A stretch of 64,000 nt of DNA from a virus. The notes beneath the pieces were generated by a model. That model had not been told where the DNA came from and did no database searches. It was given only the letters and a program-made list of their open reading frames with translations. Shown in pieces: positions 1 to 64,000 of this stretch. A program made the position numbers and the translations under genes. Each line of letters starts with the position of its first letter. Positions within the stretch are counted from its first letter, which is position 1. The stretch spans positions 106,696 through 170,695 of IMG/VR virus record IMGVR_UViG_3300044959_000348; one strand, given 5' to 3'.

Positions 1-1
1 T

Positions 2-874
2 GGTGAGAAGGCGAGTGGCCGGCATATAAGTTTGGAATACGATTTTTATGGTTTGAAGCCTGGAAAAGGAAAGTGCTGGCTATGGTCTAAGGATAGAGCG
101 TATAAAGCATATGATAACTATCAGGAATATTTAAAGGTTGCAGAACAGACAGGAGAAGATATTGAAATGTATGCCCAAAGGACTGGAATAACCGACTTTG
201 CTAGGATAATAGAAAAAAATGGTAAGCGAATAGCGGAGTACTACGCACACAGTAGATATGCTGATTTGCTAAGTGATGATTGGTATGATATTCCAAGTTA
301 TGGAGGTAATGTAGGCTTCAAAACAGCAAATGCACCTAAGTTGTTGGAGAGAGTGATATCCCTTGCTTCGGATGAAGGAGATATAGTCATGGACTTCTTC
401 TTAGGCAGTGGCACCACCGCTGCTGTTGCACATGAACTTAAAAGAAAATGGATTGGCATAGAAATGGGAGAACATTTTTATACAGTTATAATACCTAGAA
501 TGAAAAAGGTGTTATATAAATGTGGAGGCTTTTTCAAATATTTTGAATTAGAACAATACGATGATGTATTGTCAAAAGTTGTATATAGAGATAGTGAATT
601 CATAGATTTAGCACAGGCAGGCATTCTAACTTATGCATTTATGTTTGACGACAAGCTTTTATCGTATGTGGATTGTTCAACGAATGGCAATTATTATGTG
701 ACTGACAGACTATCTAATCTTTATGATAGTATAGATATAGCTGAAAGTTTATCTTTACATACTGGAAAAGCAATAAAGAAGATAGTAGGTGATAGGGTCA
801 CTTTTTCGGACGGGAAAAGCATTGATATGAGGCATGTGTCTCTTTCAGAACTCAAAAACTTCTTGTTCTGGTAA
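2..874 (+). CDS. mod: Type III restriction-modification methyltransferase (Mod), C-terminal part
   Basis: The reading frame is open from the first bases of the window, so the gene is cut at its 5' end; 290 codons remain. Around residue 132 it has the motif DFFLGSGTTAAVAHELKR, the S-adenosylmethionine-binding motif of beta-class N6-adenine/N4-cytosine methyltransferases, in which this motif follows the catalytic DPPY motif (expected here to lie before position 1). The segment SRYADLLSDDWYDIPSYGG just before it is typical of Mod subunits. It should methylate one strand of a type III site and supply sequence recognition to the restriction subunit, whose start codon lies 4 nt after this stop. Family assignment is firm because of the motif and the neighbour; specificity cannot be read. 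Whether this operon belongs to the phage or to flanking host DNA is unclear. Confidence 0.88.
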   Translation, partial: GEKASGRHISLEYDFYGLKPGKGKCWLWSKDRAYKAYDNYQEYLKVAEQTGEDIEMYAQRTGITDFARIIEKNGKRIAEYYAHSRYADLLSDDWYDIPSYGGNVGFKTANAPKLLERVISLASDEGDIVMDFFLGSGTTAAVAHELKRKWIGIEMGEHFYTVIIPRMKKVLYKCGGFFKYFELEQYDDVLSKVVYRDSEFIDLAQAGILTYAFMFDDKLLSYVDCSTNGNYYVTDRLSNLYDSIDIAESLSLHTGKAIKKIVGDRVTFSDGKSIDMRHVSLSELKNFLFW

Positions 875-878
875 AGCT

Positions 879-3734
879 ATGAAGGTGAAAACCGTAGAAA
901 ATATACTCAGCAAAATCTTAGAGAACAGCAGTCATTACTATGATTTATCTGAGTATTCTATGTTTTCGAGTCAGAAGCAATTATATGATTATCAAAAAAG
1001 TGCTATCGAGCGTATCGCACGAGTGCTATGGAAGTATTATGCAAACTACAAAGCCGATAAGGAACTTTGGCATAATGAATATAAAAAGTTTGGTTTAGAT
1101 GATGATTATATTGTTGTGAATAGTCGATCTGCTGCGAATATATATGCTGAGGCAGGATATCCAATCGAAGTTCGCCATAATACATATCGGCTTTCCATAA
1201 AATATGTTTTAAACAGGGCATGTTTGTGGATGGCAACAGGCTCAGGTAAGACCGTAGTAGCTGTGGCTTTAATAGATTTGTTGCTTGATCTGATAAAAAA
1301 AGGTCGATTGCCCAAAGGGGATATCTTGTTTTTGACGTACACTGATGTGCTCATAGATCAGTTTAAAAGTACATTAGATGAGTACAATAGAGGCCGTGAT
1401 AGAAAGATAATATGTGAAAATTTGAAAAGATATACGGAAGCTAAGCATAGTGCCAGAGAGGAAGATAGAATTATCTTTTATTATCGTGCGGACAATATAT
1501 CTGACGAAAAGGGTATAGAGAGATTGGATTACAAAGATTTGCCTACTAATTTTTATTTGATATTAGACGAGGCCCATAAAGGGGATAACTCTGATAGTAA
1601 ACGAAAAGCGATATTCTCTGTGCTTTCAAAGGATGGGTTTTTGTTTAACATGTCTGCTACTTTTGTAGATGAAATTGACCATATCACATGTGCCTATCGA
1701 TATAACTTAGCGGATTATGTTCAGAATGGATATGGTAAGAACATAGCTATTATGCAGTCTAATCTTGAAGAGCTAGAGCACAAAACAGATTTTTCTGATA
1801 AAGAGAAGAGAAGGGTTGTTCTTAAAAGTCTAATGCATTTAGCCTTACTAGGTAAAGTTAAAACAGAAGAGGCTAATGGTTATTATCCAGAACCTTTGAT
1901 GTTGGTTCTTGGACATTCTGTTAACACAGAAGATGCAGATATTGAAGTGTTTTTTGAACAAATAGCTTCTATTGCCAAGAGATCTAACATAGAAGATATA
2001 TTTGAAAGTGTCAAATCAGAGTTATTGGCGGATTTGTGTAATATGATGTTTCCATTTAAAGAATCCAAGAGCTTTTCATATGAATATTTTAGTGCTCTGC
2101 TAAACAATCTAACCATAGATGATTTTTATAAATATGTCTTTAACACTTCTGGTGCTAGTGATGGAAATATTGAAGTAATAAAGATACGGAATAATGATGA
2201 AGAGTTATTATTTAAGCACACAAATGCAGATAGGCCTTTTGCTTTGATAAAGATTGGCAACATATCTCCTTGGCTTAAGGACAAGGTTAGTGGTTATTTT
2301 ATCAGTGAGAACTATGCGGAGGAAAAGATATTTGAAGGCATTGATGATGAGTATTCACATATCAGAATACTCATGGGGTCCCGTGCTTTTTATGAAGGCT
2401 GGGATACACCAAGGCCGTATATAGTATTATATATCAACATAGGCAAAGGAAAAGATGCCACTAAGTTTGTTTTACAGTCGCTGGGCAGAGGTGTAAGACT
2501 GGTGCCTAAGGAAGGTATGAGAGGTAGTTTGAGAAAGAATGATATTAAGGCTTATGAAGACATAAAATATGCTGAGTTTTTGGAGGCTTTGTACATATAT
2601 GGGACAAGAGCACAAAATATAAAGGACACTACGAATATATTGAAGAAAGAAGAAGAAATGGTGCTGGCAAATCATTTGATTGAAGAAAACACATCCATAA
2701 AAGTACCTAATGATTTACTTATACTGCCTTACTATGAAGAAGGTGAATATGTAGGAAATGTACATAAGTTTCGTTGCTCTGAGACGGAGTTGGATATACT
2801 TAGGGATGTTATGATGAACTGCTCTGATGAGTGGTTGCATGTCAAATTTGGGTTTACGCCTAATGAGATTAGGTTTTTGAGAAAGTATGTTGAAGATGAT
2901 AATATGTTTGAGATAACTAATCAAGATAGTGTTCGCAGCGTGGAGACTCTATTTAGCATGTTGCGTAAACAGCTGTTGAGATGGTTGTTCCCAAAAGGAT
3001 TTGTTCATTATGCTGAATGTATTATACATTATAAACATCTTAGGGTAAAGGCTTCTGTGTTGCATGAATTAGAAAACAAGTGTGCAGAGGTTATTAAGTC
3101 TAAAAGTGTTATAGGCAAAAGTTTGGGTAATATGAAATTAGTTTATGCGAAAGAGCATGTATATAATCCTATGTTCTTATCCGCGCAAGGGTACATACTT
3201 TATGGGATAAATACTGATAGTGAGAGAGAGTTTGTAGATGAAGTATTAGAGCCAGAAACTCTATTGTCGCAGTATTCATTTGTATTTGGCAAAATCCATG
3301 AAAATATAGATGATGCATATATACCTTACATTGACGAAAATGGTAACGTTCACCAATTCAAACCAGACTTTGTTTTTTGGATTTTGGACGGAAAAACTCT
3401 GCACATAGTTTTTGTGGACCCAAAGAGCTTAGAGTTTGCATCGGCCTATAGGAAGATAGATGGATACAAGAAAAACTTTGAACAAAACGAAAAACCAAAA
3501 GTGTTCCAGTATGAAGGTTATGAAGTTAAAGTATGGCTTTTCATGTACAACAAACAAAGCACTGTTCCTGAAGAATATAAGCAGTATCATATTACACATG
3601 TGAAGGAAATATTTGAGAAAGTGTTGGGTAAATCTGAACACAATATGCTGCAAGCGCATATGGAAACAGCTGTGCATCATCATTATAAGTTATTTACGAG
3701 CTCTTGTAGCCGCGAATGTTCTTGGCGATATTAG
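879..3734 (+). CDS. res: Type III restriction enzyme Res subunit (helicase-nuclease)
   Basis: A 951-aa protein with a superfamily 2 helicase core and a nuclease tail. Walker A ATGSGKT is at residues 119-125, DEAH (LDEAHKG) near 229, the SAT motif follows (FNMSATF), and motif VI QSLGRGVRLVP is near 532. Near residues 828-847 the pattern PDFVFW...HIVFVDPKS fits a PD-(D/E)XK nuclease. It should translocate and cut DNA together with Mod when sites are unmethylated. I start at ATG 879, 4 nt after the mod stop, rather than an upstream in-frame ATG that would overlap mod. No frameshift is seen and all motifs are intact, so the enzyme looks functional. No leaderless-type promoter box precedes it, consistent with co-transcription with mod. 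Confidence 0.92.
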   Translation: MKVKTVENILSKILENSSHYYDLSEYSMFSSQKQLYDYQKSAIERIARVLWKYYANYKADKELWHNEYKKFGLDDDYIVVNSRSAANIYAEAGYPIEVRHNTYRLSIKYVLNRACLWMATGSGKTVVAVALIDLLLDLIKKGRLPKGDILFLTYTDVLIDQFKSTLDEYNRGRDRKIICENLKRYTEAKHSAREEDRIIFYYRADNISDEKGIERLDYKDLPTNFYLILDEAHKGDNSDSKRKAIFSVLSKDGFLFNMSATFVDEIDHITCAYRYNLADYVQNGYGKNIAIMQSNLEELEHKTDFSDKEKRRVVLKSLMHLALLGKVKTEEANGYYPEPLMLVLGHSVNTEDADIEVFFEQIASIAKRSNIEDIFESVKSELLADLCNMMFPFKESKSFSYEYFSALLNNLTIDDFYKYVFNTSGASDGNIEVIKIRNNDEELLFKHTNADRPFALIKIGNISPWLKDKVSGYFISENYAEEKIFEGIDDEYSHIRILMGSRAFYEGWDTPRPYIVLYINIGKGKDATKFVLQSLGRGVRLVPKEGMRGSLRKNDIKAYEDIKYAEFLEALYIYGTRAQNIKDTTNILKKEEEMVLANHLIEENTSIKVPNDLLILPYYEEGEYVGNVHKFRCSETELDILRDVMMNCSDEWLHVKFGFTPNEIRFLRKYVEDDNMFEITNQDSVRSVETLFSMLRKQLLRWLFPKGFVHYAECIIHYKHLRVKASVLHELENKCAEVIKSKSVIGKSLGNMKLVYAKEHVYNPMFLSAQGYILYGINTDSEREFVDEVLEPETLLSQYSFVFGKIHENIDDAYIPYIDENGNVHQFKPDFVFWILDGKTLHIVFVDPKSLEFASAYRKIDGYKKNFEQNEKPKVFQYEGYEVKVWLFMYNKQSTVPEEYKQYHITHVKEIFEKVLGKSEHNMLQAHMETAVHHHYKLFTSSCSRECSWRY

Positions 3735-3902
3735 TAATAAACAATTGCAACCTTTCTAAGTCTATCTTGCATTAGACTAAATAATATGATGCCAGATTAT
3801 ATTTTATTGTTCTATTCACACTGACAGAAAGGGCAATTTCCATAAGCATTTTAGATTCTAATCCTTATATTCGTGTTTCTTTTATAGAAGAAATAAATTT
3901 AG
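3735..3902. other. Short non-coding stretch after res
   Basis: No gene is seen. A 6-bp inverted repeat (AGTCTA/TAGACT, 3759-3778) lies 25 nt after the res stop but has no T-run, so I do not call it a terminator. Confidence 0.4.
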
Positions 3903-3908
3903 TATAAT
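3903..3908 (+). promoter_or_regulatory. TATAAT box before omegaRNA-like element G
   Basis: The context TTTAGTATAATTGG has the same form as the phage gene promoters, but no start codon follows; 18 nt downstream begins the guide-RNA-like scaffold (TAGGGCCGG). Confidence 0.55.
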
Positions 3909-3925
3909 TGGTGTACAGACAAAGC

Positions 3926-4049
3926 GTAGGGCCGGCCGGTCCGAAGTCACGCCTGTGGAGAGATGGGCCTCTGCATGTGTGATGAGTAATCATCTACATG
4001 TAAGCCCGCTCGATGAAGCAGGAAGCCTCTGAAAAGAGGAGGGAGCCAC
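3926..4049 (+). ncRNA. omegaRNA-like scaffold, element G (solo TnpB/IS605 right end)
   Basis: About 124 nt that match elements I (10.2 kb) and F (30.6 kb) block by block: TAGGG-CGG, then CGAAGTCACGC-TGTGGA, a variable hairpin, CGATGAAGCAGGAAGC, and a terminal hairpin ending GGGAGCCAC. Such blocks are typical of the 3' region of IS200/IS605-type tnpB elements that is transcribed as omegaRNA (reRNA). The variable hairpin is long here: GGGC (3965-3968) pairs with GCCC (4003-4006), and GATGA/TCATC stack inside. No tnpB or tnpA lies next to it. The flank that would act as guide starts at 4050, in the remnant of the T9SS gene. Identification rests on the three-way similarity and on recall of the family. 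Confidence 0.6.
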
Positions 4050-4050
4050 C

Positions 4051-4440
4051 AACTCAAACCTATTGTATGTGTGCCAAGCGCCTGGTGCCACAACAAACAA
4101 TTCCGGAAACTGGGGCAGCGCACAAGTATACCAAAATTGCACTTCTGGATGCAGTGCTTTGTTTTATCAAGAAAAAGAAACAGATAGCTTTCAACACACA
4201 CAAAATAAGATTTATGTTTATCCTAATCCTTTCAAAGACAAACTGAATTATCGTTACTCTGGCACTTTACCTGCTACGATACGAGTGTATAATGAGTTAG
4301 GTGTATTGATTGCTGAGCAGACTATATATGACTATGAAGATGCTATACTACTCGACGAATATATATCTGATGGTGTTTATATCATTTGTTTTGCAAGTTC
4401 AGAAGAAAGCTATTGTCGTTTGGTTATCAAAACTAATTGA
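4051..4440 (+). pseudogene. T9SS-secreted protein, C-terminal fragment with type A sorting domain
   Basis: About 129 codons without a credible start of their own; the frame is interrupted by a stop at 4030 inside element G. The last ~75 residues match the Por/type IX secretion C-terminal sorting domain: IYVYPNPFKDKL, then VYNELGVLIAEQ, then DGVYIICF and a closing RLVIKTN. This domain directs proteins through the T9SS to the cell surface and is known only from Bacteroidota, so it is the best host clue in the window. The part before it (VCQAPGATTNNSGNW) looks like the end of a cell-surface domain. The fragment begins exactly where element G ends, suggesting that it was cut or carried by that element. 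Its stop overlaps the end of the convergent gene by 8 nt. Confidence 0.75.
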
Positions 4441-5530
4441 TACGTTTCTTCTTATCTTCTGTTATGATTGGGTTTTTTATAAGATCTTCATATTCTGGTT
4501 CTTCTACCAATGTCTCTATGAGTTTGTGGTAGTAATCCCTATGTTCTTTGAATTCGTCATGGTATTTTTCTATTTCACTTAATATATTTTCATCTATGAG
4601 TTTATCGTGTTGTATAATGCTTACGATATCTTCGATGATTTTTTCTTTTTTAGCCATCTCAAAAAGGCACAGCAGTGTCTCTTCTTTAGTGTCTATTATA
4701 CAATTGGCAAAATGGAAAGTAAAGTAATCCGGCGCCATCATAGTAAATAGGATTACCCATGGAGTCACAGCATATATGAATGGTTCCTTTTGCGATTTGA
4801 GTGCTCTGGATATATTATACTGAGCCTTTTCAGATAAATCTATGTCTAACATATGTATATCTTGAATTCTAAAAGGATATTCAGTGTCTATCAATTTTAT
4901 TCCTAACCACACGCTTCCTAACGCAAAATAGGCAAAAGGCACACTTACATCATTCTTAGCAGCACATTCTTCCATTATACCATGTATTTCTTCATCTTGC
5001 TTGTGCATATCATTTATAAAATCTGATAGATATTTGAAATATTTGGATAAAACTTTATCCACAATCACCACTCCACTGTTGTGTTCTAAATCTAACAATT
5101 TGAATTTAGTGTATAGTCTTCTCCTATCGCCTCTATTTATTCGACTAAAATACCTATTTCTTCTACGATTATATTTGAATACTTCTGCTTTCTGTGCATG
5201 TCGCTCTTTTGCTTTGATTTCTTCATACAGGTAATAAGCAAACATAGGAAACATATGTGTAATATTCTCTTTGGTCGATGATATAGCATTACACACAAAT
5301 TCTATAGCTTTCTTATCATTTTCTTTATGAATATATTGTACGAAATAAAAAGCCTCTGCAAAAAATGTGAATAGTTTTGAAAATTCTCCTTTCAGTTTCC
5401 ATCTAATAGAGCAAAGTCTCCTTTTAGGTTTTTGGATAGCAAGTGGTATCAAATAACTGAATCTTTTGAAGATTGAAAGAACAACTTTGTGGCTTGTGTT
5501 GGCTTTTTTGTATGTTCGTAATAAACGCAT
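4433..5530 (-). CDS. Unknown protein, 365 aa
   Basis: I do not recognise this protein. It is basic near the N-terminus (KPKRRLC, and RRRNRYFSRINRGDRRRL around residue 130) and then becomes mixed-charge and helical, with a Lys/Glu-rich C-terminus. A hydrophobic segment (PFIYAVTPWVILFTMM) lies around residue 260 but is flanked like a buried helix. The start ATG at 5530 has TATAAT exactly 6 nt upstream with TTCGG before it. It is divergent from the 108-aa gene at 5572; the two promoters lie back to back within 41 nt. Being expressed from the common phage-type promoter, it is probably a real phage gene. Confidence 0.75.
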   Translation of the reverse strand: MRLLRTYKKANTSHKVVLSIFKRFSYLIPLAIQKPKRRLCSIRWKLKGEFSKLFTFFAEAFYFVQYIHKENDKKAIEFVCNAISSTKENITHMFPMFAYYLYEEIKAKERHAQKAEVFKYNRRRNRYFSRINRGDRRRLYTKFKLLDLEHNSGVVIVDKVLSKYFKYLSDFINDMHKQDEEIHGIMEECAAKNDVSVPFAYFALGSVWLGIKLIDTEYPFRIQDIHMLDIDLSEKAQYNISRALKSQKEPFIYAVTPWVILFTMMAPDYFTFHFANCIIDTKEETLLCLFEMAKKEKIIEDIVSIIQHDKLIDENILSEIEKYHDEFKEHRDYYHKLIETLVEEPEYEDLIKNPIITEDKKKRIN

Positions 5531-5536
5531 TTGTCA

Positions 5537-5552
5537 ATTATACTGAACCGAA
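5537..5552 (-). promoter_or_regulatory. Leaderless-type promoter for gene 4433-5530
   Basis: TTCGG, 5 nt, TATAAT, 6 nt, ATG 5530 (read on the minus strand). Divergent from the box at 5560. Confidence 0.75.
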
Positions 5553-5559
5553 CCGCGAG

Positions 5560-5565
5560 TATAAT
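5560..5565 (+). promoter_or_regulatory. Leaderless-type promoter for gene 5572-5898
   Basis: TATAAT with exactly 6 nt to ATG 5572; with the box at 5537-5542 it forms a compact divergent promoter pair. Confidence 0.75.
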
Positions 5566-5571
5566 TTACAT

Positions 5572-5898
5572 ATGCGCTTACTCAAAAAGACGTTCTCTGA
5601 AGGGTGGGAGAAAGCGGGTTTTTCGGAGTCTGAGGCAAAGAGATGGAGAGATAAAGGATTTGATTTGAAGAGAGCTCTGGAATGGTCAAGTTTTGATTTT
5701 GCGCCAGATGAAGCACAGAAGTGGCGTGATATTGGCATCTCGTCAGCAGAAAAAGCCAGCTTGTGGCGTGAATATGATTTTACACCACAAGAAGCCAAGG
5801 AATGGCTCGAAGTTACAGACAACCCTGTCGAAGCATACATGTTTGCCACCGCACTAACACCCCAAGAAGCCAAAAACCTATTGGCTGATTTAGCATAA
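5572..5898 (+). CDS. Small protein built from W/EA helical repeats, 108 aa
   Basis: The start is placed at ATG 5572, 6 nt after TATAAT, instead of an earlier in-frame codon that would run through the promoter. The protein is made of about four degenerate ~20-residue units of the form F-x-x-x-E-A-x-x-W-R-D-x-G-F (FSESEAKRWRDKGF, FAPDEAQKWRDIG, FTPQEAKEWLEV, LTPQEAKNLLADL). Such repeats suggest a small bundle of helix-turn-helix hairpins, like protein-binding repeats seen in other bacterial proteins. No catalytic motif is visible. A role as adaptor or regulator is only a guess. It is followed after 45 nt by the 210-aa gene on the same strand. Confidence 0.75.
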   Translation: MRLLKKTFSEGWEKAGFSESEAKRWRDKGFDLKRALEWSSFDFAPDEAQKWRDIGISSAEKASLWREYDFTPQEAKEWLEVTDNPVEAYMFATALTPQEAKNLLADLA

Positions 5899-5943
5899 AA
5901 ACCGAACCTGCTATTATATATTGTTGTCAAAAACACATGTGCT

Positions 5944-6576
5944 ATGAGGCGCAGTGTGAATGAAATCCATACGATTTGCCCTCTCACTTCTGAGCAAAAG
6001 GAAGTCTTATATGACTTTGTTCACATACACAAGCCACCATTTCCGCGACATATAAGTCAACTACTTCTGCCAAAAGATAAGAGCCATCATATACTTTCGT
6101 TTGCTGAAAAGGATGGCACATTAGGCGAGTATTTTTATAATGTGTTATGGGAGATTATAGTGAATGGCAGGAACACAGTTAAGTTTCCTGCACATGAGCT
6201 TGCTGTTTTAGTAAAGTATGCACATTCAAATGAACAAAAAGCAGAGATATACAACATATTGGACAAATATGCTCTTTCTGTGAATAACAAACCTATTGAG
6301 GCATTTTATAATCTGCTTTACATCAGGTTCATCAATAAGATTGGTAGGCATAAAATCAGTAAGGAGCTATTAGAGGAATATCTGATACCCAGGAAAATAG
6401 GGAGTATATCATTACGGCTCAAGCATTACATGGATTTAGGTCTAATATATGTGGTAGAACATAATGGTCAGTTGTATGCACATATAACTCACAAAGCACA
6501 GGCTGTGCTCAGAAGAAGTCAGAGCAGTGTGTATATATACCCGTTTGAATACTATGTGAAGTGGAATCTGACATAA
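5944..6576 (+). CDS. Unknown protein, 210 aa, possible winged-helix C-terminus
   Basis: No family is recognised with confidence. The last ~65 residues (LLEEYLIPRKIGSISLRLKH followed by DLGLIYVVEHNGQLYAHIT) have the helix-helix-hairpin layout of a winged helix, so a DNA-binding protein is possible. ATG 5944 is the only plausible start in this frame; no box stands 6 nt before it, although an AT-rich TATTATATATTG lies ~30 nt upstream and CCGAACC (complement of GGTTCGG) before that. It sits upstream of the tRNA-Ser gene on the same strand. Confidence 0.65.
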   Translation: MRRSVNEIHTICPLTSEQKEVLYDFVHIHKPPFPRHISQLLLPKDKSHHILSFAEKDGTLGEYFYNVLWEIIVNGRNTVKFPAHELAVLVKYAHSNEQKAEIYNILDKYALSVNNKPIEAFYNLLYIRFINKIGRHKISKELLEEYLIPRKIGSISLRLKHYMDLGLIYVVEHNGQLYAHITHKAQAVLRRSQSSVYIYPFEYYVKWNLT

Positions 6577-6630
6577 TGCATGTTCGTTTGTATTGCAGTA
6601 TGACTGTTATGTCACAGAAGAGACTGTTAT

Positions 6631-6642
6631 TTCGGACATAAT
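6631..6642 (+). promoter_or_regulatory. Phage-type promoter for tRNA-Ser
   Basis: TTCGG, 1 nt, CATAAT. A start about 7 nt after the box would fall near 6649, six bases before the mature 5' end of the tRNA. Same two elements as in front of phage structural genes. Confidence 0.65.
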
Positions 6643-6654
6643 TCGAAAAGAAAT

Positions 6655-6745
6655 GGTGAGGTGCCCGAGTGGTCGAAGGGGGCAGTTTGCTAAACTGCTA
6701 CACGAGTAAAGGCTCGTGTCGCGGGTTCGAATCCCGCCCTCACCG
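6655..6745 (+). tRNA. tRNA-Ser (anticodon GCU)
   Basis: The sequence folds as a full cloverleaf: acceptor stem GGTGAGG pairs with CCTCACC (6738-6744), discriminator G at 6745, anticodon stem GCAGT/ACTGC with loop TTGCTAA giving anticodon GCT, a long class II variable arm (CACGAG/CTCGTG), and the T-arm GCGGG TTCGAAT CCCGC. The long variable arm and GCU anticodon identify serine (AGC/AGU codons). No CCA end is encoded (GCGA follows). The phage-type promoter directly upstream suggests the gene belongs to the phage. tRNA-Ser genes are also common phage attachment sites, but no integrase or repeat is seen here. Confidence 0.95.
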
Positions 6746-6755
6746 CGAAGGTATA

Positions 6756-7808
6756 TTACTTAACTTTCAAAACAAACGTCATGGGCATATAACATGTATA
6801 GTGGGTGTTGTAAGTTATTTCATGAGTGAGTATAAAGGTTCTAATATTTACAACTACACCACTAAGTGCATAAACAATTTTTTGTAAAATTTCCATAAAC
6901 TGTTCTTCATTTGAACGTATTTGATGTTTCATGGTCAATATGCTAAACATAGTATTAACAATATACATATTTCTTACTTTTATTACATTTATTATCTCAA
7001 ATCTGTCAATAAAATATTTCAAAACACTTTCAATTTCTTCTTTCATTTCTTCTCTAAGCGCAGGATATATGATTTGCTTTTCGAATCGGTTTTTAAAATC
7101 ATTTGCTACATGCCATTCTTCGCTCTCTTTTTCTACAATTTTGTATCCATAAAGTATAAAGTTATTAGATTTTGGTAAATCAAATGCGTGATTTTTAGGA
7201 CTTTCTGGCACAATCCTAGGCATTGCTTCTAAAACTATCAAATTGTCACCTTTTGAGTACAAAGTATATGAATAACGCACATATGTATTTAATAATATAT
7301 GTATTACCAGAAATGGATTATAGGTCAATCGCGTGTAATATGTAAATTTTTGAATTTTGTTATAATCCTTTTTGCTTTGGCTGTTTATTATGATGTCGAT
7401 TAATTTTTGTTTTGCATTATATACAAAACTTGCCATATTTACACAGTATATTAGTGTTTTATAGGTTTCATCGTATTGTTTGTTAGGTGTGCGTGCATCT
7501 CCTTCATATGTAATTCTCCTACTCCTATAAGTGAAGTATATACCAACACTTAATGGGTAAAAATGTGTATAATACAATTTTAGGTTATAAAAACACAAGT
7601 GACCACGAGTCTTTTGTATCTCTATCGCTTTGAGAAAATCATAACGTTCTGAGATAGACACTATTCTATACATAAATATATCATATGGCAAACCATCAAG
7701 CTGCTCGTATAAGTTTTGCCCTAAGAATCTTTTGAGTTCTGGTAATCGATATGTAATACGTCTTCTGTTTCGTATTTGAGGCAAAAAATAAAGCATTCTA
7801 TATGGCAT
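6756..7808 (-). CDS. Unknown protein, 350 aa, paralogue 1 of 3
   Basis: The first of three adjacent related genes (with 7928-8989 and 8997-10103). All begin with a short hydrophobic start, then a basic RNRRRITYR-like stretch, an F-L-x-x-L segment and PYDIFMYR; all end with a strand-rich tail (here YMPMTFVLKVK). Near the C-terminus a shared pattern IKVRNMYIVNTMFSI is visible. I recognise no enzyme motif, signal peptide or membrane anchor. Conserved hydrophobic strands and absence of charge repeats suggest a compact globular fold. ATG 7808 has TATAAT 6 nt before it. The stop lies only 10 nt from the tRNA gene on the opposite strand. Confidence 0.75.
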   Translation of the reverse strand: MPYRMLYFLPQIRNRRRITYRLPELKRFLGQNLYEQLDGLPYDIFMYRIVSISERYDFLKAIEIQKTRGHLCFYNLKLYYTHFYPLSVGIYFTYRSRRITYEGDARTPNKQYDETYKTLIYCVNMASFVYNAKQKLIDIIINSQSKKDYNKIQKFTYYTRLTYNPFLVIHILLNTYVRYSYTLYSKGDNLIVLEAMPRIVPESPKNHAFDLPKSNNFILYGYKIVEKESEEWHVANDFKNRFEKQIIYPALREEMKEEIESVLKYFIDRFEIINVIKVRNMYIVNTMFSILTMKHQIRSNEEQFMEILQKIVYALSGVVVNIRTFILTHEITYNTHYTCYMPMTFVLKVK

Positions 7809-7814
7809 GTTGGA

Positions 7815-7820
7815 ATTATA
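7815..7820 (-). promoter_or_regulatory. Leaderless-type promoter for gene 6756-7808
   Basis: TATAAT, 6 nt, ATG 7808; it starts right at the edge of element H. Confidence 0.75.
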
Positions 7821-7826
7821 CTCAAC

Positions 7827-7897
7827 TGTAGTAAGCGGTCATCTCCATATAAGTTGCTCGATGGAGCAGAATGCCTATAATGAGATATGGGTGCCAC
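7827..7897 (+). mobile_element. Truncated omegaRNA-like remnant, element H
   Basis: About 70 nt retaining only the 3' half seen in elements G and I: a hairpin with GCTCGATGGAGCAGAATGC (compare CGATGAAGCAGGAAGC) followed by a terminal stem and GGGTGCCAC. The 5' core CGAAGTCACGC-TGTGGA is missing, so it is probably a decayed copy. It separates two of the three paralogous genes. Confidence 0.45.
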
Positions 7898-7927
7898 AGA
7901 AAACATAACAACAAAGAAAAACTGTAT

Positions 7928-8989
7928 TTATATCTTTATGATAAAAATCATTGGAATGAAGAACATAAACTGCATTTCCTTACTATATCCATCACAGGCA
8001 AACGAAACTTGTACATAACAATCTGTTTCGCTTATCCCATGTACGATTTCTTGTAATGTTTTTCGTACTTGTTGTATATTCGCCCCCAATGGGTTAGGTC
8101 TATGCGCAAATATTTCAAACATTACGTCTACAATATAATAGTTGCCAATATTTGCACAATACAATACATCAAAAGTATGCATAAAGTCACTGGCAACCTT
8201 ATATATGAAAGACTTGATAGCAGGTTCTATAACCTTTTGATTTAAGGTTACAAAAAAGGAATGTATTTTTTGTCCTTCTTTTGTATTTTCATCTATAAAT
8301 TTGTATCCATAAAGCAAGTAATTTTCATTTTTAGGTAATCGTAGTATTTCTTTGTAAAACTTGTGCCACAATCGGATAGGCTTTATCGGATATGCGACAA
8401 AACCATCTTCATTCAGATATAATGTATATAGTCGCTGGCAATTGACTTCATCTATATCGTGTGTTCTGTAAAGCTTTGTGCCCAGCAATATCACAGGATT
8501 ATGTTTGATTTCTGCGAAATATGCACGCCTCCCTATTTTTTTGAATGGGATGCTTTTATACAACGATAGTATGCTGGTAACCAACCTGTATTTTGTATCA
8601 TGTATGCACGATACCATGTTGACAAAGTACATAATATTATGATATGGCAGATCGATATGTTCTAATATGTATGGATTTCTTCCTGAGTGATATAAAATTC
8701 CTCCATCTTTACTAAAAATAGCATCAGCATTTAGCTTGTAAAAATAAGTATGGTATGACTTGATAATATAAGCATTCACTGAATTTTCTATGTATGTAGC
8801 AGGAAACAATATAGGAACACTGCGTGATGTAAATATATGCAAATTCTTATACATAAGTATGTCGTAAGGTACATTATTGAGTCTGCTGAGCATTCTGTTT
8901 TCTGAAAAATGTTCTGCATTTTTGGCTCTATACGTAATCCTTCTTCTACTCCTCAGACACGGCAACAGTTGAAACAATATGCTGTCCAT
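7928..8989 (-). CDS. Unknown protein, 353 aa, paralogue 2 of 3
   Basis: Related to its two neighbours: LRSRRRITYRAKNAEHF and VPYDILMYKN match RNRRRITYRLPELKRF and LPYDIFMYRI of paralogue 1, and the end (MFFIPMIFIIKI) matches its tail. The conserved internal piece is NIGNYYIVDVMFEIF. Function unknown; no catalytic motif seen. The tandem arrangement, with an 8-nt gap to paralogue 3 and element H on the other side, points to local gene duplication followed by clear divergence. ATG 8989 stands 6 nt after CATAAT, whose bases overlap the stop region of the upstream paralogue. Confidence 0.75.
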   Translation of the reverse strand: MDSILFQLLPCLRSRRRITYRAKNAEHFSENRMLSRLNNVPYDILMYKNLHIFTSRSVPILFPATYIENSVNAYIIKSYHTYFYKLNADAIFSKDGGILYHSGRNPYILEHIDLPYHNIMYFVNMVSCIHDTKYRLVTSILSLYKSIPFKKIGRRAYFAEIKHNPVILLGTKLYRTHDIDEVNCQRLYTLYLNEDGFVAYPIKPIRLWHKFYKEILRLPKNENYLLYGYKFIDENTKEGQKIHSFFVTLNQKVIEPAIKSFIYKVASDFMHTFDVLYCANIGNYYIVDVMFEIFAHRPNPLGANIQQVRKTLQEIVHGISETDCYVQVSFACDGYSKEMQFMFFIPMIFIIKI

Positions 8990-8995
8990 GGCACA

Positions 8996-9001
8996 ATTAT
9001 G
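8996..9001 (-). promoter_or_regulatory. Leaderless-type promoter for gene 7928-8989
   Basis: CATAAT, 6 nt, ATG 8989; the box overlaps the stop codon of the upstream gene (8997). Confidence 0.7.
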
Positions 9002-10103
9002 TTTTTACTATGACTACCAATGGTATTACACAAAGCAGCTTATTATACACACTCCTTGCTTTTGTTATCAGCAGCTGTGGCAATACCCATGTACCGGTCA
9101 ATTCTTCAATCATATGTTGTATCTTATTTTGCACAAACTTTATATCATGATATGTAAAATCTTTGTCGATTGTTATAGATAAAGTGAAATTTACACAATA
9201 TAAGTTTCGAAACCTTATAATGCCAAAATCTAAAACTTTTTTGCTTGTTGATTTATATAGTGTCTCATAACCTAAACGTGGTCCCAAACTAGATGTAACC
9301 ATAGGATATAATACTTCCCAAGCTAACAACTCTTCCAAGAACGCCTTAACTGGTTCTGCTGCTTTTCTCCTTTCTATTCTACGTTGCAGACTATCAGTAT
9401 TGAAGGCTTTGGTAACAGTTTGGTAACCTACAACGGGATAAGTTGCGCTATCAGGCAAGTCAAACAGGCTTCCATAAGTTTGATTTATGTATAACAAAGG
9501 ATAAATGCTATAAACTATTGCTCCATCCTTCGATACATAGAGAGGGCTAAAGACTTTATAAGAATACGCTGGCACGTCACCATCTGTAATCATTGGCGCA
9601 TGAAATATCATAATGCGATAGTGATATCGTCCTATCAGTGGCTTGTACAAATTCTTAAATGCTTGATTTGACAATACTTCAAAAAACATTTTTACTAAAC
9701 TCATCTTTTGACCAGATAAAAGGTCACACATATTGACTGCAAATAAAATAAATTCGTGAGACTCTTTCAAAGCATGTTTCACTATATTTTGAACAGGTTC
9801 AAAGGTTCTTGATTTGTTTTTGTATATCAAATCTATATAAACATTAGAATTTGTAAAAACAGTATAATAGTTTTTCGCATATAGAACATTTACATAACCC
9901 ATTCTTCTTGCACTCCCTGCCACTTCACCTATTTGGTCATTATTGAGTATAGGTATAGTTCTATACATAAAAACATCAGCGGGTGTGTCCTCTAACTTTT
10001 CATAGGCAAATTGGTCTAAAAACATTTGTAGGTCTTTGATTTTGAATGTAACCTTTCTGTTATTTCTTGTTTGTGACAAAATCTGAAGCATTCTGTATAT
10101 CAC
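8997..10103 (-). CDS. Unknown protein, 368 aa, paralogue 3 of 3
   Basis: I place the start at GTG 10103, not at an in-frame ATG 15 nt upstream, because GTG lies exactly 6 nt after CATAAT and because the resulting N-terminus (VIYRMLQILSQTRNNRKVTF) aligns with paralogue 1 (PYRMLYFLPQIRNRRRITYR). It shares the TPADVFMYRT block and the tail VIPLVVIVKT with the others, and IIRFRNLYCVNFTLSI in the C-terminal third. It contains one extra charged helix (RRIERRKAAEPVKAFLEELL) around residue 240. Function unknown. Confidence 0.75.
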   Translation of the reverse strand: MIYRMLQILSQTRNNRKVTFKIKDLQMFLDQFAYEKLEDTPADVFMYRTIPILNNDQIGEVAGSARRMGYVNVLYAKNYYTVFTNSNVYIDLIYKNKSRTFEPVQNIVKHALKESHEFILFAVNMCDLLSGQKMSLVKMFFEVLSNQAFKNLYKPLIGRYHYRIMIFHAPMITDGDVPAYSYKVFSPLYVSKDGAIVYSIYPLLYINQTYGSLFDLPDSATYPVVGYQTVTKAFNTDSLQRRIERRKAAEPVKAFLEELLAWEVLYPMVTSSLGPRLGYETLYKSTSKKVLDFGIIRFRNLYCVNFTLSITIDKDFTYHDIKFVQNKIQHMIEELTGTWVLPQLLITKARSVYNKLLCVIPLVVIVKT

Positions 10104-10109
10104 ACTGGA

Positions 10110-10115
10110 ATTATG
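10110..10115 (-). promoter_or_regulatory. Leaderless-type promoter for gene 8997-10103
   Basis: CATAAT, 6 nt, GTG 10103. The spacing decides the start codon. Confidence 0.7.
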
Positions 10116-10140
10116 CACAATTATGGATAGAACAAATTTA

Positions 10141-10176
10141 GTATAACTGGTGCACGAAGTATAACTGGCATATGAA
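10141..10176 (+). promoter_or_regulatory. Duplicated promoter-like boxes before element I
   Basis: Two near copies of an 18-nt unit, GTATAACTGG at 10141 and again at 10159, each with a TATAAC hexamer (10142-10147, 10160-10165), lead into the omegaRNA-like scaffold. Confidence 0.5.
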
Positions 10177-10182
10177 CAAAAT

Positions 10183-10280
10183 CGTAGGATCGGGTCGGCT
10201 CGAAGTCACGCATGTGGATAGATGAACCTCACGTAAGTCTGTTTGATGAATCAGGAAACTTCTGATAAGAGGAGGGCCAC
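10183..10280 (+). ncRNA. omegaRNA-like scaffold, element I
   Basis: About 98 nt: GTAGGATCGGGTCGG, then CGAAGTCACGC-TGTGGA, TTGATGAATCAGGAAAC, and a terminal hairpin TTCTGATAAGAGGA closing with GGGCCAC. It aligns with element G over nearly its whole length but lacks G's long variable hairpin, which supports a conserved RNA with one variable arm. No transposase gene is nearby. The flank that would serve as guide begins at 10281 (TAAACCATATCACC). Confidence 0.6.
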
Positions 10281-10302
10281 TAAACCATATCACCGATTAT
10301 TG

Positions 10303-10308
10303 CATAAT
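10303..10308 (+). promoter_or_regulatory. Promoter box for gene 10321-11748
   Basis: CATAAT; 12 nt to ATG 10321, longer than the usual 6. Confidence 0.5.
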
Positions 10309-10320
10309 TCGTGAGCAACT

Positions 10321-11748
10321 ATGAATCTGGATTTGAGTCGTCGTGTCAGCAACACAAATGCCTCTTTTTATCAAGATATATTGACAGCTTATTCAATGGG
10401 TGCAAGGAAAGCAGATTATTATGACAAAATAAACTATGTGCGTGATAATAATGTATATGGCTTAGCTTCCATTACTATAGACACGAATATCAAATACACT
10501 ACTATGATTGTAAGATTAGAAAATAGATACACAGATAACTCGAATAATTCTTCTTCATCAAATACATTGTCTACTATTAGTTATTTAGTTACTATTGACG
10601 AAGGCTCAGTTTTTGTACAAAAAATAGGAGAAGAACATAACTATATTCGAGCAACAAGAAGACCTTTATATACATACGTTCAACAATTATCTGGTTATAT
10701 TGCTCTTCCAGATTTAGAGCATGTTTGTACTAACCTGTTCTCTATTGTATCTAAAAATGACGACAGATTGGTATTTCTAATGGGAACAAATGATTTTTAT
10801 GCTTTTACCAGTATTTTAAATCCTCCAGACGCATCAGACATAAAATCTATATACGCTGCTGTTTTCTTACTATACACTGAGGAAACTAAAAGTATAAATG
10901 AGTATCTACATATAAACGATGACAACATCAATTCAACGGCTCTTGCTTTTTATGAAGGACAAAGTTTTGCAGCTCACGAACTTTTTTATGATGTGTTTTT
11001 GAAGAATGCGGTAGATATAACACCTATCAAACTCACAGTAAAAGGCATCCATCATTTTGCAAATGTTCCATCTTTACAAATAAATCCTAACACGCCCTAT
11101 GTCATAACAGTATTGAATGGTATTTTATTGAAAGTTGATAACTGTGTAAATCATGTAGATTTACCTATATGGTTACATTCGGCGTATAATATATACACAC
11201 AAAGTCCTAAAACTTTGAACTTAGGGAACAATGTATTAACGGCTTCACCGGCGGATAAGAATACCAGTATCAGTTTCATAGGTGGTTCCAATGAAAATGT
11301 GGTTAGAATATATTACGAGAACGACCCTAATATAGTGCATTATGGTTATAAGATGTCTGTACAGAGTATGCCGTGTATTATGACACAAGGTTTTGTACAA
11401 AGTAATCGAGTAATATATTTTATAAGACATACAGCATATGTAAATCAGAACTATGCTTCTTACAATAACGATTTTTCACATATAACTTTCATTAGAGACT
11501 ATTTTGCACACTGTGATTATTCTACAGGTCACGGTAGCAATGGTATCACTTTGGTTTATAACTTTGAGTATTTGCCTATTCATATGTTTTCGTATGCTTT
11601 TGATATATTGGACTTTATAATACATTTATTATTCATTACACGCTCTACGAGCTCAATATCTGTATTACGCAACTATTACACAACAGAAGCATATGAGTTA
11701 TTGTTTTTAAGTAACGTCAGTTTCATTTCGGTCACACCCACTATATAA
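10321..11748 (+). CDS. Unknown protein, 475 aa
   Basis: Not recognised. The sequence is rich in Asn, Ser, Thr and Tyr, with many short predicted strands, like the large structural proteins on the right of the window (47-63 kb), so a virion or surface-exposed role is possible. There is no signal peptide; a hydrophobic stretch (MFSYAFDILDFIIHLLFI) lies near residue 425. The stop codon TAA overlaps the ATG of the following methyltransferase remnant, so the two were translationally coupled. Promoter spacing is unusual (12 nt), and an in-between GTG at 10311 is out of frame. Confidence 0.7.
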   Translation: MNLDLSRRVSNTNASFYQDILTAYSMGARKADYYDKINYVRDNNVYGLASITIDTNIKYTTMIVRLENRYTDNSNNSSSSNTLSTISYLVTIDEGSVFVQKIGEEHNYIRATRRPLYTYVQQLSGYIALPDLEHVCTNLFSIVSKNDDRLVFLMGTNDFYAFTSILNPPDASDIKSIYAAVFLLYTEETKSINEYLHINDDNINSTALAFYEGQSFAAHELFYDVFLKNAVDITPIKLTVKGIHHFANVPSLQINPNTPYVITVLNGILLKVDNCVNHVDLPIWLHSAYNIYTQSPKTLNLGNNVLTASPADKNTSISFIGGSNENVVRIYYENDPNIVHYGYKMSVQSMPCIMTQGFVQSNRVIYFIRHTAYVNQNYASYNNDFSHITFIRDYFAHCDYSTGHGSNGITLVYNFEYLPIHMFSYAFDILDFIIHLLFITRSTSSISVLRNYYTTEAYELLFLSNVSFISVTPTI

Positions 11749-12640
11749 TGGTCAAGTATATCGGCTCTAAAAGAGCACTTATACCATGGATTTGTGATGT
11801 TATAACTAACATTATAAAAAGTGATGAAAAGTTATCTACAAAATCTTCCAATGCAATCAAAATATTAGAGCCATTTGCAGGCAGTTGTCGGGTTGGTCAT
11901 GCGCTCAAAAAGTTGGGTTATTTTGTAATAGCTGGTGATTATTTACACTTTTCTTACACTATGGCAAAAGCTCTTATAGCATCTATTAGAAAAACTCCAT
12001 AACGCAGGTGAAGTAAGTGAAGACCATTGGTTTGTACAAAAATACTCTGTACAAGCAAGATATTTTCAACCATTCAATGCAAAAAAGATAGCAAAGATAC
12101 GAGAAATTATTGAACAAGAATACAGCTACGACGACAATCTAAAGTCTATACTACTAACCAGTTTGTTATTAGCGGCTGACAAAGTAGATTCTACGACCGG
12201 AGTTCAAATGGCTTATCTTAAAAGTTGGGCTCCTCGTTCGTATAACCCTTTGAAGTTAGAATATACACCATTACTACCAGGAAAAGGACACGCTTATTTA
12301 GGAGACGCTTTGGAAATGGCACCAAACTTTGAGGTCGATATTGCCTACTTAGACCCTCCATACAATCAACATTCTTATGCAGGTAACTATCATATATGGG
12401 AAACACTAGTAAAATACGATAACCCAGAGACATACGGAGTAGCACAGAAAAGAATAGATGTAAAACAAATGAAAAGTCCATTCTACTCAAAAAAAGAAGC
12501 CAAGGACGCATTATCACAACTTATACAAAATATCAAAGCCAAATATATCGTATTATCTTTCAATAACAAAGGACATATCAGTGAAAACGATTTGTTTGAC
12601 ATTTGTAGAGAAAGAGGGTATCCTATTGTATTTGTGATAT
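11748..12640 (+). pseudogene. D12-class N6-adenine DNA methyltransferase, frameshifted and truncated
   Basis: The N-terminal part reads MVKYIGSKRALIPWI (the YIGSK signature of this family) and LEPFAGSCRVGHALKKLG (SAM-binding motif I). The frame then ends at 12000; after a one-base shift at a run of five A (about 11990-11996) it continues as KLHNAGEVSEDHW and on to the catalytic motif AYLDPPYNQHSYAGNYH near 12345. The coding sequence stops matching around 12640, where element A begins, so the C-terminus is lost. Methylation of adenine, possibly protecting phage DNA, would have been its role. Two independent lesions make an active product unlikely unless the frameshift is a sequencing error. 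Confidence 0.85.
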
Positions 12641-12948
12641 ATACAATAAAATCAAAAATACTTCTATTCATAAAAAATCATTTGCAATAGAATACAAATC
12701 AAAAGAGTATGGTATAGAAACTGTATTAATCAATGAAGCATACACATCAGGTGTAAACAGCACTATTAATAGTGCTGTTTCAAAAGAAAACTATACACCT
12801 GATAATGGGAAACTAAAAGGTAGCCCTGAGTTTGCTGTATACAAGCAAATAGGGGTAGTAAGGTGTGGTGACCACCTGGGTAGGATAAGGTTTCATAAGA
12901 CACAAACTCCTACAGAAGCTGCCACTTCTTGAAGTGGTAGTAGTTCAC
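12641..12948 (+). mobile_element. IS605-type tnpB remnant with omegaRNA segment, element A
   Basis: Reads as IYNKIKNTSIHKKSF, then IEYKSKEYGIETVLINEAYTS and finally RIRFHKTQTPTEAATS, followed by the hairpin CCACTTCTTGAAGTGG and AGTAGTTCAC. NEAYTS and TPTEA are hallmarks of the C-terminus of TnpB (OrfB) of IS200/IS605 elements; the zinc-ribbon cysteines and the N-terminal half are gone. The junction HKKSFAIEYKSKE is shared with element C, so an already shrunken copy must have moved. Its last ~135 nt match elements B, C and D nearly base for base and should contain the omegaRNA scaffold. It has replaced the end of the methyltransferase gene. Confidence 0.8.
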
Positions 12949-12965
12949 TTGTGTGATGCAATTAA

Positions 12966-14351
12966 CTATTCTATTTTGAACTCTCCACACAATTCAGCAG
13001 AGCTTCCTGCTTTTATTCTTTCTGCATCAGAGGCAAACTCCGTTTTAGGAGTGCTTTCTAAAAATGTTTTATAAACTCTTTCATGTATTTCTTCTGAATT
13101 TTCTTGTTTTATTTTTTGTACGTAATGACGCATTATTGATTCAACAAAATCTACATTTTCGTATTGTTTTCTGTGCTGAAAGCGATTTATATTGATAACT
13201 AGAGGACTTTCTTTGAAGATTTCAAAATACTTTTTGAGTGAAGAACCTCGAATTCGTACATTACCCTGATTGACGATTATTTGTTTATAAGGTTCCATAA
13301 ATAATTTTTGCACTGAATTAATGATACTATTGTTCTGTGTACTGACGACTATATGCTGCAACAACACAAACAATAAGTAGTTGTAAAATAAGTAAGTTAT
13401 GTATAACAATAATCCATCAAAATACATCAAATAAAGATTACCATCATCACCCACAAATACCAAAATCGTCGGTGGGGTACATATCAAAGTTTGTGCTAAG
13501 GCACATTGGCCTTCAACTTTATATAATTCATAATAGGACCTGTTAGAATACATCTTTTCAGCACTCATAATAATATCATTTGCTTTTTCCTTGAGCGCAC
13601 TAATAACTAACTTACCAATATTAGCCACAGCATTTTTTGACTTCTTGATTGGAATGCTATCATAAGAAACAGTATCTAATATATCAAACATTTCTTTTAT
13701 AGTCGAATTGGTTTTATACGCATCAAAATAATCGTTGATAGGCTCAAAGTATGATGATCGGTGCAAAGCTTTTTGAAAACCTTTATTAGCAACTATACTT
13801 ACAGGAGATACAAGTTCTCTGTGCTGTTCATCTAAGTCAGATACATCTGATATCTTTTCACAATTACGTGATAAACTTAAACTACCTCTAACATTATGTA
13901 CATATATGTCAGAAAGTTTTGTTTTAGCCTTAATAGAATAACCAGCGCACATATTCTGATTGTCGCAAACAAATATATCGCATTTTTGCATTTCCTTATG
14001 CACAACAAAATACTGTTTCTTACTGGTTTTGCCACTATTTAACATGTAGTTGATTAGAGCTGAAAGTATCTTTTCAATATTTATCCCAGCTTGGAATAGT
14101 AACAAAGAACTACTTACAGTAGAATAGTAGGATATATCATACATTTGAGTAAAAACCTCTAGAAACTCCTCATGCATTGGTGTCGTTTGTTTAATAATGT
14201 TGTCATGCAATTTTATAAACAAACTAAGTGATAACAATCTGTTGTTGCAATCGTATTTTCTAATAGTAGGCTCAAATTCTTGTACGCCAGAAAAATACTC
14301 TCTCATATGATTACAACCACACTTGCTTTCATACGATTTGAGTAGTCTCAC
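12966..14351 (-). CDS. Unknown protein, 461 aa, one membrane-like segment
   Basis: Start placed at GTG 14351, exactly 6 nt after TATAAT; an in-frame ATG 15 nt further upstream would overlap the promoter. The product is not recognised. It has a Cys/His cluster close to the start (KCGCNHMREYF) and a strongly hydrophobic stretch YLMYFDGLLLYITYLFYNYL around residue 320 that could be a membrane hairpin. The C-terminus is charged and helical. It is divergent from the methyltransferase-like gene at 14372, 20 nt away. Function cannot be inferred. Confidence 0.7.
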   Translation of the reverse strand: MRLLKSYESKCGCNHMREYFSGVQEFEPTIRKYDCNNRLLSLSLFIKLHDNIIKQTTPMHEEFLEVFTQMYDISYYSTVSSSLLLFQAGINIEKILSALINYMLNSGKTSKKQYFVVHKEMQKCDIFVCDNQNMCAGYSIKAKTKLSDIYVHNVRGSLSLSRNCEKISDVSDLDEQHRELVSPVSIVANKGFQKALHRSSYFEPINDYFDAYKTNSTIKEMFDILDTVSYDSIPIKKSKNAVANIGKLVISALKEKANDIIMSAEKMYSNRSYYELYKVEGQCALAQTLICTPPTILVFVGDDGNLYLMYFDGLLLYITYLFYNYLLFVLLQHIVVSTQNNSIINSVQKLFMEPYKQIIVNQGNVRIRGSSLKKYFEIFKESPLVININRFQHRKQYENVDFVESIMRHYVQKIKQENSEEIHERVYKTFLESTPKTEFASDAERIKAGSSAELCGEFKIE

Positions 14352-14357
14352 ACCATA

Positions 14358-14365
14358 ATTATACA
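14358..14365. promoter_or_regulatory. Overlapping divergent promoter boxes for 14351 (minus) and 14372 (plus)
   Basis: Minus: TATAAT (14358-14363), 6 nt, GTG 14351. Plus: TATACA (14360-14365), 6 nt, ATG 14372. The two hexamers share bases, so the genes may compete for polymerase. Confidence 0.65.
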
Positions 14366-14371
14366 TACAAT

Positions 14372-15070
14372 ATGAATACTAATATTATTTACAAAATAGA
14401 TGAAATTGCACTTTCTAATGTTATCACAGGGCAAAAAATATTAGATTTTCATTGTGAAAATACCGAGATTATAGCAAACATAGCAAAACACATATGCCAA
14501 ACAAAAAACTGGCAAAAGGCTTATGAGATCCTGTGTCATGTAGAAGGATGGGTCTATGACACAACCTCTATTAAAAACATAGAAAATAAACTCAACCATA
14601 TAGTTGAAAAATACCATCCAAACATCGCATATACTATTCCATGGCAAATATATCCGTACGAATCAGTACAGAAAAGAATAGAAAACAAAGACTACAAAAT
14701 AATTATTAGCAATATAACTAACATAAACACAAAAAATATAAAATACTTAGAAGCAAGTGTTTTATCAAAATACAGCATTCACAAAACACAAGAATACTGC
14801 TACTTATCATTCATAGAACTTGGACTAAACCTCTTATCAGAAACAGGACAAATGATACTCACTATACCCCACACATTCCTAAACACAAAACCAGCTGAAA
14901 ATATGCTACGAACACTCATCAACAATAATCTGATTGAACAAATAATAGATAAAGACAAATACCTCATACTACATATTGTTAAAAACAGAGAAAAACCATT
15001 TTGGACATACATCCACAACAACACACCTAAACATATACCAAACGGATATTACATAAACGATAACATATGA
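14372..15070 (+). CDS. Methyltransferase-like protein lacking catalytic motif (probable pseudoenzyme), 232 aa
   Basis: The layout follows the N6-adenine methyltransferase domain of type I/IIG enzymes: a motif-I-like strand-turn (KILDFHCENTEIIANIA where DPACGTG is usual), a strand YKIIISNITNI at the place of the catalytic NPPY motif, then CYLSFIELGLNLLSETGQM and ILTIPHTFLNTKPAENMLR, which match the family's 'FIERGLDLLKPGGRL-FIVPNKFL' region well. Both the glycine-rich SAM loop and NPPY have been lost, so catalysis is not expected. It might bind DNA or a partner, for example as an anti-restriction decoy; this is speculation. Its stop is 4 nt from the end of the convergent primase gene. Confidence 0.6.
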   Translation: MNTNIIYKIDEIALSNVITGQKILDFHCENTEIIANIAKHICQTKNWQKAYEILCHVEGWVYDTTSIKNIENKLNHIVEKYHPNIAYTIPWQIYPYESVQKRIENKDYKIIISNITNINTKNIKYLEASVLSKYSIHKTQEYCYLSFIELGLNLLSETGQMILTIPHTFLNTKPAENMLRTLINNNLIEQIIDKDKYLILHIVKNREKPFWTYIHNNTPKHIPNGYYINDNI

Positions 15071-15073
15071 TAC

Positions 15074-16573
15074 TTATCCCGCACCACCCAACAAAACAGA
15101 CATGTTGGATTGCGCTTCAATCGCATGATACGCCTGCAACACTTGACTTATGAAGACATCATAACTACTGATATTATAAATATCATAATCCTTAAAACTT
15201 TCCTTTATAACAGAAACATCCGAACCATTGACAGTCATATAATACAAATTCACTAAATCTATCGAATTGCTCCTTACACTAAATAACGGTAATACATGTG
15301 ATATATTGTTCTTATTGATAAACTGATAACCTGAAACTATCAAAGCTATAATCCGTTTTTCCAAGTTATCAACCCTAATCGGCTTATAATCAAACTTACT
15401 CCAATACGATACAAAAGCCACTTTCAACGCTTCATATGAGGCACTAAAATCTCCGCCTAATGCTGCTTGCCTAACATACTCCTCAAACTCATTTCTATAT
15501 CCCCAATCACTGCGAACTCTCTCTAAAACCTGTTGTATGACAACATACTTATCCTCTCCTTCACTAAACGCATACTCTACAAAACTAACCTGATTATTCA
15601 AAACATATTCCTTGTTTATCAACCCTTTTACATAAACCTCATTTATATCTTTGCAACTTTTATCAAAACGCAAAACCTGAGGCAAACCACCATAGCGAAT
15701 AATAGCATAACCAGCTTTCAAAGATATATCACGTCCAGCTTTATCATTATCAAAACACATAACCACCACCTTGCCACGAAGCATATCTAAAACCCTATCA
15801 TAGTTATTGACACCATTCAAAGCAATAACAGCAAAACCCATCTGATATAAAGAAATAGCATCAAAAATACCCTCAGTCAAATATACATTCAAAGAACTAA
15901 ACACATCTCCTAAAGTATACACCGCGGAATCATCAGCAACCTTTATCGCATAATACCTCGCATCACTACCATCTAAAATCCTAACATTGCAAAACAATAC
16001 CTTGCCATCTACAATACGAGGAATAATAATGCCATTACGATACCTCTGCCTTATAACATTGTTTATATCAACTGCAAAAAACTTAGATCCTAACAAAACA
16101 TCATTGTCATATTTACCTATCAATCCACTAAGATCACCTAAATACCCTATCCTTAACTCCTTTATAACCCTATCTTCTACACCTCTTCTCCTTAAATAAT
16201 CATAAGCATCCTTGTGTTTATGTAAATACTTATGACACAAATCTACAATCTCTAACATCAGATTATCCAAAGAACCATTCACTAAATGTGCCAATAAATC
16301 TGGTGCATACTTCTTAGCTAAAATAACCATAGCCTCCCTCTCACTTACTTTCTCTAATAACTCAACAAACTTAATGGCATTACCACCATGCCCACTCGCA
16401 AAACACTTAAATATACCCTTGTTAGGCTCAACAAAAAAAGAAGGCGTCCTTTCGGCCTTAAAAGGACTTAGATATGCATACTGCTTACCTACTTTTTTTC
16501 CTTCACCTAAATAATCTCGAACTATCTGCAGTATATCCAGCCGCTCCAATAATAAACTCTTTACATTCACCAT
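15074..16573 (-). CDS. DnaG-type primase with degenerate zinc ribbon, 499 aa
   Basis: Makes RNA primers for phage DNA replication. The N-terminal CHC2-like region reads LSPFKAERTPSFFVEPNKG and FKCFASGHGGNAIKF: the fold signature is kept, but three of four metal ligands are replaced (Ser36, Lys39, Ser60; only Cys57 remains). The RNA-polymerase core follows (RQRYRNGIIIPR around 175-186) and a TOPRIM domain with YLTEGIFDAISL (Glu234) and CFDNDKAG (Asp275, Asp277), so the catalytic acids are intact. The rest (290-499) resembles no helicase-binding domain I know. ATG 16573 lies after GATTAT with TTCGG just upstream. Assignment is good; loss of zinc binding is read directly. Confidence 0.88.
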   Translation of the reverse strand: MVNVKSLLLERLDILQIVRDYLGEGKKVGKQYAYLSPFKAERTPSFFVEPNKGIFKCFASGHGGNAIKFVELLEKVSEREAMVILAKKYAPDLLAHLVNGSLDNLMLEIVDLCHKYLHKHKDAYDYLRRRGVEDRVIKELRIGYLGDLSGLIGKYDNDVLLGSKFFAVDINNVIRQRYRNGIIIPRIVDGKVLFCNVRILDGSDARYYAIKVADDSAVYTLGDVFSSLNVYLTEGIFDAISLYQMGFAVIALNGVNNYDRVLDMLRGKVVVMCFDNDKAGRDISLKAGYAIIRYGGLPQVLRFDKSCKDINEVYVKGLINKEYVLNNQVSFVEYAFSEGEDKYVVIQQVLERVRSDWGYRNEFEEYVRQAALGGDFSASYEALKVAFVSYWSKFDYKPIRVDNLEKRIIALIVSGYQFINKNNISHVLPLFSVRSNSIDLVNLYYMTVNGSDVSVIKESFKDYDIYNISSYDVFISQVLQAYHAIEAQSNMSVLLGGAG

Positions 16574-16578
16574 AGACC

Positions 16579-16590
16579 ATAATCACCGAA
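16579..16590 (-). promoter_or_regulatory. Weak phage-type promoter for primase
   Basis: TTCGG, 1 nt, GATTAT, 5 nt, ATG 16573; the hexamer is a poor match. Confidence 0.45.
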
Positions 16591-16611
16591 AACTATACAT
16601 ACACTATACAG

Positions 16612-16617
16612 TATAAT
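16612..16617 (+). promoter_or_regulatory. Promoter box for gene 16633-16962
   Basis: TATAAT with 15 nt to ATG 16633; an ATG directly after the box is out of frame and hits a stop after five codons. Confidence 0.5.
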
Positions 16618-16632
16618 TATGCATCCACACAT

Positions 16633-16962
16633 ATGAAAAAGCCAAATAAACAAAACCAAATCAACAAACATATAACCAATATGCTAAATTGCATAGATTT
16701 GTATGACTTTATTACAGTACTGTCCAAAATATTATTACTGTCAGGCACTATTGATTTAGACACTGCCAACAAAATCACAATGAACAGAATCACAATAGAT
16801 AACTGCCCCAGAATTATAGACATATACACTTACCTTCACCATAACATACCGAAACTTACAAAAACCAAATTCCTAAGAATACTAGCCAGATACATAGCTA
16901 TAAAAGTCAATACAAGCATCTCCTACACACTGCACTGCATCAAAAAATCACTTAACTGGTGA
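16633..16962 (+). CDS. Unknown small basic protein, 109 aa
   Basis: A Lys/Ile/Asn-rich helical protein without recognised motifs. The N-terminus is strongly basic (KKPNKQNQINKH), the middle hydrophobic (DFITVLSKILLLSGTIDL). It could be a DNA-binding or primase accessory protein given the divergent primase gene, but this is only context. The stop codon TGA is formed by the first bases (GTGAAC) of element E, so the natural C-terminus may have been altered by the element's arrival. Confidence 0.6.
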   Translation: MKKPNKQNQINKHITNMLNCIDLYDFITVLSKILLLSGTIDLDTANKITMNRITIDNCPRIIDIYTYLHHNIPKLTKTKFLRILARYIAIKVNTSISYTLHCIKKSLNW

Positions 16963-17139
16963 ACTACCCTCCACCTATAGAGGTGGAGGGTTCGTGAGAA
17001 GTTTGGTAGTTTTTACACTACCCTTATTCTCACAGGACGGTTCACACGCCCACTACTGGCTATCTGCTTCTTTGCAGACTCGCTAGATACTTTATTTTAG
17101 CAATTCATCCCCATCTTAAAGAAGATGGAGTCTTCTTGC
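16959..17139 (-). ncRNA. omegaRNA-like solo element E (second scaffold type)
   Basis: Read on the minus strand: a hairpin element CAAGAAG-CTCCATCTT/AAGATGGGGATGAATTGC (17100-17139), a structured middle with GGGCGTGTGAACCGTCC and paired GGTAGT/ACTACC and TGTGAGAA/TTCTCACG arms, then a terminal hairpin CCTCCACCTCTATAGGTGGAGG and AGTTCAC. The hairpin with GATGAATTGC is a feature associated with IS200/IS605 ends and is shared with element F; the middle differs from the F/G/I type, so this is a separate lineage. The rest of the stretch up to 17263 holds nothing I can identify. Confidence 0.6.
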
Positions 17140-17263
17140 TGAATTTTTGATAAAAAGACGTATCTAACACTACAATTGCAAGTATTATTCACAACATACT
17201 TGACCTTGGTCCAATCATATGTTATAGAATATACATGCATATAAATCTATTTTACCGAAAACA

Positions 17264-17791
17264 CTATGGAACAAAAAACTTACTAATCTTAGACACAAAA
17301 CGCAAAACAAGCAATGCAGCTAACAATAGTAAACCTACAATCAAAGCAATAAAAATCCATCGTAATGTACTGTTCAATTCCGTTATCTTCTTTATATTCT
17401 CTTCATGCTTCAACATTTTCTCATAAGCATCAATAGCCTTATGCAACGAAGCTATCTTCTCTACATACACTAAACTATCAAGACAAGTCGCCTTTACATA
17501 AACAGTATCACGCACTTTATGAAGCTGTAACCTAACCCTGTTATTCTCTACTTGAATGACAGTATCCCTTCCTGGTAAATAAAACGTATCACTCACGGTT
17601 CTTTGTACAGTATCATGTTTTATAACCGTCTGCGTATCTAAACCGCCATACTTGGTGGCTATGTACCCAATAGACGGCCTCGGACCTATCAAAACAACAG
17701 CCCTATCCAATTTACGCTCTGCTCTTTTTATATGACTGAAATAAGAGCAACCAGACAAAAATATGAGCAATAGTAACAACACAGATCTCAT
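17264..17791 (-). CDS. Putative unimolecular spanin (lipoprotein with C-terminal membrane segment), 175 aa
   Basis: Start at ATG 17791, 6 nt after TATAAT; an upstream in-frame start would run through the terminator. The N-terminus is a lipoprotein signal, MRSVLLLLLIFLSGC, with lipobox LSGC (Cys15). The middle (~20-140) is strand-rich then helical, with valine/aspartate pieces such as HDTVQRTVSDTF and KVRDTVYVK. Residues 145-166 (IFIALIVGLLLLAALLVLRF) form one membrane helix, followed by a short basic tail. One protein anchored in the outer membrane by lipid and in the inner membrane by a C-terminal helix is the layout of u-spanins such as T1 gp11, which fuse the two membranes at lysis. It could also be another Bacteroidota phage lipoprotein. 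It follows the capsid terminator directly. Confidence 0.6.
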   Translation of the reverse strand: MRSVLLLLLIFLSGCSYFSHIKRAERKLDRAVVLIGPRPSIGYIATKYGGLDTQTVIKHDTVQRTVSDTFYLPGRDTVIQVENNRVRLQLHKVRDTVYVKATCLDSLVYVEKIASLHKAIDAYEKMLKHEENIKKITELNSTLRWIFIALIVGLLLLAALLVLRFVSKISKFFVP

Positions 17792-17797
17792 AAGACA

Positions 17798-17803
17798 ATT
17801 ATA
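17798..17803 (-). promoter_or_regulatory. Leaderless-type promoter for the spanin gene
   Basis: TATAAT, 6 nt, ATG 17791, starting 2 nt after the T-run of the capsid terminator. Confidence 0.75.
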
Positions 17804-17805
17804 CA

Positions 17806-17846
17806 CAAAAAAATAAAAAAGCGGGAGAAGTTTGACTTCCCCCGCT
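17806..17846 (-). terminator. Rho-independent terminator after the capsid gene
   Basis: On the minus strand GCGGGGGAAGT-CAA-ACTTCTCCCGC (17821-17845) forms an ~11-bp stem with one mismatch and a tight loop, followed by TTTTTTATTTTTTT. It is 25 nt past the capsid stop and is the only clear intrinsic terminator I found. Confidence 0.9.
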
Positions 17847-17870
17847 AGCAAAATAACCAGTATTGTATTA

Positions 17871-19463
17871 TTATAGACCCTGCAGAACAGGTAACCCTCT
17901 GAACCTAAATGGCACTACCAGCTCTTTCACAAAAGGAATCGCATCAGATTGATGGAACAGCGCAAAAGCTTGTTGCACCGTGTTATTAAAATTACCCACA
18001 GTAGGACCAGCAGTGATGGGTAGGAACGTAGCATAAAGAGCCGGAGATAGATTGTTTTCTACTAAATTATGAATAGCAAAACCACCGGCAGTATGCATGT
18101 TACTACCAGCGGTAGCGGTGTCAACACCATCAAATACACTTTCAAGCGCCATATTTACTATCACAGGAACACCCCTATAATAACCAACAAGACCATTGAT
18201 AAATCTTGAATCCTCACGCACGAAGTTAGAAGGGTCAATCAGCCCAGTACGAGCCAACCAATAGGCCATGCGAGGACTTACTAAGTAAGCATTGGCAGTA
18301 AGGCCTATGAAAGATCTTTTAGCTAACACATAATTGACCCCCTCAAGCTCACCCATAATCTTATCAACTATTGGGTTGTATTGATTATAAGAACTAGCAG
18401 CAGGACCACCTGTGCCTATAGGCGTAGATGCATCAATTTCGATTATCCCAGCTTGAGGCAAAATCTGTCTTACATAAACCTGCGCAATGTATCTGTTAAT
18501 CAAATCCGTGAGCGTATTGCTGAGCCTTTCCGTCAGAAGCGACACAATATCTGTATTCATAGATTTTTGCAAACCATGCACTAAAAATAGATCAATCTCG
18601 GCTTCAATTTTATTCTGCTTGGTATTCACAGTAAACTCACGCATGCTCAGACGAAGACGAGTGTCGTTAGGATTCACAGGATAAGCATTTTGCCCAGGGA
18701 AATCTGCGTCAAAGGTAAGCGTGAAAACCACCGACGTCAAGTTACTAGAAGAACTTACTGTAAAAGTGCTGATGGCACCCCCATATACTAAGTTGCTTGA
18801 ACCATAACCTATTGTAATTTGTGACGGGAAAGTTATAGTTATACCATTTACTGTTACAGAGGGAGCAGGTATCAAAAATTGCCCATCGCCCGAATCTAAA
18901 ATAGTATAAGTGGCCTTATTCCCATTACTATCAATAGCAGTTATAGTAAGTTTATAACTGCGCGACAAACCAGGGATACCCACAGTGCTAAAAGGGGCAG
19001 CAGTTACACTGGATGCTGCCGGACTTGGCGTAGCATCAAACTGAAGCACTTGCTGTGAAATACCTGTATCACTGTATTGATAAGCCCCAGCCACAGGATA
19101 CACCGGAGGCGCACCAGTCACAGACACAAGGTCAGGCAAATAAATAGTCAAGTTAGGCATATCTACACTCTTCTCTAACGCCACTAACCCAGCAATAGAA
19201 GACACTAAGGAAGTCAAAGAAGCCAACTGAATTACAGTACCAAAGTTTTGAAATCCACCACCGGAAGGATAACCTACCGCTCCAAGATTAGGCGCCGAGA
19301 AAAATGATCTGACCTTCTCTATCTTTGCAGTGTTAGCCAACATACGACAAAACTCATCAAGTCTTTGTTTCGCATAGTGCTCCCGATTGAAGGAGCCCTG
19401 CATGAGCGCTCTGCGGAAATGTTGATTTCGAAGCGCTCGTTCGAGTATATCTTTTGTATTCAT
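17871..19463 (-). CDS. Major capsid protein, T4 gp23-like HK97 fold, 530 aa
   Basis: The C-terminal half carries the gp23-type pattern: REFTVNTKQNKIEAEIDLF and VHGLQKSMNTDIVSLL (residues ~275-310), followed by LINRYIAQVY, aligned with the 'K-A-E-[x]-DLRAVHG-(D/A)AE-EI-REI' region of T4-like capsid proteins. Later YLVSPRMAYWLARTGLI and LVGYYRGVPVIVNMAL match its A-domain. Residues ~165-255 are a Thr/Ser-rich beta segment (ITAIDSNGNKATYTI) that looks like an inserted surface domain. It lacks a TATAAT-6-ATG promoter and instead has GGAGGTG before ATG, 10 nt after the upstream acidic gene, so it is translated by Shine-Dalgarno from a shared mRNA. A strong terminator follows. Confidence 0.85.
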   Translation of the reverse strand: MNTKDILERALRNQHFRRALMQGSFNREHYAKQRLDEFCRMLANTAKIEKVRSFFSAPNLGAVGYPSGGGFQNFGTVIQLASLTSLVSSIAGLVALEKSVDMPNLTIYLPDLVSVTGAPPVYPVAGAYQYSDTGISQQVLQFDATPSPAASSVTAAPFSTVGIPGLSRSYKLTITAIDSNGNKATYTILDSGDGQFLIPAPSVTVNGITITFPSQITIGYGSSNLVYGGAISTFTVSSSSNLTSVVFTLTFDADFPGQNAYPVNPNDTRLRLSMREFTVNTKQNKIEAEIDLFLVHGLQKSMNTDIVSLLTERLSNTLTDLINRYIAQVYVRQILPQAGIIEIDASTPIGTGGPAASSYNQYNPIVDKIMGELEGVNYVLAKRSFIGLTANAYLVSPRMAYWLARTGLIDPSNFVREDSRFINGLVGYYRGVPVIVNMALESVFDGVDTATAGSNMHTAGGFAIHNLVENNLSPALYATFLPITAGPTVGNFNNTVQQAFALFHQSDAIPFVKELVVPFRFRGLPVLQGL

Positions 19464-19465
19464 AT

Positions 19466-19472
19466 CACCTCC
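19466..19472 (-). promoter_or_regulatory. Strong Shine-Dalgarno of the capsid gene
   Basis: GGAGGTG, 2 nt, ATG 19463 (minus strand). It is the only obvious Shine-Dalgarno near a start in the window. Confidence 0.85.
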
Positions 19473-19473
19473 A

Positions 19474-19815
19474 TTAGATCATTTTGTTGCTTTGTGCTCT
19501 CTTCGAGAATATCTTTCGTATCACATTCTCTACATCAACAGCATTAGACTTAGAATAAAATTCAGTCTCCATTTCCTCTTCTTCATCCGACATAAACTCC
19601 ACATCTTCTTGTTCTACATCACTTGCAAGATCAACTTCATTGCCCCACAATAAATCAGAAAACTCCTCTTCTGATTCAGTAAATTTGGCTCCGCGTGTCT
19701 CAAACTCGTGTTCTTGATTCTTAGTACGCTTTTTAGCCTCCTCAGAGGCATGAGCATCACCTTTCGAGTGATGCTTGCGCTCAATCTGAGATATTTTTCT
19801 TATCAGCGCTCTCAT
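19474..19815 (-). CDS. Small acidic protein upstream of capsid, 113 aa (scaffold/core candidate)
   Basis: Start at ATG 19815, 6 nt after TATAAT, rather than an in-frame ATG that overlaps the box. The N-terminal 45 residues are basic (MRALIRKISQIERKHHSKGD), the middle is very acidic (TESEEEFSDLL and FMSDEEEEMETEF), and the C-terminus is basic again (RKIFSKRAQSNK). It shares an mRNA with the capsid gene. In T4-like phages small acidic/basic core proteins and the scaffold lie just before the capsid gene, so a prohead core or scaffold role is plausible but inferred from position and charge only. Confidence 0.7.
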   Translation of the reverse strand: MRALIRKISQIERKHHSKGDAHASEEAKKRTKNQEHEFETRGAKFTESEEEFSDLLWGNEVDLASDVEQEDVEFMSDEEEEMETEFYSKSNAVDVENVIRKIFSKRAQSNKMI

Positions 19816-19821
19816 ATCACA

Positions 19822-19827
19822 ATTATA
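19822..19827 (-). promoter_or_regulatory. Leaderless-type promoter for the acidic-protein/capsid operon
   Basis: TATAAT, 6 nt, ATG 19815; no other box precedes the capsid gene. Confidence 0.75.
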
Positions 19828-19835
19828 CAAATAGT

Positions 19836-21749
19836 TTATCTTCTGCGTCTTTGTTGTTTTTTCCGTGCAAGCTCTTTGCGGCCTGAACGCCGTTTCTCAA
19901 CTTCATGTCTTCTATGTCTCTTTTCAACATCATGTTCCTTGTGATCTCTCTTTGTGTCACTGTAAAAGCCAGCTCTCTTCATCTTAAAATAATTGGGTGT
20001 GGGTTTTAGCTTCTTTCTAATTTTAGATATGTTGGATTGCCATTCTCTAACTTGCTCCTTGCCTAACGCACGTCTGCGCTTGGAAAATAACTTGCCTCGA
20101 GTCACAAAAGCTCTTCTCTTGCGAGAGGCCGATTTCTTTTCTTCGCTTTCTTCTTCCTCTCCCTCTTCTTCTGATTCTGTGTCTTCACTCTTTTCTTCCT
20201 CTTCACCTTTTTCCTCTTCTTCTTCCCAGCCCCAATCAAACTCTACCGATTCTTCTTCTTCACCTTCAGCTTCTTCCTTTTCTTCTTTTTCTTGCAACAG
20301 CAATTCAGCTAATTTTTCAGCTAACTCCTTCGCACTTTCTACAACTTCTGCAGCCTCCGCTTTAGCAATAAACACCTTAGACTCTTCTTCTATTTTTTCT
20401 TGCTCTTCATCACTGAAATACTTGGAAAAGTATTCTAACAGATCATTCACTAACCCACCAGCAGAAATAGACTTAGAAAACATACGTCTCTTATTAATCA
20501 GCCTTCTGACTATAGCCTTAGCCTCTTCACTCGGCTCAATAGCCACATATTCTTCTTCAAAATCTTCTAAAGGCAACTCAGAAGGAGTCAAATCAGAAAC
20601 ATCCTCACTTACATACTCAACATCATCATCTTCTAAATATTCATCATAATCCTCATAATCATCTTCATACTCTTCAGGATATTCTTCATCTTCATAATCC
20701 TCATAATCATCTTCATACTCTTCAGGATATTCTTCATCTTCATAATCAGGATATTCTCCAAATTCCTCTTCTTCATGCCACTCCTCAGAACCTTCACGTG
20801 GTTCTTCTAAAGTCATATCTTCCATTTCTTCTATTGTCTGCTCCAAGTCGTCAAACTCAGAAGACCCTTCCTCCTCAAAATACGCACGATACAGCGGGTC
20901 AGTAAATCTCTTTCTAGTCGAGAATGCTTTATTATGCTTTTTATTACGCATAGCCAAACCATACGCCTGAGACATCATCTCTTCAAACAGCGAATCAACT
21001 ATTGCATCAGACAACTCAGATATAAAACTTATATACACTGTCTGACCATTGAGTATCTGTCTAATGCTCCCAACACCTGAAAATCCAGTAGTAGCACCAG
21101 ACGAGCTCACAACAAAAGCTAAATACATAGCCAGAAAACGCAATTGTGTTCTATCAGCAAAAGCCTGCATAAACCCAGTCCTCATAAGCACTTGTCGTAT
21201 TACACGGAAATACTGTCTTGTATTAGCAGGCAAATCAGCTCCCTCATCAATCAAATCACCATCCTCGCTGGCTAAACTTTCCTGCTCTAATGCCTCCACT
21301 TCACCACTATCCACTAAATAATGTATCATAAGCGCAAAAGTAGTAGAAAATATGTAGTTAGTAAAAGCACGAACCAAAATCTTGATTTCGGCTTCCGCCG
21401 TTCTCAATTCTAACTCACTACTCCCTTTAATACGATGAGCAGAAATAAGTCCTCTGGCAAATCTGCTTATCAAACTGACAATATTCATTATAATCCTACG
21501 AGATGGCCTACGAGCAGCCATCACAAAAGTTCTGGCTAAAATAGAAGTAACTTGTCTCAGTTTTGTAGACAACATATTGAACGCACCAGGCGTCCTCTTA
21601 GACCAAGTAGGCAACTGTGATAAAAATCCTTCACTCAAAATACCACTCTGCACTAAACTATCACTTATACTTGCATAGTTTTTTCGAACACCCTTAGGCG
21701 CTATAGTACATTTGCCTCCAAAGCATATTCTCTTGGTTTTGATACTCAT
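19836..21749 (-). CDS. Large acidic protein with basic ends, 637 aa (prohead scaffold candidate)
   Basis: Residues 1-270 are helical and basic to neutral (PSRRIIMNIVSLISRFARGL, FSTTFALMIHYLVD). From ~290 to 560 the chain is extremely acidic and partly repetitive (EEYPEEYEDDYEDYEDEEYP; KEEKEEAEGEEEESVEF), and the last ~75 residues are strongly basic (RHRRHEVEKRRSGRKEL, ending RRRR). It lies two genes upstream of the capsid gene. Polar charge blocks like these suit a scaffold or internal core protein that is removed or packed with DNA, but no family motif is seen. No protease has been recognised next to it. ATG 21749 stands 6 nt after TATAAT. Confidence 0.75.
   Translation of the reverse strand: MSIKTKRICFGGKCTIAPKGVRKNYASISDSLVQSGILSEGFLSQLPTWSKRTPGAFNMLSTKLRQVTSILARTFVMAARRPSRRIIMNIVSLISRFARGLISAHRIKGSSELELRTAEAEIKILVRAFTNYIFSTTFALMIHYLVDSGEVEALEQESLASEDGDLIDEGADLPANTRQYFRVIRQVLMRTGFMQAFADRTQLRFLAMYLAFVVSSSGATTGFSGVGSIRQILNGQTVYISFISELSDAIVDSLFEEMMSQAYGLAMRNKKHNKAFSTRKRFTDPLYRAYFEEEGSSEFDDLEQTIEEMEDMTLEEPREGSEEWHEEEEFGEYPDYEDEEYPEEYEDDYEDYEDEEYPEEYEDDYEDYDEYLEDDDVEYVSEDVSDLTPSELPLEDFEEEYVAIEPSEEAKAIVRRLINKRRMFSKSISAGGLVNDLLEYFSKYFSDEEQEKIEEESKVFIAKAEAAEVVESAKELAEKLAELLLQEKEEKEEAEGEEEESVEFDWGWEEEEEKGEEEEKSEDTESEEEGEEEESEEKKSASRKRRAFVTRGKLFSKRRRALGKEQVREWQSNISKIRKKLKPTPNYFKMKRAGFYSDTKRDHKEHDVEKRHRRHEVEKRRSGRKELARKKQQRRRR
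20651..20746. repeat. Perfect 48-bp tandem duplication
   Basis: Two identical 48-nt units (20651-20698, 20699-20746) inside the acidic protein gene, coding for a 16-residue Glu/Tyr/Asp unit. The length is a multiple of three, so the frame is kept; perfect identity suggests a recent slip. Confidence 0.9.
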
Positions 21750-21755
21750 ATTCCA

Positions 21756-21761
21756 ATTATA
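21756..21761 (-). promoter_or_regulatory. Leaderless-type promoter for gene 19836-21749
   Basis: TATAAT, 6 nt, ATG 21749. Confidence 0.75.
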
Positions 21762-21773
21762 CTAAAATCATAT

Positions 21774-22010
21774 TCATTTACCTAGTTCTCCTAATCTGTC
21801 ATTCAACTGCTCATTACTCAAGCGAATAATTTGTCTATTTTGTTTGTCCTTTTCCATTTCTTTTTGCTTCTCTTCTATAAACTTCTCTATGATATCTAAA
21901 GTGTATTCCTCAACATTATGCAAACCTAACTTATTTAGATTTATTTTTAGCTTGATTAAGTCCTCTATTTTCCATGAAGATACGAAAAAAGTCCTTGGCC
22001 AAAGCACCAT
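21774..22010 (-). CDS. Small Lys/Glu-rich helical protein, 78 aa, overlapping the gp26-like gene
   Basis: The frame overlaps the last 80 nt of the gp26-like gene in the +1 frame and continues 157 nt beyond it. The part after the overlap is a convincing amphipathic helix (LGLHNVEEYTLDIIEKF and EEKQKEMEKDKQNRQ). No start codon lies in the non-overlapping part before MEKDK, so expression needs either initiation at ATG 22010 within the upstream gene or a +1 frameshift at the run of T near 21987. Tail chaperone genes of other phages use such extensions, hence the interest. It is not recognised otherwise. Confidence 0.55.
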   Translation of the reverse strand: MVLWPRTFFVSSWKIEDLIKLKINLNKLGLHNVEEYTLDIIEKFIEEKQKEMEKDKQNRQIIRLSNEQLNDRLGELGK

Positions 22011-22758
22011 AGTAATTCACTTTGTTTTTATGACCACACCCTGTGCATACATATGTTTTATCTTCAACAGGTATAGCAATACAATTTATCATAGCATCAA
22101 ATACTGATAAAATATCATCATGCTCTGCATTAATGATCATATCCGCAATACCCATAGGATCTCTTTCAAAACCTATAACAGATAATATTAGAAAAGCCGT
22201 ATCTAAATCCGGCACATTGCCTCTTAGCATTCTAACCAACTGTGGCAAATGAGTAGCTATAAACTCGCCGGTAGGATATTTGCACTGATACTCTTTACCA
22301 CCCACAGTAATAGAAAACAAAGGACTCTCAATCTTTTTGAACTTCACATCAGACATATGCACTTTAAAGCTGTGATTCTTACCACACTCCACACACTCTG
22401 TATTCAAAACAAACTCCATGTCCTTATTTATAGAAATACCCCAGAACAAATAAAACGCATAATAAATATCAGGCAAAAATAAATGAGGCAGCTTATCCAC
22501 AAACATACTCACAAAGTTATAAATGTATAAAAAAATCGTAAATTCATCCGCATTTCTTGGGAAGTTACGACCATAGTATAAAAACCCAGCAAAGTTTATA
22601 GGCCTGATATACACTTGCTCAAAAGTATAAACAGACCCCAACGGAAAAGTCTGCGTCAATATAGGTATCCCAACAGGAGTCGATATCTTATCAGCACCAG
22701 CTCTCAATCTTTCCTTTTCACCCCAGGTCATAAATTCTTCTACCTTAGGATTTTGCAT
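21931..22758 (-). CDS. T4 gp26-like baseplate hub/tail assembly chaperone with zinc site, 275 aa
   Basis: The layout follows the T4 baseplate hub protein family (gp26-like): an N-terminal part with 'LGSVYTFEQVYIRPI', a helical middle, then a paired zinc knuckle C122-VE-C125 in FVLNTECVECGKNHSFKV followed by LFSITVGGKEYQCKYPTGEF, and a second knuckle C238-TG-C241 (YVCTGCGHKNKV) near the end. In T4-like phages this protein helps build the baseplate hub and is not in the mature virion. It lies among other minus-strand tail genes. The match is by pattern and order of segments, not by exact identity. ATG 22758 is 6 nt after TAGAAT. Confidence 0.6.
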   Translation of the reverse strand: MQNPKVEEFMTWGEKERLRAGADKISTPVGIPILTQTFPLGSVYTFEQVYIRPINFAGFLYYGRNFPRNADEFTIFLYIYNFVSMFVDKLPHLFLPDIYYAFYLFWGISINKDMEFVLNTECVECGKNHSFKVHMSDVKFKKIESPLFSITVGGKEYQCKYPTGEFIATHLPQLVRMLRGNVPDLDTAFLILSVIGFERDPMGIADMIINAEHDDILSVFDAMINCIAIPVEDKTYVCTGCGHKNKVNYYGALAKDFFRIFMENRGLNQAKNKSK

Positions 22759-22764
22759 AAAACA

Positions 22765-22770
22765 ATTCTA
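22765..22770 (-). promoter_or_regulatory. Leaderless-type promoter for gene 21931-22758
   Basis: TAGAAT, 6 nt, ATG 22758; one mismatch to TATAAT. Confidence 0.6.
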
Positions 22771-22785
22771 CTATTTTCCGGTAAA

Positions 22786-23736
22786 TCATACAGAATACAA
22801 AATCACTTTTTCAGCTAAAAAAATATCCTCCTCATATAAACATACACTATACAAAACTTGCTCTACTTTATCCTTCGTCGCCACCATTCCAAAACTGATG
22901 GAAACATTGTAAGACAATATGTTCTCAAAAATATAATCTGCATCTATCTCACTAAATAACTTAGGAAAATGCTTCTGTAAAAACATCCTAAATAAACATA
23001 CGCTCGAATCATAATCAGAACATCGACAAATAATTCTGGAAAACTCTACAAATGAAGCATACTCCTTAACATAAAACATCACCTTATCTCCTACTGCACT
23101 CATAAAAACCACATAATCACTATAATCATCGCGATACGACTTATGCCTTCTATAACACATATCCACATCAATAAAATCAATATCACCTTCATACAAACAC
23201 AATATATCTAACAGTCCCTTAGTAGCTCTTTCTACATCTATCTCAATACCACACAAAACCAACAACCTTTGAAATATATGCCCATAATAATACCATATCA
23301 TACCATTACAATTTCTTATATTGCCCTTTGCAACTTTTTTCAATATCCTAACAGCCTTATGCCACTTTCTATTCTGTTTCGTATCAAACAATTCATTTCC
23401 AATAGGATTGCCTACAAATATCTTATGCCCTAACAAATTCAAAAATACATTCTCATAAATAAAACTGTTTGTCTTGTACAACATATCATGCACTATCTTT
23501 ATCTTAAACCTCAAAATATAACGCAACATATCATAAAAACATAACCCGCTTTGCACGAATAGAACACTCATCATATTGTTATACACACGCTCAACTAAAA
23601 CTCTGTCATATCTAAAAGATAAAGCTTTGCTTCTTATATGGTCACGGTCTATACAAACAAAATAATTATCCTTGATAGGCTTATTCCTCCTTTTTATGCA
23701 CGATAAATACTTTTCACCAGTATGGAAATATAACAC
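22786..23736 (-). CDS. Unknown protein, 316 aa
   Basis: Not recognised. It is rich in Tyr, Cys, Phe and Val and has several Cys near the C-terminal half (IICRCSDYDSSVCLFRMF). The only start compatible with the frame is GTG 23736, 11 nt after TATAAT; that box overlaps the stop codon of the preceding gene (23749). Its position between gp26-like and other unknown minus genes suggests a tail or baseplate assembly function. Confidence 0.7.
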   Translation of the reverse strand: MLYFHTGEKYLSCIKRRNKPIKDNYFVCIDRDHIRSKALSFRYDRVLVERVYNNMMSVLFVQSGLCFYDMLRYILRFKIKIVHDMLYKTNSFIYENVFLNLLGHKIFVGNPIGNELFDTKQNRKWHKAVRILKKVAKGNIRNCNGMIWYYYGHIFQRLLVLCGIEIDVERATKGLLDILCLYEGDIDFIDVDMCYRRHKSYRDDYSDYVVFMSAVGDKVMFYVKEYASFVEFSRIICRCSDYDSSVCLFRMFLQKHFPKLFSEIDADYIFENILSYNVSISFGMVATKDKVEQVLYSVCLYEEDIFLAEKVILYSV

Positions 23737-23747
23737 AAAAACACAAA

Positions 23748-23753
23748 ATTATA
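23748..23753 (-). promoter_or_regulatory. Promoter box for gene 22786-23736
   Basis: TATAAT containing the TAA stop of the upstream gene; 11 nt to GTG 23736. Confidence 0.5.
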
Positions 23754-24147
23754 ATACCTCTATTTTTGATTCACTATGCTGACTGCCAGAGGCTTTATCT
23801 TTGTTTATCTTGCTGTGTATGTCATACAAAACTTTGAGTTGCCCTGTAAGCTTATCAATAATCACAAATACCTCCTTCTCACCCAGATTGTCCATATTCT
23901 TCTGAAAATGCTCTATCGCCCTATTTAGAAGCACTACAATCTTAGTCAAAACAATCTTCAAACTCACATTGATATACTCATCAAAAATATCTCCAACACT
24001 ATCAGCATTCTGATAAAAAAATGACTCTATACTAACATTCTCTAATTCCGCCGGAACATTCCCATTAAACCTGCTCTTATAAACATCTATAAAAGACCTC
24101 CAAAGATCATTTACTTTTACAATTTGTGTTTTAATATCCTCACGCAT
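23749..24147 (-). CDS. Unknown small helical protein, 132 aa
   Basis: Mostly helical, mildly acidic, with a heptad-like hydrophobic spacing in LKIVLTKIVVLLNRAIEHF and a charged disordered end (NKDKASGSQHSESKIEV). The start ATG overlaps the last codons of the upstream 573-aa gene by 8 nt, so the two are translationally coupled. No box precedes it. Possibly a partner or chaperone of the upstream protein; this is inferred from the overlap only. Confidence 0.7.
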   Translation of the reverse strand: MREDIKTQIVKVNDLWRSFIDVYKSRFNGNVPAELENVSIESFFYQNADSVGDIFDEYINVSLKIVLTKIVVLLNRAIEHFQKNMDNLGEKEVFVIIDKLTGQLKVLYDIHSKINKDKASGSQHSESKIEVL

Positions 24148-25861
24148 TGATTATAGCAATATCATGTTTATCCCAAAGCTCCTGTATCATATTAGTCAGC
24201 TCTATATACTTTTCCACTGATTTTTCATACAACTGCTTAAATACCGGGTCAAACATTTGATCTAACTCATCCTTCTTGGATACATACTCATATTCAAAAG
24301 CAACACCATACAAAATGCCAGTTACACGAGATACTTTCTTCAATACATTATACATTTGACTGAGACGATTGCCTACTAAATGAGAAGGATATGTTATATC
24401 ATCTTTCTTGATTGCTTGTTTTGACAGAGCCTGAACTACAATAGTATAAAACAGCATAACAAACAACTCCAATAACGGAGTAGCTTTAGAAAATCTGGGT
24501 GAAACTCTGAACGACTTCTTCAAATCATTTATAGAAGGTATCTCCACAACAGCTAACGCTAACTTAGTCTCTGGAATATACTGCAAAGGACTAAAAGACA
24601 CAAACTGCTCATTATGTAAAACCATATCCACAAATTTTTCATATATTTTATGGTACAAATATCTTCTCATAGCCATTGTGAATTCACTGGTATTCTTTTC
24701 TAACAAACAAGGCGAACCATATACTGCCAAATTGCGCACATACTCACCAGGATAATAATAATGCCCACGCCAGAATGGACAATCGGCAGCAAAGTAAGCA
24801 AACTTGCTATCATCTACAATAGTATCAAAGCTTTTATTGCCCATACGGCCATTCTTTACATCTTGCACATACCTTACAGCAGCATCATAAAATCTTTTGA
24901 CACCACTAGGCATACTGACAGAAACCTCGGGCAAAGTAAAATCACCCAAATTGAAATACCCAGGGAAATTCAAAATATGCGCCACTATGCTAGCTTGAAA
25001 AGTATCCGGATATTGCGTATCATCTTGGATTTCACCATTCGACGCAAGCAATATGCTATACCGCATTATTAGCTCATCTATATCCTCATTGAACGGAACT
25101 ATAACTTCAAACGCACCAGTCTTGTCATAAGGCAAATACTTAAACACTATATCCTGATAAGCATTCTGGTCAGCTCTATAATAAGGCCCTCTATCTTCCC
25201 TGTATAACAAATTCATAGCACCAATCATAGTGTACTTGCCACGCCCGTTGAAATCATGATCAGTACCTAACTCTAACTTAAATATGTCCGATTGAGCAAA
25301 ATAAGAAACATCATACTTCTCAAATATTTTACACATCTTTCTCACAGGCGAATCACTCATAATACCATCTATCTTACTCGCAGTAGGCTCCATCTTCATA
25401 ACCGAATCAAATTTCATAATATTATAAAATTGAGCAAAAACATCATCTGTATTTTTCAGTTCTACATTACGCTCATCTTTTTTAGAATGTAATATAACAT
25501 ATTTGTAATTCATTGAATTCTCCTCCTGCACAGAATAATCAACACCTTCTACTTTGTTATCTGGCTCAGGCACCATAACCCGATTAGAGGCCATGTTTGT
25601 CAAATGCCCAGCATGAAAAGTAAAAGCATTATCTGTACAAGCAACAGCAATAGGAGTTAGCTGATCGTCTGAACGCAAAATAGTCATTATCGCCTTATTC
25701 GCATTTCTAATAATGTTTTTCAGTATCTCAATATATTCTTTCTTGAGTTGCCCTACAAGCTCAGGATTTGGAGGACGATCAGATTCACCTAAAGCACTAA
25801 CAGATGCTATGTCTGCATAAAGCTTGCCACTTTGAAACTCCTCGAGTTTGGATGCTAGCAT
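24140..25861 (-). CDS. Unknown structural-region protein, 573 aa
   Basis: A mixed helix/strand protein of portal-like length (T4 portal is 524 aa), but I see none of the portal signatures, so I leave it unnamed. Notable pieces are NIIRNANKAIMTILRSDDQ near residue 50, CPFWRGHYYYPGEYVRNL near 355 and a helical C-terminus (YIELTNMIQELWDKHDIA). It is followed by a coupled 132-aa gene. ATG 25861 is 6 nt after CATAAT with TTCGG upstream, the full promoter form. Candidate roles are head-tail connector or baseplate component. Confidence 0.72.
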   Translation of the reverse strand: MLASKLEEFQSGKLYADIASVSALGESDRPPNPELVGQLKKEYIEILKNIIRNANKAIMTILRSDDQLTPIAVACTDNAFTFHAGHLTNMASNRVMVPEPDNKVEGVDYSVQEENSMNYKYVILHSKKDERNVELKNTDDVFAQFYNIMKFDSVMKMEPTASKIDGIMSDSPVRKMCKIFEKYDVSYFAQSDIFKLELGTDHDFNGRGKYTMIGAMNLLYREDRGPYYRADQNAYQDIVFKYLPYDKTGAFEVIVPFNEDIDELIMRYSILLASNGEIQDDTQYPDTFQASIVAHILNFPGYFNLGDFTLPEVSVSMPSGVKRFYDAAVRYVQDVKNGRMGNKSFDTIVDDSKFAYFAADCPFWRGHYYYPGEYVRNLAVYGSPCLLEKNTSEFTMAMRRYLYHKIYEKFVDMVLHNEQFVSFSPLQYIPETKLALAVVEIPSINDLKKSFRVSPRFSKATPLLELFVMLFYTIVVQALSKQAIKKDDITYPSHLVGNRLSQMYNVLKKVSRVTGILYGVAFEYEYVSKKDELDQMFDPVFKQLYEKSVEKYIELTNMIQELWDKHDIAIINA

Positions 25862-25867
25862 ACGCTA

Positions 25868-25884
25868 ATTATGCAAAATCCGAA
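25868..25884 (-). promoter_or_regulatory. Leaderless-type promoter with TTCGG for gene 24140-25861
   Basis: TTCGG, 6 nt, CATAAT, 6 nt, ATG 25861. Confidence 0.75.
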
Positions 25885-25916
25885 GTGACATAATGCAACA
25901 AACAAAACATATATAC

Positions 25917-26321
25917 TCACACATCATAAAAATTTACTAAATGCAGTTTGACAATACCACTGGTCACATACTCGTACGATGTTTCATACATACCTATGGA
26001 ACTTGTTCTAAAAAATATAGCCTGATACTGATATAAAAATAGACATTTATGATAATACGACAAGCTTATATCACCACATATTTTATTATGCTCTACACGC
26101 ACACGACTGATTTCACTAATATCTAAAGATGATAAGCATTCATCATTTTTGATAAAATAGCTTATACCATCCTTCATGTACTTATCCAACTCTTCTTCGT
26201 TATTAAAGAAAAATCTCGGAAACGGAACTAATACTAACAAACTCAAATCTCTATAGCATCCTAATATAGTATTGACGGCATCAACACATGACACAAAGTG
26301 AATTTTACAAAGTTTTTGCAC
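25917..26321 (-). CDS. Unknown protein, 134 aa
   Basis: Not recognised. Alternating hydrophobic strands (DLSLLVLVPFPRFFF, LFLYQYQAIFFRT) and a helix NNEEELDKYMKDGISYF suggest a small alpha/beta fold; size would suit a baseplate or head-completion protein. The frame starts at GTG 26321; the ATG two bases before is out of frame. The start region is back to back with the small HTH gene at 26340, so the shared AT-rich segment 26322-26339 must serve both. Confidence 0.65.
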   Translation of the reverse strand: MQKLCKIHFVSCVDAVNTILGCYRDLSLLVLVPFPRFFFNNEEELDKYMKDGISYFIKNDECLSSLDISEISRVRVEHNKICGDISLSYYHKCLFLYQYQAIFFRTSSIGMYETSYEYVTSGIVKLHLVNFYDV

Positions 26322-26327
26322 ATAGTG

Positions 26328-26333
26328 TATAAT
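26328..26333 (+). promoter_or_regulatory. Leaderless-type promoter for the HTH gene
   Basis: TATAAT, 6 nt, ATG 26340; the complement may serve the divergent gene at 26321. Confidence 0.7.
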
Positions 26334-26339
26334 TCACAA

Positions 26340-26501
26340 ATGCTTCTAAAGGTAAGTGAAGTAGCCGAAAAACTAAGAGTACATTTCAATAAAGTAATCC
26401 ATGTGGTAAAGAAACATAACATACCACATATTAGAACAAAGGACGGCATTTATATCAAAAGTTACTACGTACATGTTATACGAAATCGCGTGCGAAAGTG
26501 A
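26340..26501 (+). CDS. Mini helix-turn-helix DNA-binding protein, 53 aa
   Basis: The leaderless rule sets the start at ATG 26340, giving MLLKVSEVAEKLRVHFNKVI followed by HIRTKDGIYIKSYYV. This matches the excisionase/MerR-type HTH_17 fold: V-x-E-A-A-x-x-L-x-V-x-x-x-x-V, a recognition helix, then a basic wing. Such proteins regulate promoters or act as excisionases. The stop codon is supplied by the first bases of element B (GTGAAC), so the protein may have lost C-terminal residues. It is the only recognised regulator-type protein in the window. Confidence 0.65.
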   Translation: MLLKVSEVAEKLRVHFNKVIHVVKKHNIPHIRTKDGIYIKSYYVHVIRNRVRK

Positions 26502-26776
26502 ACTACTACCACTTCAAGAAGTGGTAGCTTCTGCAGGAGTTTGTGTCTTATGACACCTTATCCTACCCAGGTGGTCACCACACCTTACTACCCCTATTTG
26601 CTTGTATACAGCAAACTCAGGGCTACCTTTTAGTTTCCCAAATACTCTTAATCTTATTTATTATGTAAGAGATAATTACACTCATTCCAAAGTTTCCCAG
26701 CATGATATGTAAGATAACCAAGAATAGTTTTAGTTTTATCATCTATTTTGTTTAGCTCTATCCTCAAAGCTCTCAT
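26498..26776 (-). mobile_element. IS605-type remnant with omegaRNA segment and tnpB N-terminal stub, element B
   Basis: Read on the minus strand: a 40-codon tnpB start (26654-26776, MRALRIELNKIDDKTKTILG followed by YLTYHAGKLWNECNYLL and a stop), an internal deletion, then GGGAAACTAAAAGG, the conserved ~135-nt omegaRNA segment and the closing hairpin CCACTTCTTGAAGTGG with AGTAGTTCAC. The right end abuts the HTH gene. The stub is preceded by TTATAAATTATAAC-ATG, close to the leaderless promoter form. No TnpA or nuclease domain remains. Confidence 0.8.
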
Positions 26777-26777
26777 G

Positions 26778-27722
26778 TTATAATTTATAAAAATCGCTCA
26801 CACTAACTTGTGTGTTTATAGTACTCACAACACTCTTTGGATATTCCTGCACAGTGTATGAATACCCCCTTGCAGTAGGAGTATCCTGATCAACTACATC
26901 AATAACAGTGTTTTCATTATACTTATGATACCTAGTGATTTGCGTAACAAATATTTTGTCTTCAAATATATGCACCAATGCATACCAACCACTACTCATG
27001 GCTACGTCATCATACTTTGTAACCAAAGTCGTATATCTGTCAATATTAATATTCTGGTTGTTATAAGAAAAGTCAAACACATCTAACCTTTCTATGCCTG
27101 ATGGCAAATATATATACCCGTATCCAGTCAAAAACATAATATCTGATAAAACAGTATTATACAAAACACGATGCCTTATAGTCGAATATAACCTCGCAAA
27201 CAAAAATGGCTGCACCGAACAAGAAAGATTAGAGGGATTTTGCAAAGAATCATACATATGAATTCCACCACTCACAGATAATAATAAATACGGGGCAAAC
27301 AATTCCAAACCATTATACTCCACATAATATCCATTAGTTTCATCAGCAGCAAAATCTATATCTTGTAATGTACTTCTATTATGCATCATGCCCGAAATAG
27401 CAGTAACTATACCCATATTATCTAACATGCTTCTTAGTGCATCAACCATTTGAGATGCATAGTTTGTATCAGACATCATTGTCTCAAAATCTCCATCATT
27501 CACAGGAAAAGCGACATTATGAACTTGTCCTATGCTTCCACTGCATTTGCCCCATGCACTATAAAATACACCAGATACAGTGCTTTCCATAGGCTCGTCA
27601 TACGTGTATTGACCTCCTCTATAATGCACTATATGCGTTGAACGAACATAATTTTCTATAAATAACCCAAACGCACGATACAACTGCTGATTACGCCTAT
27701 ACAGAATGCTAAACCCAATCAT
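26778..27722 (-). CDS. Unknown tail/baseplate-region protein, 314 aa
   Basis: Its ATG overlaps the stop of the 577-aa gene (ATGA), so both are co-translated. The protein is strand-rich with many Tyr, Ser and Asn, and a glycine/tyrosine-rich centre (FLTGYGYIYLPSGIERLDVF), like phage tail or baseplate components. No known domain is seen. The stop lies 1 nt from the tnpB stub of element B, so the element may have landed right behind the operon. Confidence 0.7.
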   Translation of the reverse strand: MIGFSILYRRNQQLYRAFGLFIENYVRSTHIVHYRGGQYTYDEPMESTVSGVFYSAWGKCSGSIGQVHNVAFPVNDGDFETMMSDTNYASQMVDALRSMLDNMGIVTAISGMMHNRSTLQDIDFAADETNGYYVEYNGLELFAPYLLLSVSGGIHMYDSLQNPSNLSCSVQPFLFARLYSTIRHRVLYNTVLSDIMFLTGYGYIYLPSGIERLDVFDFSYNNQNINIDRYTTLVTKYDDVAMSSGWYALVHIFEDKIFVTQITRYHKYNENTVIDVVDQDTPTARGYSYTVQEYPKSVVSTINTQVSVSDFYKL

Positions 27723-29452
27723 ACAGGAATTATATTGATATGCATCCCACTGATATAATTGAAATAACTAACAACTAACGGATTCAACGACCCAACAAAT
27801 TGTCCATTAGCATCAAAAGTATAAGACTGCATCGCATTTATAAACGCTTTCACATCTATAAGTTTCATATACCCAGAATTACGAGAAGTAGGATAAGACC
27901 AATACAGATTGTCACCTAACGGATCTACTGCTCTACCATTCAAAACCATCATGTTATTACTCACATACACACGAACATTGGTAATATCATCAATAGCTAC
28001 ATGATTCACAATAAACTGAGCAACATCCCTGAAATCTATGCTCTTCATTATCACATTCTGATACCTGCCGATTATATTGTTAATGGTAACCCTAAAAACA
28101 TCCACATCTATAAACTTGCCTTCTATATCTAGCCTCATAGTGTTCGGAGACCCAAATATTATAAAAACATCATAACTATTCAATAAACTATACACATCTA
28201 TTTGATAAATATTTCTGCTACTATCCAAATATTTAAACCGGTTGATATCACCTGTATACGATAAAATGTCTAAAATATTATCACTATTTTTAAGTAACAA
28301 AGTTCTAAACGGAGACATGTAATCCAAATAGTAAGACGATAATCCCGATATAAACTCATTCACTTCAGCCTCACTGTTTGTAGTGCTAAAAGAATTAGCA
28401 ATAAGCACAATAAAATATACTATTTTTCTGAAGTTCAAAGAATTCACATCATTGGCACTCAATATGTACGGTATGACTTCAATATCTAAAATATTGCTCA
28501 CATTTTCCTGCAAACAAGCAGCTATATCACTAACACTCCTAATGTATCCATTGTACTTATACTTCTTTGTAACACTTTTCATTGATGCTAAACGATATCC
28601 AGGAACTTCTGCACTGGTAAGATTATAATAATACCCACCAGAACTATTGGGCTTCAAAGCAATACTAAGTGGAAGTCGCAAACGATTAACCATACGCTCA
28701 TTCCAATAACTCATCATATCAGGAGGATTTCTATTGGGTATATTAAGATACTTGATAGTAACCTCCTGACTCCCATATTTTTGTAAAAAACGCTCAGAAA
28801 AATACAAACGCACGGTTTCTAAATAACTACGAAGTATAAGAATATCATACGAGTCATCCGTTTGAACCACATCATAAAACTCTAATACATTATCAGTCAT
28901 AGGAAAATATCTATCAAAAAATATATCTGCTGTGATCACCTCTCGCACAGATATTGCAATAGCACTGGATATCTTCCCTCGCTCAGGCTCTATTTCTATG
29001 ACCTTAGAAGCATTTTTAGTCACCTGAAACATGGCCTGATCAGCAAAGTATATCTTAACATTATTTACAGATAACACATTTGAACCAATACTAAACCTGC
29101 CCTCAGGCCATAAATAGAAAAATATATTGCCCTCATTGTACAACAAAGTGCCAGGCTCTATTGCTACATTTCCGTTGATAACAGCAGAAATGCTCTCTGC
29201 TAACAAAAACGGATGCACTAACGCCTCAACATTCTGAAACTTATCCAAAGCATACGTGACCAACATGTCCCTAAACATCGTCTGTGCTATATTACCAATA
29301 TACGCCGCATTCCCAACGCTGTCTAAATAGTTGTTATACAAAGCATCTAAACGCCTGATATATGGAGATAATAAATCTACAAGATTATCCTTAAGCCTAT
29401 CATCAAAATAATTCGGTAAAATGTTTCGCAAATCTTTGCTGATACTAAGCAT
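27719..29452 (-). CDS. Putative baseplate/tail structural protein, 577 aa
   Basis: It lies between the transglycosylase gene (8-nt overlap) and the 314-aa gene (4-nt overlap), so the three form one translational unit. The N-terminus (LVDLLSPYIRRLDALYNNYL) and the later YLETVRLYFSERFLQKYGSQ resemble the general build of baseplate wedge proteins, but no conserved motif allows a name. Much of the rest is alternating strands with Asn/Tyr/Ser. A baseplate role is inferred from the operon with a tail lysozyme. Confidence 0.7.
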   Translation of the reverse strand: MLSISKDLRNILPNYFDDRLKDNLVDLLSPYIRRLDALYNNYLDSVGNAAYIGNIAQTMFRDMLVTYALDKFQNVEALVHPFLLAESISAVINGNVAIEPGTLLYNEGNIFFYLWPEGRFSIGSNVLSVNNVKIYFADQAMFQVTKNASKVIEIEPERGKISSAIAISVREVITADIFFDRYFPMTDNVLEFYDVVQTDDSYDILILRSYLETVRLYFSERFLQKYGSQEVTIKYLNIPNRNPPDMMSYWNERMVNRLRLPLSIALKPNSSGGYYYNLTSAEVPGYRLASMKSVTKKYKYNGYIRSVSDIAACLQENVSNILDIEVIPYILSANDVNSLNFRKIVYFIVLIANSFSTTNSEAEVNEFISGLSSYYLDYMSPFRTLLLKNSDNILDILSYTGDINRFKYLDSSRNIYQIDVYSLLNSYDVFIIFGSPNTMRLDIEGKFIDVDVFRVTINNIIGRYQNVIMKSIDFRDVAQFIVNHVAIDDITNVRVYVSNNMMVLNGRAVDPLGDNLYWSYPTSRNSGYMKLIDVKAFINAMQSYTFDANGQFVGSLNPLVVSYFNYISGMHINIIPV

Positions 29453-30518
29453 ACTCTGATGGTATCATGGTTATAGGATTGAAGTCTCGTATAGTTACGC
29501 CACTATCATAGTATGGCGCAGGATGCAAACTGACATTGTATACAATATCTGCGCTTTTCCTCTTTTCAATTGCTTCTACATACGATAGGGCAGGAATCTT
29601 TTGATTCCCTAAATCTACTGATTCTTGGAATGTATAAATATGTGGAGAAGATATACCTAATTTACTCCATATTGCATTGTACCCTAACATTTGTTGAAAA
29701 CTTGGAAGTTGCGACACACTATACTTCCTAAAAACCTTATTTTGATTATAGTCACTGAAAGCAGGCCACTTGGCCTTAGGCCACTTTCGTGGATCTTCCC
29801 CAAATTTTTCAACCCAAACGTCAACAAGAGCTTTGACAGCATTCCCTAAAACATCTACAGCATACGGAACCGCATCAAAGTAATGAGGATTCTTATTACA
29901 ATTAAACTGAAGACCGCAATAATGAGACATTATGGTGCGAAAGTACAAACCATTATTCAAATATCTGAAATTCGTGAAAATCAAACGCTGATACGCAATA
30001 CCACCAGCAACATTCCAAGGGGCCACTACCCTGTAAAAACCACTCAAAATTTCAAATTCTTCTAAAACTTTATATTTACTATCCAAATCAGGGCCCCGAC
30101 TGTTGTACGCATAATACAGATTTTTATATACGTCTATATTAAACTGCAAGTTCACACTATACTCGCGCGCAACAATCTTCACAGGATCCAGCCATGTATC
30201 ACCTAAAAATTGAAATAGTCCTTTGGCATCAGAACCTGAGCTCACCATAACTTGCCAACGATAGCGAGACTCCTTAAAAGCTTGTGTGGCCAATATCCAC
30301 GGATGAAGACCACTGGCATACCCTAAATTCATTATGGCCATCACTAAACTAGCAGTCAAACTATTATTCAGTAAATATCTAAATTCGTTTTTGTAAAGAT
30401 TATAAGTTGCCTGTGTCACTACGGCCTTTATAACAGATCCATTATGTCTATCCCTTACTATTCGATCACAATCTGCATGAACAACAACATTAGAATCCTT
30501 AAGTGAAGCACAACTCAC
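29445..30518 (-). CDS. Lytic transglycosylase (tail-associated lysozyme), 357 aa
   Basis: Residues ~70-110 carry the SLT/goose-lysozyme-like site: LHPWILATQAFKESRYRW with the catalytic Glu83, then SGSDAKGLFQFLGDTW. It should cut peptidoglycan during DNA entry, as tail lysozymes do. The rest (110-357) has no recognised domain; a Trp/Pro/Lys-rich piece (GEDPRKWPKAKWPAF) lies near 245. No signal peptide is evident (MSCASLKDSN), which fits a virion-borne rather than secreted enzyme. GTG 30518 is 7 nt after TACAAT. It heads the three-gene overlapping operon with probable baseplate genes. Confidence 0.82.
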   Translation of the reverse strand: MSCASLKDSNVVVHADCDRIVRDRHNGSVIKAVVTQATYNLYKNEFRYLLNNSLTASLVMAIMNLGYASGLHPWILATQAFKESRYRWQVMVSSGSDAKGLFQFLGDTWLDPVKIVAREYSVNLQFNIDVYKNLYYAYNSRGPDLDSKYKVLEEFEILSGFYRVVAPWNVAGGIAYQRLIFTNFRYLNNGLYFRTIMSHYCGLQFNCNKNPHYFDAVPYAVDVLGNAVKALVDVWVEKFGEDPRKWPKAKWPAFSDYNQNKVFRKYSVSQLPSFQQMLGYNAIWSKLGISSPHIYTFQESVDLGNQKIPALSYVEAIEKRKSADIVYNVSLHPAPYYDSGVTIRDFNPITMIPSEYA

Positions 30519-30525
30519 AAATACA

Positions 30526-30531
30526 ATTGTA
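30526..30531 (-). promoter_or_regulatory. Promoter box for the transglycosylase operon
   Basis: TACAAT, 7 nt, GTG 30518; weaker match, just downstream of element F's end. Confidence 0.5.
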
Positions 30532-30559
30532 CAAAATATTCAAAACAATCTTTACTATA

Positions 30560-30658
30560 GTGAACTACCCGCCACTTATAGAAGTGGGAGCTTCCTGCTT
30601 CATCGACCACTTACTAGCGATCTCCACAGGCGTAAATTCGGACCGTTCCAGCCCTACT
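30560..30658 (-). ncRNA. omegaRNA-like scaffold, element F
   Basis: On the minus strand about 99 nt: TAGTAGGGCTGGAACGGTCC, GAATTTACGCCTGTGGAGA, a short variable hairpin, GGTCGATGAAGCAGGAAGC, and the closing stem CCCACTTCTATAAGTGG ending in GGTAGTTCAC. It is the best preserved of the F/G/I type and resembles right ends of IS200/IS605 tnpB elements as I know them. Behind it (30696-30735) lies the hairpin CTCCATCTTCTATAAGATGG with GATGAATTGC, the other end mark of such elements; there is no protein gene between. The flank that would be the guide is 30540-30559. Confidence 0.68.
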
Positions 30659-30664
30659 AAGAAT

Positions 30665-30677
30665 ATTATACACCGAA
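30665..30677 (-). promoter_or_regulatory. Phage-type promoter in front of element F scaffold
   Basis: TTCGG, 2 nt, TATAAT, then about 6 nt to the predicted RNA start near 30658. A second TTTCGG directly precedes the first. Confidence 0.65.
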
Positions 30678-30695
30678 ACCGAAATTTTTTCAAGA

Positions 30696-30735
30696 GCAAT
30701 TCATCTCCATCTTATAGAAGATGGAGACTTCTTGC
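30696..30735 (-). repeat. IS200/IS605-type end hairpin of element F
   Basis: GCAAGAAG, then CTCCATCTT paired with AAGATGGAG, then ATGAATTGC; the same hairpin occurs in element E (17100-17139). Confidence 0.65.
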
Positions 30736-30755
30736 ACAACATAGGTTAAACTACA

Positions 30756-33296
30756 TCAAATAGCTACCGTAATAGAAGGTACAGAACGCTTCAAATACTC
30801 CTTCAAATCAAAGTGTATTCCCTTCTTATCGCCCCCATTGAATACTGATAAATCACTCTCATAAATAGCAGACACATAGTTATCAGGTACTTTATCATAA
30901 GAACCTAAACTCATAATAAACGCATCTAAGTCTCTATCACTCTTTGATAACCTGAAACCTATACTTCCTGATGACTTATTTCTTGCACGAGCAACCCTCG
31001 ATAAAATATGCTGTATAACTTGCCCAGAATGCAATATCTGCTTCCTATACTCATACACCATCTCATGCAAATTCTTTACACTTATCTTACTAGGGTCCTT
31101 GTCTAAGCTATCCATAAAAATCTTCAGCTTAAATATCTTAGACAGCAAGAGCAAAACAGCAACAGTAGCCTGATTCTCACTAAATACCTTATAAGAATTC
31201 AACAATAAAGTATCCATGCCATACCCTTCCTCTAACAAAGCTATCACCTTCTTCAAATCCATTCCTTTCAACCTATTTTTTACGGCCTCATAATCTGCCT
31301 TCAAATGTGATAAATCATTATCTCTAGAACCAAACGAAAAGATAGCTAAATCAGCAAATATAATCTTACAACTAATAAACGGCTCACCCGTATCTGCATC
31401 GTACCCAATAAGCACACCAGTATCAGAGTCAAATTTGACTTTTACAGCCGTCGTATATTTTGCTATCTCCTTCATTTGTTCTGTACTTAACACACGATCT
31501 GCAAATTCATTAGTATTGAAGTCAGCAACCTTTTTGTTATAAGGAGACAAGAAACTGACTTTATAAGGTACCTTAGCATTATTCAAACCATCATAAAATC
31601 CTTTCACAAAACCGTTGGAAACCTCATAAAATAAATCTGTCAAATGCATAATACCAATAGCCCAATCATAATGCACGTGCTCACTAACACCCAACATCTT
31701 GTTCAGACCAGCAGACAAGGTAAAGAAATGCTTAAATAAAGTACCCCAAGACTTACCCACATCATAAGCGCTTTGATTGCCACCATGAACATTACTGAAA
31801 AATTTATTGATTTTGGGCTTGTTTGCTACATACTCAGGCGTCAAATTGCCCTTGTTAGACACACCTTTTGTGCTCAAAGCACCACTCGTCACAGCCTCCT
31901 TCATACTCAGCTCAATATAATACCCTCCACCAGCCGCAGACCTTACAATAGGTAAGCCACACAAATAAGAAAACGGAGCCTCAGAACAATAACCTATACC
32001 CATCAAATGCCCAAATGATGAACTAATCAGATGCAAATTGCGCATAATACTGGCCAAAAGCATCGATAATATCACATTCTTGTCTTTCGAAACATACAAA
32101 GCCTCCGCTACTCTCTTTATTATATCCAACAACTTTTCATCCTCTAAATGCGCTTGTAGATTGGAACTGATGCTCATTATGTATTCTATATCACTATTGG
32201 TTAGGGCTTTGTCAATATCCTTAGATATTTGAGAATACAATCGATCAATATGATCACTTGACATAGCCGCAGATAAAAAGCTATGCATCGACCCCGAATC
32301 GTCTATAGATATAAGAATAGACTTAGCCACAGTAGCTTGCAAATAATCACTCTCAGAACTCCCTACCATAGGATTCAAAACCAAAGAACCACTATCACCA
32401 CTTCGAATAGTCTCTGCTCTTTGCGCCTGAGCCGGAGAACGCTCTCTCTGAACAGAACTAATCACATCTTCAGATAATTTAGTAGCCTTAGCAGACTTGC
32501 TTTCAAACATATCATTCATAGTCTGCCCTTGCTTGATAATAGTAGATAACAAATACTCAATGACCACAGCAATATCTGTATTACTATCCTTGACTAACGC
32601 AGATAAAATGCCACGTGCGCCACTAGCTTCACCAGTAACTTCCCTACTCTCATTATCCTTTATAGTGCGCTCAATATACTTCTTATCAATATCATCCTTT
32701 TCTCCGGGTCGTGGAGTATACACTTTCTTTTCAAAATCAGGAACCCCATCAACTATCTTATGTTCGTCTTCCACTCCTTGCTTATTTAGCTTATCCAATT
32801 GTTCTTGCAAATCTTTTATCACATCATCAAGAGAACCATCTTCATTCATCTCCTTAAGCTGCTCTATTGCCTCTTGCACATCTTTTGCTTTTTTGCCCGT
32901 TCCTGTGTCGTCACCTTCTTTATTGTCACTTTCGTTTTCCTTTTCATCATCTCCCTCTTTTTCATCTTCTTTATCCTCTTGCTCTTTCTCGTCTTCTCCT
33001 TTATCTTTTTGTTCTTCCTTTTCCTTTTGATCTTCACCTTCTCTTTCCTTGTCTTTATCTTTTTCCTCGTCTTTCTCTTCTTGTTTCTTTTTATTTTGCG
33101 GCTCGCCTTCCTGACCTTTGCCTTTACCTTTCTTGTTCTTAGGCTCATCTTCAGGCGGAGTCGGAGGCTTCAAAGGCGGCTGCGGACCCGAACTGCCTCC
33201 ACCACCAGCACTAGGAGGAACTATATTAAATTTGCTCATTATGTCTAAAGCAGTACCTACGAGCTGCTTTTCCAACAACTTGTTTTCCCTAATCAT
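30756..33296 (-). CDS. VWA-domain protein with charged N-terminal region, 846 aa
   Basis: Start at ATG 33296 (CATAAT 8 nt upstream, TTCGG before that); a TTG 9 nt further up is less likely. Residues 30-55 are Gly/Pro-rich, 55-135 almost only Lys/Glu/Asp, then helical. At 326-337 the sequence SILISIDDSGSM carries the metal-binding MIDAS motif D-x-S-x-S (Asp332, Ser334, Ser336) of von Willebrand A domains. VWA proteins with an acidic/charged stretch before the domain typically work with MoxR-type AAA+ ATPases (CobT with CobS, for example). Here the ATPase gene is two genes upstream in the same direction. Role in virion assembly or in handling a host or conflict target cannot be decided. Confidence 0.8.
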   Translation of the reverse strand: MIRENKLLEKQLVGTALDIMSKFNIVPPSAGGGGSSGPQPPLKPPTPPEDEPKNKKGKGKGQEGEPQNKKKQEEKDEEKDKDKEREGEDQKEKEEQKDKGEDEKEQEDKEDEKEGDDEKENESDNKEGDDTGTGKKAKDVQEAIEQLKEMNEDGSLDDVIKDLQEQLDKLNKQGVEDEHKIVDGVPDFEKKVYTPRPGEKDDIDKKYIERTIKDNESREVTGEASGARGILSALVKDSNTDIAVVIEYLLSTIIKQGQTMNDMFESKSAKATKLSEDVISSVQRERSPAQAQRAETIRSGDSGSLVLNPMVGSSESDYLQATVAKSILISIDDSGSMHSFLSAAMSSDHIDRLYSQISKDIDKALTNSDIEYIMSISSNLQAHLEDEKLLDIIKRVAEALYVSKDKNVILSMLLASIMRNLHLISSSFGHLMGIGYCSEAPFSYLCGLPIVRSAAGGGYYIELSMKEAVTSGALSTKGVSNKGNLTPEYVANKPKINKFFSNVHGGNQSAYDVGKSWGTLFKHFFTLSAGLNKMLGVSEHVHYDWAIGIMHLTDLFYEVSNGFVKGFYDGLNNAKVPYKVSFLSPYNKKVADFNTNEFADRVLSTEQMKEIAKYTTAVKVKFDSDTGVLIGYDADTGEPFISCKIIFADLAIFSFGSRDNDLSHLKADYEAVKNRLKGMDLKKVIALLEEGYGMDTLLLNSYKVFSENQATVAVLLLLSKIFKLKIFMDSLDKDPSKISVKNLHEMVYEYRKQILHSGQVIQHILSRVARARNKSSGSIGFRLSKSDRDLDAFIMSLGSYDKVPDNYVSAIYESDLSVFNGGDKKGIHFDLKEYLKRSVPSITVAI

Positions 33297-33304
33297 ACTT
33301 ACCA

Positions 33305-33321
33305 ATTATGCTAAACCCGAA
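33305..33321 (-). promoter_or_regulatory. Promoter with TTCGG for the VWA gene
   Basis: TTCGG, 6 nt, CATAAT, 8 nt, ATG 33296. Confidence 0.6.
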
Positions 33322-33325
33322 ACCA

Positions 33326-36145
33326 TTATACACGAACTCTTCTTTTTCTGCGTTGGCTGCTCTTGCTGCCAACTTTGATTCTTTTGGAAAAATGTCCTGA
33401 AGAACTAGCGCTCGCATGAATATACATTGCAATATCTTCTATATCACGAGCGTATTCAGGATATTTTTGTGCAAGATTCTCAACTGCATTCATAGCCTCA
33501 TTCGTGTTCTTCAAAAACTCCTTAGCGGTGGGAATTTGATTGATAATAGTACTAAACACATTCAACTTCTCCAATAACCTATTGATTTCTTTAGGATCCT
33601 GTGGCAGTGAAATAGAAGCATATTGTTCATATACTTCCAAGGTTTGTTTTTGTAAAACACCATAAGACTCCATGAAAAATTTATATAAATCATCTTGATA
33701 TTGATGCAATATCTTAAGCAACACTTCAACCAATTGCTTTTTCGTCATAGGGACTTCTTTCTTATTAGGCTCTTGTGGCTTTTCTTCCTCTTCTTCTTGC
33801 TCTTCTGGATGCACCTCAGGCCACAGCTCCCATATATTCTTAGTCGTTATAGTTTTAATAAACTCATATACAATCTTATTGAGCACAGTATCAATATTAT
33901 TCTGCATTTGCTCTATCTGAGATAAAATGTCTTGTTCTTGCTGTGTATCTTTCTTTTTAGAACCATCAGTATCTCCACTAATCTTGTTTATCAAGTCATT
34001 TTTCTCTTTTACTAACCTTTTCAGTTCTTCATGATCTGTAATCATCTTATGTAGTTTTGCGCCATACTCATAAGCACGCATTTGACATCCAACAGCATTA
34101 TAAAACACACTAAAATCGCTAACACTGGTAGGATACAAATAAGGAACAATGTGCTCAAAAGACGCTATATTGATAATCTTATTCGTAGAAGAATACACAT
34201 TCTGCTTCACAAGACTAACAAATTTGTCTCTAATAGCATCTAAATCTTCAGATAGCTTCTCAATCGTATTGAATAATGCTTCCCCTAAACTATCCGCACT
34301 AAAAATCTTGACCACATCCGTAGAAGAAGACTTAATGTCTTCTGCAATATTATACGCCCAGTTAGTGCTCAATATGGCAAACATCTTCACTAATAAAAAC
34401 GGAGTTCCAGCGCCAGCAAACACATTCAAACTACCTGAATTATATAAAGTTAAAACCTCACCAAACTTGTCGTTTTTTACATCACTAGCTCCACTATATT
34501 TACTGCTAACAGTATAATGTAAGTTCTGTAAATTTTGCCTAAATCCTTTGTTACCATCATTAGCCGTATCTAGCATATCATATACCCCTAAAGATACGGA
34601 ATAAGAAATCATTTGTGACAAAGAAGACTTCAAACTACCGATATTAATGTGCTTTACATTTTTTGATAAAACTAAATGCTCAGCATAATCTTCAGGACCA
34701 CCAGACACCTGAATAATAGCCGAAAGACCACGCAATAATATATTCATAGTATTAGTATAATAATCCGCTCCTTCCGGCTTTCTCAAAATCTGTGAAATAA
34801 AATTCAATCCACTAACATCACGCATCCCATACACTAAACTATCAAAATCCCTTATTCTCTCATACAACTTAATCAAATAAGGTGTCATAGCAACAGACCA
34901 CCCTGCAATATAATCAGCAGACAAAGCAATATCACCAAGTGAATATATAATCACAGACGCATAGGCTTCATATAATACAGGCTTCAAATCACGAATAATA
35001 TCAGCAAAACTTTTATCTATGGAAACACCCATATACTTCTTCAATACACCCATCAACCGACTCTTATCATTCAACAATTCATGTTTCAACGAGTACGCCA
35101 CTTCGCCCGCTACAGCACGAAATAGCATGTTCAAAAATTTATCCTGTAAATCATCATCTATAAGCCCAAACATATATCGCATTACTTTGTGAAAACCATA
35201 GTTATATTCAAAGTTATCATTAATCATTCTAAAGACCTCATTCAACCCAAGCGCTCCTTCCATTAGCCTTTTGCTCTGAACACCCTTTACTAAAAGATTA
35301 TACACACTATCATAAATCTTGACCCATAAGTCATCGCTGGATAACATATTATCCAAATCCTCTGGCCTCATACTGCCACTTAAAATAGGATAAACTAACT
35401 CACCAAACAACGCAGGTAAAGGATCAGAATCTACATCAAAATTAGACTTCTTGTATAAACCATAGAAAGTACTATATTGATCATCCTCATGCACAGACAG
35501 CAAATACAAAATACAACGCAGCACCATACCCACATAAAAAACAGCAGCAGTAAAACCAGCAGCTCCTGCCTCAACTTCTGCCCATCCTCGCACAAAGTTA
35601 TTGTACGGATACAGGAAAAATACAGAAGGCGCCTTACTATATCTCATAGCTACTGTGTTTCTAGGAAAATCAGCAGAATAAGATTCAGATAACACATTAA
35701 ACCCAGAACTTTGCACATCTAAATAATAGTTAATCATCCTTTCAAACCCTTTAGAATATACATGAAAATTAACAGCATGCGTTACCTCATGCACTACTAC
35801 ATTGAAAACAAAAGCAGCAGTGCCACAAAGATACTTACTATCACTCATTCCAGTCTCTTGTAAGATAACATCCTTGTCAATTAACTGTCCTGTAAAACTA
35901 TCTAACACTTTCAACTTCGTTTCTGAAATATTTATAATATTTGTTAACTTCAACTCATCTCCACTTGTTACCATCACGCTATTGCTCTTCTTATACTTCA
36001 AACTATCTTGCAAAGTAGCATAAGAACCACCTTTCTCAGATTTTATAGCAAAGTTAATAGAAACATTAGAATGTGGAGCTTTACTGTCTTTAGCAAGCTT
36101 ATTAGTAGCAAAGTTCAGATATTTCAATACCTCTTTAGATACCAT
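33326..36145 (-). CDS. HExxH metalloprotease-like protein, 939 aa
   Basis: Residues 113-128 read VFNVVVHEVTHAVNFH; HEVTH (His119-Glu120-His123) is the zinc-binding HExxH helix of metallopeptidases, with hydrophobic residues before it as usual. FVRGWAEVEAGAAGF near 185-199 could supply the third ligand (Glu190 or Glu192), as in gluzincins. The rest is long and helical, with a Lys/Glu-rich segment near 770 (PEEQEEEEEKPQEPNKK) and a basic C-terminus. It lies between the AAA+ and VWA genes with gaps of 13 and 29 nt, pointing to one functional unit. Substrate unknown; capsid or tail processing or cleavage of a host protein are options. Confidence 0.72.
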   Translation of the reverse strand: MVSKEVLKYLNFATNKLAKDSKAPHSNVSINFAIKSEKGGSYATLQDSLKYKKSNSVMVTSGDELKLTNIINISETKLKVLDSFTGQLIDKDVILQETGMSDSKYLCGTAAFVFNVVVHEVTHAVNFHVYSKGFERMINYYLDVQSSGFNVLSESYSADFPRNTVAMRYSKAPSVFFLYPYNNFVRGWAEVEAGAAGFTAAVFYVGMVLRCILYLLSVHEDDQYSTFYGLYKKSNFDVDSDPLPALFGELVYPILSGSMRPEDLDNMLSSDDLWVKIYDSVYNLLVKGVQSKRLMEGALGLNEVFRMINDNFEYNYGFHKVMRYMFGLIDDDLQDKFLNMLFRAVAGEVAYSLKHELLNDKSRLMGVLKKYMGVSIDKSFADIIRDLKPVLYEAYASVIIYSLGDIALSADYIAGWSVAMTPYLIKLYERIRDFDSLVYGMRDVSGLNFISQILRKPEGADYYTNTMNILLRGLSAIIQVSGGPEDYAEHLVLSKNVKHINIGSLKSSLSQMISYSVSLGVYDMLDTANDGNKGFRQNLQNLHYTVSSKYSGASDVKNDKFGEVLTLYNSGSLNVFAGAGTPFLLVKMFAILSTNWAYNIAEDIKSSSTDVVKIFSADSLGEALFNTIEKLSEDLDAIRDKFVSLVKQNVYSSTNKIINIASFEHIVPYLYPTSVSDFSVFYNAVGCQMRAYEYGAKLHKMITDHEELKRLVKEKNDLINKISGDTDGSKKKDTQQEQDILSQIEQMQNNIDTVLNKIVYEFIKTITTKNIWELWPEVHPEEQEEEEEKPQEPNKKEVPMTKKQLVEVLLKILHQYQDDLYKFFMESYGVLQKQTLEVYEQYASISLPQDPKEINRLLEKLNVFSTIINQIPTAKEFLKNTNEAMNAVENLAQKYPEYARDIEDIAMYIHASASSSGHFSKRIKVGSKSSQRRKRRVRV

Positions 36146-36151
36146 ATAGCA

Positions 36152-36157
36152 ATTATA
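36152..36157 (-). promoter_or_regulatory. Leaderless-type promoter for the HExxH gene
   Basis: TATAAT, 6 nt, ATG 36145, immediately after the stop of the ATPase gene. Confidence 0.75.
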
Positions 36158-36158
36158 C

Positions 36159-39100
36159 TTATTCCTTTATGATAAACTCAATAGGACTGATAGGCACCGC
36201 TTTTGCTTTTGTCAATCCACTATACACAGCAGCAAAATACTTCCGCTTAGAAAACGACTTCATTTCTGACTTCTGTGCTTCAGCATCATTTTCACTAATA
36301 CCCTTCGCACCAAACAACTCTTTCTTGGCTTTCTCTATTTCAGAAACATGTGCATATCCACTTTCACTGTTTGTTTGTATGTAGCTCAAAACAGCCTTAG
36401 CAAAGTCCGTATATGGATACTTAACAGCCACAAGCAGCAGCAACAAATGCAGATGCTTACATCTGTCTGATATTACAGACAAAAATGTTTCTATTTTATT
36501 GGAAGAAGAGGCAATAGATCTTATAGTCTTCCTCATTTCCTCTATATCTTCTGTTTGGAAAGTATAAGGCAACAAAGTATAAGCCAATATCTGACCAAAA
36601 GCCCCAACATTTCCTTCTACACGCAAATGGGATATCACCTGAAGCATAACTTTCAAATCATCCGAATCAGATAAGTAAGGTATCAAAAATCTACTGGAAC
36701 CATTCTTTAATGCTAAATCAATACTTTCTATGATATAAGTTTTACTGTGATTTATGTAAGCCATCTTATTCATATTGCGCTGTGACATAATGTTTTGATC
36801 ATTCACAGAACACTGCGGAACAATAAAGCCAAAATATCTAATACAATTTTCAGCACCCACAGACGCCCCTTCAAAATCTACATATATCTTTGTAGGCACA
36901 AACATAAAGCTACCTTTTGCATCTAATGCATCAATAAATACCCACTTTTTATTTAGTTTGCTACCTCTATTGACATTATTATGCTTAAGATTTGTGTTCA
37001 TAAGAGAAATAATATCTTGTGCTAACGTCGATAAATAAGGGAATGTCACCTTCACAGAATCTAAACTTCTTACTAAAGCATCTGTACCACTATCAGATAG
37101 CACTTTGATGGCATTCTCAAAAAGCAACATCAAGTCTAAACTAGTCTCAAAGAATAAAGTCGCATTAGGATTACCATTTATTATCGATATTATATCCTCT
37201 GTGCTAAACAACTCCTTAACCATTTCATCCGTATCAAAATATTTCCTTTTATACACCTCTAAGGCTTGTACAATCTTGACAACTAAATCAGAGGGATTAC
37301 TATACTCATAAGATACTATCTCTCTAATCAAATCACTTCCAGGCTTATTATCCGCAGCAACATTTGCAAATAGATGTTCATTACCTCCACTCATGCCAAT
37401 AGTGCCATTAAATGTGCCAAGCTTGTTAGCAAATTCTATCATATGCTTTTCAATCATACTCATAACATCCGCAGAACCCTTTTGTGATTTTGCATAAGTT
37501 GCATTACCATACGCTACTGCAATTATGGAAGCCATCATGTTGCGTATGTACTCAAACATACTAATAGCCACAGTCATTATATCTTCACTTGCCTTGACAG
37601 ACTTAGGTTTTCTGCCTCTTTTACCAGTAGTAGGCGTATAAGACTTCAATTTGTTGACAAGCACTAAAAGATAAATAAACATAAGATTCAAGTTCTTACA
37701 TAAAGTGCTCAGAATAAAATCCAATAAAACATAATAATCCACTTCCTCTACGGTAACATTAGACAACATATCTACAACCAGTTTCTTAAACTCTTTGTAG
37801 GTTTCATTATATGCGTCAAAACTTCCAGCCATCTTTTTCATAACATCAAATAAAGCAGATTTTCCTTCGTGTCTGCTGACTTGACCTGTTTGACTCTTAA
37901 ACGTAATGTCTCCACTCGTCACTTTGCCTACTTTCTTAGGGTCTAAATCAGGGAGTATATCATCTATACTCAAAGTACCAGATGCCTTACCCTTCTCTAT
38001 GATAGTTTTTACATACTCATATACTTTATAATCAATGCCAATGTTAGAAAGTAATACACTTCTATGCTCTTGTATATTTCTGCCTTGTAATTCGCTTCTT
38101 ATAGACGATAAATCTTTTGTATAAAACATGTACATCAAGTTAGATAAAATAGACAACGCTAAATTAGACGCCGTAGATTTCACCTGATTGAAGAAAGGCA
38201 CAAGAAGCACAAAATCTAATAAAGCACCATTCTTGATAATTACATCTAAGTCAGCTGCACCTGAACCATCTATCAAAGCCGCATAATCAGTACTATACAC
38301 ACCAGCATTAGGCTTGGTGAGCTTATAATATAACAACTTTTTAAGCGGCTTATAATGATACTCTATCTTTATGTCTTCCTCAGTTTTCAAATGCCACGAA
38401 ATAAGATTTTTGTATAAACTGCCAAACAAAACTGGTCGATAGTCAGAAACTATCTTATTATACATATCCAACAACACACTCACCACTTCATCTTTTGACT
38501 TACCTAAATTCTCTACTTTATTCATAGGCAAAAATTCATCCAATATATCTTTCAGGTTTTTGTCTACAAAATACATCCTAAAAAGATTAGCGGCATACAT
38601 ATCAATAGTTCTATATGCCTTAGCAATATCAGAAGTCACCGTTCTTTGGCTTTGACGAAATACATTGGTCAGAATAGCCATAAACTTGTTTGGCCCAACA
38701 TCAGCTAATGTATTCAGCTTCATGTCTTCACCCACAAACTTATTGATTAACGCCATGAAAACAAGAGCTGTGGCTTTGTAGATCATTATTTTATCTTCAA
38801 CAGTCACACCTTCAACATCTAAAACAGGGAACATAATATACCCACCACTCGGTACAACTTCTAACATGCGCGCAAGTCCTTTTATGCTACCTATAGTCAA
38901 TATAGCCAAAGCCGCACTCTCATATTGCGATAAAGCATTCTGGAGTATCTTTATAGTATCATCACTGCTGCTCACAAACATTACACCTAATCTAACAGGG
39001 TAATTGGCTAAATCAAAATAATCCAAATCCTCAAAATACACACGCTCATGCACACCTTTGTCTGTGCTTACAGACAATAACTTTCTAAGTGAATCATCTA

Positions 39101-42053
39101 CAGCATAAACTAGCGGCATAGCATAAGAACCAACCTCCACATTTACCAAATCTAAAGCTACACTATCAAAAATACGAGACAGATTAACAACACCATTTTC
39201 GTTGTTTCTATATACACGTAACACAAACAGTAAAGACGCAAGTGTCAAAAACATAGCATTATACAAAGGCTCAGAAGCATTAGCACCCTTTTCTGCACGA
39301 ATCGTATCAGTGGCAGCATTGATAGCATTACCTATCATGAAAGTCAAGCTATCAAGAGCATTACCACCAATATGTGCATTTCGCTCATCTAATGCAGCAT
39401 AAGCATACTTTCGCATTACAGTCTGAACTTGATAATAAGCATTCAACAACGTAGGAACTATAGAGACAGAAAACTTCACGATTGAAATAACATCAGCATT
39501 TTCAGCCAAGAACGTTTTGTAACTATCATAAAATCTTTTTACAATCTCAGGAGCATTCTCATGCCCAACATACACTTTCTTATAAAATTCATCTAACGCA
39601 CTCAACAATATGTTCAAATAAGCCACTTCACTTTCTTTTTGCACTTTCTGATGTATTATATTGACATCCTTCCCTACATAGTCAGTAGCATAGTTAACAA
39701 TATGCCTTAATACGCCAGCACTCTGCTTAATCTTTTGTTCATTTGCTCTCGGAGCAACTACAGTATAGTAATAGTCAAATGGATTATCACCCTTAACGCC
39801 TTCAGTATAAGCTTGTATCAAATACTTCTTAGCCTTTGCAACCGTTTCAGGCATAGCATCACTGCTAACAATCGCATTAAACACATCTAACTGATCATCA
39901 ATAGAAGTTCTTTGCACAAACTCCGCATCCGGATTCACAAAATACAATCGAAGTCTGTCAAAGAAAGCTTTCATGCTATCAACAGATATCTTAGTCTTAG
40001 AACCAGGGTTATTCAGATTGTTGAAGAACTGCACGGCCGGAGCATTGCCCGCTAACACTAAAAGCATGTTCGGAGGGAAAATATCCATCCTATTTGCTAA
40101 ACCATCCCAAATTGAAGCAACAATAGGAGCACCTTCACCAGAGAACAAATGAAACACTTCATCTAAAAATAACACATAAATAGGAGGATTATCCACCATT
40201 TTAATATCAGCCACAATCTCCTTAGACTGTATCTCTTTATTGACAATAGAACTTACACTTTTCTTGTACTTCAAATAAGCACTTCTCGCTTCGTTTATAA
40301 AGCTTTGCACTACCGATGGAAACACAAAAACCAACTTATTCTCCTCTCTGTTTTGCAAAATATCACTTATCTTATTGCTATCCCCTAACTTTTGCCCTAA
40401 GAAATAGAGATTATACACATCTTCATAGCTCCACTTAAAGTACTTTTCACTAGCTATAGTATTATTCACAATCCTATCCATATAAACAGAAGCAACACCA
40501 TTAGAAAAACTATGCACCGTTTTGAAAACCTCTGCATACTTAACCAAATCAGTGCGAGCAGAGCTTATAATAGATAAAGCTATATCAGATAACTTGGTCT
40601 TTGCTTTGGTTTCCACATTATCACTGAATGCCTCTAAGCGCTCACCCTCATCTTCTTGGAACTGTGCTAAAACGATTTTGACAACAGCTGTATTTACAGG
40701 ATTTATTCGCTTGTTCGCATATTGTGATATCAACTTATACACACCATCTGCCTTGTCACTGATAGTCAAAGAATCTACCCAATTCATGTACTTCTGGACA
40801 AAAATACTTTCTTCATCAGATATAAGCTCAGATTGCGCCGCAAAACCTTTGCAATACTGTCTTACTATTTCATAAGCATCACTCCCAAGATTTTCTCTGG
40901 CTTTCCCAGAGAAATCTGTAAAGTGCTCATCACTAAAACTCACCAACCCTTCTGCACTACCATAAGATAATTGAACCTTTTCACTACCACATATTGCCGT
41001 AAGCATGCGACCTAAATCAGAAACCAACTTGGCTTTGTTTTGAATCCTATCATGAAACTGCAAAAACATGTCATTAGCAAAAGCTACAAACGGGAACAAT
41101 AGGACTAACAAAATAGAGCCTTCATACTTCAACAACACACTTTCGATCGCTGCTTCACCTTCCTGTTGATACTTCTGAATAGATTGCTGCATGCTTACAG
41201 CTAAGTAAGACAGCAAAAATGTCATGTAATAAGATAAAGCATGCACTTTGCCTTTTGATAAATCCAAATAAGACAACAACACGCTTCTGTCCTCTACTTT
41301 GACAACACTCACCGAATCTAAAAACAAAGCAAACACACGAATCAAAGCCGCATAGTTATAAGTTTTTAAAAGCTCCGTTACAGCTGCCACATACTTTTGA
41401 ATATCTGCCTTACTATGCCCATAATGCAAAGCAGCACCAATATCATACAACATTTGATAAAAAGCATTATCTTTTATAGATGCTATTGACTTGTTCAAAA
41501 AGTTAGGTCTTCGACTTACATATGTACCATCAGAAAATATAGTAGCCGCTACATCAGAAAACACAAAATCTTCCAAAAAGCTCAACTTATCTACATTGCT
41601 GGAAAAATAATCCATAGCCTTCTGCCATTCAGCATTTACACCGCCTTCTAATTCTTTTTCTTTTATTACAATCGTCACACCAAACGGAGCAGAGAGAGGG
41701 TCATAGCGCATCATATCGTGTGATAAAAACTTAGTAATACTTCCATTCTTAACCATTTCTTCTAATACGTCGACTATACTCTTAGTTTTACCAGTACCAG
41801 GATACGAAACGAAAGCAGGTGTTCTGGCAACCATACCAGAACTACGAGCAAGAGCACTGGATAAAAGATTATGCCTCAAATCTCCTATAGCCTCAGCTAA
41901 AACAGTAGGGATGTCTTTGGCATTGATATAAAAAGGCTTTGTGCTTGTAAAATTAGCAAGAAACCTATCAAAAGCTTCATACTCCGGATTTTTATATAGA
42001 GCCTTTTCTAATTTTTCTACTTGCTGCAGAATATCCTCTTGTGTTACAATCAT
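36159..42053 (-). CDS. Giant MoxR-like AAA+ ATPase, 1964 aa
   Basis: Walker A is FVSYPGTGKTKSIVDVL (Lys89) near the N-terminus. Walker B is PPIYVLFLDEVFHLFSGEG (around residue 625-645), sensor 1 is MLLVLAGNAPAVQFF (~665), and FFDRLRLYFVNPD (~697) fits the arginine-finger helix, all as in MoxR/RavA-type ATPases. The distance of ~540 residues between Walker A and B is far beyond the usual 60-70, so a large domain is inserted in the ATPase core. The remaining ~1250 residues are helical, without known domains. MoxR ATPases remodel protein complexes together with VWA partners; the VWA gene lies downstream with a metalloprotease-like gene between. ATG 42053 is 6 nt after TAAAAT. Confidence 0.82.
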   Translation of the reverse strand: MIVTQEDILQQVEKLEKALYKNPEYEAFDRFLANFTSTKPFYINAKDIPTVLAEAIGDLRHNLLSSALARSSGMVARTPAFVSYPGTGKTKSIVDVLEEMVKNGSITKFLSHDMMRYDPLSAPFGVTIVIKEKELEGGVNAEWQKAMDYFSSNVDKLSFLEDFVFSDVAATIFSDGTYVSRRPNFLNKSIASIKDNAFYQMLYDIGAALHYGHSKADIQKYVAAVTELLKTYNYAALIRVFALFLDSVSVVKVEDRSVLLSYLDLSKGKVHALSYYMTFLLSYLAVSMQQSIQKYQQEGEAAIESVLLKYEGSILLVLLFPFVAFANDMFLQFHDRIQNKAKLVSDLGRMLTAICGSEKVQLSYGSAEGLVSFSDEHFTDFSGKARENLGSDAYEIVRQYCKGFAAQSELISDEESIFVQKYMNWVDSLTISDKADGVYKLISQYANKRINPVNTAVVKIVLAQFQEDEGERLEAFSDNVETKAKTKLSDIALSIISSARTDLVKYAEVFKTVHSFSNGVASVYMDRIVNNTIASEKYFKWSYEDVYNLYFLGQKLGDSNKISDILQNREENKLVFVFPSVVQSFINEARSAYLKYKKSVSSIVNKEIQSKEIVADIKMVDNPPIYVLFLDEVFHLFSGEGAPIVASIWDGLANRMDIFPPNMLLVLAGNAPAVQFFNNLNNPGSKTKISVDSMKAFFDRLRLYFVNPDAEFVQRTSIDDQLDVFNAIVSSDAMPETVAKAKKYLIQAYTEGVKGDNPFDYYYTVVAPRANEQKIKQSAGVLRHIVNYATDYVGKDVNIIHQKVQKESEVAYLNILLSALDEFYKKVYVGHENAPEIVKRFYDSYKTFLAENADVISIVKFSVSIVPTLLNAYYQVQTVMRKYAYAALDERNAHIGGNALDSLTFMIGNAINAATDTIRAEKGANASEPLYNAMFLTLASLLFVLRVYRNNENGVVNLSRIFDSVALDLVNVEVGSYAMPLVYAVDDSLRKLLSVSTDKGVHERVYFEDLDYFDLANYPVRLGVMFVSSSDDTIKILQNALSQYESAALAILTIGSIKGLARMLEVVPSGGYIMFPVLDVEGVTVEDKIMIYKATALVFMALINKFVGEDMKLNTLADVGPNKFMAILTNVFRQSQRTVTSDIAKAYRTIDMYAANLFRMYFVDKNLKDILDEFLPMNKVENLGKSKDEVVSVLLDMYNKIVSDYRPVLFGSLYKNLISWHLKTEEDIKIEYHYKPLKKLLYYKLTKPNAGVYSTDYAALIDGSGAADLDVIIKNGALLDFVLLVPFFNQVKSTASNLALSILSNLMYMFYTKDLSSIRSELQGRNIQEHRSVLLSNIGIDYKVYEYVKTIIEKGKASGTLSIDDILPDLDPKKVGKVTSGDITFKSQTGQVSRHEGKSALFDVMKKMAGSFDAYNETYKEFKKLVVDMLSNVTVEEVDYYVLLDFILSTLCKNLNLMFIYLLVLVNKLKSYTPTTGKRGRKPKSVKASEDIMTVAISMFEYIRNMMASIIAVAYGNATYAKSQKGSADVMSMIEKHMIEFANKLGTFNGTIGMSGGNEHLFANVAADNKPGSDLIREIVSYEYSNPSDLVVKIVQALEVYKRKYFDTDEMVKELFSTEDIISIINGNPNATLFFETSLDLMLLFENAIKVLSDSGTDALVRSLDSVKVTFPYLSTLAQDIISLMNTNLKHNNVNRGSKLNKKWVFIDALDAKGSFMFVPTKIYVDFEGASVGAENCIRYFGFIVPQCSVNDQNIMSQRNMNKMAYINHSKTYIIESIDLALKNGSSRFLIPYLSDSDDLKVMLQVISHLRVEGNVGAFGQILAYTLLPYTFQTEDIEEMRKTIRSIASSSNKIETFLSVISDRCKHLHLLLLLVAVKYPYTDFAKAVLSYIQTNSESGYAHVSEIEKAKKELFGAKGISENDAEAQKSEMKSFSKRKYFAAVYSGLTKAKAVPISPIEFIIKE

Positions 42054-42059
42054 AGTATA

Positions 42060-42065
42060 ATTTTA
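42060..42065 (-). promoter_or_regulatory. Leaderless-type promoter for the AAA+ gene
   Basis: TAAAAT, 6 nt, ATG 42053. Confidence 0.6.
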
Positions 42066-42092
42066 CTAAATCAACAAAGAACTATAAGTGAT

Positions 42093-42590
42093 TCACGATT
42101 CCATACTGTTTTGCTCTTTTATTTTTTGTGCTACATGTTCAACGATTTTCTCTTTGTTTTCTTTCTTTTCTTCATATTTGTCCCATTCTATACGCACATA
42201 ATTCATATTGCCTATTTTGCCTATTGCTTTCTGCATATGTATTTCTTGCACTTTGCTATCATCATCCTTGATAAACAACCTAAAAACTACATCTTCAAAA
42301 AACTTTACATAGTTTGATACATCTCTACGCTTATTACTGTTGAAAATAAAAAAATAACGAAACCTATAAGCATCATACACCAAAAATTTATGTTCACATG
42401 CATTACCATACCTTTTTTGAATATAATCATAAACAATAGACTTAGCTTGTATGTACGGCTTGACACGACCTTTCCTGTTGCGATAAAGATTATTTACTGA
42501 TAAAGCACCAGCAAAAAGAAATTCAATATAGTTATCACCAAAAGACAAAATTTCTACCCGTATTTTATACTTTCTCTTTTTTGAACCCAC
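42093..42590 (-). CDS. RusA-like Holliday junction resolvase, 165 aa
   Basis: RusA enzymes cut four-way DNA junctions to clear branched DNA before packaging. The family signature is present: SVNNLYRNRKGRVKPY near the start, then NKRRDVSNYVKFFEDVVF (Asp90, Asn93, Lys96, Asp100) and LFIKDDDSKVQEIHMQKAIG (Asp109-111), ending in a strand YVRIEW. The second aspartate of the RDxDN motif is serine here (Ser92), one of the three carboxylates known as essential in E. coli RusA, so activity may be altered. GTG 42590 is 6 nt after GATAAT; the overlapping ATG is out of frame. The C-terminus is an added Lys/Glu helix. Confidence 0.78.
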   Translation of the reverse strand: MGSKKRKYKIRVEILSFGDNYIEFLFAGALSVNNLYRNRKGRVKPYIQAKSIVYDYIQKRYGNACEHKFLVYDAYRFRYFFIFNSNKRRDVSNYVKFFEDVVFRLFIKDDDSKVQEIHMQKAIGKIGNMNYVRIEWDKYEEKKENKEKIVEHVAQKIKEQNSMES

Positions 42591-42596
42591 ATAGCA

Positions 42597-42602
42597 ATTA
42601 TC
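42597..42602 (-). promoter_or_regulatory. Leaderless-type promoter for the RusA-like gene
   Basis: GATAAT, 6 nt, GTG 42590; spacing selects GTG over the out-of-frame ATG. Confidence 0.65.
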
Positions 42603-42645
42603 CAAATGTCACAAAACAATAGATAACACTAAAAAAAGAGTGCCA

Positions 42646-43299
42646 TCATAATGCATTTGGACGCATATCACAGGCATAAAAGATATAACGACTGCAATCA
42701 TTATAGTAGTTATAATACTTTCTTCTCAAACCATTGACATAAACAGGATTCTTTTTTATCCACACAGACATACGATTCTCCAGCTTTTTCTTCAATAACA
42801 CCAAAAATACTTTATCATCGTTCTCTAAACAATCTTCAAAATCTTCATATATAGAAGCACAATCATACAAAAAATTATATTTAGTGCTAAAAAAGATATA
42901 AAACACATACAAATACATAGAGGTAATACCCATGTTGTACTTTTCTGTCATATCATAATTGCACGCATAAAAAAGGTCCAATATATCATCATAAGAAAAC
43001 GTTCTGAACTTATCAACAGACACTTGTTCAAATCGACAAACATTGGTATAATACCCATAAGTCATACCCCACATAGTGCCATAAAACTTGCCTTTATGAT
43101 AATTGCCGACATCAACAACATCATACGAAACACCTTCATACATCATGTTTATTTCTATGAACTTCCTAAAAAAATAAACTCTGTATTGCTCATTATAATA
43201 AAAATAAGAACGCTCCCCTCCAAAAGCAAAGGAGGGGAAGGGAAAAAGAAACAAAAGTAATACAACTAGATTACGGACGAATAGGTCTGCCACAACCAC
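42646..43299 (-). CDS. Putative secreted endolysin, GH108 N-acetylmuramidase-like, 217 aa
   Basis: After a hydrophobic signal-like segment (RNLVVLLLFLFPFPSFAFGG, to about residue 28) comes a pattern like GH108 lysozymes: FIEINMMYEGVSYDVVDVG with Glu55 in the place of the catalytic Glu of the EGG motif, then GTMWGMTYGYY (family: T-x-x-G-I-T), DDILDLFYACNYD (family: IY-x-x-YW), and near the end VYVNGLRRKYY (family: GW-x-x-R). Divergence is large, so the call is moderate. A signal peptide suits an endolysin exported by Sec. The frame starts at GTG 43299, but the promoter points to ATG 43312 in another frame; see the small reading frame at 43271-43312. An inverted repeat sits inside the signal segment. 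Confidence 0.55.
   Translation of the reverse strand: MVVADLFVRNLVVLLLFLFPFPSFAFGGERSYFYYNEQYRVYFFRKFIEINMMYEGVSYDVVDVGNYHKGKFYGTMWGMTYGYYTNVCRFEQVSVDKFRTFSYDDILDLFYACNYDMTEKYNMGITSMYLYVFYIFFSTKYNFLYDCASIYEDFEDCLENDDKVFLVLLKKKLENRMSVWIKKNPVYVNGLRRKYYNYYNDCSRYIFYACDMRPNAL
43215..43237. repeat. Inverted repeat within the endolysin signal-peptide region
   Basis: CCCCTCC (43215-43221) and GGAGGGG (43231-43237) can form a 7-bp GC-only stem with a 9-nt loop in the mRNA, unusual in such AT-rich DNA. It could slow translation of the endolysin. Confidence 0.6.
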
Positions 43300-43312
43300 A
43301 CCCTTTGCGCAT
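43271..43312 (-). CDS. Possible 13-codon leader MRKGCGCGRPIRP in front of the endolysin
   Basis: The promoter (TTCGG, 5 nt, TATAAT, 6 nt) puts the start on ATG 43312, whose frame ends after 13 codons at TAA 43271-43273, inside the endolysin gene. The endolysin frame is +1 to it. Either this is a real leader peptide coupled to the endolysin, or a one-base shift separates the natural N-terminus (MRKGCGCGRPI-VRNLVVLLL would be a well-charged signal peptide) from the rest. Confidence 0.4.
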   Translation of the reverse strand: MRKGCGCGRPIRP

Positions 43313-43318
43313 GCTGTA

Positions 43319-43334
43319 ATTATACAAACCCGAA
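43319..43334 (-). promoter_or_regulatory. Leaderless-type promoter with TTCGG for the endolysin region
   Basis: TTCGG, 5 nt, TATAAT, 6 nt, ATG 43312. The promoter lies exactly in the 20 nt that flank element C's scaffold. Confidence 0.75.
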
Positions 43335-43679
43335 GTGAACTACTACCACTTCAAGAAGTGGTAGCTTCTGTAGGAGTTTGTGTCTTATGAAACCTTATCC
43401 TACCCAGGTGGTCACCACACCTTACTACCCCTATTTGCTGTATACAGCAAACTCAGGGCTACCTTACTCTTTTGATTTGTATTCTATTGCAAATGATTTT
43501 TTATGAATAGAAGTATTTTTGATTTTATTGTATATATCATACTTATTTACTTTAGCCAATTTATTATGTAAGAGATAATTACGCTCATTCCAAAGTTTCC
43601 CGGCATGATATGTAAGATAACCAAGAATAGTTTTAGTTTTATCATCTATTTTGTTTAGCTCTATCCTCAAAGCTCTCAT
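43335..43679 (-). mobile_element. IS605-type remnant with tnpB stub and omegaRNA segment, element C
   Basis: On the minus strand a 71-codon stub (43464-43679) reads MRALRIELNKIDDKTKTILG, then LWNERNYLLHNKLAKVNKYD and HKKSFAIEYKSKE, i.e. a TnpB N-terminus joined to a piece of its C-terminal region. A second deletion follows, then the conserved omegaRNA segment and terminal hairpin. A one-base deletion in the segment (TATACAGC instead of TATACAAGC) breaks the old protein frame but not the RNA similarity. Confidence 0.8.
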
Positions 43680-43685
43680 GTTATA

Positions 43686-43691
43686 ATTATA
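43686..43691 (-). promoter_or_regulatory. Leaderless-type promoter for the tnpB stub of element C
   Basis: TATAAT, 6 nt, ATG 43679; the same form as at phage genes. Confidence 0.65.
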
Positions 43692-43732
43692 CAATTCATC
43701 TTGTGGTTTTTTTGATAAATGCATGATTGGTG

Positions 43733-43738
43733 TATAAT
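43733..43738 (+). promoter_or_regulatory. Leaderless-type promoter for gene 43745-44275
   Basis: TATAAT, 6 nt, GTG 43745. Confidence 0.7.
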
Positions 43739-43744
43739 TGCTCT

Positions 43745-44275
43745 GTGACAGATTTAGAGCGTCTGATATTAGACACTGTTAGAACTATACATATCATTAA
43801 AAAGTATTATCAGTTCAGTGCAGTGTATTTTGATATTTTAGGATACATGGTTAACAGAGCATTTGATATAGAAGAGCACATAAAATACAATATTATGAGC
43901 ATAGCCAATGTAGCAAAGGGCACATCAAAGATATTTTATGCTTTCAAACTACAAACTAGTGATAATCCGCTATATCCTAATGGCAAATTCTTTACATTTG
44001 ATAAAGTCGTCTGGTTATATGAGCATGCTAACAACATATATCACTTAGAAATACATAATCTCGTCGCTTATACAAAACTAAGTATAACGCAGTTTATAAA
44101 AATCATATACTTATTTGCACAGGATTATATGATAATGAACAGAATGGTCTTGCATTTATCTGAAATCACAACTATATTAGACAACTTGTATGTTAGAACG
44201 ACGAGAAGTTTGAATAGAGAATATGTTTCTCGTCATTTTATATTCACTGCCAAACGATTCAGCATTTCAGCATAA
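43745..44275 (+). CDS. Unknown protein, 176 aa, upstream of tail sheath
   Basis: Start at GTG 43745, 6 nt after TATAAT; an in-frame TTG upstream would overlap the box. The product is helical and rich in Ile, Tyr and aromatic residues (LVAYTKLSITQFIKIIYLFA); no motif recognised. Its TAA stop lies inside the CATAAT box of the tail sheath gene, so the two are packed with no spare bases. By position it could be a tail terminator, neck or sheath-associated protein. Confidence 0.68.
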   Translation: MTDLERLILDTVRTIHIIKKYYQFSAVYFDILGYMVNRAFDIEEHIKYNIMSIANVAKGTSKIFYAFKLQTSDNPLYPNGKFFTFDKVVWLYEHANNIYHLEIHNLVAYTKLSITQFIKIIYLFAQDYMIMNRMVLHLSEITTILDNLYVRTTRSLNREYVSRHFIFTAKRFSISA

Positions 44276-44276
44276 T
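44271..44276 (+). promoter_or_regulatory. Leaderless-type promoter for the tail sheath gene
   Basis: CATAAT, 6 nt, GTG 44283; contains the TAA stop of the preceding gene. Confidence 0.75.
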
Positions 44277-44282
44277 TATAGT

Positions 44283-46763
44283 GTGATTCATCTGCTAATA
44301 GAGATTGACCCGAATAATCCACCATTAGAGCCATGGGTTGCATATGATTTGCAGGTTGTTTATCCAGAGGTAAACCTTACTATATTACCTGGGCCTCCTA
44401 AGATTGGAGGTGTAATACGATCTTATTTGTATTCACAATGGTATCATTCTTTGACTGATGAGTTAGAACAAGAAATGGCAAGAAGAGTAGTACATATTAC
44501 ATCAACATCAGAATTTATAGATAAGTTTATGAAAGACCCCAATACTGGAAACAGTTATACACCTGCTCAAATAATGAGTGAGCATTTATCTCTCAAAAAC
44601 AGTTACCATTTGGCGGGACAAGTAGATTTGTATCTATCTCCTGATGTTGGAGAAAAACAAGTGACACAAAGTACATATCTGGTTGACCCAAAGCGTCTGT
44701 ACGCATTAGGCACCATGGATTTGTTGTATTACGATGGCACTAATTTAAATACAGTTCCGTTATATATGCTTGGTGTCTATGATACAAATACAGGCTTAGT
44801 GGAATATTATGCGCGATTACGTACATATTATGCAGGTATATTACCACCTAACTTTACTGTATCAGACTTGATTAATAATCTATTATCTTCGCTTCCTGGC
44901 TTTAGTTTGACACTAACAGACCAAGGCAGCAACAACTATGCTTATACATTTTCTGCACCCAATAACAACATTCATACATACCAAAATCAGCAATATATTG
45001 AGTATTCTGCATTAACCACATCGAACATAACATTTACTGTTTTGATAAGTGATAATGACCACAATTTATTGTTTGGAAACTTTGCTTCTAAAGTGTGTAT
45101 TGTTTTTTCCATTCAATCTGGTAATATTTATGCATATCTATGTGCACAATTGCCAAATGCAGTGGTTTATAACGACAACAATATAGGAGCTCGTATATTA
45201 GATGCAAATGGTTCTGTGCTCAATTCGCCATCCAGTTACAGTGATTATTATAAGCAACTGGTAACCAGAATATTATCAATAAATAGCACAACAGGCCCAG
45301 CACAAATGACACAATTGGTTGGTGTTACTTTAAGTCAAACCTCTACTATGGTAGGCATATTTAACCCTCTAATCGCTAATGCTTTTAATACTAACAACAC
45401 AAACACAACTATATATCCAGGCAATTTTGTTACATCTTTTGATACAGACCTAGATGGATTTGGCGAATTTTACATAACAGATGGAACAAATAGTACAAAT
45501 ATATCATATGACTACTTTTTCATTAATGTAAATTATGATACAAGCAACAGTCTATTTAATATATCGTGCAATTTTGCTTATACAAATGTTATTATAAATG
45601 ACATTAGTTTGCAACATACATTTTATGCATGTCCTAATAATCTTGCCACTTCTTTCTTTATAAACTCGAATCCTACTATCAATAATACTCAAGATTCAAA
45701 CAGTTTCTTAGCACATAACGACGCTATTTATTTTATTTCCAGCGGCACACCGGTTTGTACGCTGAACTATGTGGGTAATTCTCTTAATTTTTACATATAT
45801 CCTATTATTATAAAGGATGTGGGTACAAATATTGAACAATATATTTATAGTGATATACAGTCTCTTGGCTTATCCTATAACATAGAGCATGCAACTACTG
45901 TTTTGCCTGGTCTAAGAATTCCTGTGCAAGTGCCCACTGTATCTGTTGTATTCCCACCCACTCATACTACTTTCATTGAAGCGTTAGAACGTTTAGACAT
46001 GGTTGATGTCATAATAGACAATGGTTTCACTACAACCAAAAGTAATTTTGATGCTTTGGCTCCGCAAATCATTAGTTGGGCTATGAATTCAGTAGGAGAA
46101 AAGGTCCCTGCTATTGGTGTAGTGAATACGCCTTTCAACACATCAGCCAGTTTCTCACATACTATTGCTATATCTAACATAGGATTTTTGTCCGCCGGTT
46201 ATTACAAATGGGAAGGTTTAGGTGCTCCTTTGATGCTTCCCGTATCCAATTTGTATGCATTAGGTATAACGGGAAAATACAGACGATTTGATGAGTTTAG
46301 TCCTATCTTCACCGAATCTCTGATACCTATTGGCCCTGTGGATAAAGTTTATTCTTCTGCGGAAAGAGAACTGTTGCTAAGCAAGAAAATTAACACCTTG
46401 TATTCGTATAAAGGGTTTTGGCGATTCAATAATAACCTAACCACTGCTGACAATGCTACTTTATTCAAAGAAGAACATCTTAGAAGATTAGCAAATGCTA
46501 TTGCCAGAAATCTAAAGGTGCTTCTGAAACAATATGTTGGTAGGGAAAATACAGACAGACTTCGGAAAGAAGTGGTAACAGCAATCCGTCAAATGCTATC
46601 TACTACGATAGACATAAATAGATACAAGCCAGACGACTATATCATAGTATGTGATGATAGCAATAATACAGATTATTCCAATTACCTGTACGTTGATATA
46701 GCAGTGAAAATGCCTACTTCGGTCAAATATATTACTATTGTAACCATGGCAATGCCTATATAA
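44283..46763 (+). CDS. Contractile tail sheath protein, 826 aa
   Basis: The C-terminal ~85 residues are a clear sheath domain: LRRLANAIARNLKVLLKQYV, TAIRQMLSTTIDINRYKPDD, then YIIVCDDSNNTDYSNYLYVD and closing strands VKMPTSVKYITIVTMAMP; the VCDxSNNT motif is the family hallmark. Upstream, ISNIGFLSAGYYKWEGLGAP and FDEFSPIFTESLIPIG fit the sheath core. Residues ~60-560 form a Thr/Asn/Ser-rich beta region, probably surface-inserted domains that explain the length (T4 gp18 is 659 aa). Shows that the phage has a contractile tail. GTG 44283 is set by the 6-nt rule. It is on the plus strand, unlike almost all other structural genes. Confidence 0.88.
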   Translation: MIHLLIEIDPNNPPLEPWVAYDLQVVYPEVNLTILPGPPKIGGVIRSYLYSQWYHSLTDELEQEMARRVVHITSTSEFIDKFMKDPNTGNSYTPAQIMSEHLSLKNSYHLAGQVDLYLSPDVGEKQVTQSTYLVDPKRLYALGTMDLLYYDGTNLNTVPLYMLGVYDTNTGLVEYYARLRTYYAGILPPNFTVSDLINNLLSSLPGFSLTLTDQGSNNYAYTFSAPNNNIHTYQNQQYIEYSALTTSNITFTVLISDNDHNLLFGNFASKVCIVFSIQSGNIYAYLCAQLPNAVVYNDNNIGARILDANGSVLNSPSSYSDYYKQLVTRILSINSTTGPAQMTQLVGVTLSQTSTMVGIFNPLIANAFNTNNTNTTIYPGNFVTSFDTDLDGFGEFYITDGTNSTNISYDYFFINVNYDTSNSLFNISCNFAYTNVIINDISLQHTFYACPNNLATSFFINSNPTINNTQDSNSFLAHNDAIYFISSGTPVCTLNYVGNSLNFYIYPIIIKDVGTNIEQYIYSDIQSLGLSYNIEHATTVLPGLRIPVQVPTVSVVFPPTHTTFIEALERLDMVDVIIDNGFTTTKSNFDALAPQIISWAMNSVGEKVPAIGVVNTPFNTSASFSHTIAISNIGFLSAGYYKWEGLGAPLMLPVSNLYALGITGKYRRFDEFSPIFTESLIPIGPVDKVYSSAERELLLSKKINTLYSYKGFWRFNNNLTTADNATLFKEEHLRRLANAIARNLKVLLKQYVGRENTDRLRKEVVTAIRQMLSTTIDINRYKPDDYIIVCDDSNNTDYSNYLYVDIAVKMPTSVKYITIVTMAMPI

Positions 46764-46852
46764 TAATATGAAATGGGTACTGTATATATATGGCGCACTA
46801 GTGGAAATCACCAATATATTGATTCGAGTGTTTCCAATATAATTTTTCGGGA

Positions 46853-46858
46853 TAAAAT
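46853..46858 (+). promoter_or_regulatory. Leaderless-type promoter with TTCGG for gene 46865-47254
   Basis: TTCGG (46846-46850), 2 nt, TAAAAT, 6 nt, ATG 46865. Confidence 0.65.
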
Positions 46859-46864
46859 AACAAC

Positions 46865-47254
46865 ATGACTGATTTTATTGGGAGGCCTGCGGATTTCATT
46901 GAGGCGCTATATCTCATACAAAGAGAAATCGTTAAGCTTACTGAGATGAGGTTTCCAGTTGAAAAAATAGATAACACTTATGTTCTTCCTGGTAATAACA
47001 GGTTGGTGTTAGATGAGTTGTTGTTTTTTGAAAATGGAATTCTGATGCCATTTCATTTAGCGAAAAACATGAGAAATTTTCTGTATGTGTTCAATGACAA
47101 GCGTATCTACGGCATGCGATTTAGTTTTACAAAATATAGGAAATACGACTTTGATTTGATGCTAAGTAAGAATGAAAAAGTTAATTTCAGTATTATAACG
47201 ACTAACAACAAGTTTTATACAAAGGTTGCAAGTATATTGTATAGTATAAAATAG
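46865..47254 (+). CDS. Unknown protein, 129 aa, downstream of tail sheath
   Basis: An alpha/beta protein with pieces DFIEALYLIQREIVKLTEM and RLVLDELLFFENGILMPFHL; no motif recognised. The location right after the sheath would suit a tail tube or tail completion protein, but the length is below that of T4 gp19 (163 aa) and the tube pattern is not visible. It ends convergent to the 643-aa gene, 10 nt away. Confidence 0.65.
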   Translation: MTDFIGRPADFIEALYLIQREIVKLTEMRFPVEKIDNTYVLPGNNRLVLDELLFFENGILMPFHLAKNMRNFLYVFNDKRIYGMRFSFTKYRKYDFDLMLSKNEKVNFSIITTNNKFYTKVASILYSIK

Positions 47255-47264
47255 TTTTTTGAAG

Positions 47265-49196
47265 TTATTGTTGCGCACTTGGTGATGGTAGAGGAGAAGC
47301 ACCAACATAAAATATCACAGACCCTTGATTCCCTAAATGTTGTGTGTTAGAGTATGTTGGATTTCCAATATCTATCCTATAAGTTCTGGCGTTTGTTCCA
47401 CTTCCTACATTTCTATTGGCAGACAATCTATTGATAACTATCTTATAAATCTCATTTTGTAAGTTTACATTTGAAATAGGATTTACTGTGGCTGTTAAGG
47501 TATTTGAATTAGGCTGAGAAAAAATAGGACTTAGTGGACTCCAAGTAATGGTGGTGGCAGGTGTATAAGATACTACTCCTCGATATATGTTTATACTAAT
47601 AGAAGTCAGTGGGCCAAATGTGTATGGTGTGTTGGTAGGAGTATAAGAAGGCCCAGGGATAGTTGTGGTGTTGTATGTCTCTACGTGCGCAATCTGAAAT
47701 TGCATTGTTAAAGTGCTTGCAGTTGAATTATATGACATAGTAACAACTAGCAAAAGTGCACCCCAAGGACTATATGTTCTTGAAGAAATTGAAGGCCCAA
47801 ATAAAGTTCTTGACACTATAGAACCTTGATAAACAACATTTGGATACAGATTATCGTTTCTTATTGTTATATTACTCAAATCTGTGGTAATATTTTGATT
47901 GTTTTGAGAATACGTCATTGATGCACCTATATTTGTGAGAAAAAAATGTGCTACTCTATTCGTTCCTTGCGTAAATACTGCTTTGTAAGACACCCTTGTT
48001 TCATCATCAAAATAGTGCTGAGCAGATGTAGCACTTACGGTAGGATCAATATCACAGACCCATAAATCATTATATGTTCCCAAAGGCACATTGGTGATAG
48101 TATAAGAATTTTGTTTTATCGTACTATTATTACTTCCATTCAATATGCGTGTTTGCATACGAATATTGTAATTGTAAGTACCTGTACCGCCCGTTCTTGA
48201 AAGTTGTGTATTATTCCAAAGTAATCTAAGTTTTGCATTTTGGTTACTGCCACTATATATGTACGTTAGTGTAGGATTAGTGGTAGTAACAGTATAACTA
48301 AAAGACAAACCATTATTTATAGCGCCGTCATGCACGTAAGATAAGATGCCATATTCATTTACTCTTAAATATTTGTTTGCTTGATTGACAGGAATACCAG
48401 TTTTTCGTAAGATAACTTCGTCAAAAACAATGACATAGTATAAAGTTTGGCTATATGCTGTATTACTATTATCATAACTAGAAGCATGTTGATGTTGTAA
48501 GTTTACAGTGTATGTATTGCTTGAAGGAGTACTAAATGCATATTGTACGGCAGCATTGTAATTGATTGTGTTACCATTATAAGGTATCACTACCAAACGA
48601 CCGTTGATAGTGAAATTGATACTTGTATCTTCAGAAGCAATAGTAAATGTGATGTAGTCTGTGCGATAATAAACACTGATTAATTCTAGCTCTTGTATTA
48701 CTTGCACTTCATTCACAATATTTTGTATCTTCAATCTGGTATTTATATAAGTCAATCTTTTTGCGTAGTTTGTATTCAATCTCCTGACCAATACATTCCC
48801 ATGTTTTGCTGATATTAAATAGCTGTATTCGCCATGTTTTTGTGGGTCACAGGTAGATATCAAAGCATTAGATGTAATAGCAGACACAGGTGTGGGGTTC
48901 AGTGTGCCCGTTTGAATTTGTGATGGGTTCCTCAAATTCCCTTGGTCTATGTTGCTTCTTATATTGCTCCATGGTGTATTTGGGGGGCTGGCAGATGGAT
49001 TGGCATTTGTAATAGCGTAAGTGACATTAGGATTTGGAGCCATAGACGAGCTCTGGTTGATTGTACTTAACAAAGTAACATTAAGAGGCACTAAAGAATT
49101 GACTTTGACAATATCCACAGAATAATCCAAAGGTAAAACAGGTTGTTGTGTCGTGTCACGTATCCAGCCAACTTTAATAGTGCAGTTGCATGACAT
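47265..49196 (-). CDS. Thr/Asn/Ser-rich beta protein, 643 aa (fibre or decoration candidate)
   Basis: Nearly all of the chain consists of alternating strands with Thr, Asn, Ser and Tyr (SYTVTTTNPTLTYIYSGSN; YNGNTINYNAAVQYAF), few helices and few charges; this is the usual look of receptor-binding fibres, spikes or decoration proteins. The N-terminus MSCNCTIKVGWIRD is Cys-rich. The C-terminus is low-complexity (SPLPSPSAQQ). No enzymatic motif is seen. ATG 49196 is 6 nt after CATAAT, a box that also contains the stop codon of the upstream giant gene. Confidence 0.75.
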   Translation of the reverse strand: MSCNCTIKVGWIRDTTQQPVLPLDYSVDIVKVNSLVPLNVTLLSTINQSSSMAPNPNVTYAITNANPSASPPNTPWSNIRSNIDQGNLRNPSQIQTGTLNPTPVSAITSNALISTCDPQKHGEYSYLISAKHGNVLVRRLNTNYAKRLTYINTRLKIQNIVNEVQVIQELELISVYYRTDYITFTIASEDTSINFTINGRLVVIPYNGNTINYNAAVQYAFSTPSSNTYTVNLQHQHASSYDNSNTAYSQTLYYVIVFDEVILRKTGIPVNQANKYLRVNEYGILSYVHDGAINNGLSFSYTVTTTNPTLTYIYSGSNQNAKLRLLWNNTQLSRTGGTGTYNYNIRMQTRILNGSNNSTIKQNSYTITNVPLGTYNDLWVCDIDPTVSATSAQHYFDDETRVSYKAVFTQGTNRVAHFFLTNIGASMTYSQNNQNITTDLSNITIRNDNLYPNVVYQGSIVSRTLFGPSISSRTYSPWGALLLVVTMSYNSTASTLTMQFQIAHVETYNTTTIPGPSYTPTNTPYTFGPLTSISINIYRGVVSYTPATTITWSPLSPIFSQPNSNTLTATVNPISNVNLQNEIYKIVINRLSANRNVGSGTNARTYRIDIGNPTYSNTQHLGNQGSVIFYVGASPLPSPSAQQ

Positions 49197-49202
49197 ATTT
49201 CA

Positions 49203-49208
49203 ATTATG
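49203..49208 (-). promoter_or_regulatory. Leaderless-type promoter for gene 47265-49196
   Basis: CATAAT, 6 nt, ATG 49196; the TAA in the box is the stop of the 3310-aa gene. Confidence 0.75.
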
Positions 49209-52200
49209 CTACATCGGTTTGAACGACCATGCTTTCTATTGTTGGCTCTGTAAAACAAGCATACACACCACCATTAGTATTGTGCGTCCACGAATATTCA
49301 TAATCAAAATCATGATCAGTTATAAAGTTGGCAGGGAATGATATTTGTGGGAAACACAGCATTTCAAACATGCTTTCAAAGCTAACAGTTGCTGTACTTT
49401 CATCACGATATTTTATGTACTTTTGCCCTGGCCTTAAAGATACTTGCCTATTTTGGTACGTATATTCTACTTTTTTGATGCCATAAAATGGAGGTGCTGT
49501 GTATAGCATATCAGGCATATATTCCTCTATCACATTATCAGTTCCTCTCTTCATTTTATAATATCCATCATCAGAAAACAGCACATAGTTTGGATGTGGG
49601 CATGCAAAGACATACAGCTCTTCTTTGTCAGTTTGAACATCAACAGCTTTATATGCAAATCCATTGCATAATATGTAATCAAATATTTGCGCCTCATACC
49701 ATGGATATCCACCATGAGTGATTATATGTCCGTGTTTGAGAACATTAGCGCCAGCATCATATCCCCAAGGGTCTAACATATTGAATAATGAATATGTTCT
49801 TGTCAAAAATGTTTGAGGGTAGAAGAAATAGTACATAGACACTAATCCTAAGTTGGGATGATTAGTACCCATGTAAGCTGGGTTGTAACGGTAATATACG
49901 AATCTAGGTATATAATCAAAAATGCTTTCTGAGCCAGCAATTTGACCATGTATTTTAGAACTTGCTCTCCTGCCTAATGCATAGTTTAAGATGATAGAGA
50001 TGTCTTTGATAATATTGTCTTGTATAGTAGAAAAAGTGGTAGTCCTTATAAACTGCAGTTTGGATTGTGGTATTATTTTAGGCTCTGATAATGATTGTAT
50101 TATAACACCACAAGTATCATCATAAGGCACACTAATAAGAGAAGTAGGTTGCAAAGTATCATATATAATATAATATTTTACAAAAGATTTATAACATAAC
50201 AAATCATGATAAATAATAGTATCAGTTAGATTAAGATCGTGATATATAAGTTTGATAGAAGAAAGTGCCACATGTTGATTTAGAATATTTTCTGGCGCAG
50301 CGTAGATATTTGCAATAGGCTCAAATAATCCAAATGATATTTTGCTTCTATACAAAAGCAATGAATAACTTGATTCAGATAAATAAAGTGGATTAGTACT
50401 TATATTATGTATAAATGGCGTGCTTTTGTGCGAAGTGAATGCCCAAAGACTAACAGAAATATTAGAACGAGAACTATCTTGGAAAATGTTACTACTATTA
50501 GTTACCGGTATCAATTGATGATTTGTATTATTGACTGGAGGGCATGAACCATCACTATATGTGTGTAATTCATAGCTCACAAGATATACTTCATTTGGCA
50601 CATATCCAGTATATATTGATAAAGAAGGAGAAAAATACCCATAGTATTTATACTGAATAAAATCAAAACTATTAAAGTAAACAAAATACATTCTGTTCGC
50701 TAATAGTCCAGATATATTAGTAGCTTTTATAACTGCATCAACGCTATTATCAGAAGATATACCAAGCCATCGTGATTTTTCATCAAAGTTATAATACATA
50801 TACACAGGCCTATTGAACATAGTTTGTTGAAAACTATGATTCACAAAAAACAACGATGGATTAACTCTGTAGCTATTAGGTTCCTGAATATTGTTATCCA
50901 CAAAAGGTAAATATGTGCCAGGACTTATGAATTCAGAAGTAGTATATATGCTGGGCCTAAATTTCGTGTAAAATCTTGGTGATATATCGATTTTATTATT
51001 ATCATAATCATCTGCATTCACAATGTTCAAAGTATAAGAATCTAACATGTTGTATATAAATTCGTTATCTGTAGTCAAATTGTTTGGTTTCAACCATGGA
51101 ACTATATAGTTATTTTCCAAAACACTTTTCAAATATTTTTTATATCGAGATGCATCATCTGCTGTGCTTGTACTATATGGTGATAGAGTTTGCTTATATA
51201 TCTCAATGTAAGTGCCAGTTTGTGATTTATTGTTTTCAAATCCATACAATGGCAAATTAGGAAAATGAAAACCTGTGACCACACTATCCGCAACACGATA
51301 TAAATGCTTGCCAATAGTAAATAGTTTATTTGTATTAACCCATCCATCTGTGTCATCCAATATAGCATTATCTCCTTGTGATAAGTCATAACTCATATGG
51401 GTTATATAAGAGCGAGCATCATAATATAGAGCACTGGATATAGGATTACTTATAAAAGATAACTTGTTTATAACCATATCGACTGCATTGGCATCATGTA
51501 TAATATCATATACTAACCGTTTGAATTGGTGTGGCAAAACATTACTAAGGCTTTTATATAACTTATACAAGTACTCGTTCTTGACATTTGAATTCCACTT
51601 GTAGTAATAATAAGAGAAGTAGTTGAAATCAGAAGCAGTTAATGTGTTTTTGATAAGCATATTATTCTTGGCTATATCAAATAAATCATGTGTTTCATAT
51701 ATAACTTTGAATGACGGTGACACAGTGCCTAACCAGTTAGACAAAGCATTTCTTGTTCCCATGAAATTTCCTAAATGTTTGATTTTTTGTATCATTTCTT
51801 CAAAATAATCTTTGTAAGTTTTATTTCCTGAAAAGTACAAGTAATATATCATTTGTCCTAAGCTCTTATCTATTAGCCTTTGATTTCCTTTGACAGTATG
51901 TTTTTGATGCACTTCTTGTGACATCATATAGTTAAGCGGAACTGCATGCATTTCTTTATAATCGCCATTATCATCAAACATATAACCAGTTCGTATAGGT
52001 GGCATAGCATCCAAAGCATGATAACTATATAAAACGGGAGAATTAGCAAAAGCAAATATGTCATTCCAATTATTGTTTACATTCACCTTAGTCATTGTAG
52101 GCAAAGCATATTCTCCGTAATATTTATCCCATTTTGATGAGTAGTTTCTTGCAATAATACTACCAACTGGGCTCATATAATAGCCAAATGTAATATCCGT

Positions 52201-55200
52201 ACCAATAGGAATAATACCAATAGAGGCATAAGCATCTTCACCAAGTGGTAGCTCTATTTCTGAAACGGAATAATCCCAATCACTATAATAGCCTGCTTCA
52301 AATAGATCTATGATACGATTGTATATGAAATAAGTATCAGATTGTGCTAATAACAGCGACTTACCTCCAAAAGGAGCACCCATGTAATAATGCTCCTTAA
52401 ATGTTTTTCTATCTACCGCCTCCTTAAAACTGGCTTCTGTATAAGTTCCCTGCCCAAAGACTGTATCAAACAATCGTTCATCTACTTCATCAGTTAAAAA
52501 ATAATGAAAATCTAAGCTATACCTTGCAGTGGGATGACTGGCAAAGATGTAAAACTGCGAATATACATCATAATCTTTTTCAGCAAATTGTGAAAATGGG
52601 TTAATAAAAGATTGTTTTATGCCAGAAGACAAATCATTCAAGAGAATACAGCCCGGTGCCATAAACTCATAACTGGCTTTATTGAGACGAGATAAAGAAG
52701 TGACAACAGGAGTTTCTATTTCAGTAGTAGTTGTGCTGCCTGATTCAAAAATGTTGTTTCCAATATTTACACCTATTTGTAAAGATATCTTTTTATAATA
52801 AGAAGTAGAGACTGTTATCTTATCCAACGAAAAGAAAGATTCCGTATAAAAACGGAGTAAATCTATTCTTTTATTACAATCATATACATCAGGGCTGGGT
52901 ACTTGTACCAAAGCGCTTGTGTTTATGCCAGTTTTCGAAAAGCTCAAGAATGATGAAATAAAGCTACTACCAGTGTTTGTTGAATTCTCTTCATTTGTAT
53001 TTTCTACTGTGTTTATGAAAACAGCATCACAACCGCTTAACAGAAATTTCTTGATTTCTGTAATCTGCTGTGGTGAATAATCAAAAATACCACCATGATA
53101 CAAAACATCATTTCTATTTGGTGAAGACAATACCTGTATATTTACTGATGGATAATTTATAGTATCAGTTACGAATGTTTGTGACAAAGCAAAGGCTTTG
53201 CTGTATATTTGTTGATTTTGATTTGGGTCTAATATACTGACACGATTTTTTCCATGTCTATCTCGCATCTGTTCTAGATGCGCTCTAAACTTTTGTTTGA
53301 ACGGGTGCACGATAAACACATACGACTGCGCTTGCGGGGCAAATACATTATATCTATTCTTAGTTTCAAATATTGTATTCAAAAATGCATAAGGATAAAA
53401 CTCAGTTATAGAATTAGATAGTTGCCCATTCCCTACATTTTGTTTGAGTGGTTCAGTATTAATGAATAGGGTAAACAACTGATGACAAAACATATGTTCC
53501 ATAGGCATGTAATGCCTAAGCACATCCACAATGGGTTCATAAGTTCCATCTGCATACTTACTATAAACCATAGGGTACTGAGTAACCAAATACGACTGCA
53601 CAAATCTTGAAGAACCTAACGGGAAACCAATAGGAGGCTCTCCAAAACGCCAACCATTTCTCACTACCAGAGTATTGTTGTGCAGATTCTCTATACCATG
53701 ATAATCATAATCATTCACACCCACTTCCTCAAATATAGGAAACATCGGCACAAAATTCGCAAACAACACTAATGCATTCATGTTATACGGCTCTACTAAA
53801 CCAGAGTTAGCTAATACAACGGAATTGCTCTGCATCTCATAAGAAAAACTGGACCTATCAATCCTTTGTATATTGTTGTATATTACGTTAAATGAAGGAT
53901 CTGTGCTATTGTTGATATTCACATACTTCAACATCTTATTTCCGTCATGGCGATGAGTAATAGGAATATAGTTATTAAGTACATAGGTATCATCTTCTGT
54001 TCTTTCCCTATAAAAAGCGTAGAACAAGGAATCTGTTGCTAACACTTGATTAGTTTTGGGGAATGGTATCCTACCATAAACCCTGCCTACCTCTTCAACT
54101 TCTTTGATAGCAAAATCATTTATGTGGTAACTGGCATAGTAATCACGAATATGCTCAAATTCTCCGTTATTAACTCTAAGTGGTGTAATATTTGTGTATT
54201 TCTCAAAAAATCTTTCATCATTATTTTGTGAAATAAATTGAAAAACATCTTGATTTCTTTGTTTCCAATCATAGGATAGTGTAAATGTATAGTTCTGCAA
54301 TATAGTCTTTCTTTCCGCTCTGGGAGTATATTCTATGCTTTTTATCTTTTTGACTACAAATCCCCTAAGTTCATCTGTATAAAATCTTTGACTAATGTAC
54401 ATAGGTAACCGCGGCATCATGATTTTTGCATAAACATTTGGCATTACAGTTTTGTAATCTTGTACAAATGGAGCAATAGGATTCATTATATTCGCCGTAA
54501 CAGTAATAGGCGTGTCATTTCTAAAGTCCAAAAGACCAGTTCCTATTCTCTTAACTAATGGATAGTTGTAGTTGTTGCCTAACTTACTTATAAACCAGCC
54601 CAGTGTCTGTGTATAATGATTGGCTAAAATTTGTGTATTAGGAATACCTCTAATAGCATCAAGAGACATAAAATTATACATCATGGAAGATATAGACATA
54701 GACTTATGCATATAATGAAAACCAGCGTACGGATTTTTACTTCTATTCTTTGTAAAGAGCATAACAAATGACTTGCTATTTTCTAAATTTTGCACTAAAA
54801 ACAAAGGCTCTTTGCTCCTATCTGTATTGTGCGTGAATGAGTTTGATACTTTTGCTTGATTCATGCTAATTAAATACCCAACGTCATTAGTGGATGCATC
54901 ATTATTTGATATAGCCGCCTCTGTGCCTAAAATGTTGTGGTCTTTTACTAACATTTTTCTCGTATATGCTACATCACTTTCTAACTGAAATACTACTCTG
55001 TCAATAATTCTGGTGTATTCAGAGGAATATTGATTGCTTCTATCTGTATCATACTTTTTATCTGTATAAACAGCATAACTTTTGTTAGGTCTATAAGATG
55101 TTATTATGTTATTATTTTGAGCTGTCTGTGCATTATGTAATATGTATCCAAACTTACCATAGCTCATAGGAGCGCCAGGGGTCACTACTGGTGCATATGT

Positions 55201-58200
55201 TTTTTGAATATTTACAAAATACTCTCTGTTATCGATTTTGCCTCTATGGCCAACAAATCTTTTGAGATAACTGTTGTTTTTATATTTTACATAAAAAGCC
55301 TCAGCTAAACCAGCTTTATTTGTCCAAGAAGTTTGTGTATGCTGTGTATTTTTTCTCACCACAATCTTGACAGACATAGAATTTATAACATCAGAAACAA
55401 TCTTATCATATTCAGCATCTATGTTGTATTCTGAACAAACATTTTTGATATCATCAAATATGTGTTCTACTAAACTAACATATTTATGATAAAAATAGTG
55501 TGAAAAGTTACTGACAGAGTTTTCTGAAATAGGTATTTGATTGCCGTCGTATATCTCTAAGAATTTGATATCCCACAAGGCACTACCCAACTTAAAACCA
55601 TTTTCAACTGGATGCATAAAATCATTTGCTTCTTGTTTTATAACAGCATTTATAAAGTTCTCGTGATAATGTATCATGTCTCTAAAGAATTCAAATGGTT
55701 TATCTCTATAATGCTTTAAATATATTTCATGCAAATCAGTTCTTCTATTTTTCAATGATGCAAATATAGGGACTACATAATGTTTAGAACTAAGTACATA
55801 AACATCTAACACTACCTTATCAAGACCATTTTGACTACGAATAGCATAAATAACTCCAAAAGTCTTAACCTTATCAGGATATGACGACAGCTGTATAACT
55901 TTAGCTTTAGTACTAGTATCATAGACTAACTGGCGAACACAATCATATATGTTTATAGGAACAACAGATATGAATCCATCGCTTGTCGATTTATTGAACT
56001 TGTACGCTCGCTTTTTTATACGCAAAACTTTTTCAGCATACCTAACTAAGTTGGTTGGAACATACTCTGGATTGCTCCTATTCACAGTTGGTGTATAATA
56101 CGCCATGAAAGCACGAGGATATATTCTCGGAGCAAAAAATGAATAATATTGATGGTTTTTGTATTGTATACCTTGCTCAGAAGCTATGTGTAAAGCATTA
56201 TCTATATAGAATTCAATATTTTGGTCTGCAGTAGTGCACGTGCTGCTGGTATCATAATATTTTGTAAGTTCTATTCTCGTCCTATCCATATTGTCAAACA
56301 AAATACCAGAAGATATAGGATACACAGTAACTTTCTTTTCAGAAAAGTAAGAATAACGCATTATCCCAGAATAAGTGACGGGCATAAACACAGAATGCAT
56401 AATGCTGAAGAGAGGATAATCTAAATCTTTTACAAAAGCCACTTTCATATCTTTTATACCAACACCAGAAAGTAAATCATACGTTCCTGGTAGAGCTCGC
56501 AACACATTATTACTAAAAACAGCTCTATTATAGTAACTAAAATAAAATGGCATATTGTATCCACTAAATCCTGACATAGCTCGAAAATAATCAGATGTTT
56601 TGCTATTGTAATCAATAGAATGATAGGTCAGAAAGTCTTGTAAAGCAAATGTGGCCAGAGCTCTTTCAACTAAATTGTTACTGGACAAAAATTGCGATAC
56701 ACTACTTACATAATTAGCATAAAGTGTGGGGTCTACAACATACGTGATAAAACCGTCATACAACTGGTCTACATTTATATGTGTCACATTAGGAGGGCTA
56801 AAAGGCTGCACAGGCAAAAATAATCGAGGATTTCTATTAGATAACGGGTCATACCCACTGTTGAAAGTAGTCACATTCAAAAAATCTACATGTTCTTCAA
56901 AAAGATTCTGCGTGTAATACGCATTATTATAGTTAAATCGCAAAAATAAGTTATTCATATCTAAATGGGTAAAATCATCTATATGATTATCGACAATATA
57001 CAAATATTGGTTTGCAAATTGCGTTTTGTTGGTTTTGTTAGAGTGTGTATAATAGGTATTGTATGGCGAGAATATTTTTACTAACAAATCATCAAATTGA
57101 TTTAGGCGCCAACTTTGGTTTATTTGGAAGTATTCATTATTCAAAGTCAAATATGGTGGTGGAGTGGCAGGCATGAAAAAGAAATAGTCATGATATCCTG
57201 TAAAACGAACCCAAGAACCATTGACGTTGCCGGTATTCCATTTGATATTAGAGAAAGGAGCTATAGTTCCATTATTATTTTGTGGATATTGAGCGTTCAA
57301 GGATAACGGAGATAATAAAAGCAAGCTATAAGAATTATTATTCAAAAAACTACTATAAGTGGAATATAAGGTATTGTAGTTTGGATAGATTCCGTTTCTC
57401 TGTGTATAAGTATAATAATCAAAAGTATCGGAAAACAAAAACTGTGAATTGCGAGCGAGAATATCTTCTTTAGTTATCAATATGTCGTTTGTTTTATTAT
57501 AATAATCTACAAACACATTGTCATTACTAAAAAATGTTCCATTATAAAGCTTATCCATAATGATATATCTGCGATAGTTTGTAAACATCTGTGGTATTAT
57601 AGAAGAACGAGAAAACAAAGAAGAATGATACAAAACATTAGAACGAAACATCCTTATGTTGAATAAGTACATAGGCTTTTGTTCTACAAGTGTTGTCTCT
57701 CCATACATTTTATTAAATACAGTGTCATATGAAAACTGTGAGTCATTATCACCAGCACCTGAAACTAAAAAATTATAATCTTTGTAACTCGCAAGGTTAT
57801 TTCTTATATATTGTAGGCTTATAACCCTAGATTTATTCCAAGAAGATAGAGGAATATGTGCATTAGGAATAGGATAATGCTCTAACATAAAACTCAAAAA
57901 GTCGTAAGATTCATTATCATAATAAGACAAATCACCACTTGGACTGCCATATGCTACGGATAAATGTATATTCTGAAAGTTTCCATATATACCATAAACA
58001 TGATTATCAGAAAACGGAGCTTCGAAACTATTCTGAACATTTTTAGTAGCTGTCATTACATTGTTACCAAATGCACTCACAATAGAATAAGGATATCCTG
58101 ACACAAACATATACGAGTATTTGAAAAAGTGACCGGAAGAATAATCTAAATATTTGCCTACCATTCCAGCGATATACTGTGCGTAATTATCATCAAAAAA

Positions 58201-59136
58201 CGATATCAAATCCATAGTGGTTCTACCCATTCTGCCAGGCAAAGTGGTACTCCTGATAACATTAGTAATCGGAAAATCAACATAACTGCTACATCCAGAC
58301 ACAGAATACATTTTAGAAGTATAACCGGACAATATAAATCCATAGTTCACAAAGGCGCCTGGATTAAATATACCCATGTCATTCCTATAATCCACATCCC
58401 TAAGATACACATTAGAAAAAAACATATCATTTTTCATAACATACTCCAACATATTGTTAGTTGTACTCGACTTATCAAATATCCTTGGATAATAAGTAAC
58501 TAACATCATATCATTAGCGTATCTGGTCGTACTATACATGACAAAACTGCCATTGGGCCTAAAGTAATCAGAAAAAGTATCAAATACACCACTACCACCA
58601 TACACACTGCTCAGCCCAAAGAAATCAGAAGGAGCTGCTGTCACTATTCTCATACTGAAATTGGCAACAGCGGTATCTGAATCTAATCCATGGTTAGCAT
58701 TTGCAACTTGCTTTGCAAAAAACTTATACGTATCATTATCTTGCTCATAATAATCAGGTTCAGATGCTGCATTAGTGAAAACATAAAACTTCTTATTGTT
58801 ATCTGCCGTGTATCCATAAGGAGCATTCACATCACTTACCACATATTCATTCAATATAGCTCTGGGTATAGACACCTCTATATCCTCATAATCTCCCGGT
58901 TCCAAAGTATTGCACATTATACCAGCTAAAACCAAGTGCCATATGTTTGAATTTCTCATGGCATAAGATACATCATCTATATCAACCCTAATCTTGATAT
59001 ACGCACCATCTCTATAACTGCCATTTGTGTTGTAGTTGCTTATAATAGTAGGCAAAGAAGCGGCACTATGTGTCAATAAATCCCCTATTCTGGTTTTTGT
59101 TTTGCACAACAAATCCAATATAGTGCCATTAATCAT
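49204..59136 (-). CDS. Giant unknown virion-type protein, 3310 aa
   Basis: A single unbroken frame of 9.9 kb. Composition is dominated by Tyr, Asn, Phe, Ser and Asp with many aromatic strand-like pieces (YYYYKWNSNVKNEYLYKLYK, FQYKYYGYFS); there are few long helices, no coiled coil, no membrane segments and no nucleotide-binding or DxDGD polymerase motif that I can see. This argues against a tape measure, which is normally helical, and favours a long fibre, whisker or outer-tail protein. No internal tandem repeat is obvious by eye. It lies between the 446-aa gene and the 643-aa beta protein. ATG 59136 is 9 nt after TACAAT. Confidence 0.82.
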   Translation of the reverse strand: MINGTILDLLCKTKTRIGDLLTHSAASLPTIISNYNTNGSYRDGAYIKIRVDIDDVSYAMRNSNIWHLVLAGIMCNTLEPGDYEDIEVSIPRAILNEYVVSDVNAPYGYTADNNKKFYVFTNAASEPDYYEQDNDTYKFFAKQVANANHGLDSDTAVANFSMRIVTAAPSDFFGLSSVYGGSGVFDTFSDYFRPNGSFVMYSTTRYANDMMLVTYYPRIFDKSSTTNNMLEYVMKNDMFFSNVYLRDVDYRNDMGIFNPGAFVNYGFILSGYTSKMYSVSGCSSYVDFPITNVIRSTTLPGRMGRTTMDLISFFDDNYAQYIAGMVGKYLDYSSGHFFKYSYMFVSGYPYSIVSAFGNNVMTATKNVQNSFEAPFSDNHVYGIYGNFQNIHLSVAYGSPSGDLSYYDNESYDFLSFMLEHYPIPNAHIPLSSWNKSRVISLQYIRNNLASYKDYNFLVSGAGDNDSQFSYDTVFNKMYGETTLVEQKPMYLFNIRMFRSNVLYHSSLFSRSSIIPQMFTNYRRYIIMDKLYNGTFFSNDNVFVDYYNKTNDILITKEDILARNSQFLFSDTFDYYTYTQRNGIYPNYNTLYSTYSSFLNNNSYSLLLLSPLSLNAQYPQNNNGTIAPFSNIKWNTGNVNGSWVRFTGYHDYFFFMPATPPPYLTLNNEYFQINQSWRLNQFDDLLVKIFSPYNTYYTHSNKTNKTQFANQYLYIVDNHIDDFTHLDMNNLFLRFNYNNAYYTQNLFEEHVDFLNVTTFNSGYDPLSNRNPRLFLPVQPFSPPNVTHINVDQLYDGFITYVVDPTLYANYVSSVSQFLSSNNLVERALATFALQDFLTYHSIDYNSKTSDYFRAMSGFSGYNMPFYFSYYNRAVFSNNVLRALPGTYDLLSGVGIKDMKVAFVKDLDYPLFSIMHSVFMPVTYSGIMRYSYFSEKKVTVYPISSGILFDNMDRTRIELTKYYDTSSTCTTADQNIEFYIDNALHIASEQGIQYKNHQYYSFFAPRIYPRAFMAYYTPTVNRSNPEYVPTNLVRYAEKVLRIKKRAYKFNKSTSDGFISVVPINIYDCVRQLVYDTSTKAKVIQLSSYPDKVKTFGVIYAIRSQNGLDKVVLDVYVLSSKHYVVPIFASLKNRRTDLHEIYLKHYRDKPFEFFRDMIHYHENFINAVIKQEANDFMHPVENGFKLGSALWDIKFLEIYDGNQIPISENSVSNFSHYFYHKYVSLVEHIFDDIKNVCSEYNIDAEYDKIVSDVINSMSVKIVVRKNTQHTQTSWTNKAGLAEAFYVKYKNNSYLKRFVGHRGKIDNREYFVNIQKTYAPVVTPGAPMSYGKFGYILHNAQTAQNNNIITSYRPNKSYAVYTDKKYDTDRSNQYSSEYTRIIDRVVFQLESDVAYTRKMLVKDHNILGTEAAISNNDASTNDVGYLISMNQAKVSNSFTHNTDRSKEPLFLVQNLENSKSFVMLFTKNRSKNPYAGFHYMHKSMSISSMMYNFMSLDAIRGIPNTQILANHYTQTLGWFISKLGNNYNYPLVKRIGTGLLDFRNDTPITVTANIMNPIAPFVQDYKTVMPNVYAKIMMPRLPMYISQRFYTDELRGFVVKKIKSIEYTPRAERKTILQNYTFTLSYDWKQRNQDVFQFISQNNDERFFEKYTNITPLRVNNGEFEHIRDYYASYHINDFAIKEVEEVGRVYGRIPFPKTNQVLATDSLFYAFYRERTEDDTYVLNNYIPITHRHDGNKMLKYVNINNSTDPSFNVIYNNIQRIDRSSFSYEMQSNSVVLANSGLVEPYNMNALVLFANFVPMFPIFEEVGVNDYDYHGIENLHNNTLVVRNGWRFGEPPIGFPLGSSRFVQSYLVTQYPMVYSKYADGTYEPIVDVLRHYMPMEHMFCHQLFTLFINTEPLKQNVGNGQLSNSITEFYPYAFLNTIFETKNRYNVFAPQAQSYVFIVHPFKQKFRAHLEQMRDRHGKNRVSILDPNQNQQIYSKAFALSQTFVTDTINYPSVNIQVLSSPNRNDVLYHGGIFDYSPQQITEIKKFLLSGCDAVFINTVENTNEENSTNTGSSFISSFLSFSKTGINTSALVQVPSPDVYDCNKRIDLLRFYTESFFSLDKITVSTSYYKKISLQIGVNIGNNIFESGSTTTTEIETPVVTSLSRLNKASYEFMAPGCILLNDLSSGIKQSFINPFSQFAEKDYDVYSQFYIFASHPTARYSLDFHYFLTDEVDERLFDTVFGQGTYTEASFKEAVDRKTFKEHYYMGAPFGGKSLLLAQSDTYFIYNRIIDLFEAGYYSDWDYSVSEIELPLGEDAYASIGIIPIGTDITFGYYMSPVGSIIARNYSSKWDKYYGEYALPTMTKVNVNNNWNDIFAFANSPVLYSYHALDAMPPIRTGYMFDDNGDYKEMHAVPLNYMMSQEVHQKHTVKGNQRLIDKSLGQMIYYLYFSGNKTYKDYFEEMIQKIKHLGNFMGTRNALSNWLGTVSPSFKVIYETHDLFDIAKNNMLIKNTLTASDFNYFSYYYYKWNSNVKNEYLYKLYKSLSNVLPHQFKRLVYDIIHDANAVDMVINKLSFISNPISSALYYDARSYITHMSYDLSQGDNAILDDTDGWVNTNKLFTIGKHLYRVADSVVTGFHFPNLPLYGFENNKSQTGTYIEIYKQTLSPYSTSTADDASRYKKYLKSVLENNYIVPWLKPNNLTTDNEFIYNMLDSYTLNIVNADDYDNNKIDISPRFYTKFRPSIYTTSEFISPGTYLPFVDNNIQEPNSYRVNPSLFFVNHSFQQTMFNRPVYMYYNFDEKSRWLGISSDNSVDAVIKATNISGLLANRMYFVYFNSFDFIQYKYYGYFSPSLSIYTGYVPNEVYLVSYELHTYSDGSCPPVNNTNHQLIPVTNSSNIFQDSSRSNISVSLWAFTSHKSTPFIHNISTNPLYLSESSYSLLLYRSKISFGLFEPIANIYAAPENILNQHVALSSIKLIYHDLNLTDTIIYHDLLCYKSFVKYYIIYDTLQPTSLISVPYDDTCGVIIQSLSEPKIIPQSKLQFIRTTTFSTIQDNIIKDISIILNYALGRRASSKIHGQIAGSESIFDYIPRFVYYRYNPAYMGTNHPNLGLVSMYYFFYPQTFLTRTYSLFNMLDPWGYDAGANVLKHGHIITHGGYPWYEAQIFDYILCNGFAYKAVDVQTDKEELYVFACPHPNYVLFSDDGYYKMKRGTDNVIEEYMPDMLYTAPPFYGIKKVEYTYQNRQVSLRPGQKYIKYRDESTATVSFESMFEMLCFPQISFPANFITDHDFDYEYSWTHNTNGGVYACFTEPTIESMVVQTDVA

Positions 59137-59145
59137 AGTGCCAAA

Positions 59146-59151
59146 ATTGTA
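59146..59151 (-). promoter_or_regulatory. Promoter box for the 3310-aa gene
   Basis: TACAAT, 9 nt, ATG 59136; looser than most. Confidence 0.45.
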
Positions 59152-59169
59152 CTAAAAACACACGAAAAA

Positions 59170-60510
59170 CTAAATGCACTGACCTCGCAATATGTTATCT
59201 ATGGAACACCACAACACATAACCATTAGGTATAAAGGAAAACGTCTTAAAAAACAAAAACATGCCATCTGTAAAATCTTGATAATCTAAATAGTGCATTA
59301 AACGAACATAATCTTCATTATAGCTAACCACTCTTTTGATATCACTTATACTTGCACTGCCACTCATTATAAAAGCAAATATAGCTGCAATCTTGGTATA
59401 AACCTTATATGATAAATGCAAATGATTATGATGTTTCAGCAACATAGATCTCAATATTTCTAAAAAAACCAAAATCTTATGCTGTTCTTCAGCATCTAAC
59501 TTATTATAGGCTTTACAATTCTGTACTATTATATTATTGTAATCTATGTACTCGTATTTATATTCTCCAAATAAATCATGAAAATTCTTTATTTCCAAAT
59601 GTGCTTCTCCTAACTGATAAGTTTCAGAGACATTGTTGATAAGATAGAAGTACAAAAATACATTGGAAAGCACCATTTTAGTCTCTTCAATAATCTCTTT
59701 ACTCTGCTTTTCTATAAGTGTCTTGATAATGCTATGAACATATATGCTGGTGTTACAAAGATACAAAGAAACAAATGGCAAATATACACTTTCCTTTGTT
59801 ATCATACTAACCACATCATCAAAATCATGAATGGATATGTTGTGTTTATGTAATACATTTCTAACAATATACATAAATAAATGTGCATTCACCGGCACCT
59901 TTTCCTTGACATCATAATAGTATCTAAACATACTTATCAAATCATACAAACTGGATATCTTGTTGTACAACTGAACCTCCAGCTCTTCTTGTCCGTCTAT
60001 ATCAAAAATATTGTTGAAAACCTTAGATATTGTTTTAGTATCGTGAAACAAAATATCGTTTACAAAAGAATCATAGTCGTTCTGAAATTGAATAAATATA
60101 TCATAATCCTTCTCCGTCATAAACACAGGAATAAAATCAGCAAGATATATCGTATTATTCATAACATCACAGAACGACAAAGTAAAGCTGTCTCGATTAT
60201 GTAAGATACAAAGATTAACTACGTAGTTTAGATTATAAGCCACGGTGGCATCATCGATATAATGAGACAAAGGAATAAATGATTTTTCACAAACATTCAC
60301 ATCAGATTTCAAATACACTTCTGCTCCACTTTCTACCTTTTGGACGCTAACTACAACTGGAACAAAAACTTGCTTGTTAGCGTTGTTTGGAATATTTTTA
60401 ATTGCGTCAGATTCACTTTCTGCAATAATATGCGCCATTTTTTTATGCATACCGGACATAATCATTATAAACTGTGAAAAAAGAGCACTATTATTGACTA
60501 AACTTGCCAT
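59170..60510 (-). CDS. Unknown protein, 446 aa
   Basis: Helical and rich in Ile, His, Tyr and Asp (MIMSGMHKKMAHIIAESESD; HHNHLHLSYKVYTKIAAIF). No motif is recognised. I start at ATG 60510 (7 nt after CATAAT, with TTCGG upstream); a GTG two codons earlier is also in frame. Position between the tube-like 1043-aa protein and the giant protein suggests a tail or baseplate assembly role or a chaperone for one of these large proteins. Confidence 0.7.
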   Translation of the reverse strand: MASLVNNSALFSQFIMIMSGMHKKMAHIIAESESDAIKNIPNNANKQVFVPVVVSVQKVESGAEVYLKSDVNVCEKSFIPLSHYIDDATVAYNLNYVVNLCILHNRDSFTLSFCDVMNNTIYLADFIPVFMTEKDYDIFIQFQNDYDSFVNDILFHDTKTISKVFNNIFDIDGQEELEVQLYNKISSLYDLISMFRYYYDVKEKVPVNAHLFMYIVRNVLHKHNISIHDFDDVVSMITKESVYLPFVSLYLCNTSIYVHSIIKTLIEKQSKEIIEETKMVLSNVFLYFYLINNVSETYQLGEAHLEIKNFHDLFGEYKYEYIDYNNIIVQNCKAYNKLDAEEQHKILVFLEILRSMLLKHHNHLHLSYKVYTKIAAIFAFIMSGSASISDIKRVVSYNEDYVRLMHYLDYQDFTDGMFLFFKTFSFIPNGYVLWCSIDNILRGQCI

Positions 60511-60517
60511 ATTCACA

Positions 60518-60535
60518 ATTATGCATGATACCGAA
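60518..60535 (-). promoter_or_regulatory. Promoter with TTCGG for gene 59170-60510
   Basis: TTCGG, 7 nt, CATAAT, 7 nt, ATG 60510. Confidence 0.65.
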
Positions 60536-60552
60536 AAATTTGCATATTTTCA

Positions 60553-63500
60553 CTACTTTTTCAATACAAAACTATACGGGTTATAATGTCCTCTTGTATT
60601 GATGTAAGGTGCTCCTCTACTTGTCTCTAAAAGTCCACTCGTATATACATTGGTAAGAGAAGTATTTATCATTTGGCTACCATATATTCTGGCAATAGAT
60701 TTGTCTTTTGAAGAAGCAATAACATTTGCCATATTCCCTGTTGTAGCATCTGTGTCGTTTAATATAGTCAAAGGCATGAGTGGCTGAGTGCCATACCAAT
60801 TAGCTAAATATTTTAGTATATTTTGCGTTTGTGTATTTATATCATTTAATCCTGTTATTCTTTCAAAGCGATTATGTTCAACAAAACTACCCGTCATATG
60901 CTTATATGTGCCCAAGTCTTCATCATTGGTACTTGGCAATGAAACTACCTCATTATCGCCTAGACAATACAAAAACCCAATGACACTAAACTCAATAGAT
61001 ATTGTATGCTCTTTCAAAAATTCGTCGGCATTATATTCTAAATAAATCATACTAATGTTTTTAGGAACCACCACATAACTCACTAAATCTTCGATCATAC
61101 CATAAGGACTCATTACAATAATGTCTAATATAAAAGATATATCAAATGGTGGTCTGGCACTGCCTTTATAAAATGCTATTTTTTGATACCTATTGAAATA
61201 ATGGTAAAGATCTCTATACGCATTATCATATATCTCTAAACGTATGTTAGGTATGTAAACACCTTCCCATTTTATAGGTATTTCTATTCTATATGCCCCC
61301 ATGTTTATGGTGTCAGTTTCCAGCTCAGAGAAAGACACTTCTAAAGATTTCAATGGCAAAACATCCGTAAAAATACTTATATATCTGTTATACGGATAAG
61401 ATCTAGACGATTCTATATCTTCTACATTAAAACCTCTATCCTTAAGAAACTGCACAAATTCTGGGTCAGAAAAAGTATCATAAACATATCGAGCAGGCAA
61501 AGGTTCAAAATATAAAGTAGTGGGCTCCAAAGAAGCAATAACATAATGTGAAGTTGCTATATCTTCATTCATAAAATATTCTCGTAATAAATCCATGTTT
61601 TTGGCCATCAGTAAAGTAACAGGATTTAATAAACTTGCTATTCTTCCTCCTTGATTATTATGTTCTCCTGACATAATATCTCTCAGAAGATTTGTGCGCT
61701 CACTCTTTCCAATCTCATTATCGACCGGAAACATTATAGAATGCAAATCATTGCCTTCAATAGGAAGCATTGCTTTGGTCAGCAATCTAAATAACCTTTC
61801 AGCTGTTGTTATATCTTTTGTTTTATCATACTGTTCAATCATGTGTTTTGTTATACTGAACCTATACGGGTTTATATCGTTTTTAACCTCTTCTATCTTG
61901 GCATCAACATAATCTTCGTACGAATCGTACTTGGTTTTGATAAATTGCATAAAAAACTCAAACAAAGTTCTTGGTGGTTTATTGCTACTCGTAGTATTAT
62001 CACTATATAACGAAGATAATGACAATGAAGATGCTACCTGCTTTAAAGTATTTGTGTCGTTTTGTATCATAACGTATTTTACATACTCATAAAACTCCTG
62101 CAAGAATTCGTCACTATTTATTCTTTCTATTGCTATTTTATCTCCAAAAACTTTTCTCACCCACCTTTCACCCATAGAATTAACTAAATAACTGAAAACA
62201 CCAAATGGCAATAAAATCGCATCAGAGCTAGCATCTGGGTTGTCTCCTGGCGCATCGTATAAAGGTATTACACTATATCCATCGTACAGAGGCGCATTGA
62301 GCATGTAATAGTAATAGCTAATGGTTAACTGATTTTTCAGATTCTGTGACAAGCCATTAGCATATAGAAATTTGGGTTTTAAATCTTGGGTGAGCAAATC
62401 TACATAATATGAATTCATATTATTCACTATTTGTGCAGCAAAATCATAGGCCATTATCCTATTGACTAAAAGACTCTCACTATCATTTTCATCTGTGTCT
62501 TTCACATTTAGGTATTTTTCTATTGTTTCTCTAAACAAAGTAGTAGCATCAATATACATCTGTATCTGCGTATCAAGAGCATTTGTGCCACCGGATATAG
62601 TTCCAAATAGTTCTGGATTAGAATTAGGGCTGCTTTTATCTACACTTAGTCCTAAGTTGCCTGCGCCATGGATACTCGCCAAATTGTTTGGATTTTGGTT
62701 ATTAACTAAACTGCTGCTAAGTATATTTATAAAAGTACTACTGGATATAGCAGAAACAACATTATTTGTATAAAACTCTACATTATACACAACACCTAAT
62801 GGGTCTTGCAAAGCTTTACTGACGGCATCAACTACAGATAAATTCGCGGGCTCATATACATTTGGAGTATCTAAGTGTATTTCATCATCATCATAGTCAT
62901 CATCAGGCGTAGCAGCCAACTGATCTTCTAATGCTCTGGCACTTGCAATCAATTTATCTATAACAAAATCTTCAGCTGTGTCAACAACATAACTGATTTC
63001 TTTGTTTATAGCAGTTTCTACTTTTTGTTGAACATTAGATATAGCTTTACCTACTGCTGTTTGAGGCGTTCTATTTGCCTTTTCATCAAATATTTTTATA
63101 CCACCATACTTTCTCCTTTTCTGTTTTTTTACACGAATGGAACCTACTTTATCGTACAAAAACTGAATAATCTGACGCCGTATTCTGCTTTTCGCTGTTT
63201 TAGAAAGCCGTGGAGTTATTATAATAGCAAAACCATAAGGAGAGTTTGGATTCCTTACCACTTTCACCCATCCCTGCGTGCGTTTTTCTATGTTGTAATA
63301 CTTTTGCAAATACAATAAAGTTGCATCTCGTAAATCTGCCACCGCTGCTCTTTTGACAAGCATCCATAATTGGCTAAATATTGCCTTAAAATCTACATTT
63401 TCACCTGACAGAATGTCCAATATGGCATCCATCAATACATTAAATCCTACACATGCAGCATTATATGTGTTAGGTAGCAACTGATATGCAGCCCAAACCA

Positions 63501-63684
63501 AATCCGTTCCTAAAAACTGTGCGGCATTGAAGTCTAACTGTATTACATCATGTTGATTTAACTGTATTTCTCTATACACGGTAGGCACACACATAATTCC
63601 AGTAGGGATTACTGGCAAAACATTTGGACCACCATCATCATACATTGGTACAACAAATTTTATGTCTACATAAGGACACGACAT
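60553..63684 (-). CDS. Large tail protein with C-terminal tail-tube-like domain, 1043 aa
   Basis: Start at ATG 63684 (6 nt after CATAAT); an in-frame start 36 nt upstream would overlap the promoter. Residues ~775-909 follow the tail-tube fold of T4 gp19/gp48/gp54: AYRIEIPIKWEGVYIPNIRL, a helix DNAYRDLYHYFNRYQ, strands PPFDISFILDIIVMSPYG, then SYVVVPKNISMIYLEYNADE and HTISIEFSVIGFLYC, i.e. Y-P-x-x-I-x-x-I-x-L-x-Y-x-x-x-x-E-x-x-I-x-F. The N-terminal 770 residues contain a basic stretch (RVKKQKRRKYGG ~200), an acidic patch (DDDYDDDEIHLD) and helical regions. It may be a baseplate-tube adaptor or a scaffolded tube protein; the fold call is by pattern only. Confidence 0.62.
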   Translation of the reverse strand: MSCPYVDIKFVVPMYDDGGPNVLPVIPTGIMCVPTVYREIQLNQHDVIQLDFNAAQFLGTDLVWAAYQLLPNTYNAACVGFNVLMDAILDILSGENVDFKAIFSQLWMLVKRAAVADLRDATLLYLQKYYNIEKRTQGWVKVVRNPNSPYGFAIIITPRLSKTAKSRIRRQIIQFLYDKVGSIRVKKQKRRKYGGIKIFDEKANRTPQTAVGKAISNVQQKVETAINKEISYVVDTAEDFVIDKLIASARALEDQLAATPDDDYDDDEIHLDTPNVYEPANLSVVDAVSKALQDPLGVVYNVEFYTNNVVSAISSSTFINILSSSLVNNQNPNNLASIHGAGNLGLSVDKSSPNSNPELFGTISGGTNALDTQIQMYIDATTLFRETIEKYLNVKDTDENDSESLLVNRIMAYDFAAQIVNNMNSYYVDLLTQDLKPKFLYANGLSQNLKNQLTISYYYYMLNAPLYDGYSVIPLYDAPGDNPDASSDAILLPFGVFSYLVNSMGERWVRKVFGDKIAIERINSDEFLQEFYEYVKYVMIQNDTNTLKQVASSLSLSSLYSDNTTSSNKPPRTLFEFFMQFIKTKYDSYEDYVDAKIEEVKNDINPYRFSITKHMIEQYDKTKDITTAERLFRLLTKAMLPIEGNDLHSIMFPVDNEIGKSERTNLLRDIMSGEHNNQGGRIASLLNPVTLLMAKNMDLLREYFMNEDIATSHYVIASLEPTTLYFEPLPARYVYDTFSDPEFVQFLKDRGFNVEDIESSRSYPYNRYISIFTDVLPLKSLEVSFSELETDTINMGAYRIEIPIKWEGVYIPNIRLEIYDNAYRDLYHYFNRYQKIAFYKGSARPPFDISFILDIIVMSPYGMIEDLVSYVVVPKNISMIYLEYNADEFLKEHTISIEFSVIGFLYCLGDNEVVSLPSTNDEDLGTYKHMTGSFVEHNRFERITGLNDINTQTQNILKYLANWYGTQPLMPLTILNDTDATTGNMANVIASSKDKSIARIYGSQMINTSLTNVYTSGLLETSRGAPYINTRGHYNPYSFVLKK

Positions 63685-63690
63685 ATTACA

Positions 63691-63696
63691 ATTATG
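63691..63696 (-). promoter_or_regulatory. Leaderless-type promoter for gene 60553-63684
   Basis: CATAAT, 6 nt, ATG 63684; it lies inside the 20 nt that flank element D's scaffold, and CGG stands 7 nt upstream of the box. Confidence 0.7.
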
Positions 63697-63705
63697 TGCA
63701 AATCC

Positions 63706-64000
63706 GTGAACTACTACCACTCCAAGAAGTGGTAGCTTCTGTAGGAGTTTGTGTCTTATGACACCTTATCCTACCCAGGCGGTCACCACACCTTACTACC
63801 CCTATTTGCTTGTATACAGCAAACTCAGGGCTACCTTTTAGTTTCCCATTATCAGGTGTATAGTTTTCTTTTGAAACAGCACTATTAATAGTGCTGTCTA
63901 CACCTGATGTGTATGCTTCATTGATTAATACAGTTTCTATACCATACTCTTTTGATTTGTATTCTATTGCATTAGATACTTTGCCATGTGGTATTAATCT
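63706..64000 (-). mobile_element. IS605-type tnpB C-terminal part with omegaRNA segment, element D (runs off window)
   Basis: On the minus strand the frame is open from the window edge: LIPHGKVSNAIEYKSKEYGI, then VLINEAYTSGVDSTINSAVS, ENYTPDNGKLKGSPEF, ending IRCHKTQTPTEATTS and reading through the terminal hairpin because the stop TGA has become TGG. More of the TnpB C-terminal core (HGKVSNAIEYK) is kept than in A-C, so this copy may be closest to the parent element, possibly with more tnpB beyond 64000. The zinc-ribbon cysteines are absent here too. Its scaffold ends with GTAGTTCAC against the promoter of the 1043-aa gene. Confidence 0.8.

Follow-up and report, generated by a model that had tools for sequence, protein, structure and literature searches.

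The MoxR ATPase and metallopeptidase-VWA module of phages

A MoxR ATPase adjoining a metallopeptidase-VWA protein has been described in group 2.2 jumbo phages by Iyer et al. (2021), who proposed virion assembly with peptidolytic processing as the role of the pair (PMC7824862). Two phages with related genes came to light when kin records were searched with AAA_5 and DUF2201. One of these, record G013, encodes a MoxR ATPase, followed by one ORF and then by a protein that combines a DUF2201_N metallopeptidase domain (E = 5e-61) with a VWA-like DUF2201 domain (E = 7e-26). This pair corresponds to PHROG 1297 (ATPase) and PHROG 1314 (metallopeptidase-VWA), that is, to gp24 and gp25 of phage N4, which are listed among the core genes of N4-like phages (PMC7650795, PMC4193335). 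The peptidase-VWA protein matched 703 phage records and the ATPase 810, which places this module in ~700-800 sequenced phage records, and in most loci examined the ATPase gene lay just upstream of the peptidase-VWA gene on the same strand. Of 16 phage DUF2201 proteins examined, 14 contained HExxHx4H, and AGN stood at the sensor-1 position in most of the PHROG 1297 ATPases examined, while several homologues of N4 gp24/gp25 have a charged linker ahead of the VWA domain. A functional or experimental test of the module was not found in the literature searched. In PHROGs, PHROG 1314 is named "HNH endonuclease", a doubtful name that is contradicted by its Pfam DUF2201_N and DUF2201 domains and that has been carried into many phage records.

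The second of the two, Rhizobium phage RHph_TM39 (Kleczkowskaviridae), has the module split over three genes on one strand (EVB32_252/255/256), which encode an ATPase of 1174 aa, an HExxH protein of 336 aa and a VWA protein of 507 aa whose N-terminus is Pro-rich and acidic. In single-target searches all three matched the fused family significantly (E = 4e-22, 1e-5 and 7e-7; PHROG 1297 and 1314), and the split trio was carried by 10 Rhizobium phage records; relatives of the RHph_TM39 peptidase were not found in IMG/VR. Since the pair had already been described in phages, so had the triad of functions, and the initial annotation of the locus presented below, which knew of no described phage triad of this kind, was wrong in this respect.

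A viral MoxR/VWA pair is also known from Acidianus two-tailed virus (ATV), in which p892 stimulates the p618 ATPase and a chaperone role in tail development has been inferred (PMC4124505). Like the locus presented below, p618/p892 combine a MoxR-like ATPase with a VWA partner, but they have no reported peptidase partner and belong to an archaeal spindle-shaped virus.

Three consecutive genes and their probable relation to the known module

The window, by which I mean the whole stretch of 64,000 nucleotides analysed here, is the final 64 kb of a 170,695-bp IMG/VR virus record with a GC content of 35% and no end repeats. The phage is large, very divergent and contractile-tailed, and the proteome predicted from the whole record comprises 149 ORFs and 53,298 aa. 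Its terminase shared 32% identity with the closest IMG/VR match and 26-31% with those of the cultured phages aligned, and a genome search for terminase kin returned two distant matches only; judged by these terminase identities, the phage is an orphan.

Three genes separated by gaps of 13 and 20 nt, all on the minus strand, encode the ATPase A, the peptidase-like protein P and the VWA protein V (Table 1), which confirmed the trio of consecutive ORFs that had been annotated initially. The motifs quoted for them at that stage (PGTGKT, LFLDEV, LAGNAP, HEVTH and DDSGS) were all present and exceeded chance in shuffles and in a proteome scan. PGxGK[ST], HExxHx4H and [DN]xSGS each occurred once in the entire proteome, and these three unique occurrences fell in the three consecutive genes A, P and V, with the ATPase gene upstream on the same strand, as in most of the loci examined for the known module. 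The reading of the trio as AAA+, HExxH and VWA proteins is thus backed by motifs, order and parallel modules elsewhere.

Table 1. Coordinates of the trio, its motifs and neighbouring genes (window positions).
Feature	Position	Strand	Remarks
ATPase A	36159..42053	-	1964 aa; AAA+-type P-loop, motifs MoxR-like; first of the three genes
Walker A PGTGKT	41784..41801	-	A, aa 85-90
Stretch between Walker A and B	40173..41783	-	A, 537 aa
Walker B LFLDEV	40155..40172	-	A, aa 628-633
Sensor-1-like LAGNAP	40038..40055	-	A, aa 667-672
Peptidase-like protein P	33326..36145	-	939 aa; HExxH
HEVTHAVNFH	35762..35791	-	P, aa 119-128; HExxHx4H as in DUF2201_N
AEVEAGA	35561..35581	-	P, aa 189-195; candidate third zinc ligand, from sequence
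VWA protein V	30756..33305	-	849 aa with TTG start; 846 aa with ATG start at 33296
Charged E/K/D-rich tether	32646..33155	-	V, ahead of VWA domain; 63 acidic and 38 basic of 170 residues
MIDAS motif DDSGS	32289..32303	-	V, aa 335-339
GGNQS	31770..31784	-	V, aa 508-512; possible GGT-motif counterpart, from sequence
LTDL	31632..31643	-	V, aa 555-558; may correspond to TD[GL] of DUF2201 VWA domains
RusA-like resolvase	42093..42605	-	directly upstream of A; phrog_34, E = 1e-4
Tail sheath, divergent	44223..46763	+	846 aa; phrog_23, E = 1e-15; 2.2 kb from the ATPase gene
Transglycosylase-like protein	29445..30518	-	phrog_4067, E = 3e-6
Baseplate-hub-like protein	21931..22758	-	phrog_150, E = 4e-7

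For the ATPase, the set of P-loop, hydrophobic-DE and GN motifs arose in none of 4,000 shuffles of A, and Walker A, Walker B and the sensor-1 GN agreed at the motif level with PHROG 1297 ATPases despite an insert of ~540 aa. So long a spacing of the two Walker motifs would alone be enough to hinder matching by AAA profiles. The AAA_5 profile (PF07728) had no match in the whole record, and Pfam AAA (PF00004) reached E = 0.03 with A, short of the cut-off, only when the insert was removed; PADLOC gave weak partial matches to A (E of 0.006 and 0.06) over short stretches of unrelated models.

HExxHx4H arose in 8 of 20,000 shuffles of P. A [WF]NxAxDxxIN-type motif, which normally comes after HExxHx4H in DUF2201_N, was absent from P, in which only AEVEAGA followed, ~70 residues on; the HExxH protein of RHph_TM39 likewise lacks the exact form of this motif. 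DxSGS[MIVL] arose in 226 of 20,000 shuffles of V, and the motifs C-terminal of DxSGS were imperfect (GGN versus GGT) and spaced unusually wide. Acidic linkers comparable to that of V occur in the VWA protein of RHph_TM39 and the DUF2201 protein of G013. AlphaFold2 models made without an alignment had a pLDDT of 34 for residues 1-330 of P and 37 for the VWA region of V.

The Pfam, PHROG, NCBIfam and PADLOC libraries gave no convincing match to A, P or V, and tblastn of the trio against 50,697 phage records returned nothing beyond a chance match (E = 0.8). Direct relatives of the trio were not found in the IMG/VR viral contigs scanned, nor a relative of A, the only query used there, in the GTDB genomes scanned; these scans, like that of the phage records, reached close relatives only. 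Among 28 IMG/VR records picked via terminase kinship, relatives of A and V were not found, and a motif scan of three records (G001, G006 and G009) found no comparable trio. The proposal that homologues should occur in linkage rather than singly held for homologues within the known families, which are linked, while no direct homologue of the window proteins was found.

Profile comparisons with the known families remained below significance throughout. With hhalign, single window sequences reached a probability of at most 11% against the family profiles. In hmmsearch, P ranked first of the 149 ORFs for DUF2201_N at a non-significant E of 0.08-0.09, V ranked 5th to 7th and A ~30th. Against shuffled sequences, P ranked 1 of 501 for DUF2201_N, a nominal rank only; with the insert removed, V ranked 2 of 501 (nominal, and biased by excision by eye) and A 18 of 501. 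Since the profile matches were non-significant and the single-sequence models useless, membership in the module is argued from motifs, gene order and architecture, by which the trio probably represents the phage MoxR-ATPase/metallopeptidase-VWA module in a form that has diverged, grown and been split. A, P and V would then be homologous to families of the PHROG 1297/1314 type.

Compared with N4 gp24/gp25, the window shows the same succession of an ATPase gene, HExxHx4H and a VWA domain with DxSGS, and V shares the charged linker of several gp25-type members. However, peptidase and VWA are fused in most phages of the N4 type and separate in the window, the proteins greatly exceed those of N4 in size (1964/939/849 aa versus 352/380 aa), and Walker A and B lie ~540 aa apart in A versus ~70 aa in N4 gp24. 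RHph_TM39 resembles the window in the split itself, in gene order and strand, in its large ATPase and in the division between a peptidase and a charged tether with VWA, and the two phages have a terminase family in common (26% identity). In contrast to the window, its ATPase has two AAA modules and lacks the giant insert, ORFs of 233 and 45 aa separate the ATPase and HExxH genes, and its trio lies among non-structural genes; sequence similarity between the two trios was not detectable. What is new here is the split at these sizes (1964, 939 and 849 aa) together with the ~540-aa gap between Walker A and Walker B.

Virion genes near the trio and its possible role

The trio lies between a tail sheath gene and baseplate-type genes (Table 1), and tblastn matched the sheath to those of RaK2-like jumbo phages. 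A member of this group, phAPEC6, encodes a MoxR ATPase (gp265c) and an "N4 gp25-like" protein (gp264c) ~9 kb downstream of its sheath gene (gp277c). Mass spectrometry of phAPEC6 virions detected gp265c (6 unique peptides, 19% coverage; PMC7247149). DNA-metabolism proteins (RecA-like, SSB and thymidylate synthase) appear on the same list, and the peptidase partner gp264c is missing from it (PMC7247149), and residence of gp265c in the particle is therefore suggestive only and may reflect co-purification. The group 2.2 jumbo phages and phAPEC6 resemble the window in their set of parts, in closeness to a sheath gene and in the kind of sheath, but their peptidase and VWA domains are fused and of ordinary size, and close members match the Pfam and PHROG families, unlike the window proteins.

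The structural neighbours, the RaK2-like sheath, the presence of gp265c in phAPEC6 virions and the ATV pair p618/p892 favour ATP-driven, VWA-coupled remodelling and proteolysis in tail or virion assembly or maturation, which I regard as somewhat probable. Of the two roles suggested at first for the locus, virion maturation or attack and defence, maturation gained from the structural neighbours and the phAPEC6 ATPase, while attack or defence found no PADLOC match. In the proposed mechanism, A would assemble into an AAA+ ring on which V would dock via its MIDAS site, bringing a client, with its long charged tether serving as a flexible leash, and P may cut client or scaffold proteins while the ring remodels them. 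The likeliest clients would be tail, baseplate or other virion proteins, and the module would thus act in particle assembly or maturation. The probable components of the module are encoded here as separate, very large proteins, in genes that lie between those for the sheath and for baseplate-type proteins; this supports the virion-assembly proposal, and the natural split offers a handle for telling apart the cutting, the recruiting and the driving part.

Against a virion role stands the location of the N4 pair and the RHph_TM39 trio among early or middle, non-structural genes, and the same three-part machine could instead target host proteins, as an AAA+-coupled protease for host takeover or counter-defence. 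N4 transcribes the pair together with its middle genes (PMC4193335), the RHph_TM39 trio sits among gyrase, tRNA and homing genes, and bacterial MoxR-VWA ternary systems are conflict systems (PMC7159879). I nevertheless consider a host-directed role unlikely, given the lack of a PADLOC match, the core-gene status in N4-like phages, which suggests a basic function, and the sheath and other virion genes that adjoin the genes in both the window and phAPEC6. A bolder form of the virion proposal, which I hold to be very unlikely, takes the trio as a giant, separate AAA+ machine, in which the ~540-aa stretch in the core of the ATPase and the ~1,200 aa at its C-terminal end would build their own cage or scaffold, making the trio a virion-resident remodeller-protease; such a machine would travel with the particle and act in tail maturation or after injection, and would be more than a stretched N4 gp24/gp25.

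It is also conceivable, if quite unlikely, that A, P and V are unrelated phage proteins, for example large structural proteins, that carry short motifs by chance. The absence of family library matches and the uniformly non-significant profile comparisons fit this explanation, while the uniqueness of each motif in the proteome and their occurrence in consecutive genes in the order of RHph_TM39 speak against it. A charged tether with a VWA domain resembles the architecture of CobT-type proteins, and porphyrin biosynthesis is an occasional annotation of phage MoxR-type ATPases (phrog_249); both count for a machine for metal chelation or metalloprotein maturation (CobS/CobT, BchI/BchD or MoxR proper) in which the HExxH protein would play an accessory part. 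This explanation appears highly improbable, as a chelatase large subunit or cobalamin gene was not identified among the window proteins examined and the partner in the window bears a peptidase motif instead.

Other features of the record

Several further proteins were noted on the same record. A 342-aa protein (record 7988-9016) was similar to the tail sheath (window 44223-46763) by blastp, and the phage may thus possess two sheath-like proteins. The protein at window 17871-19463 appeared capsid-like by eye, without database support, and had no match in tblastn. Beside the sheath region, window 49204-59136 encodes a 3310-aa protein that is rich in Ser, Tyr and Asn and has no transmembrane segment; its 1,098-aa C-terminal part had no Pfam match. 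A 1268-aa protein (record 18378-22184) reads on inspection as a bacterial-type DNA polymerase III alpha subunit with a PHP start.

Two groups of mutually similar proteins were seen by blastp, one of 9 (record 37320-38345, 40371-41606, 44119-46725, 73526-74323, 83015-83776, 96535-97059, 100705-101613, 104498-104800 and 105077-107569) and one of 4 (record 75727-77265, 77273-78775, 97762-100035 and 121067-121765); subtracting 106695 converts the last of these into window coordinates. The long members of both groups resemble DNA methyltransferases in sequence, and such a set is unusually large for a single phage. Finally, uncharacterised proteins of ~350 aa whose short N-termini are alike (e.g. 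ILSQSRSRRK) form clusters at window 6756-7808, 7928-8989 and 8997-10118 and at record ~79.5-92.6 kb, and blastp ties among five of them, three inside the window and two beyond it, point to a possible fast-diverging multigene family.
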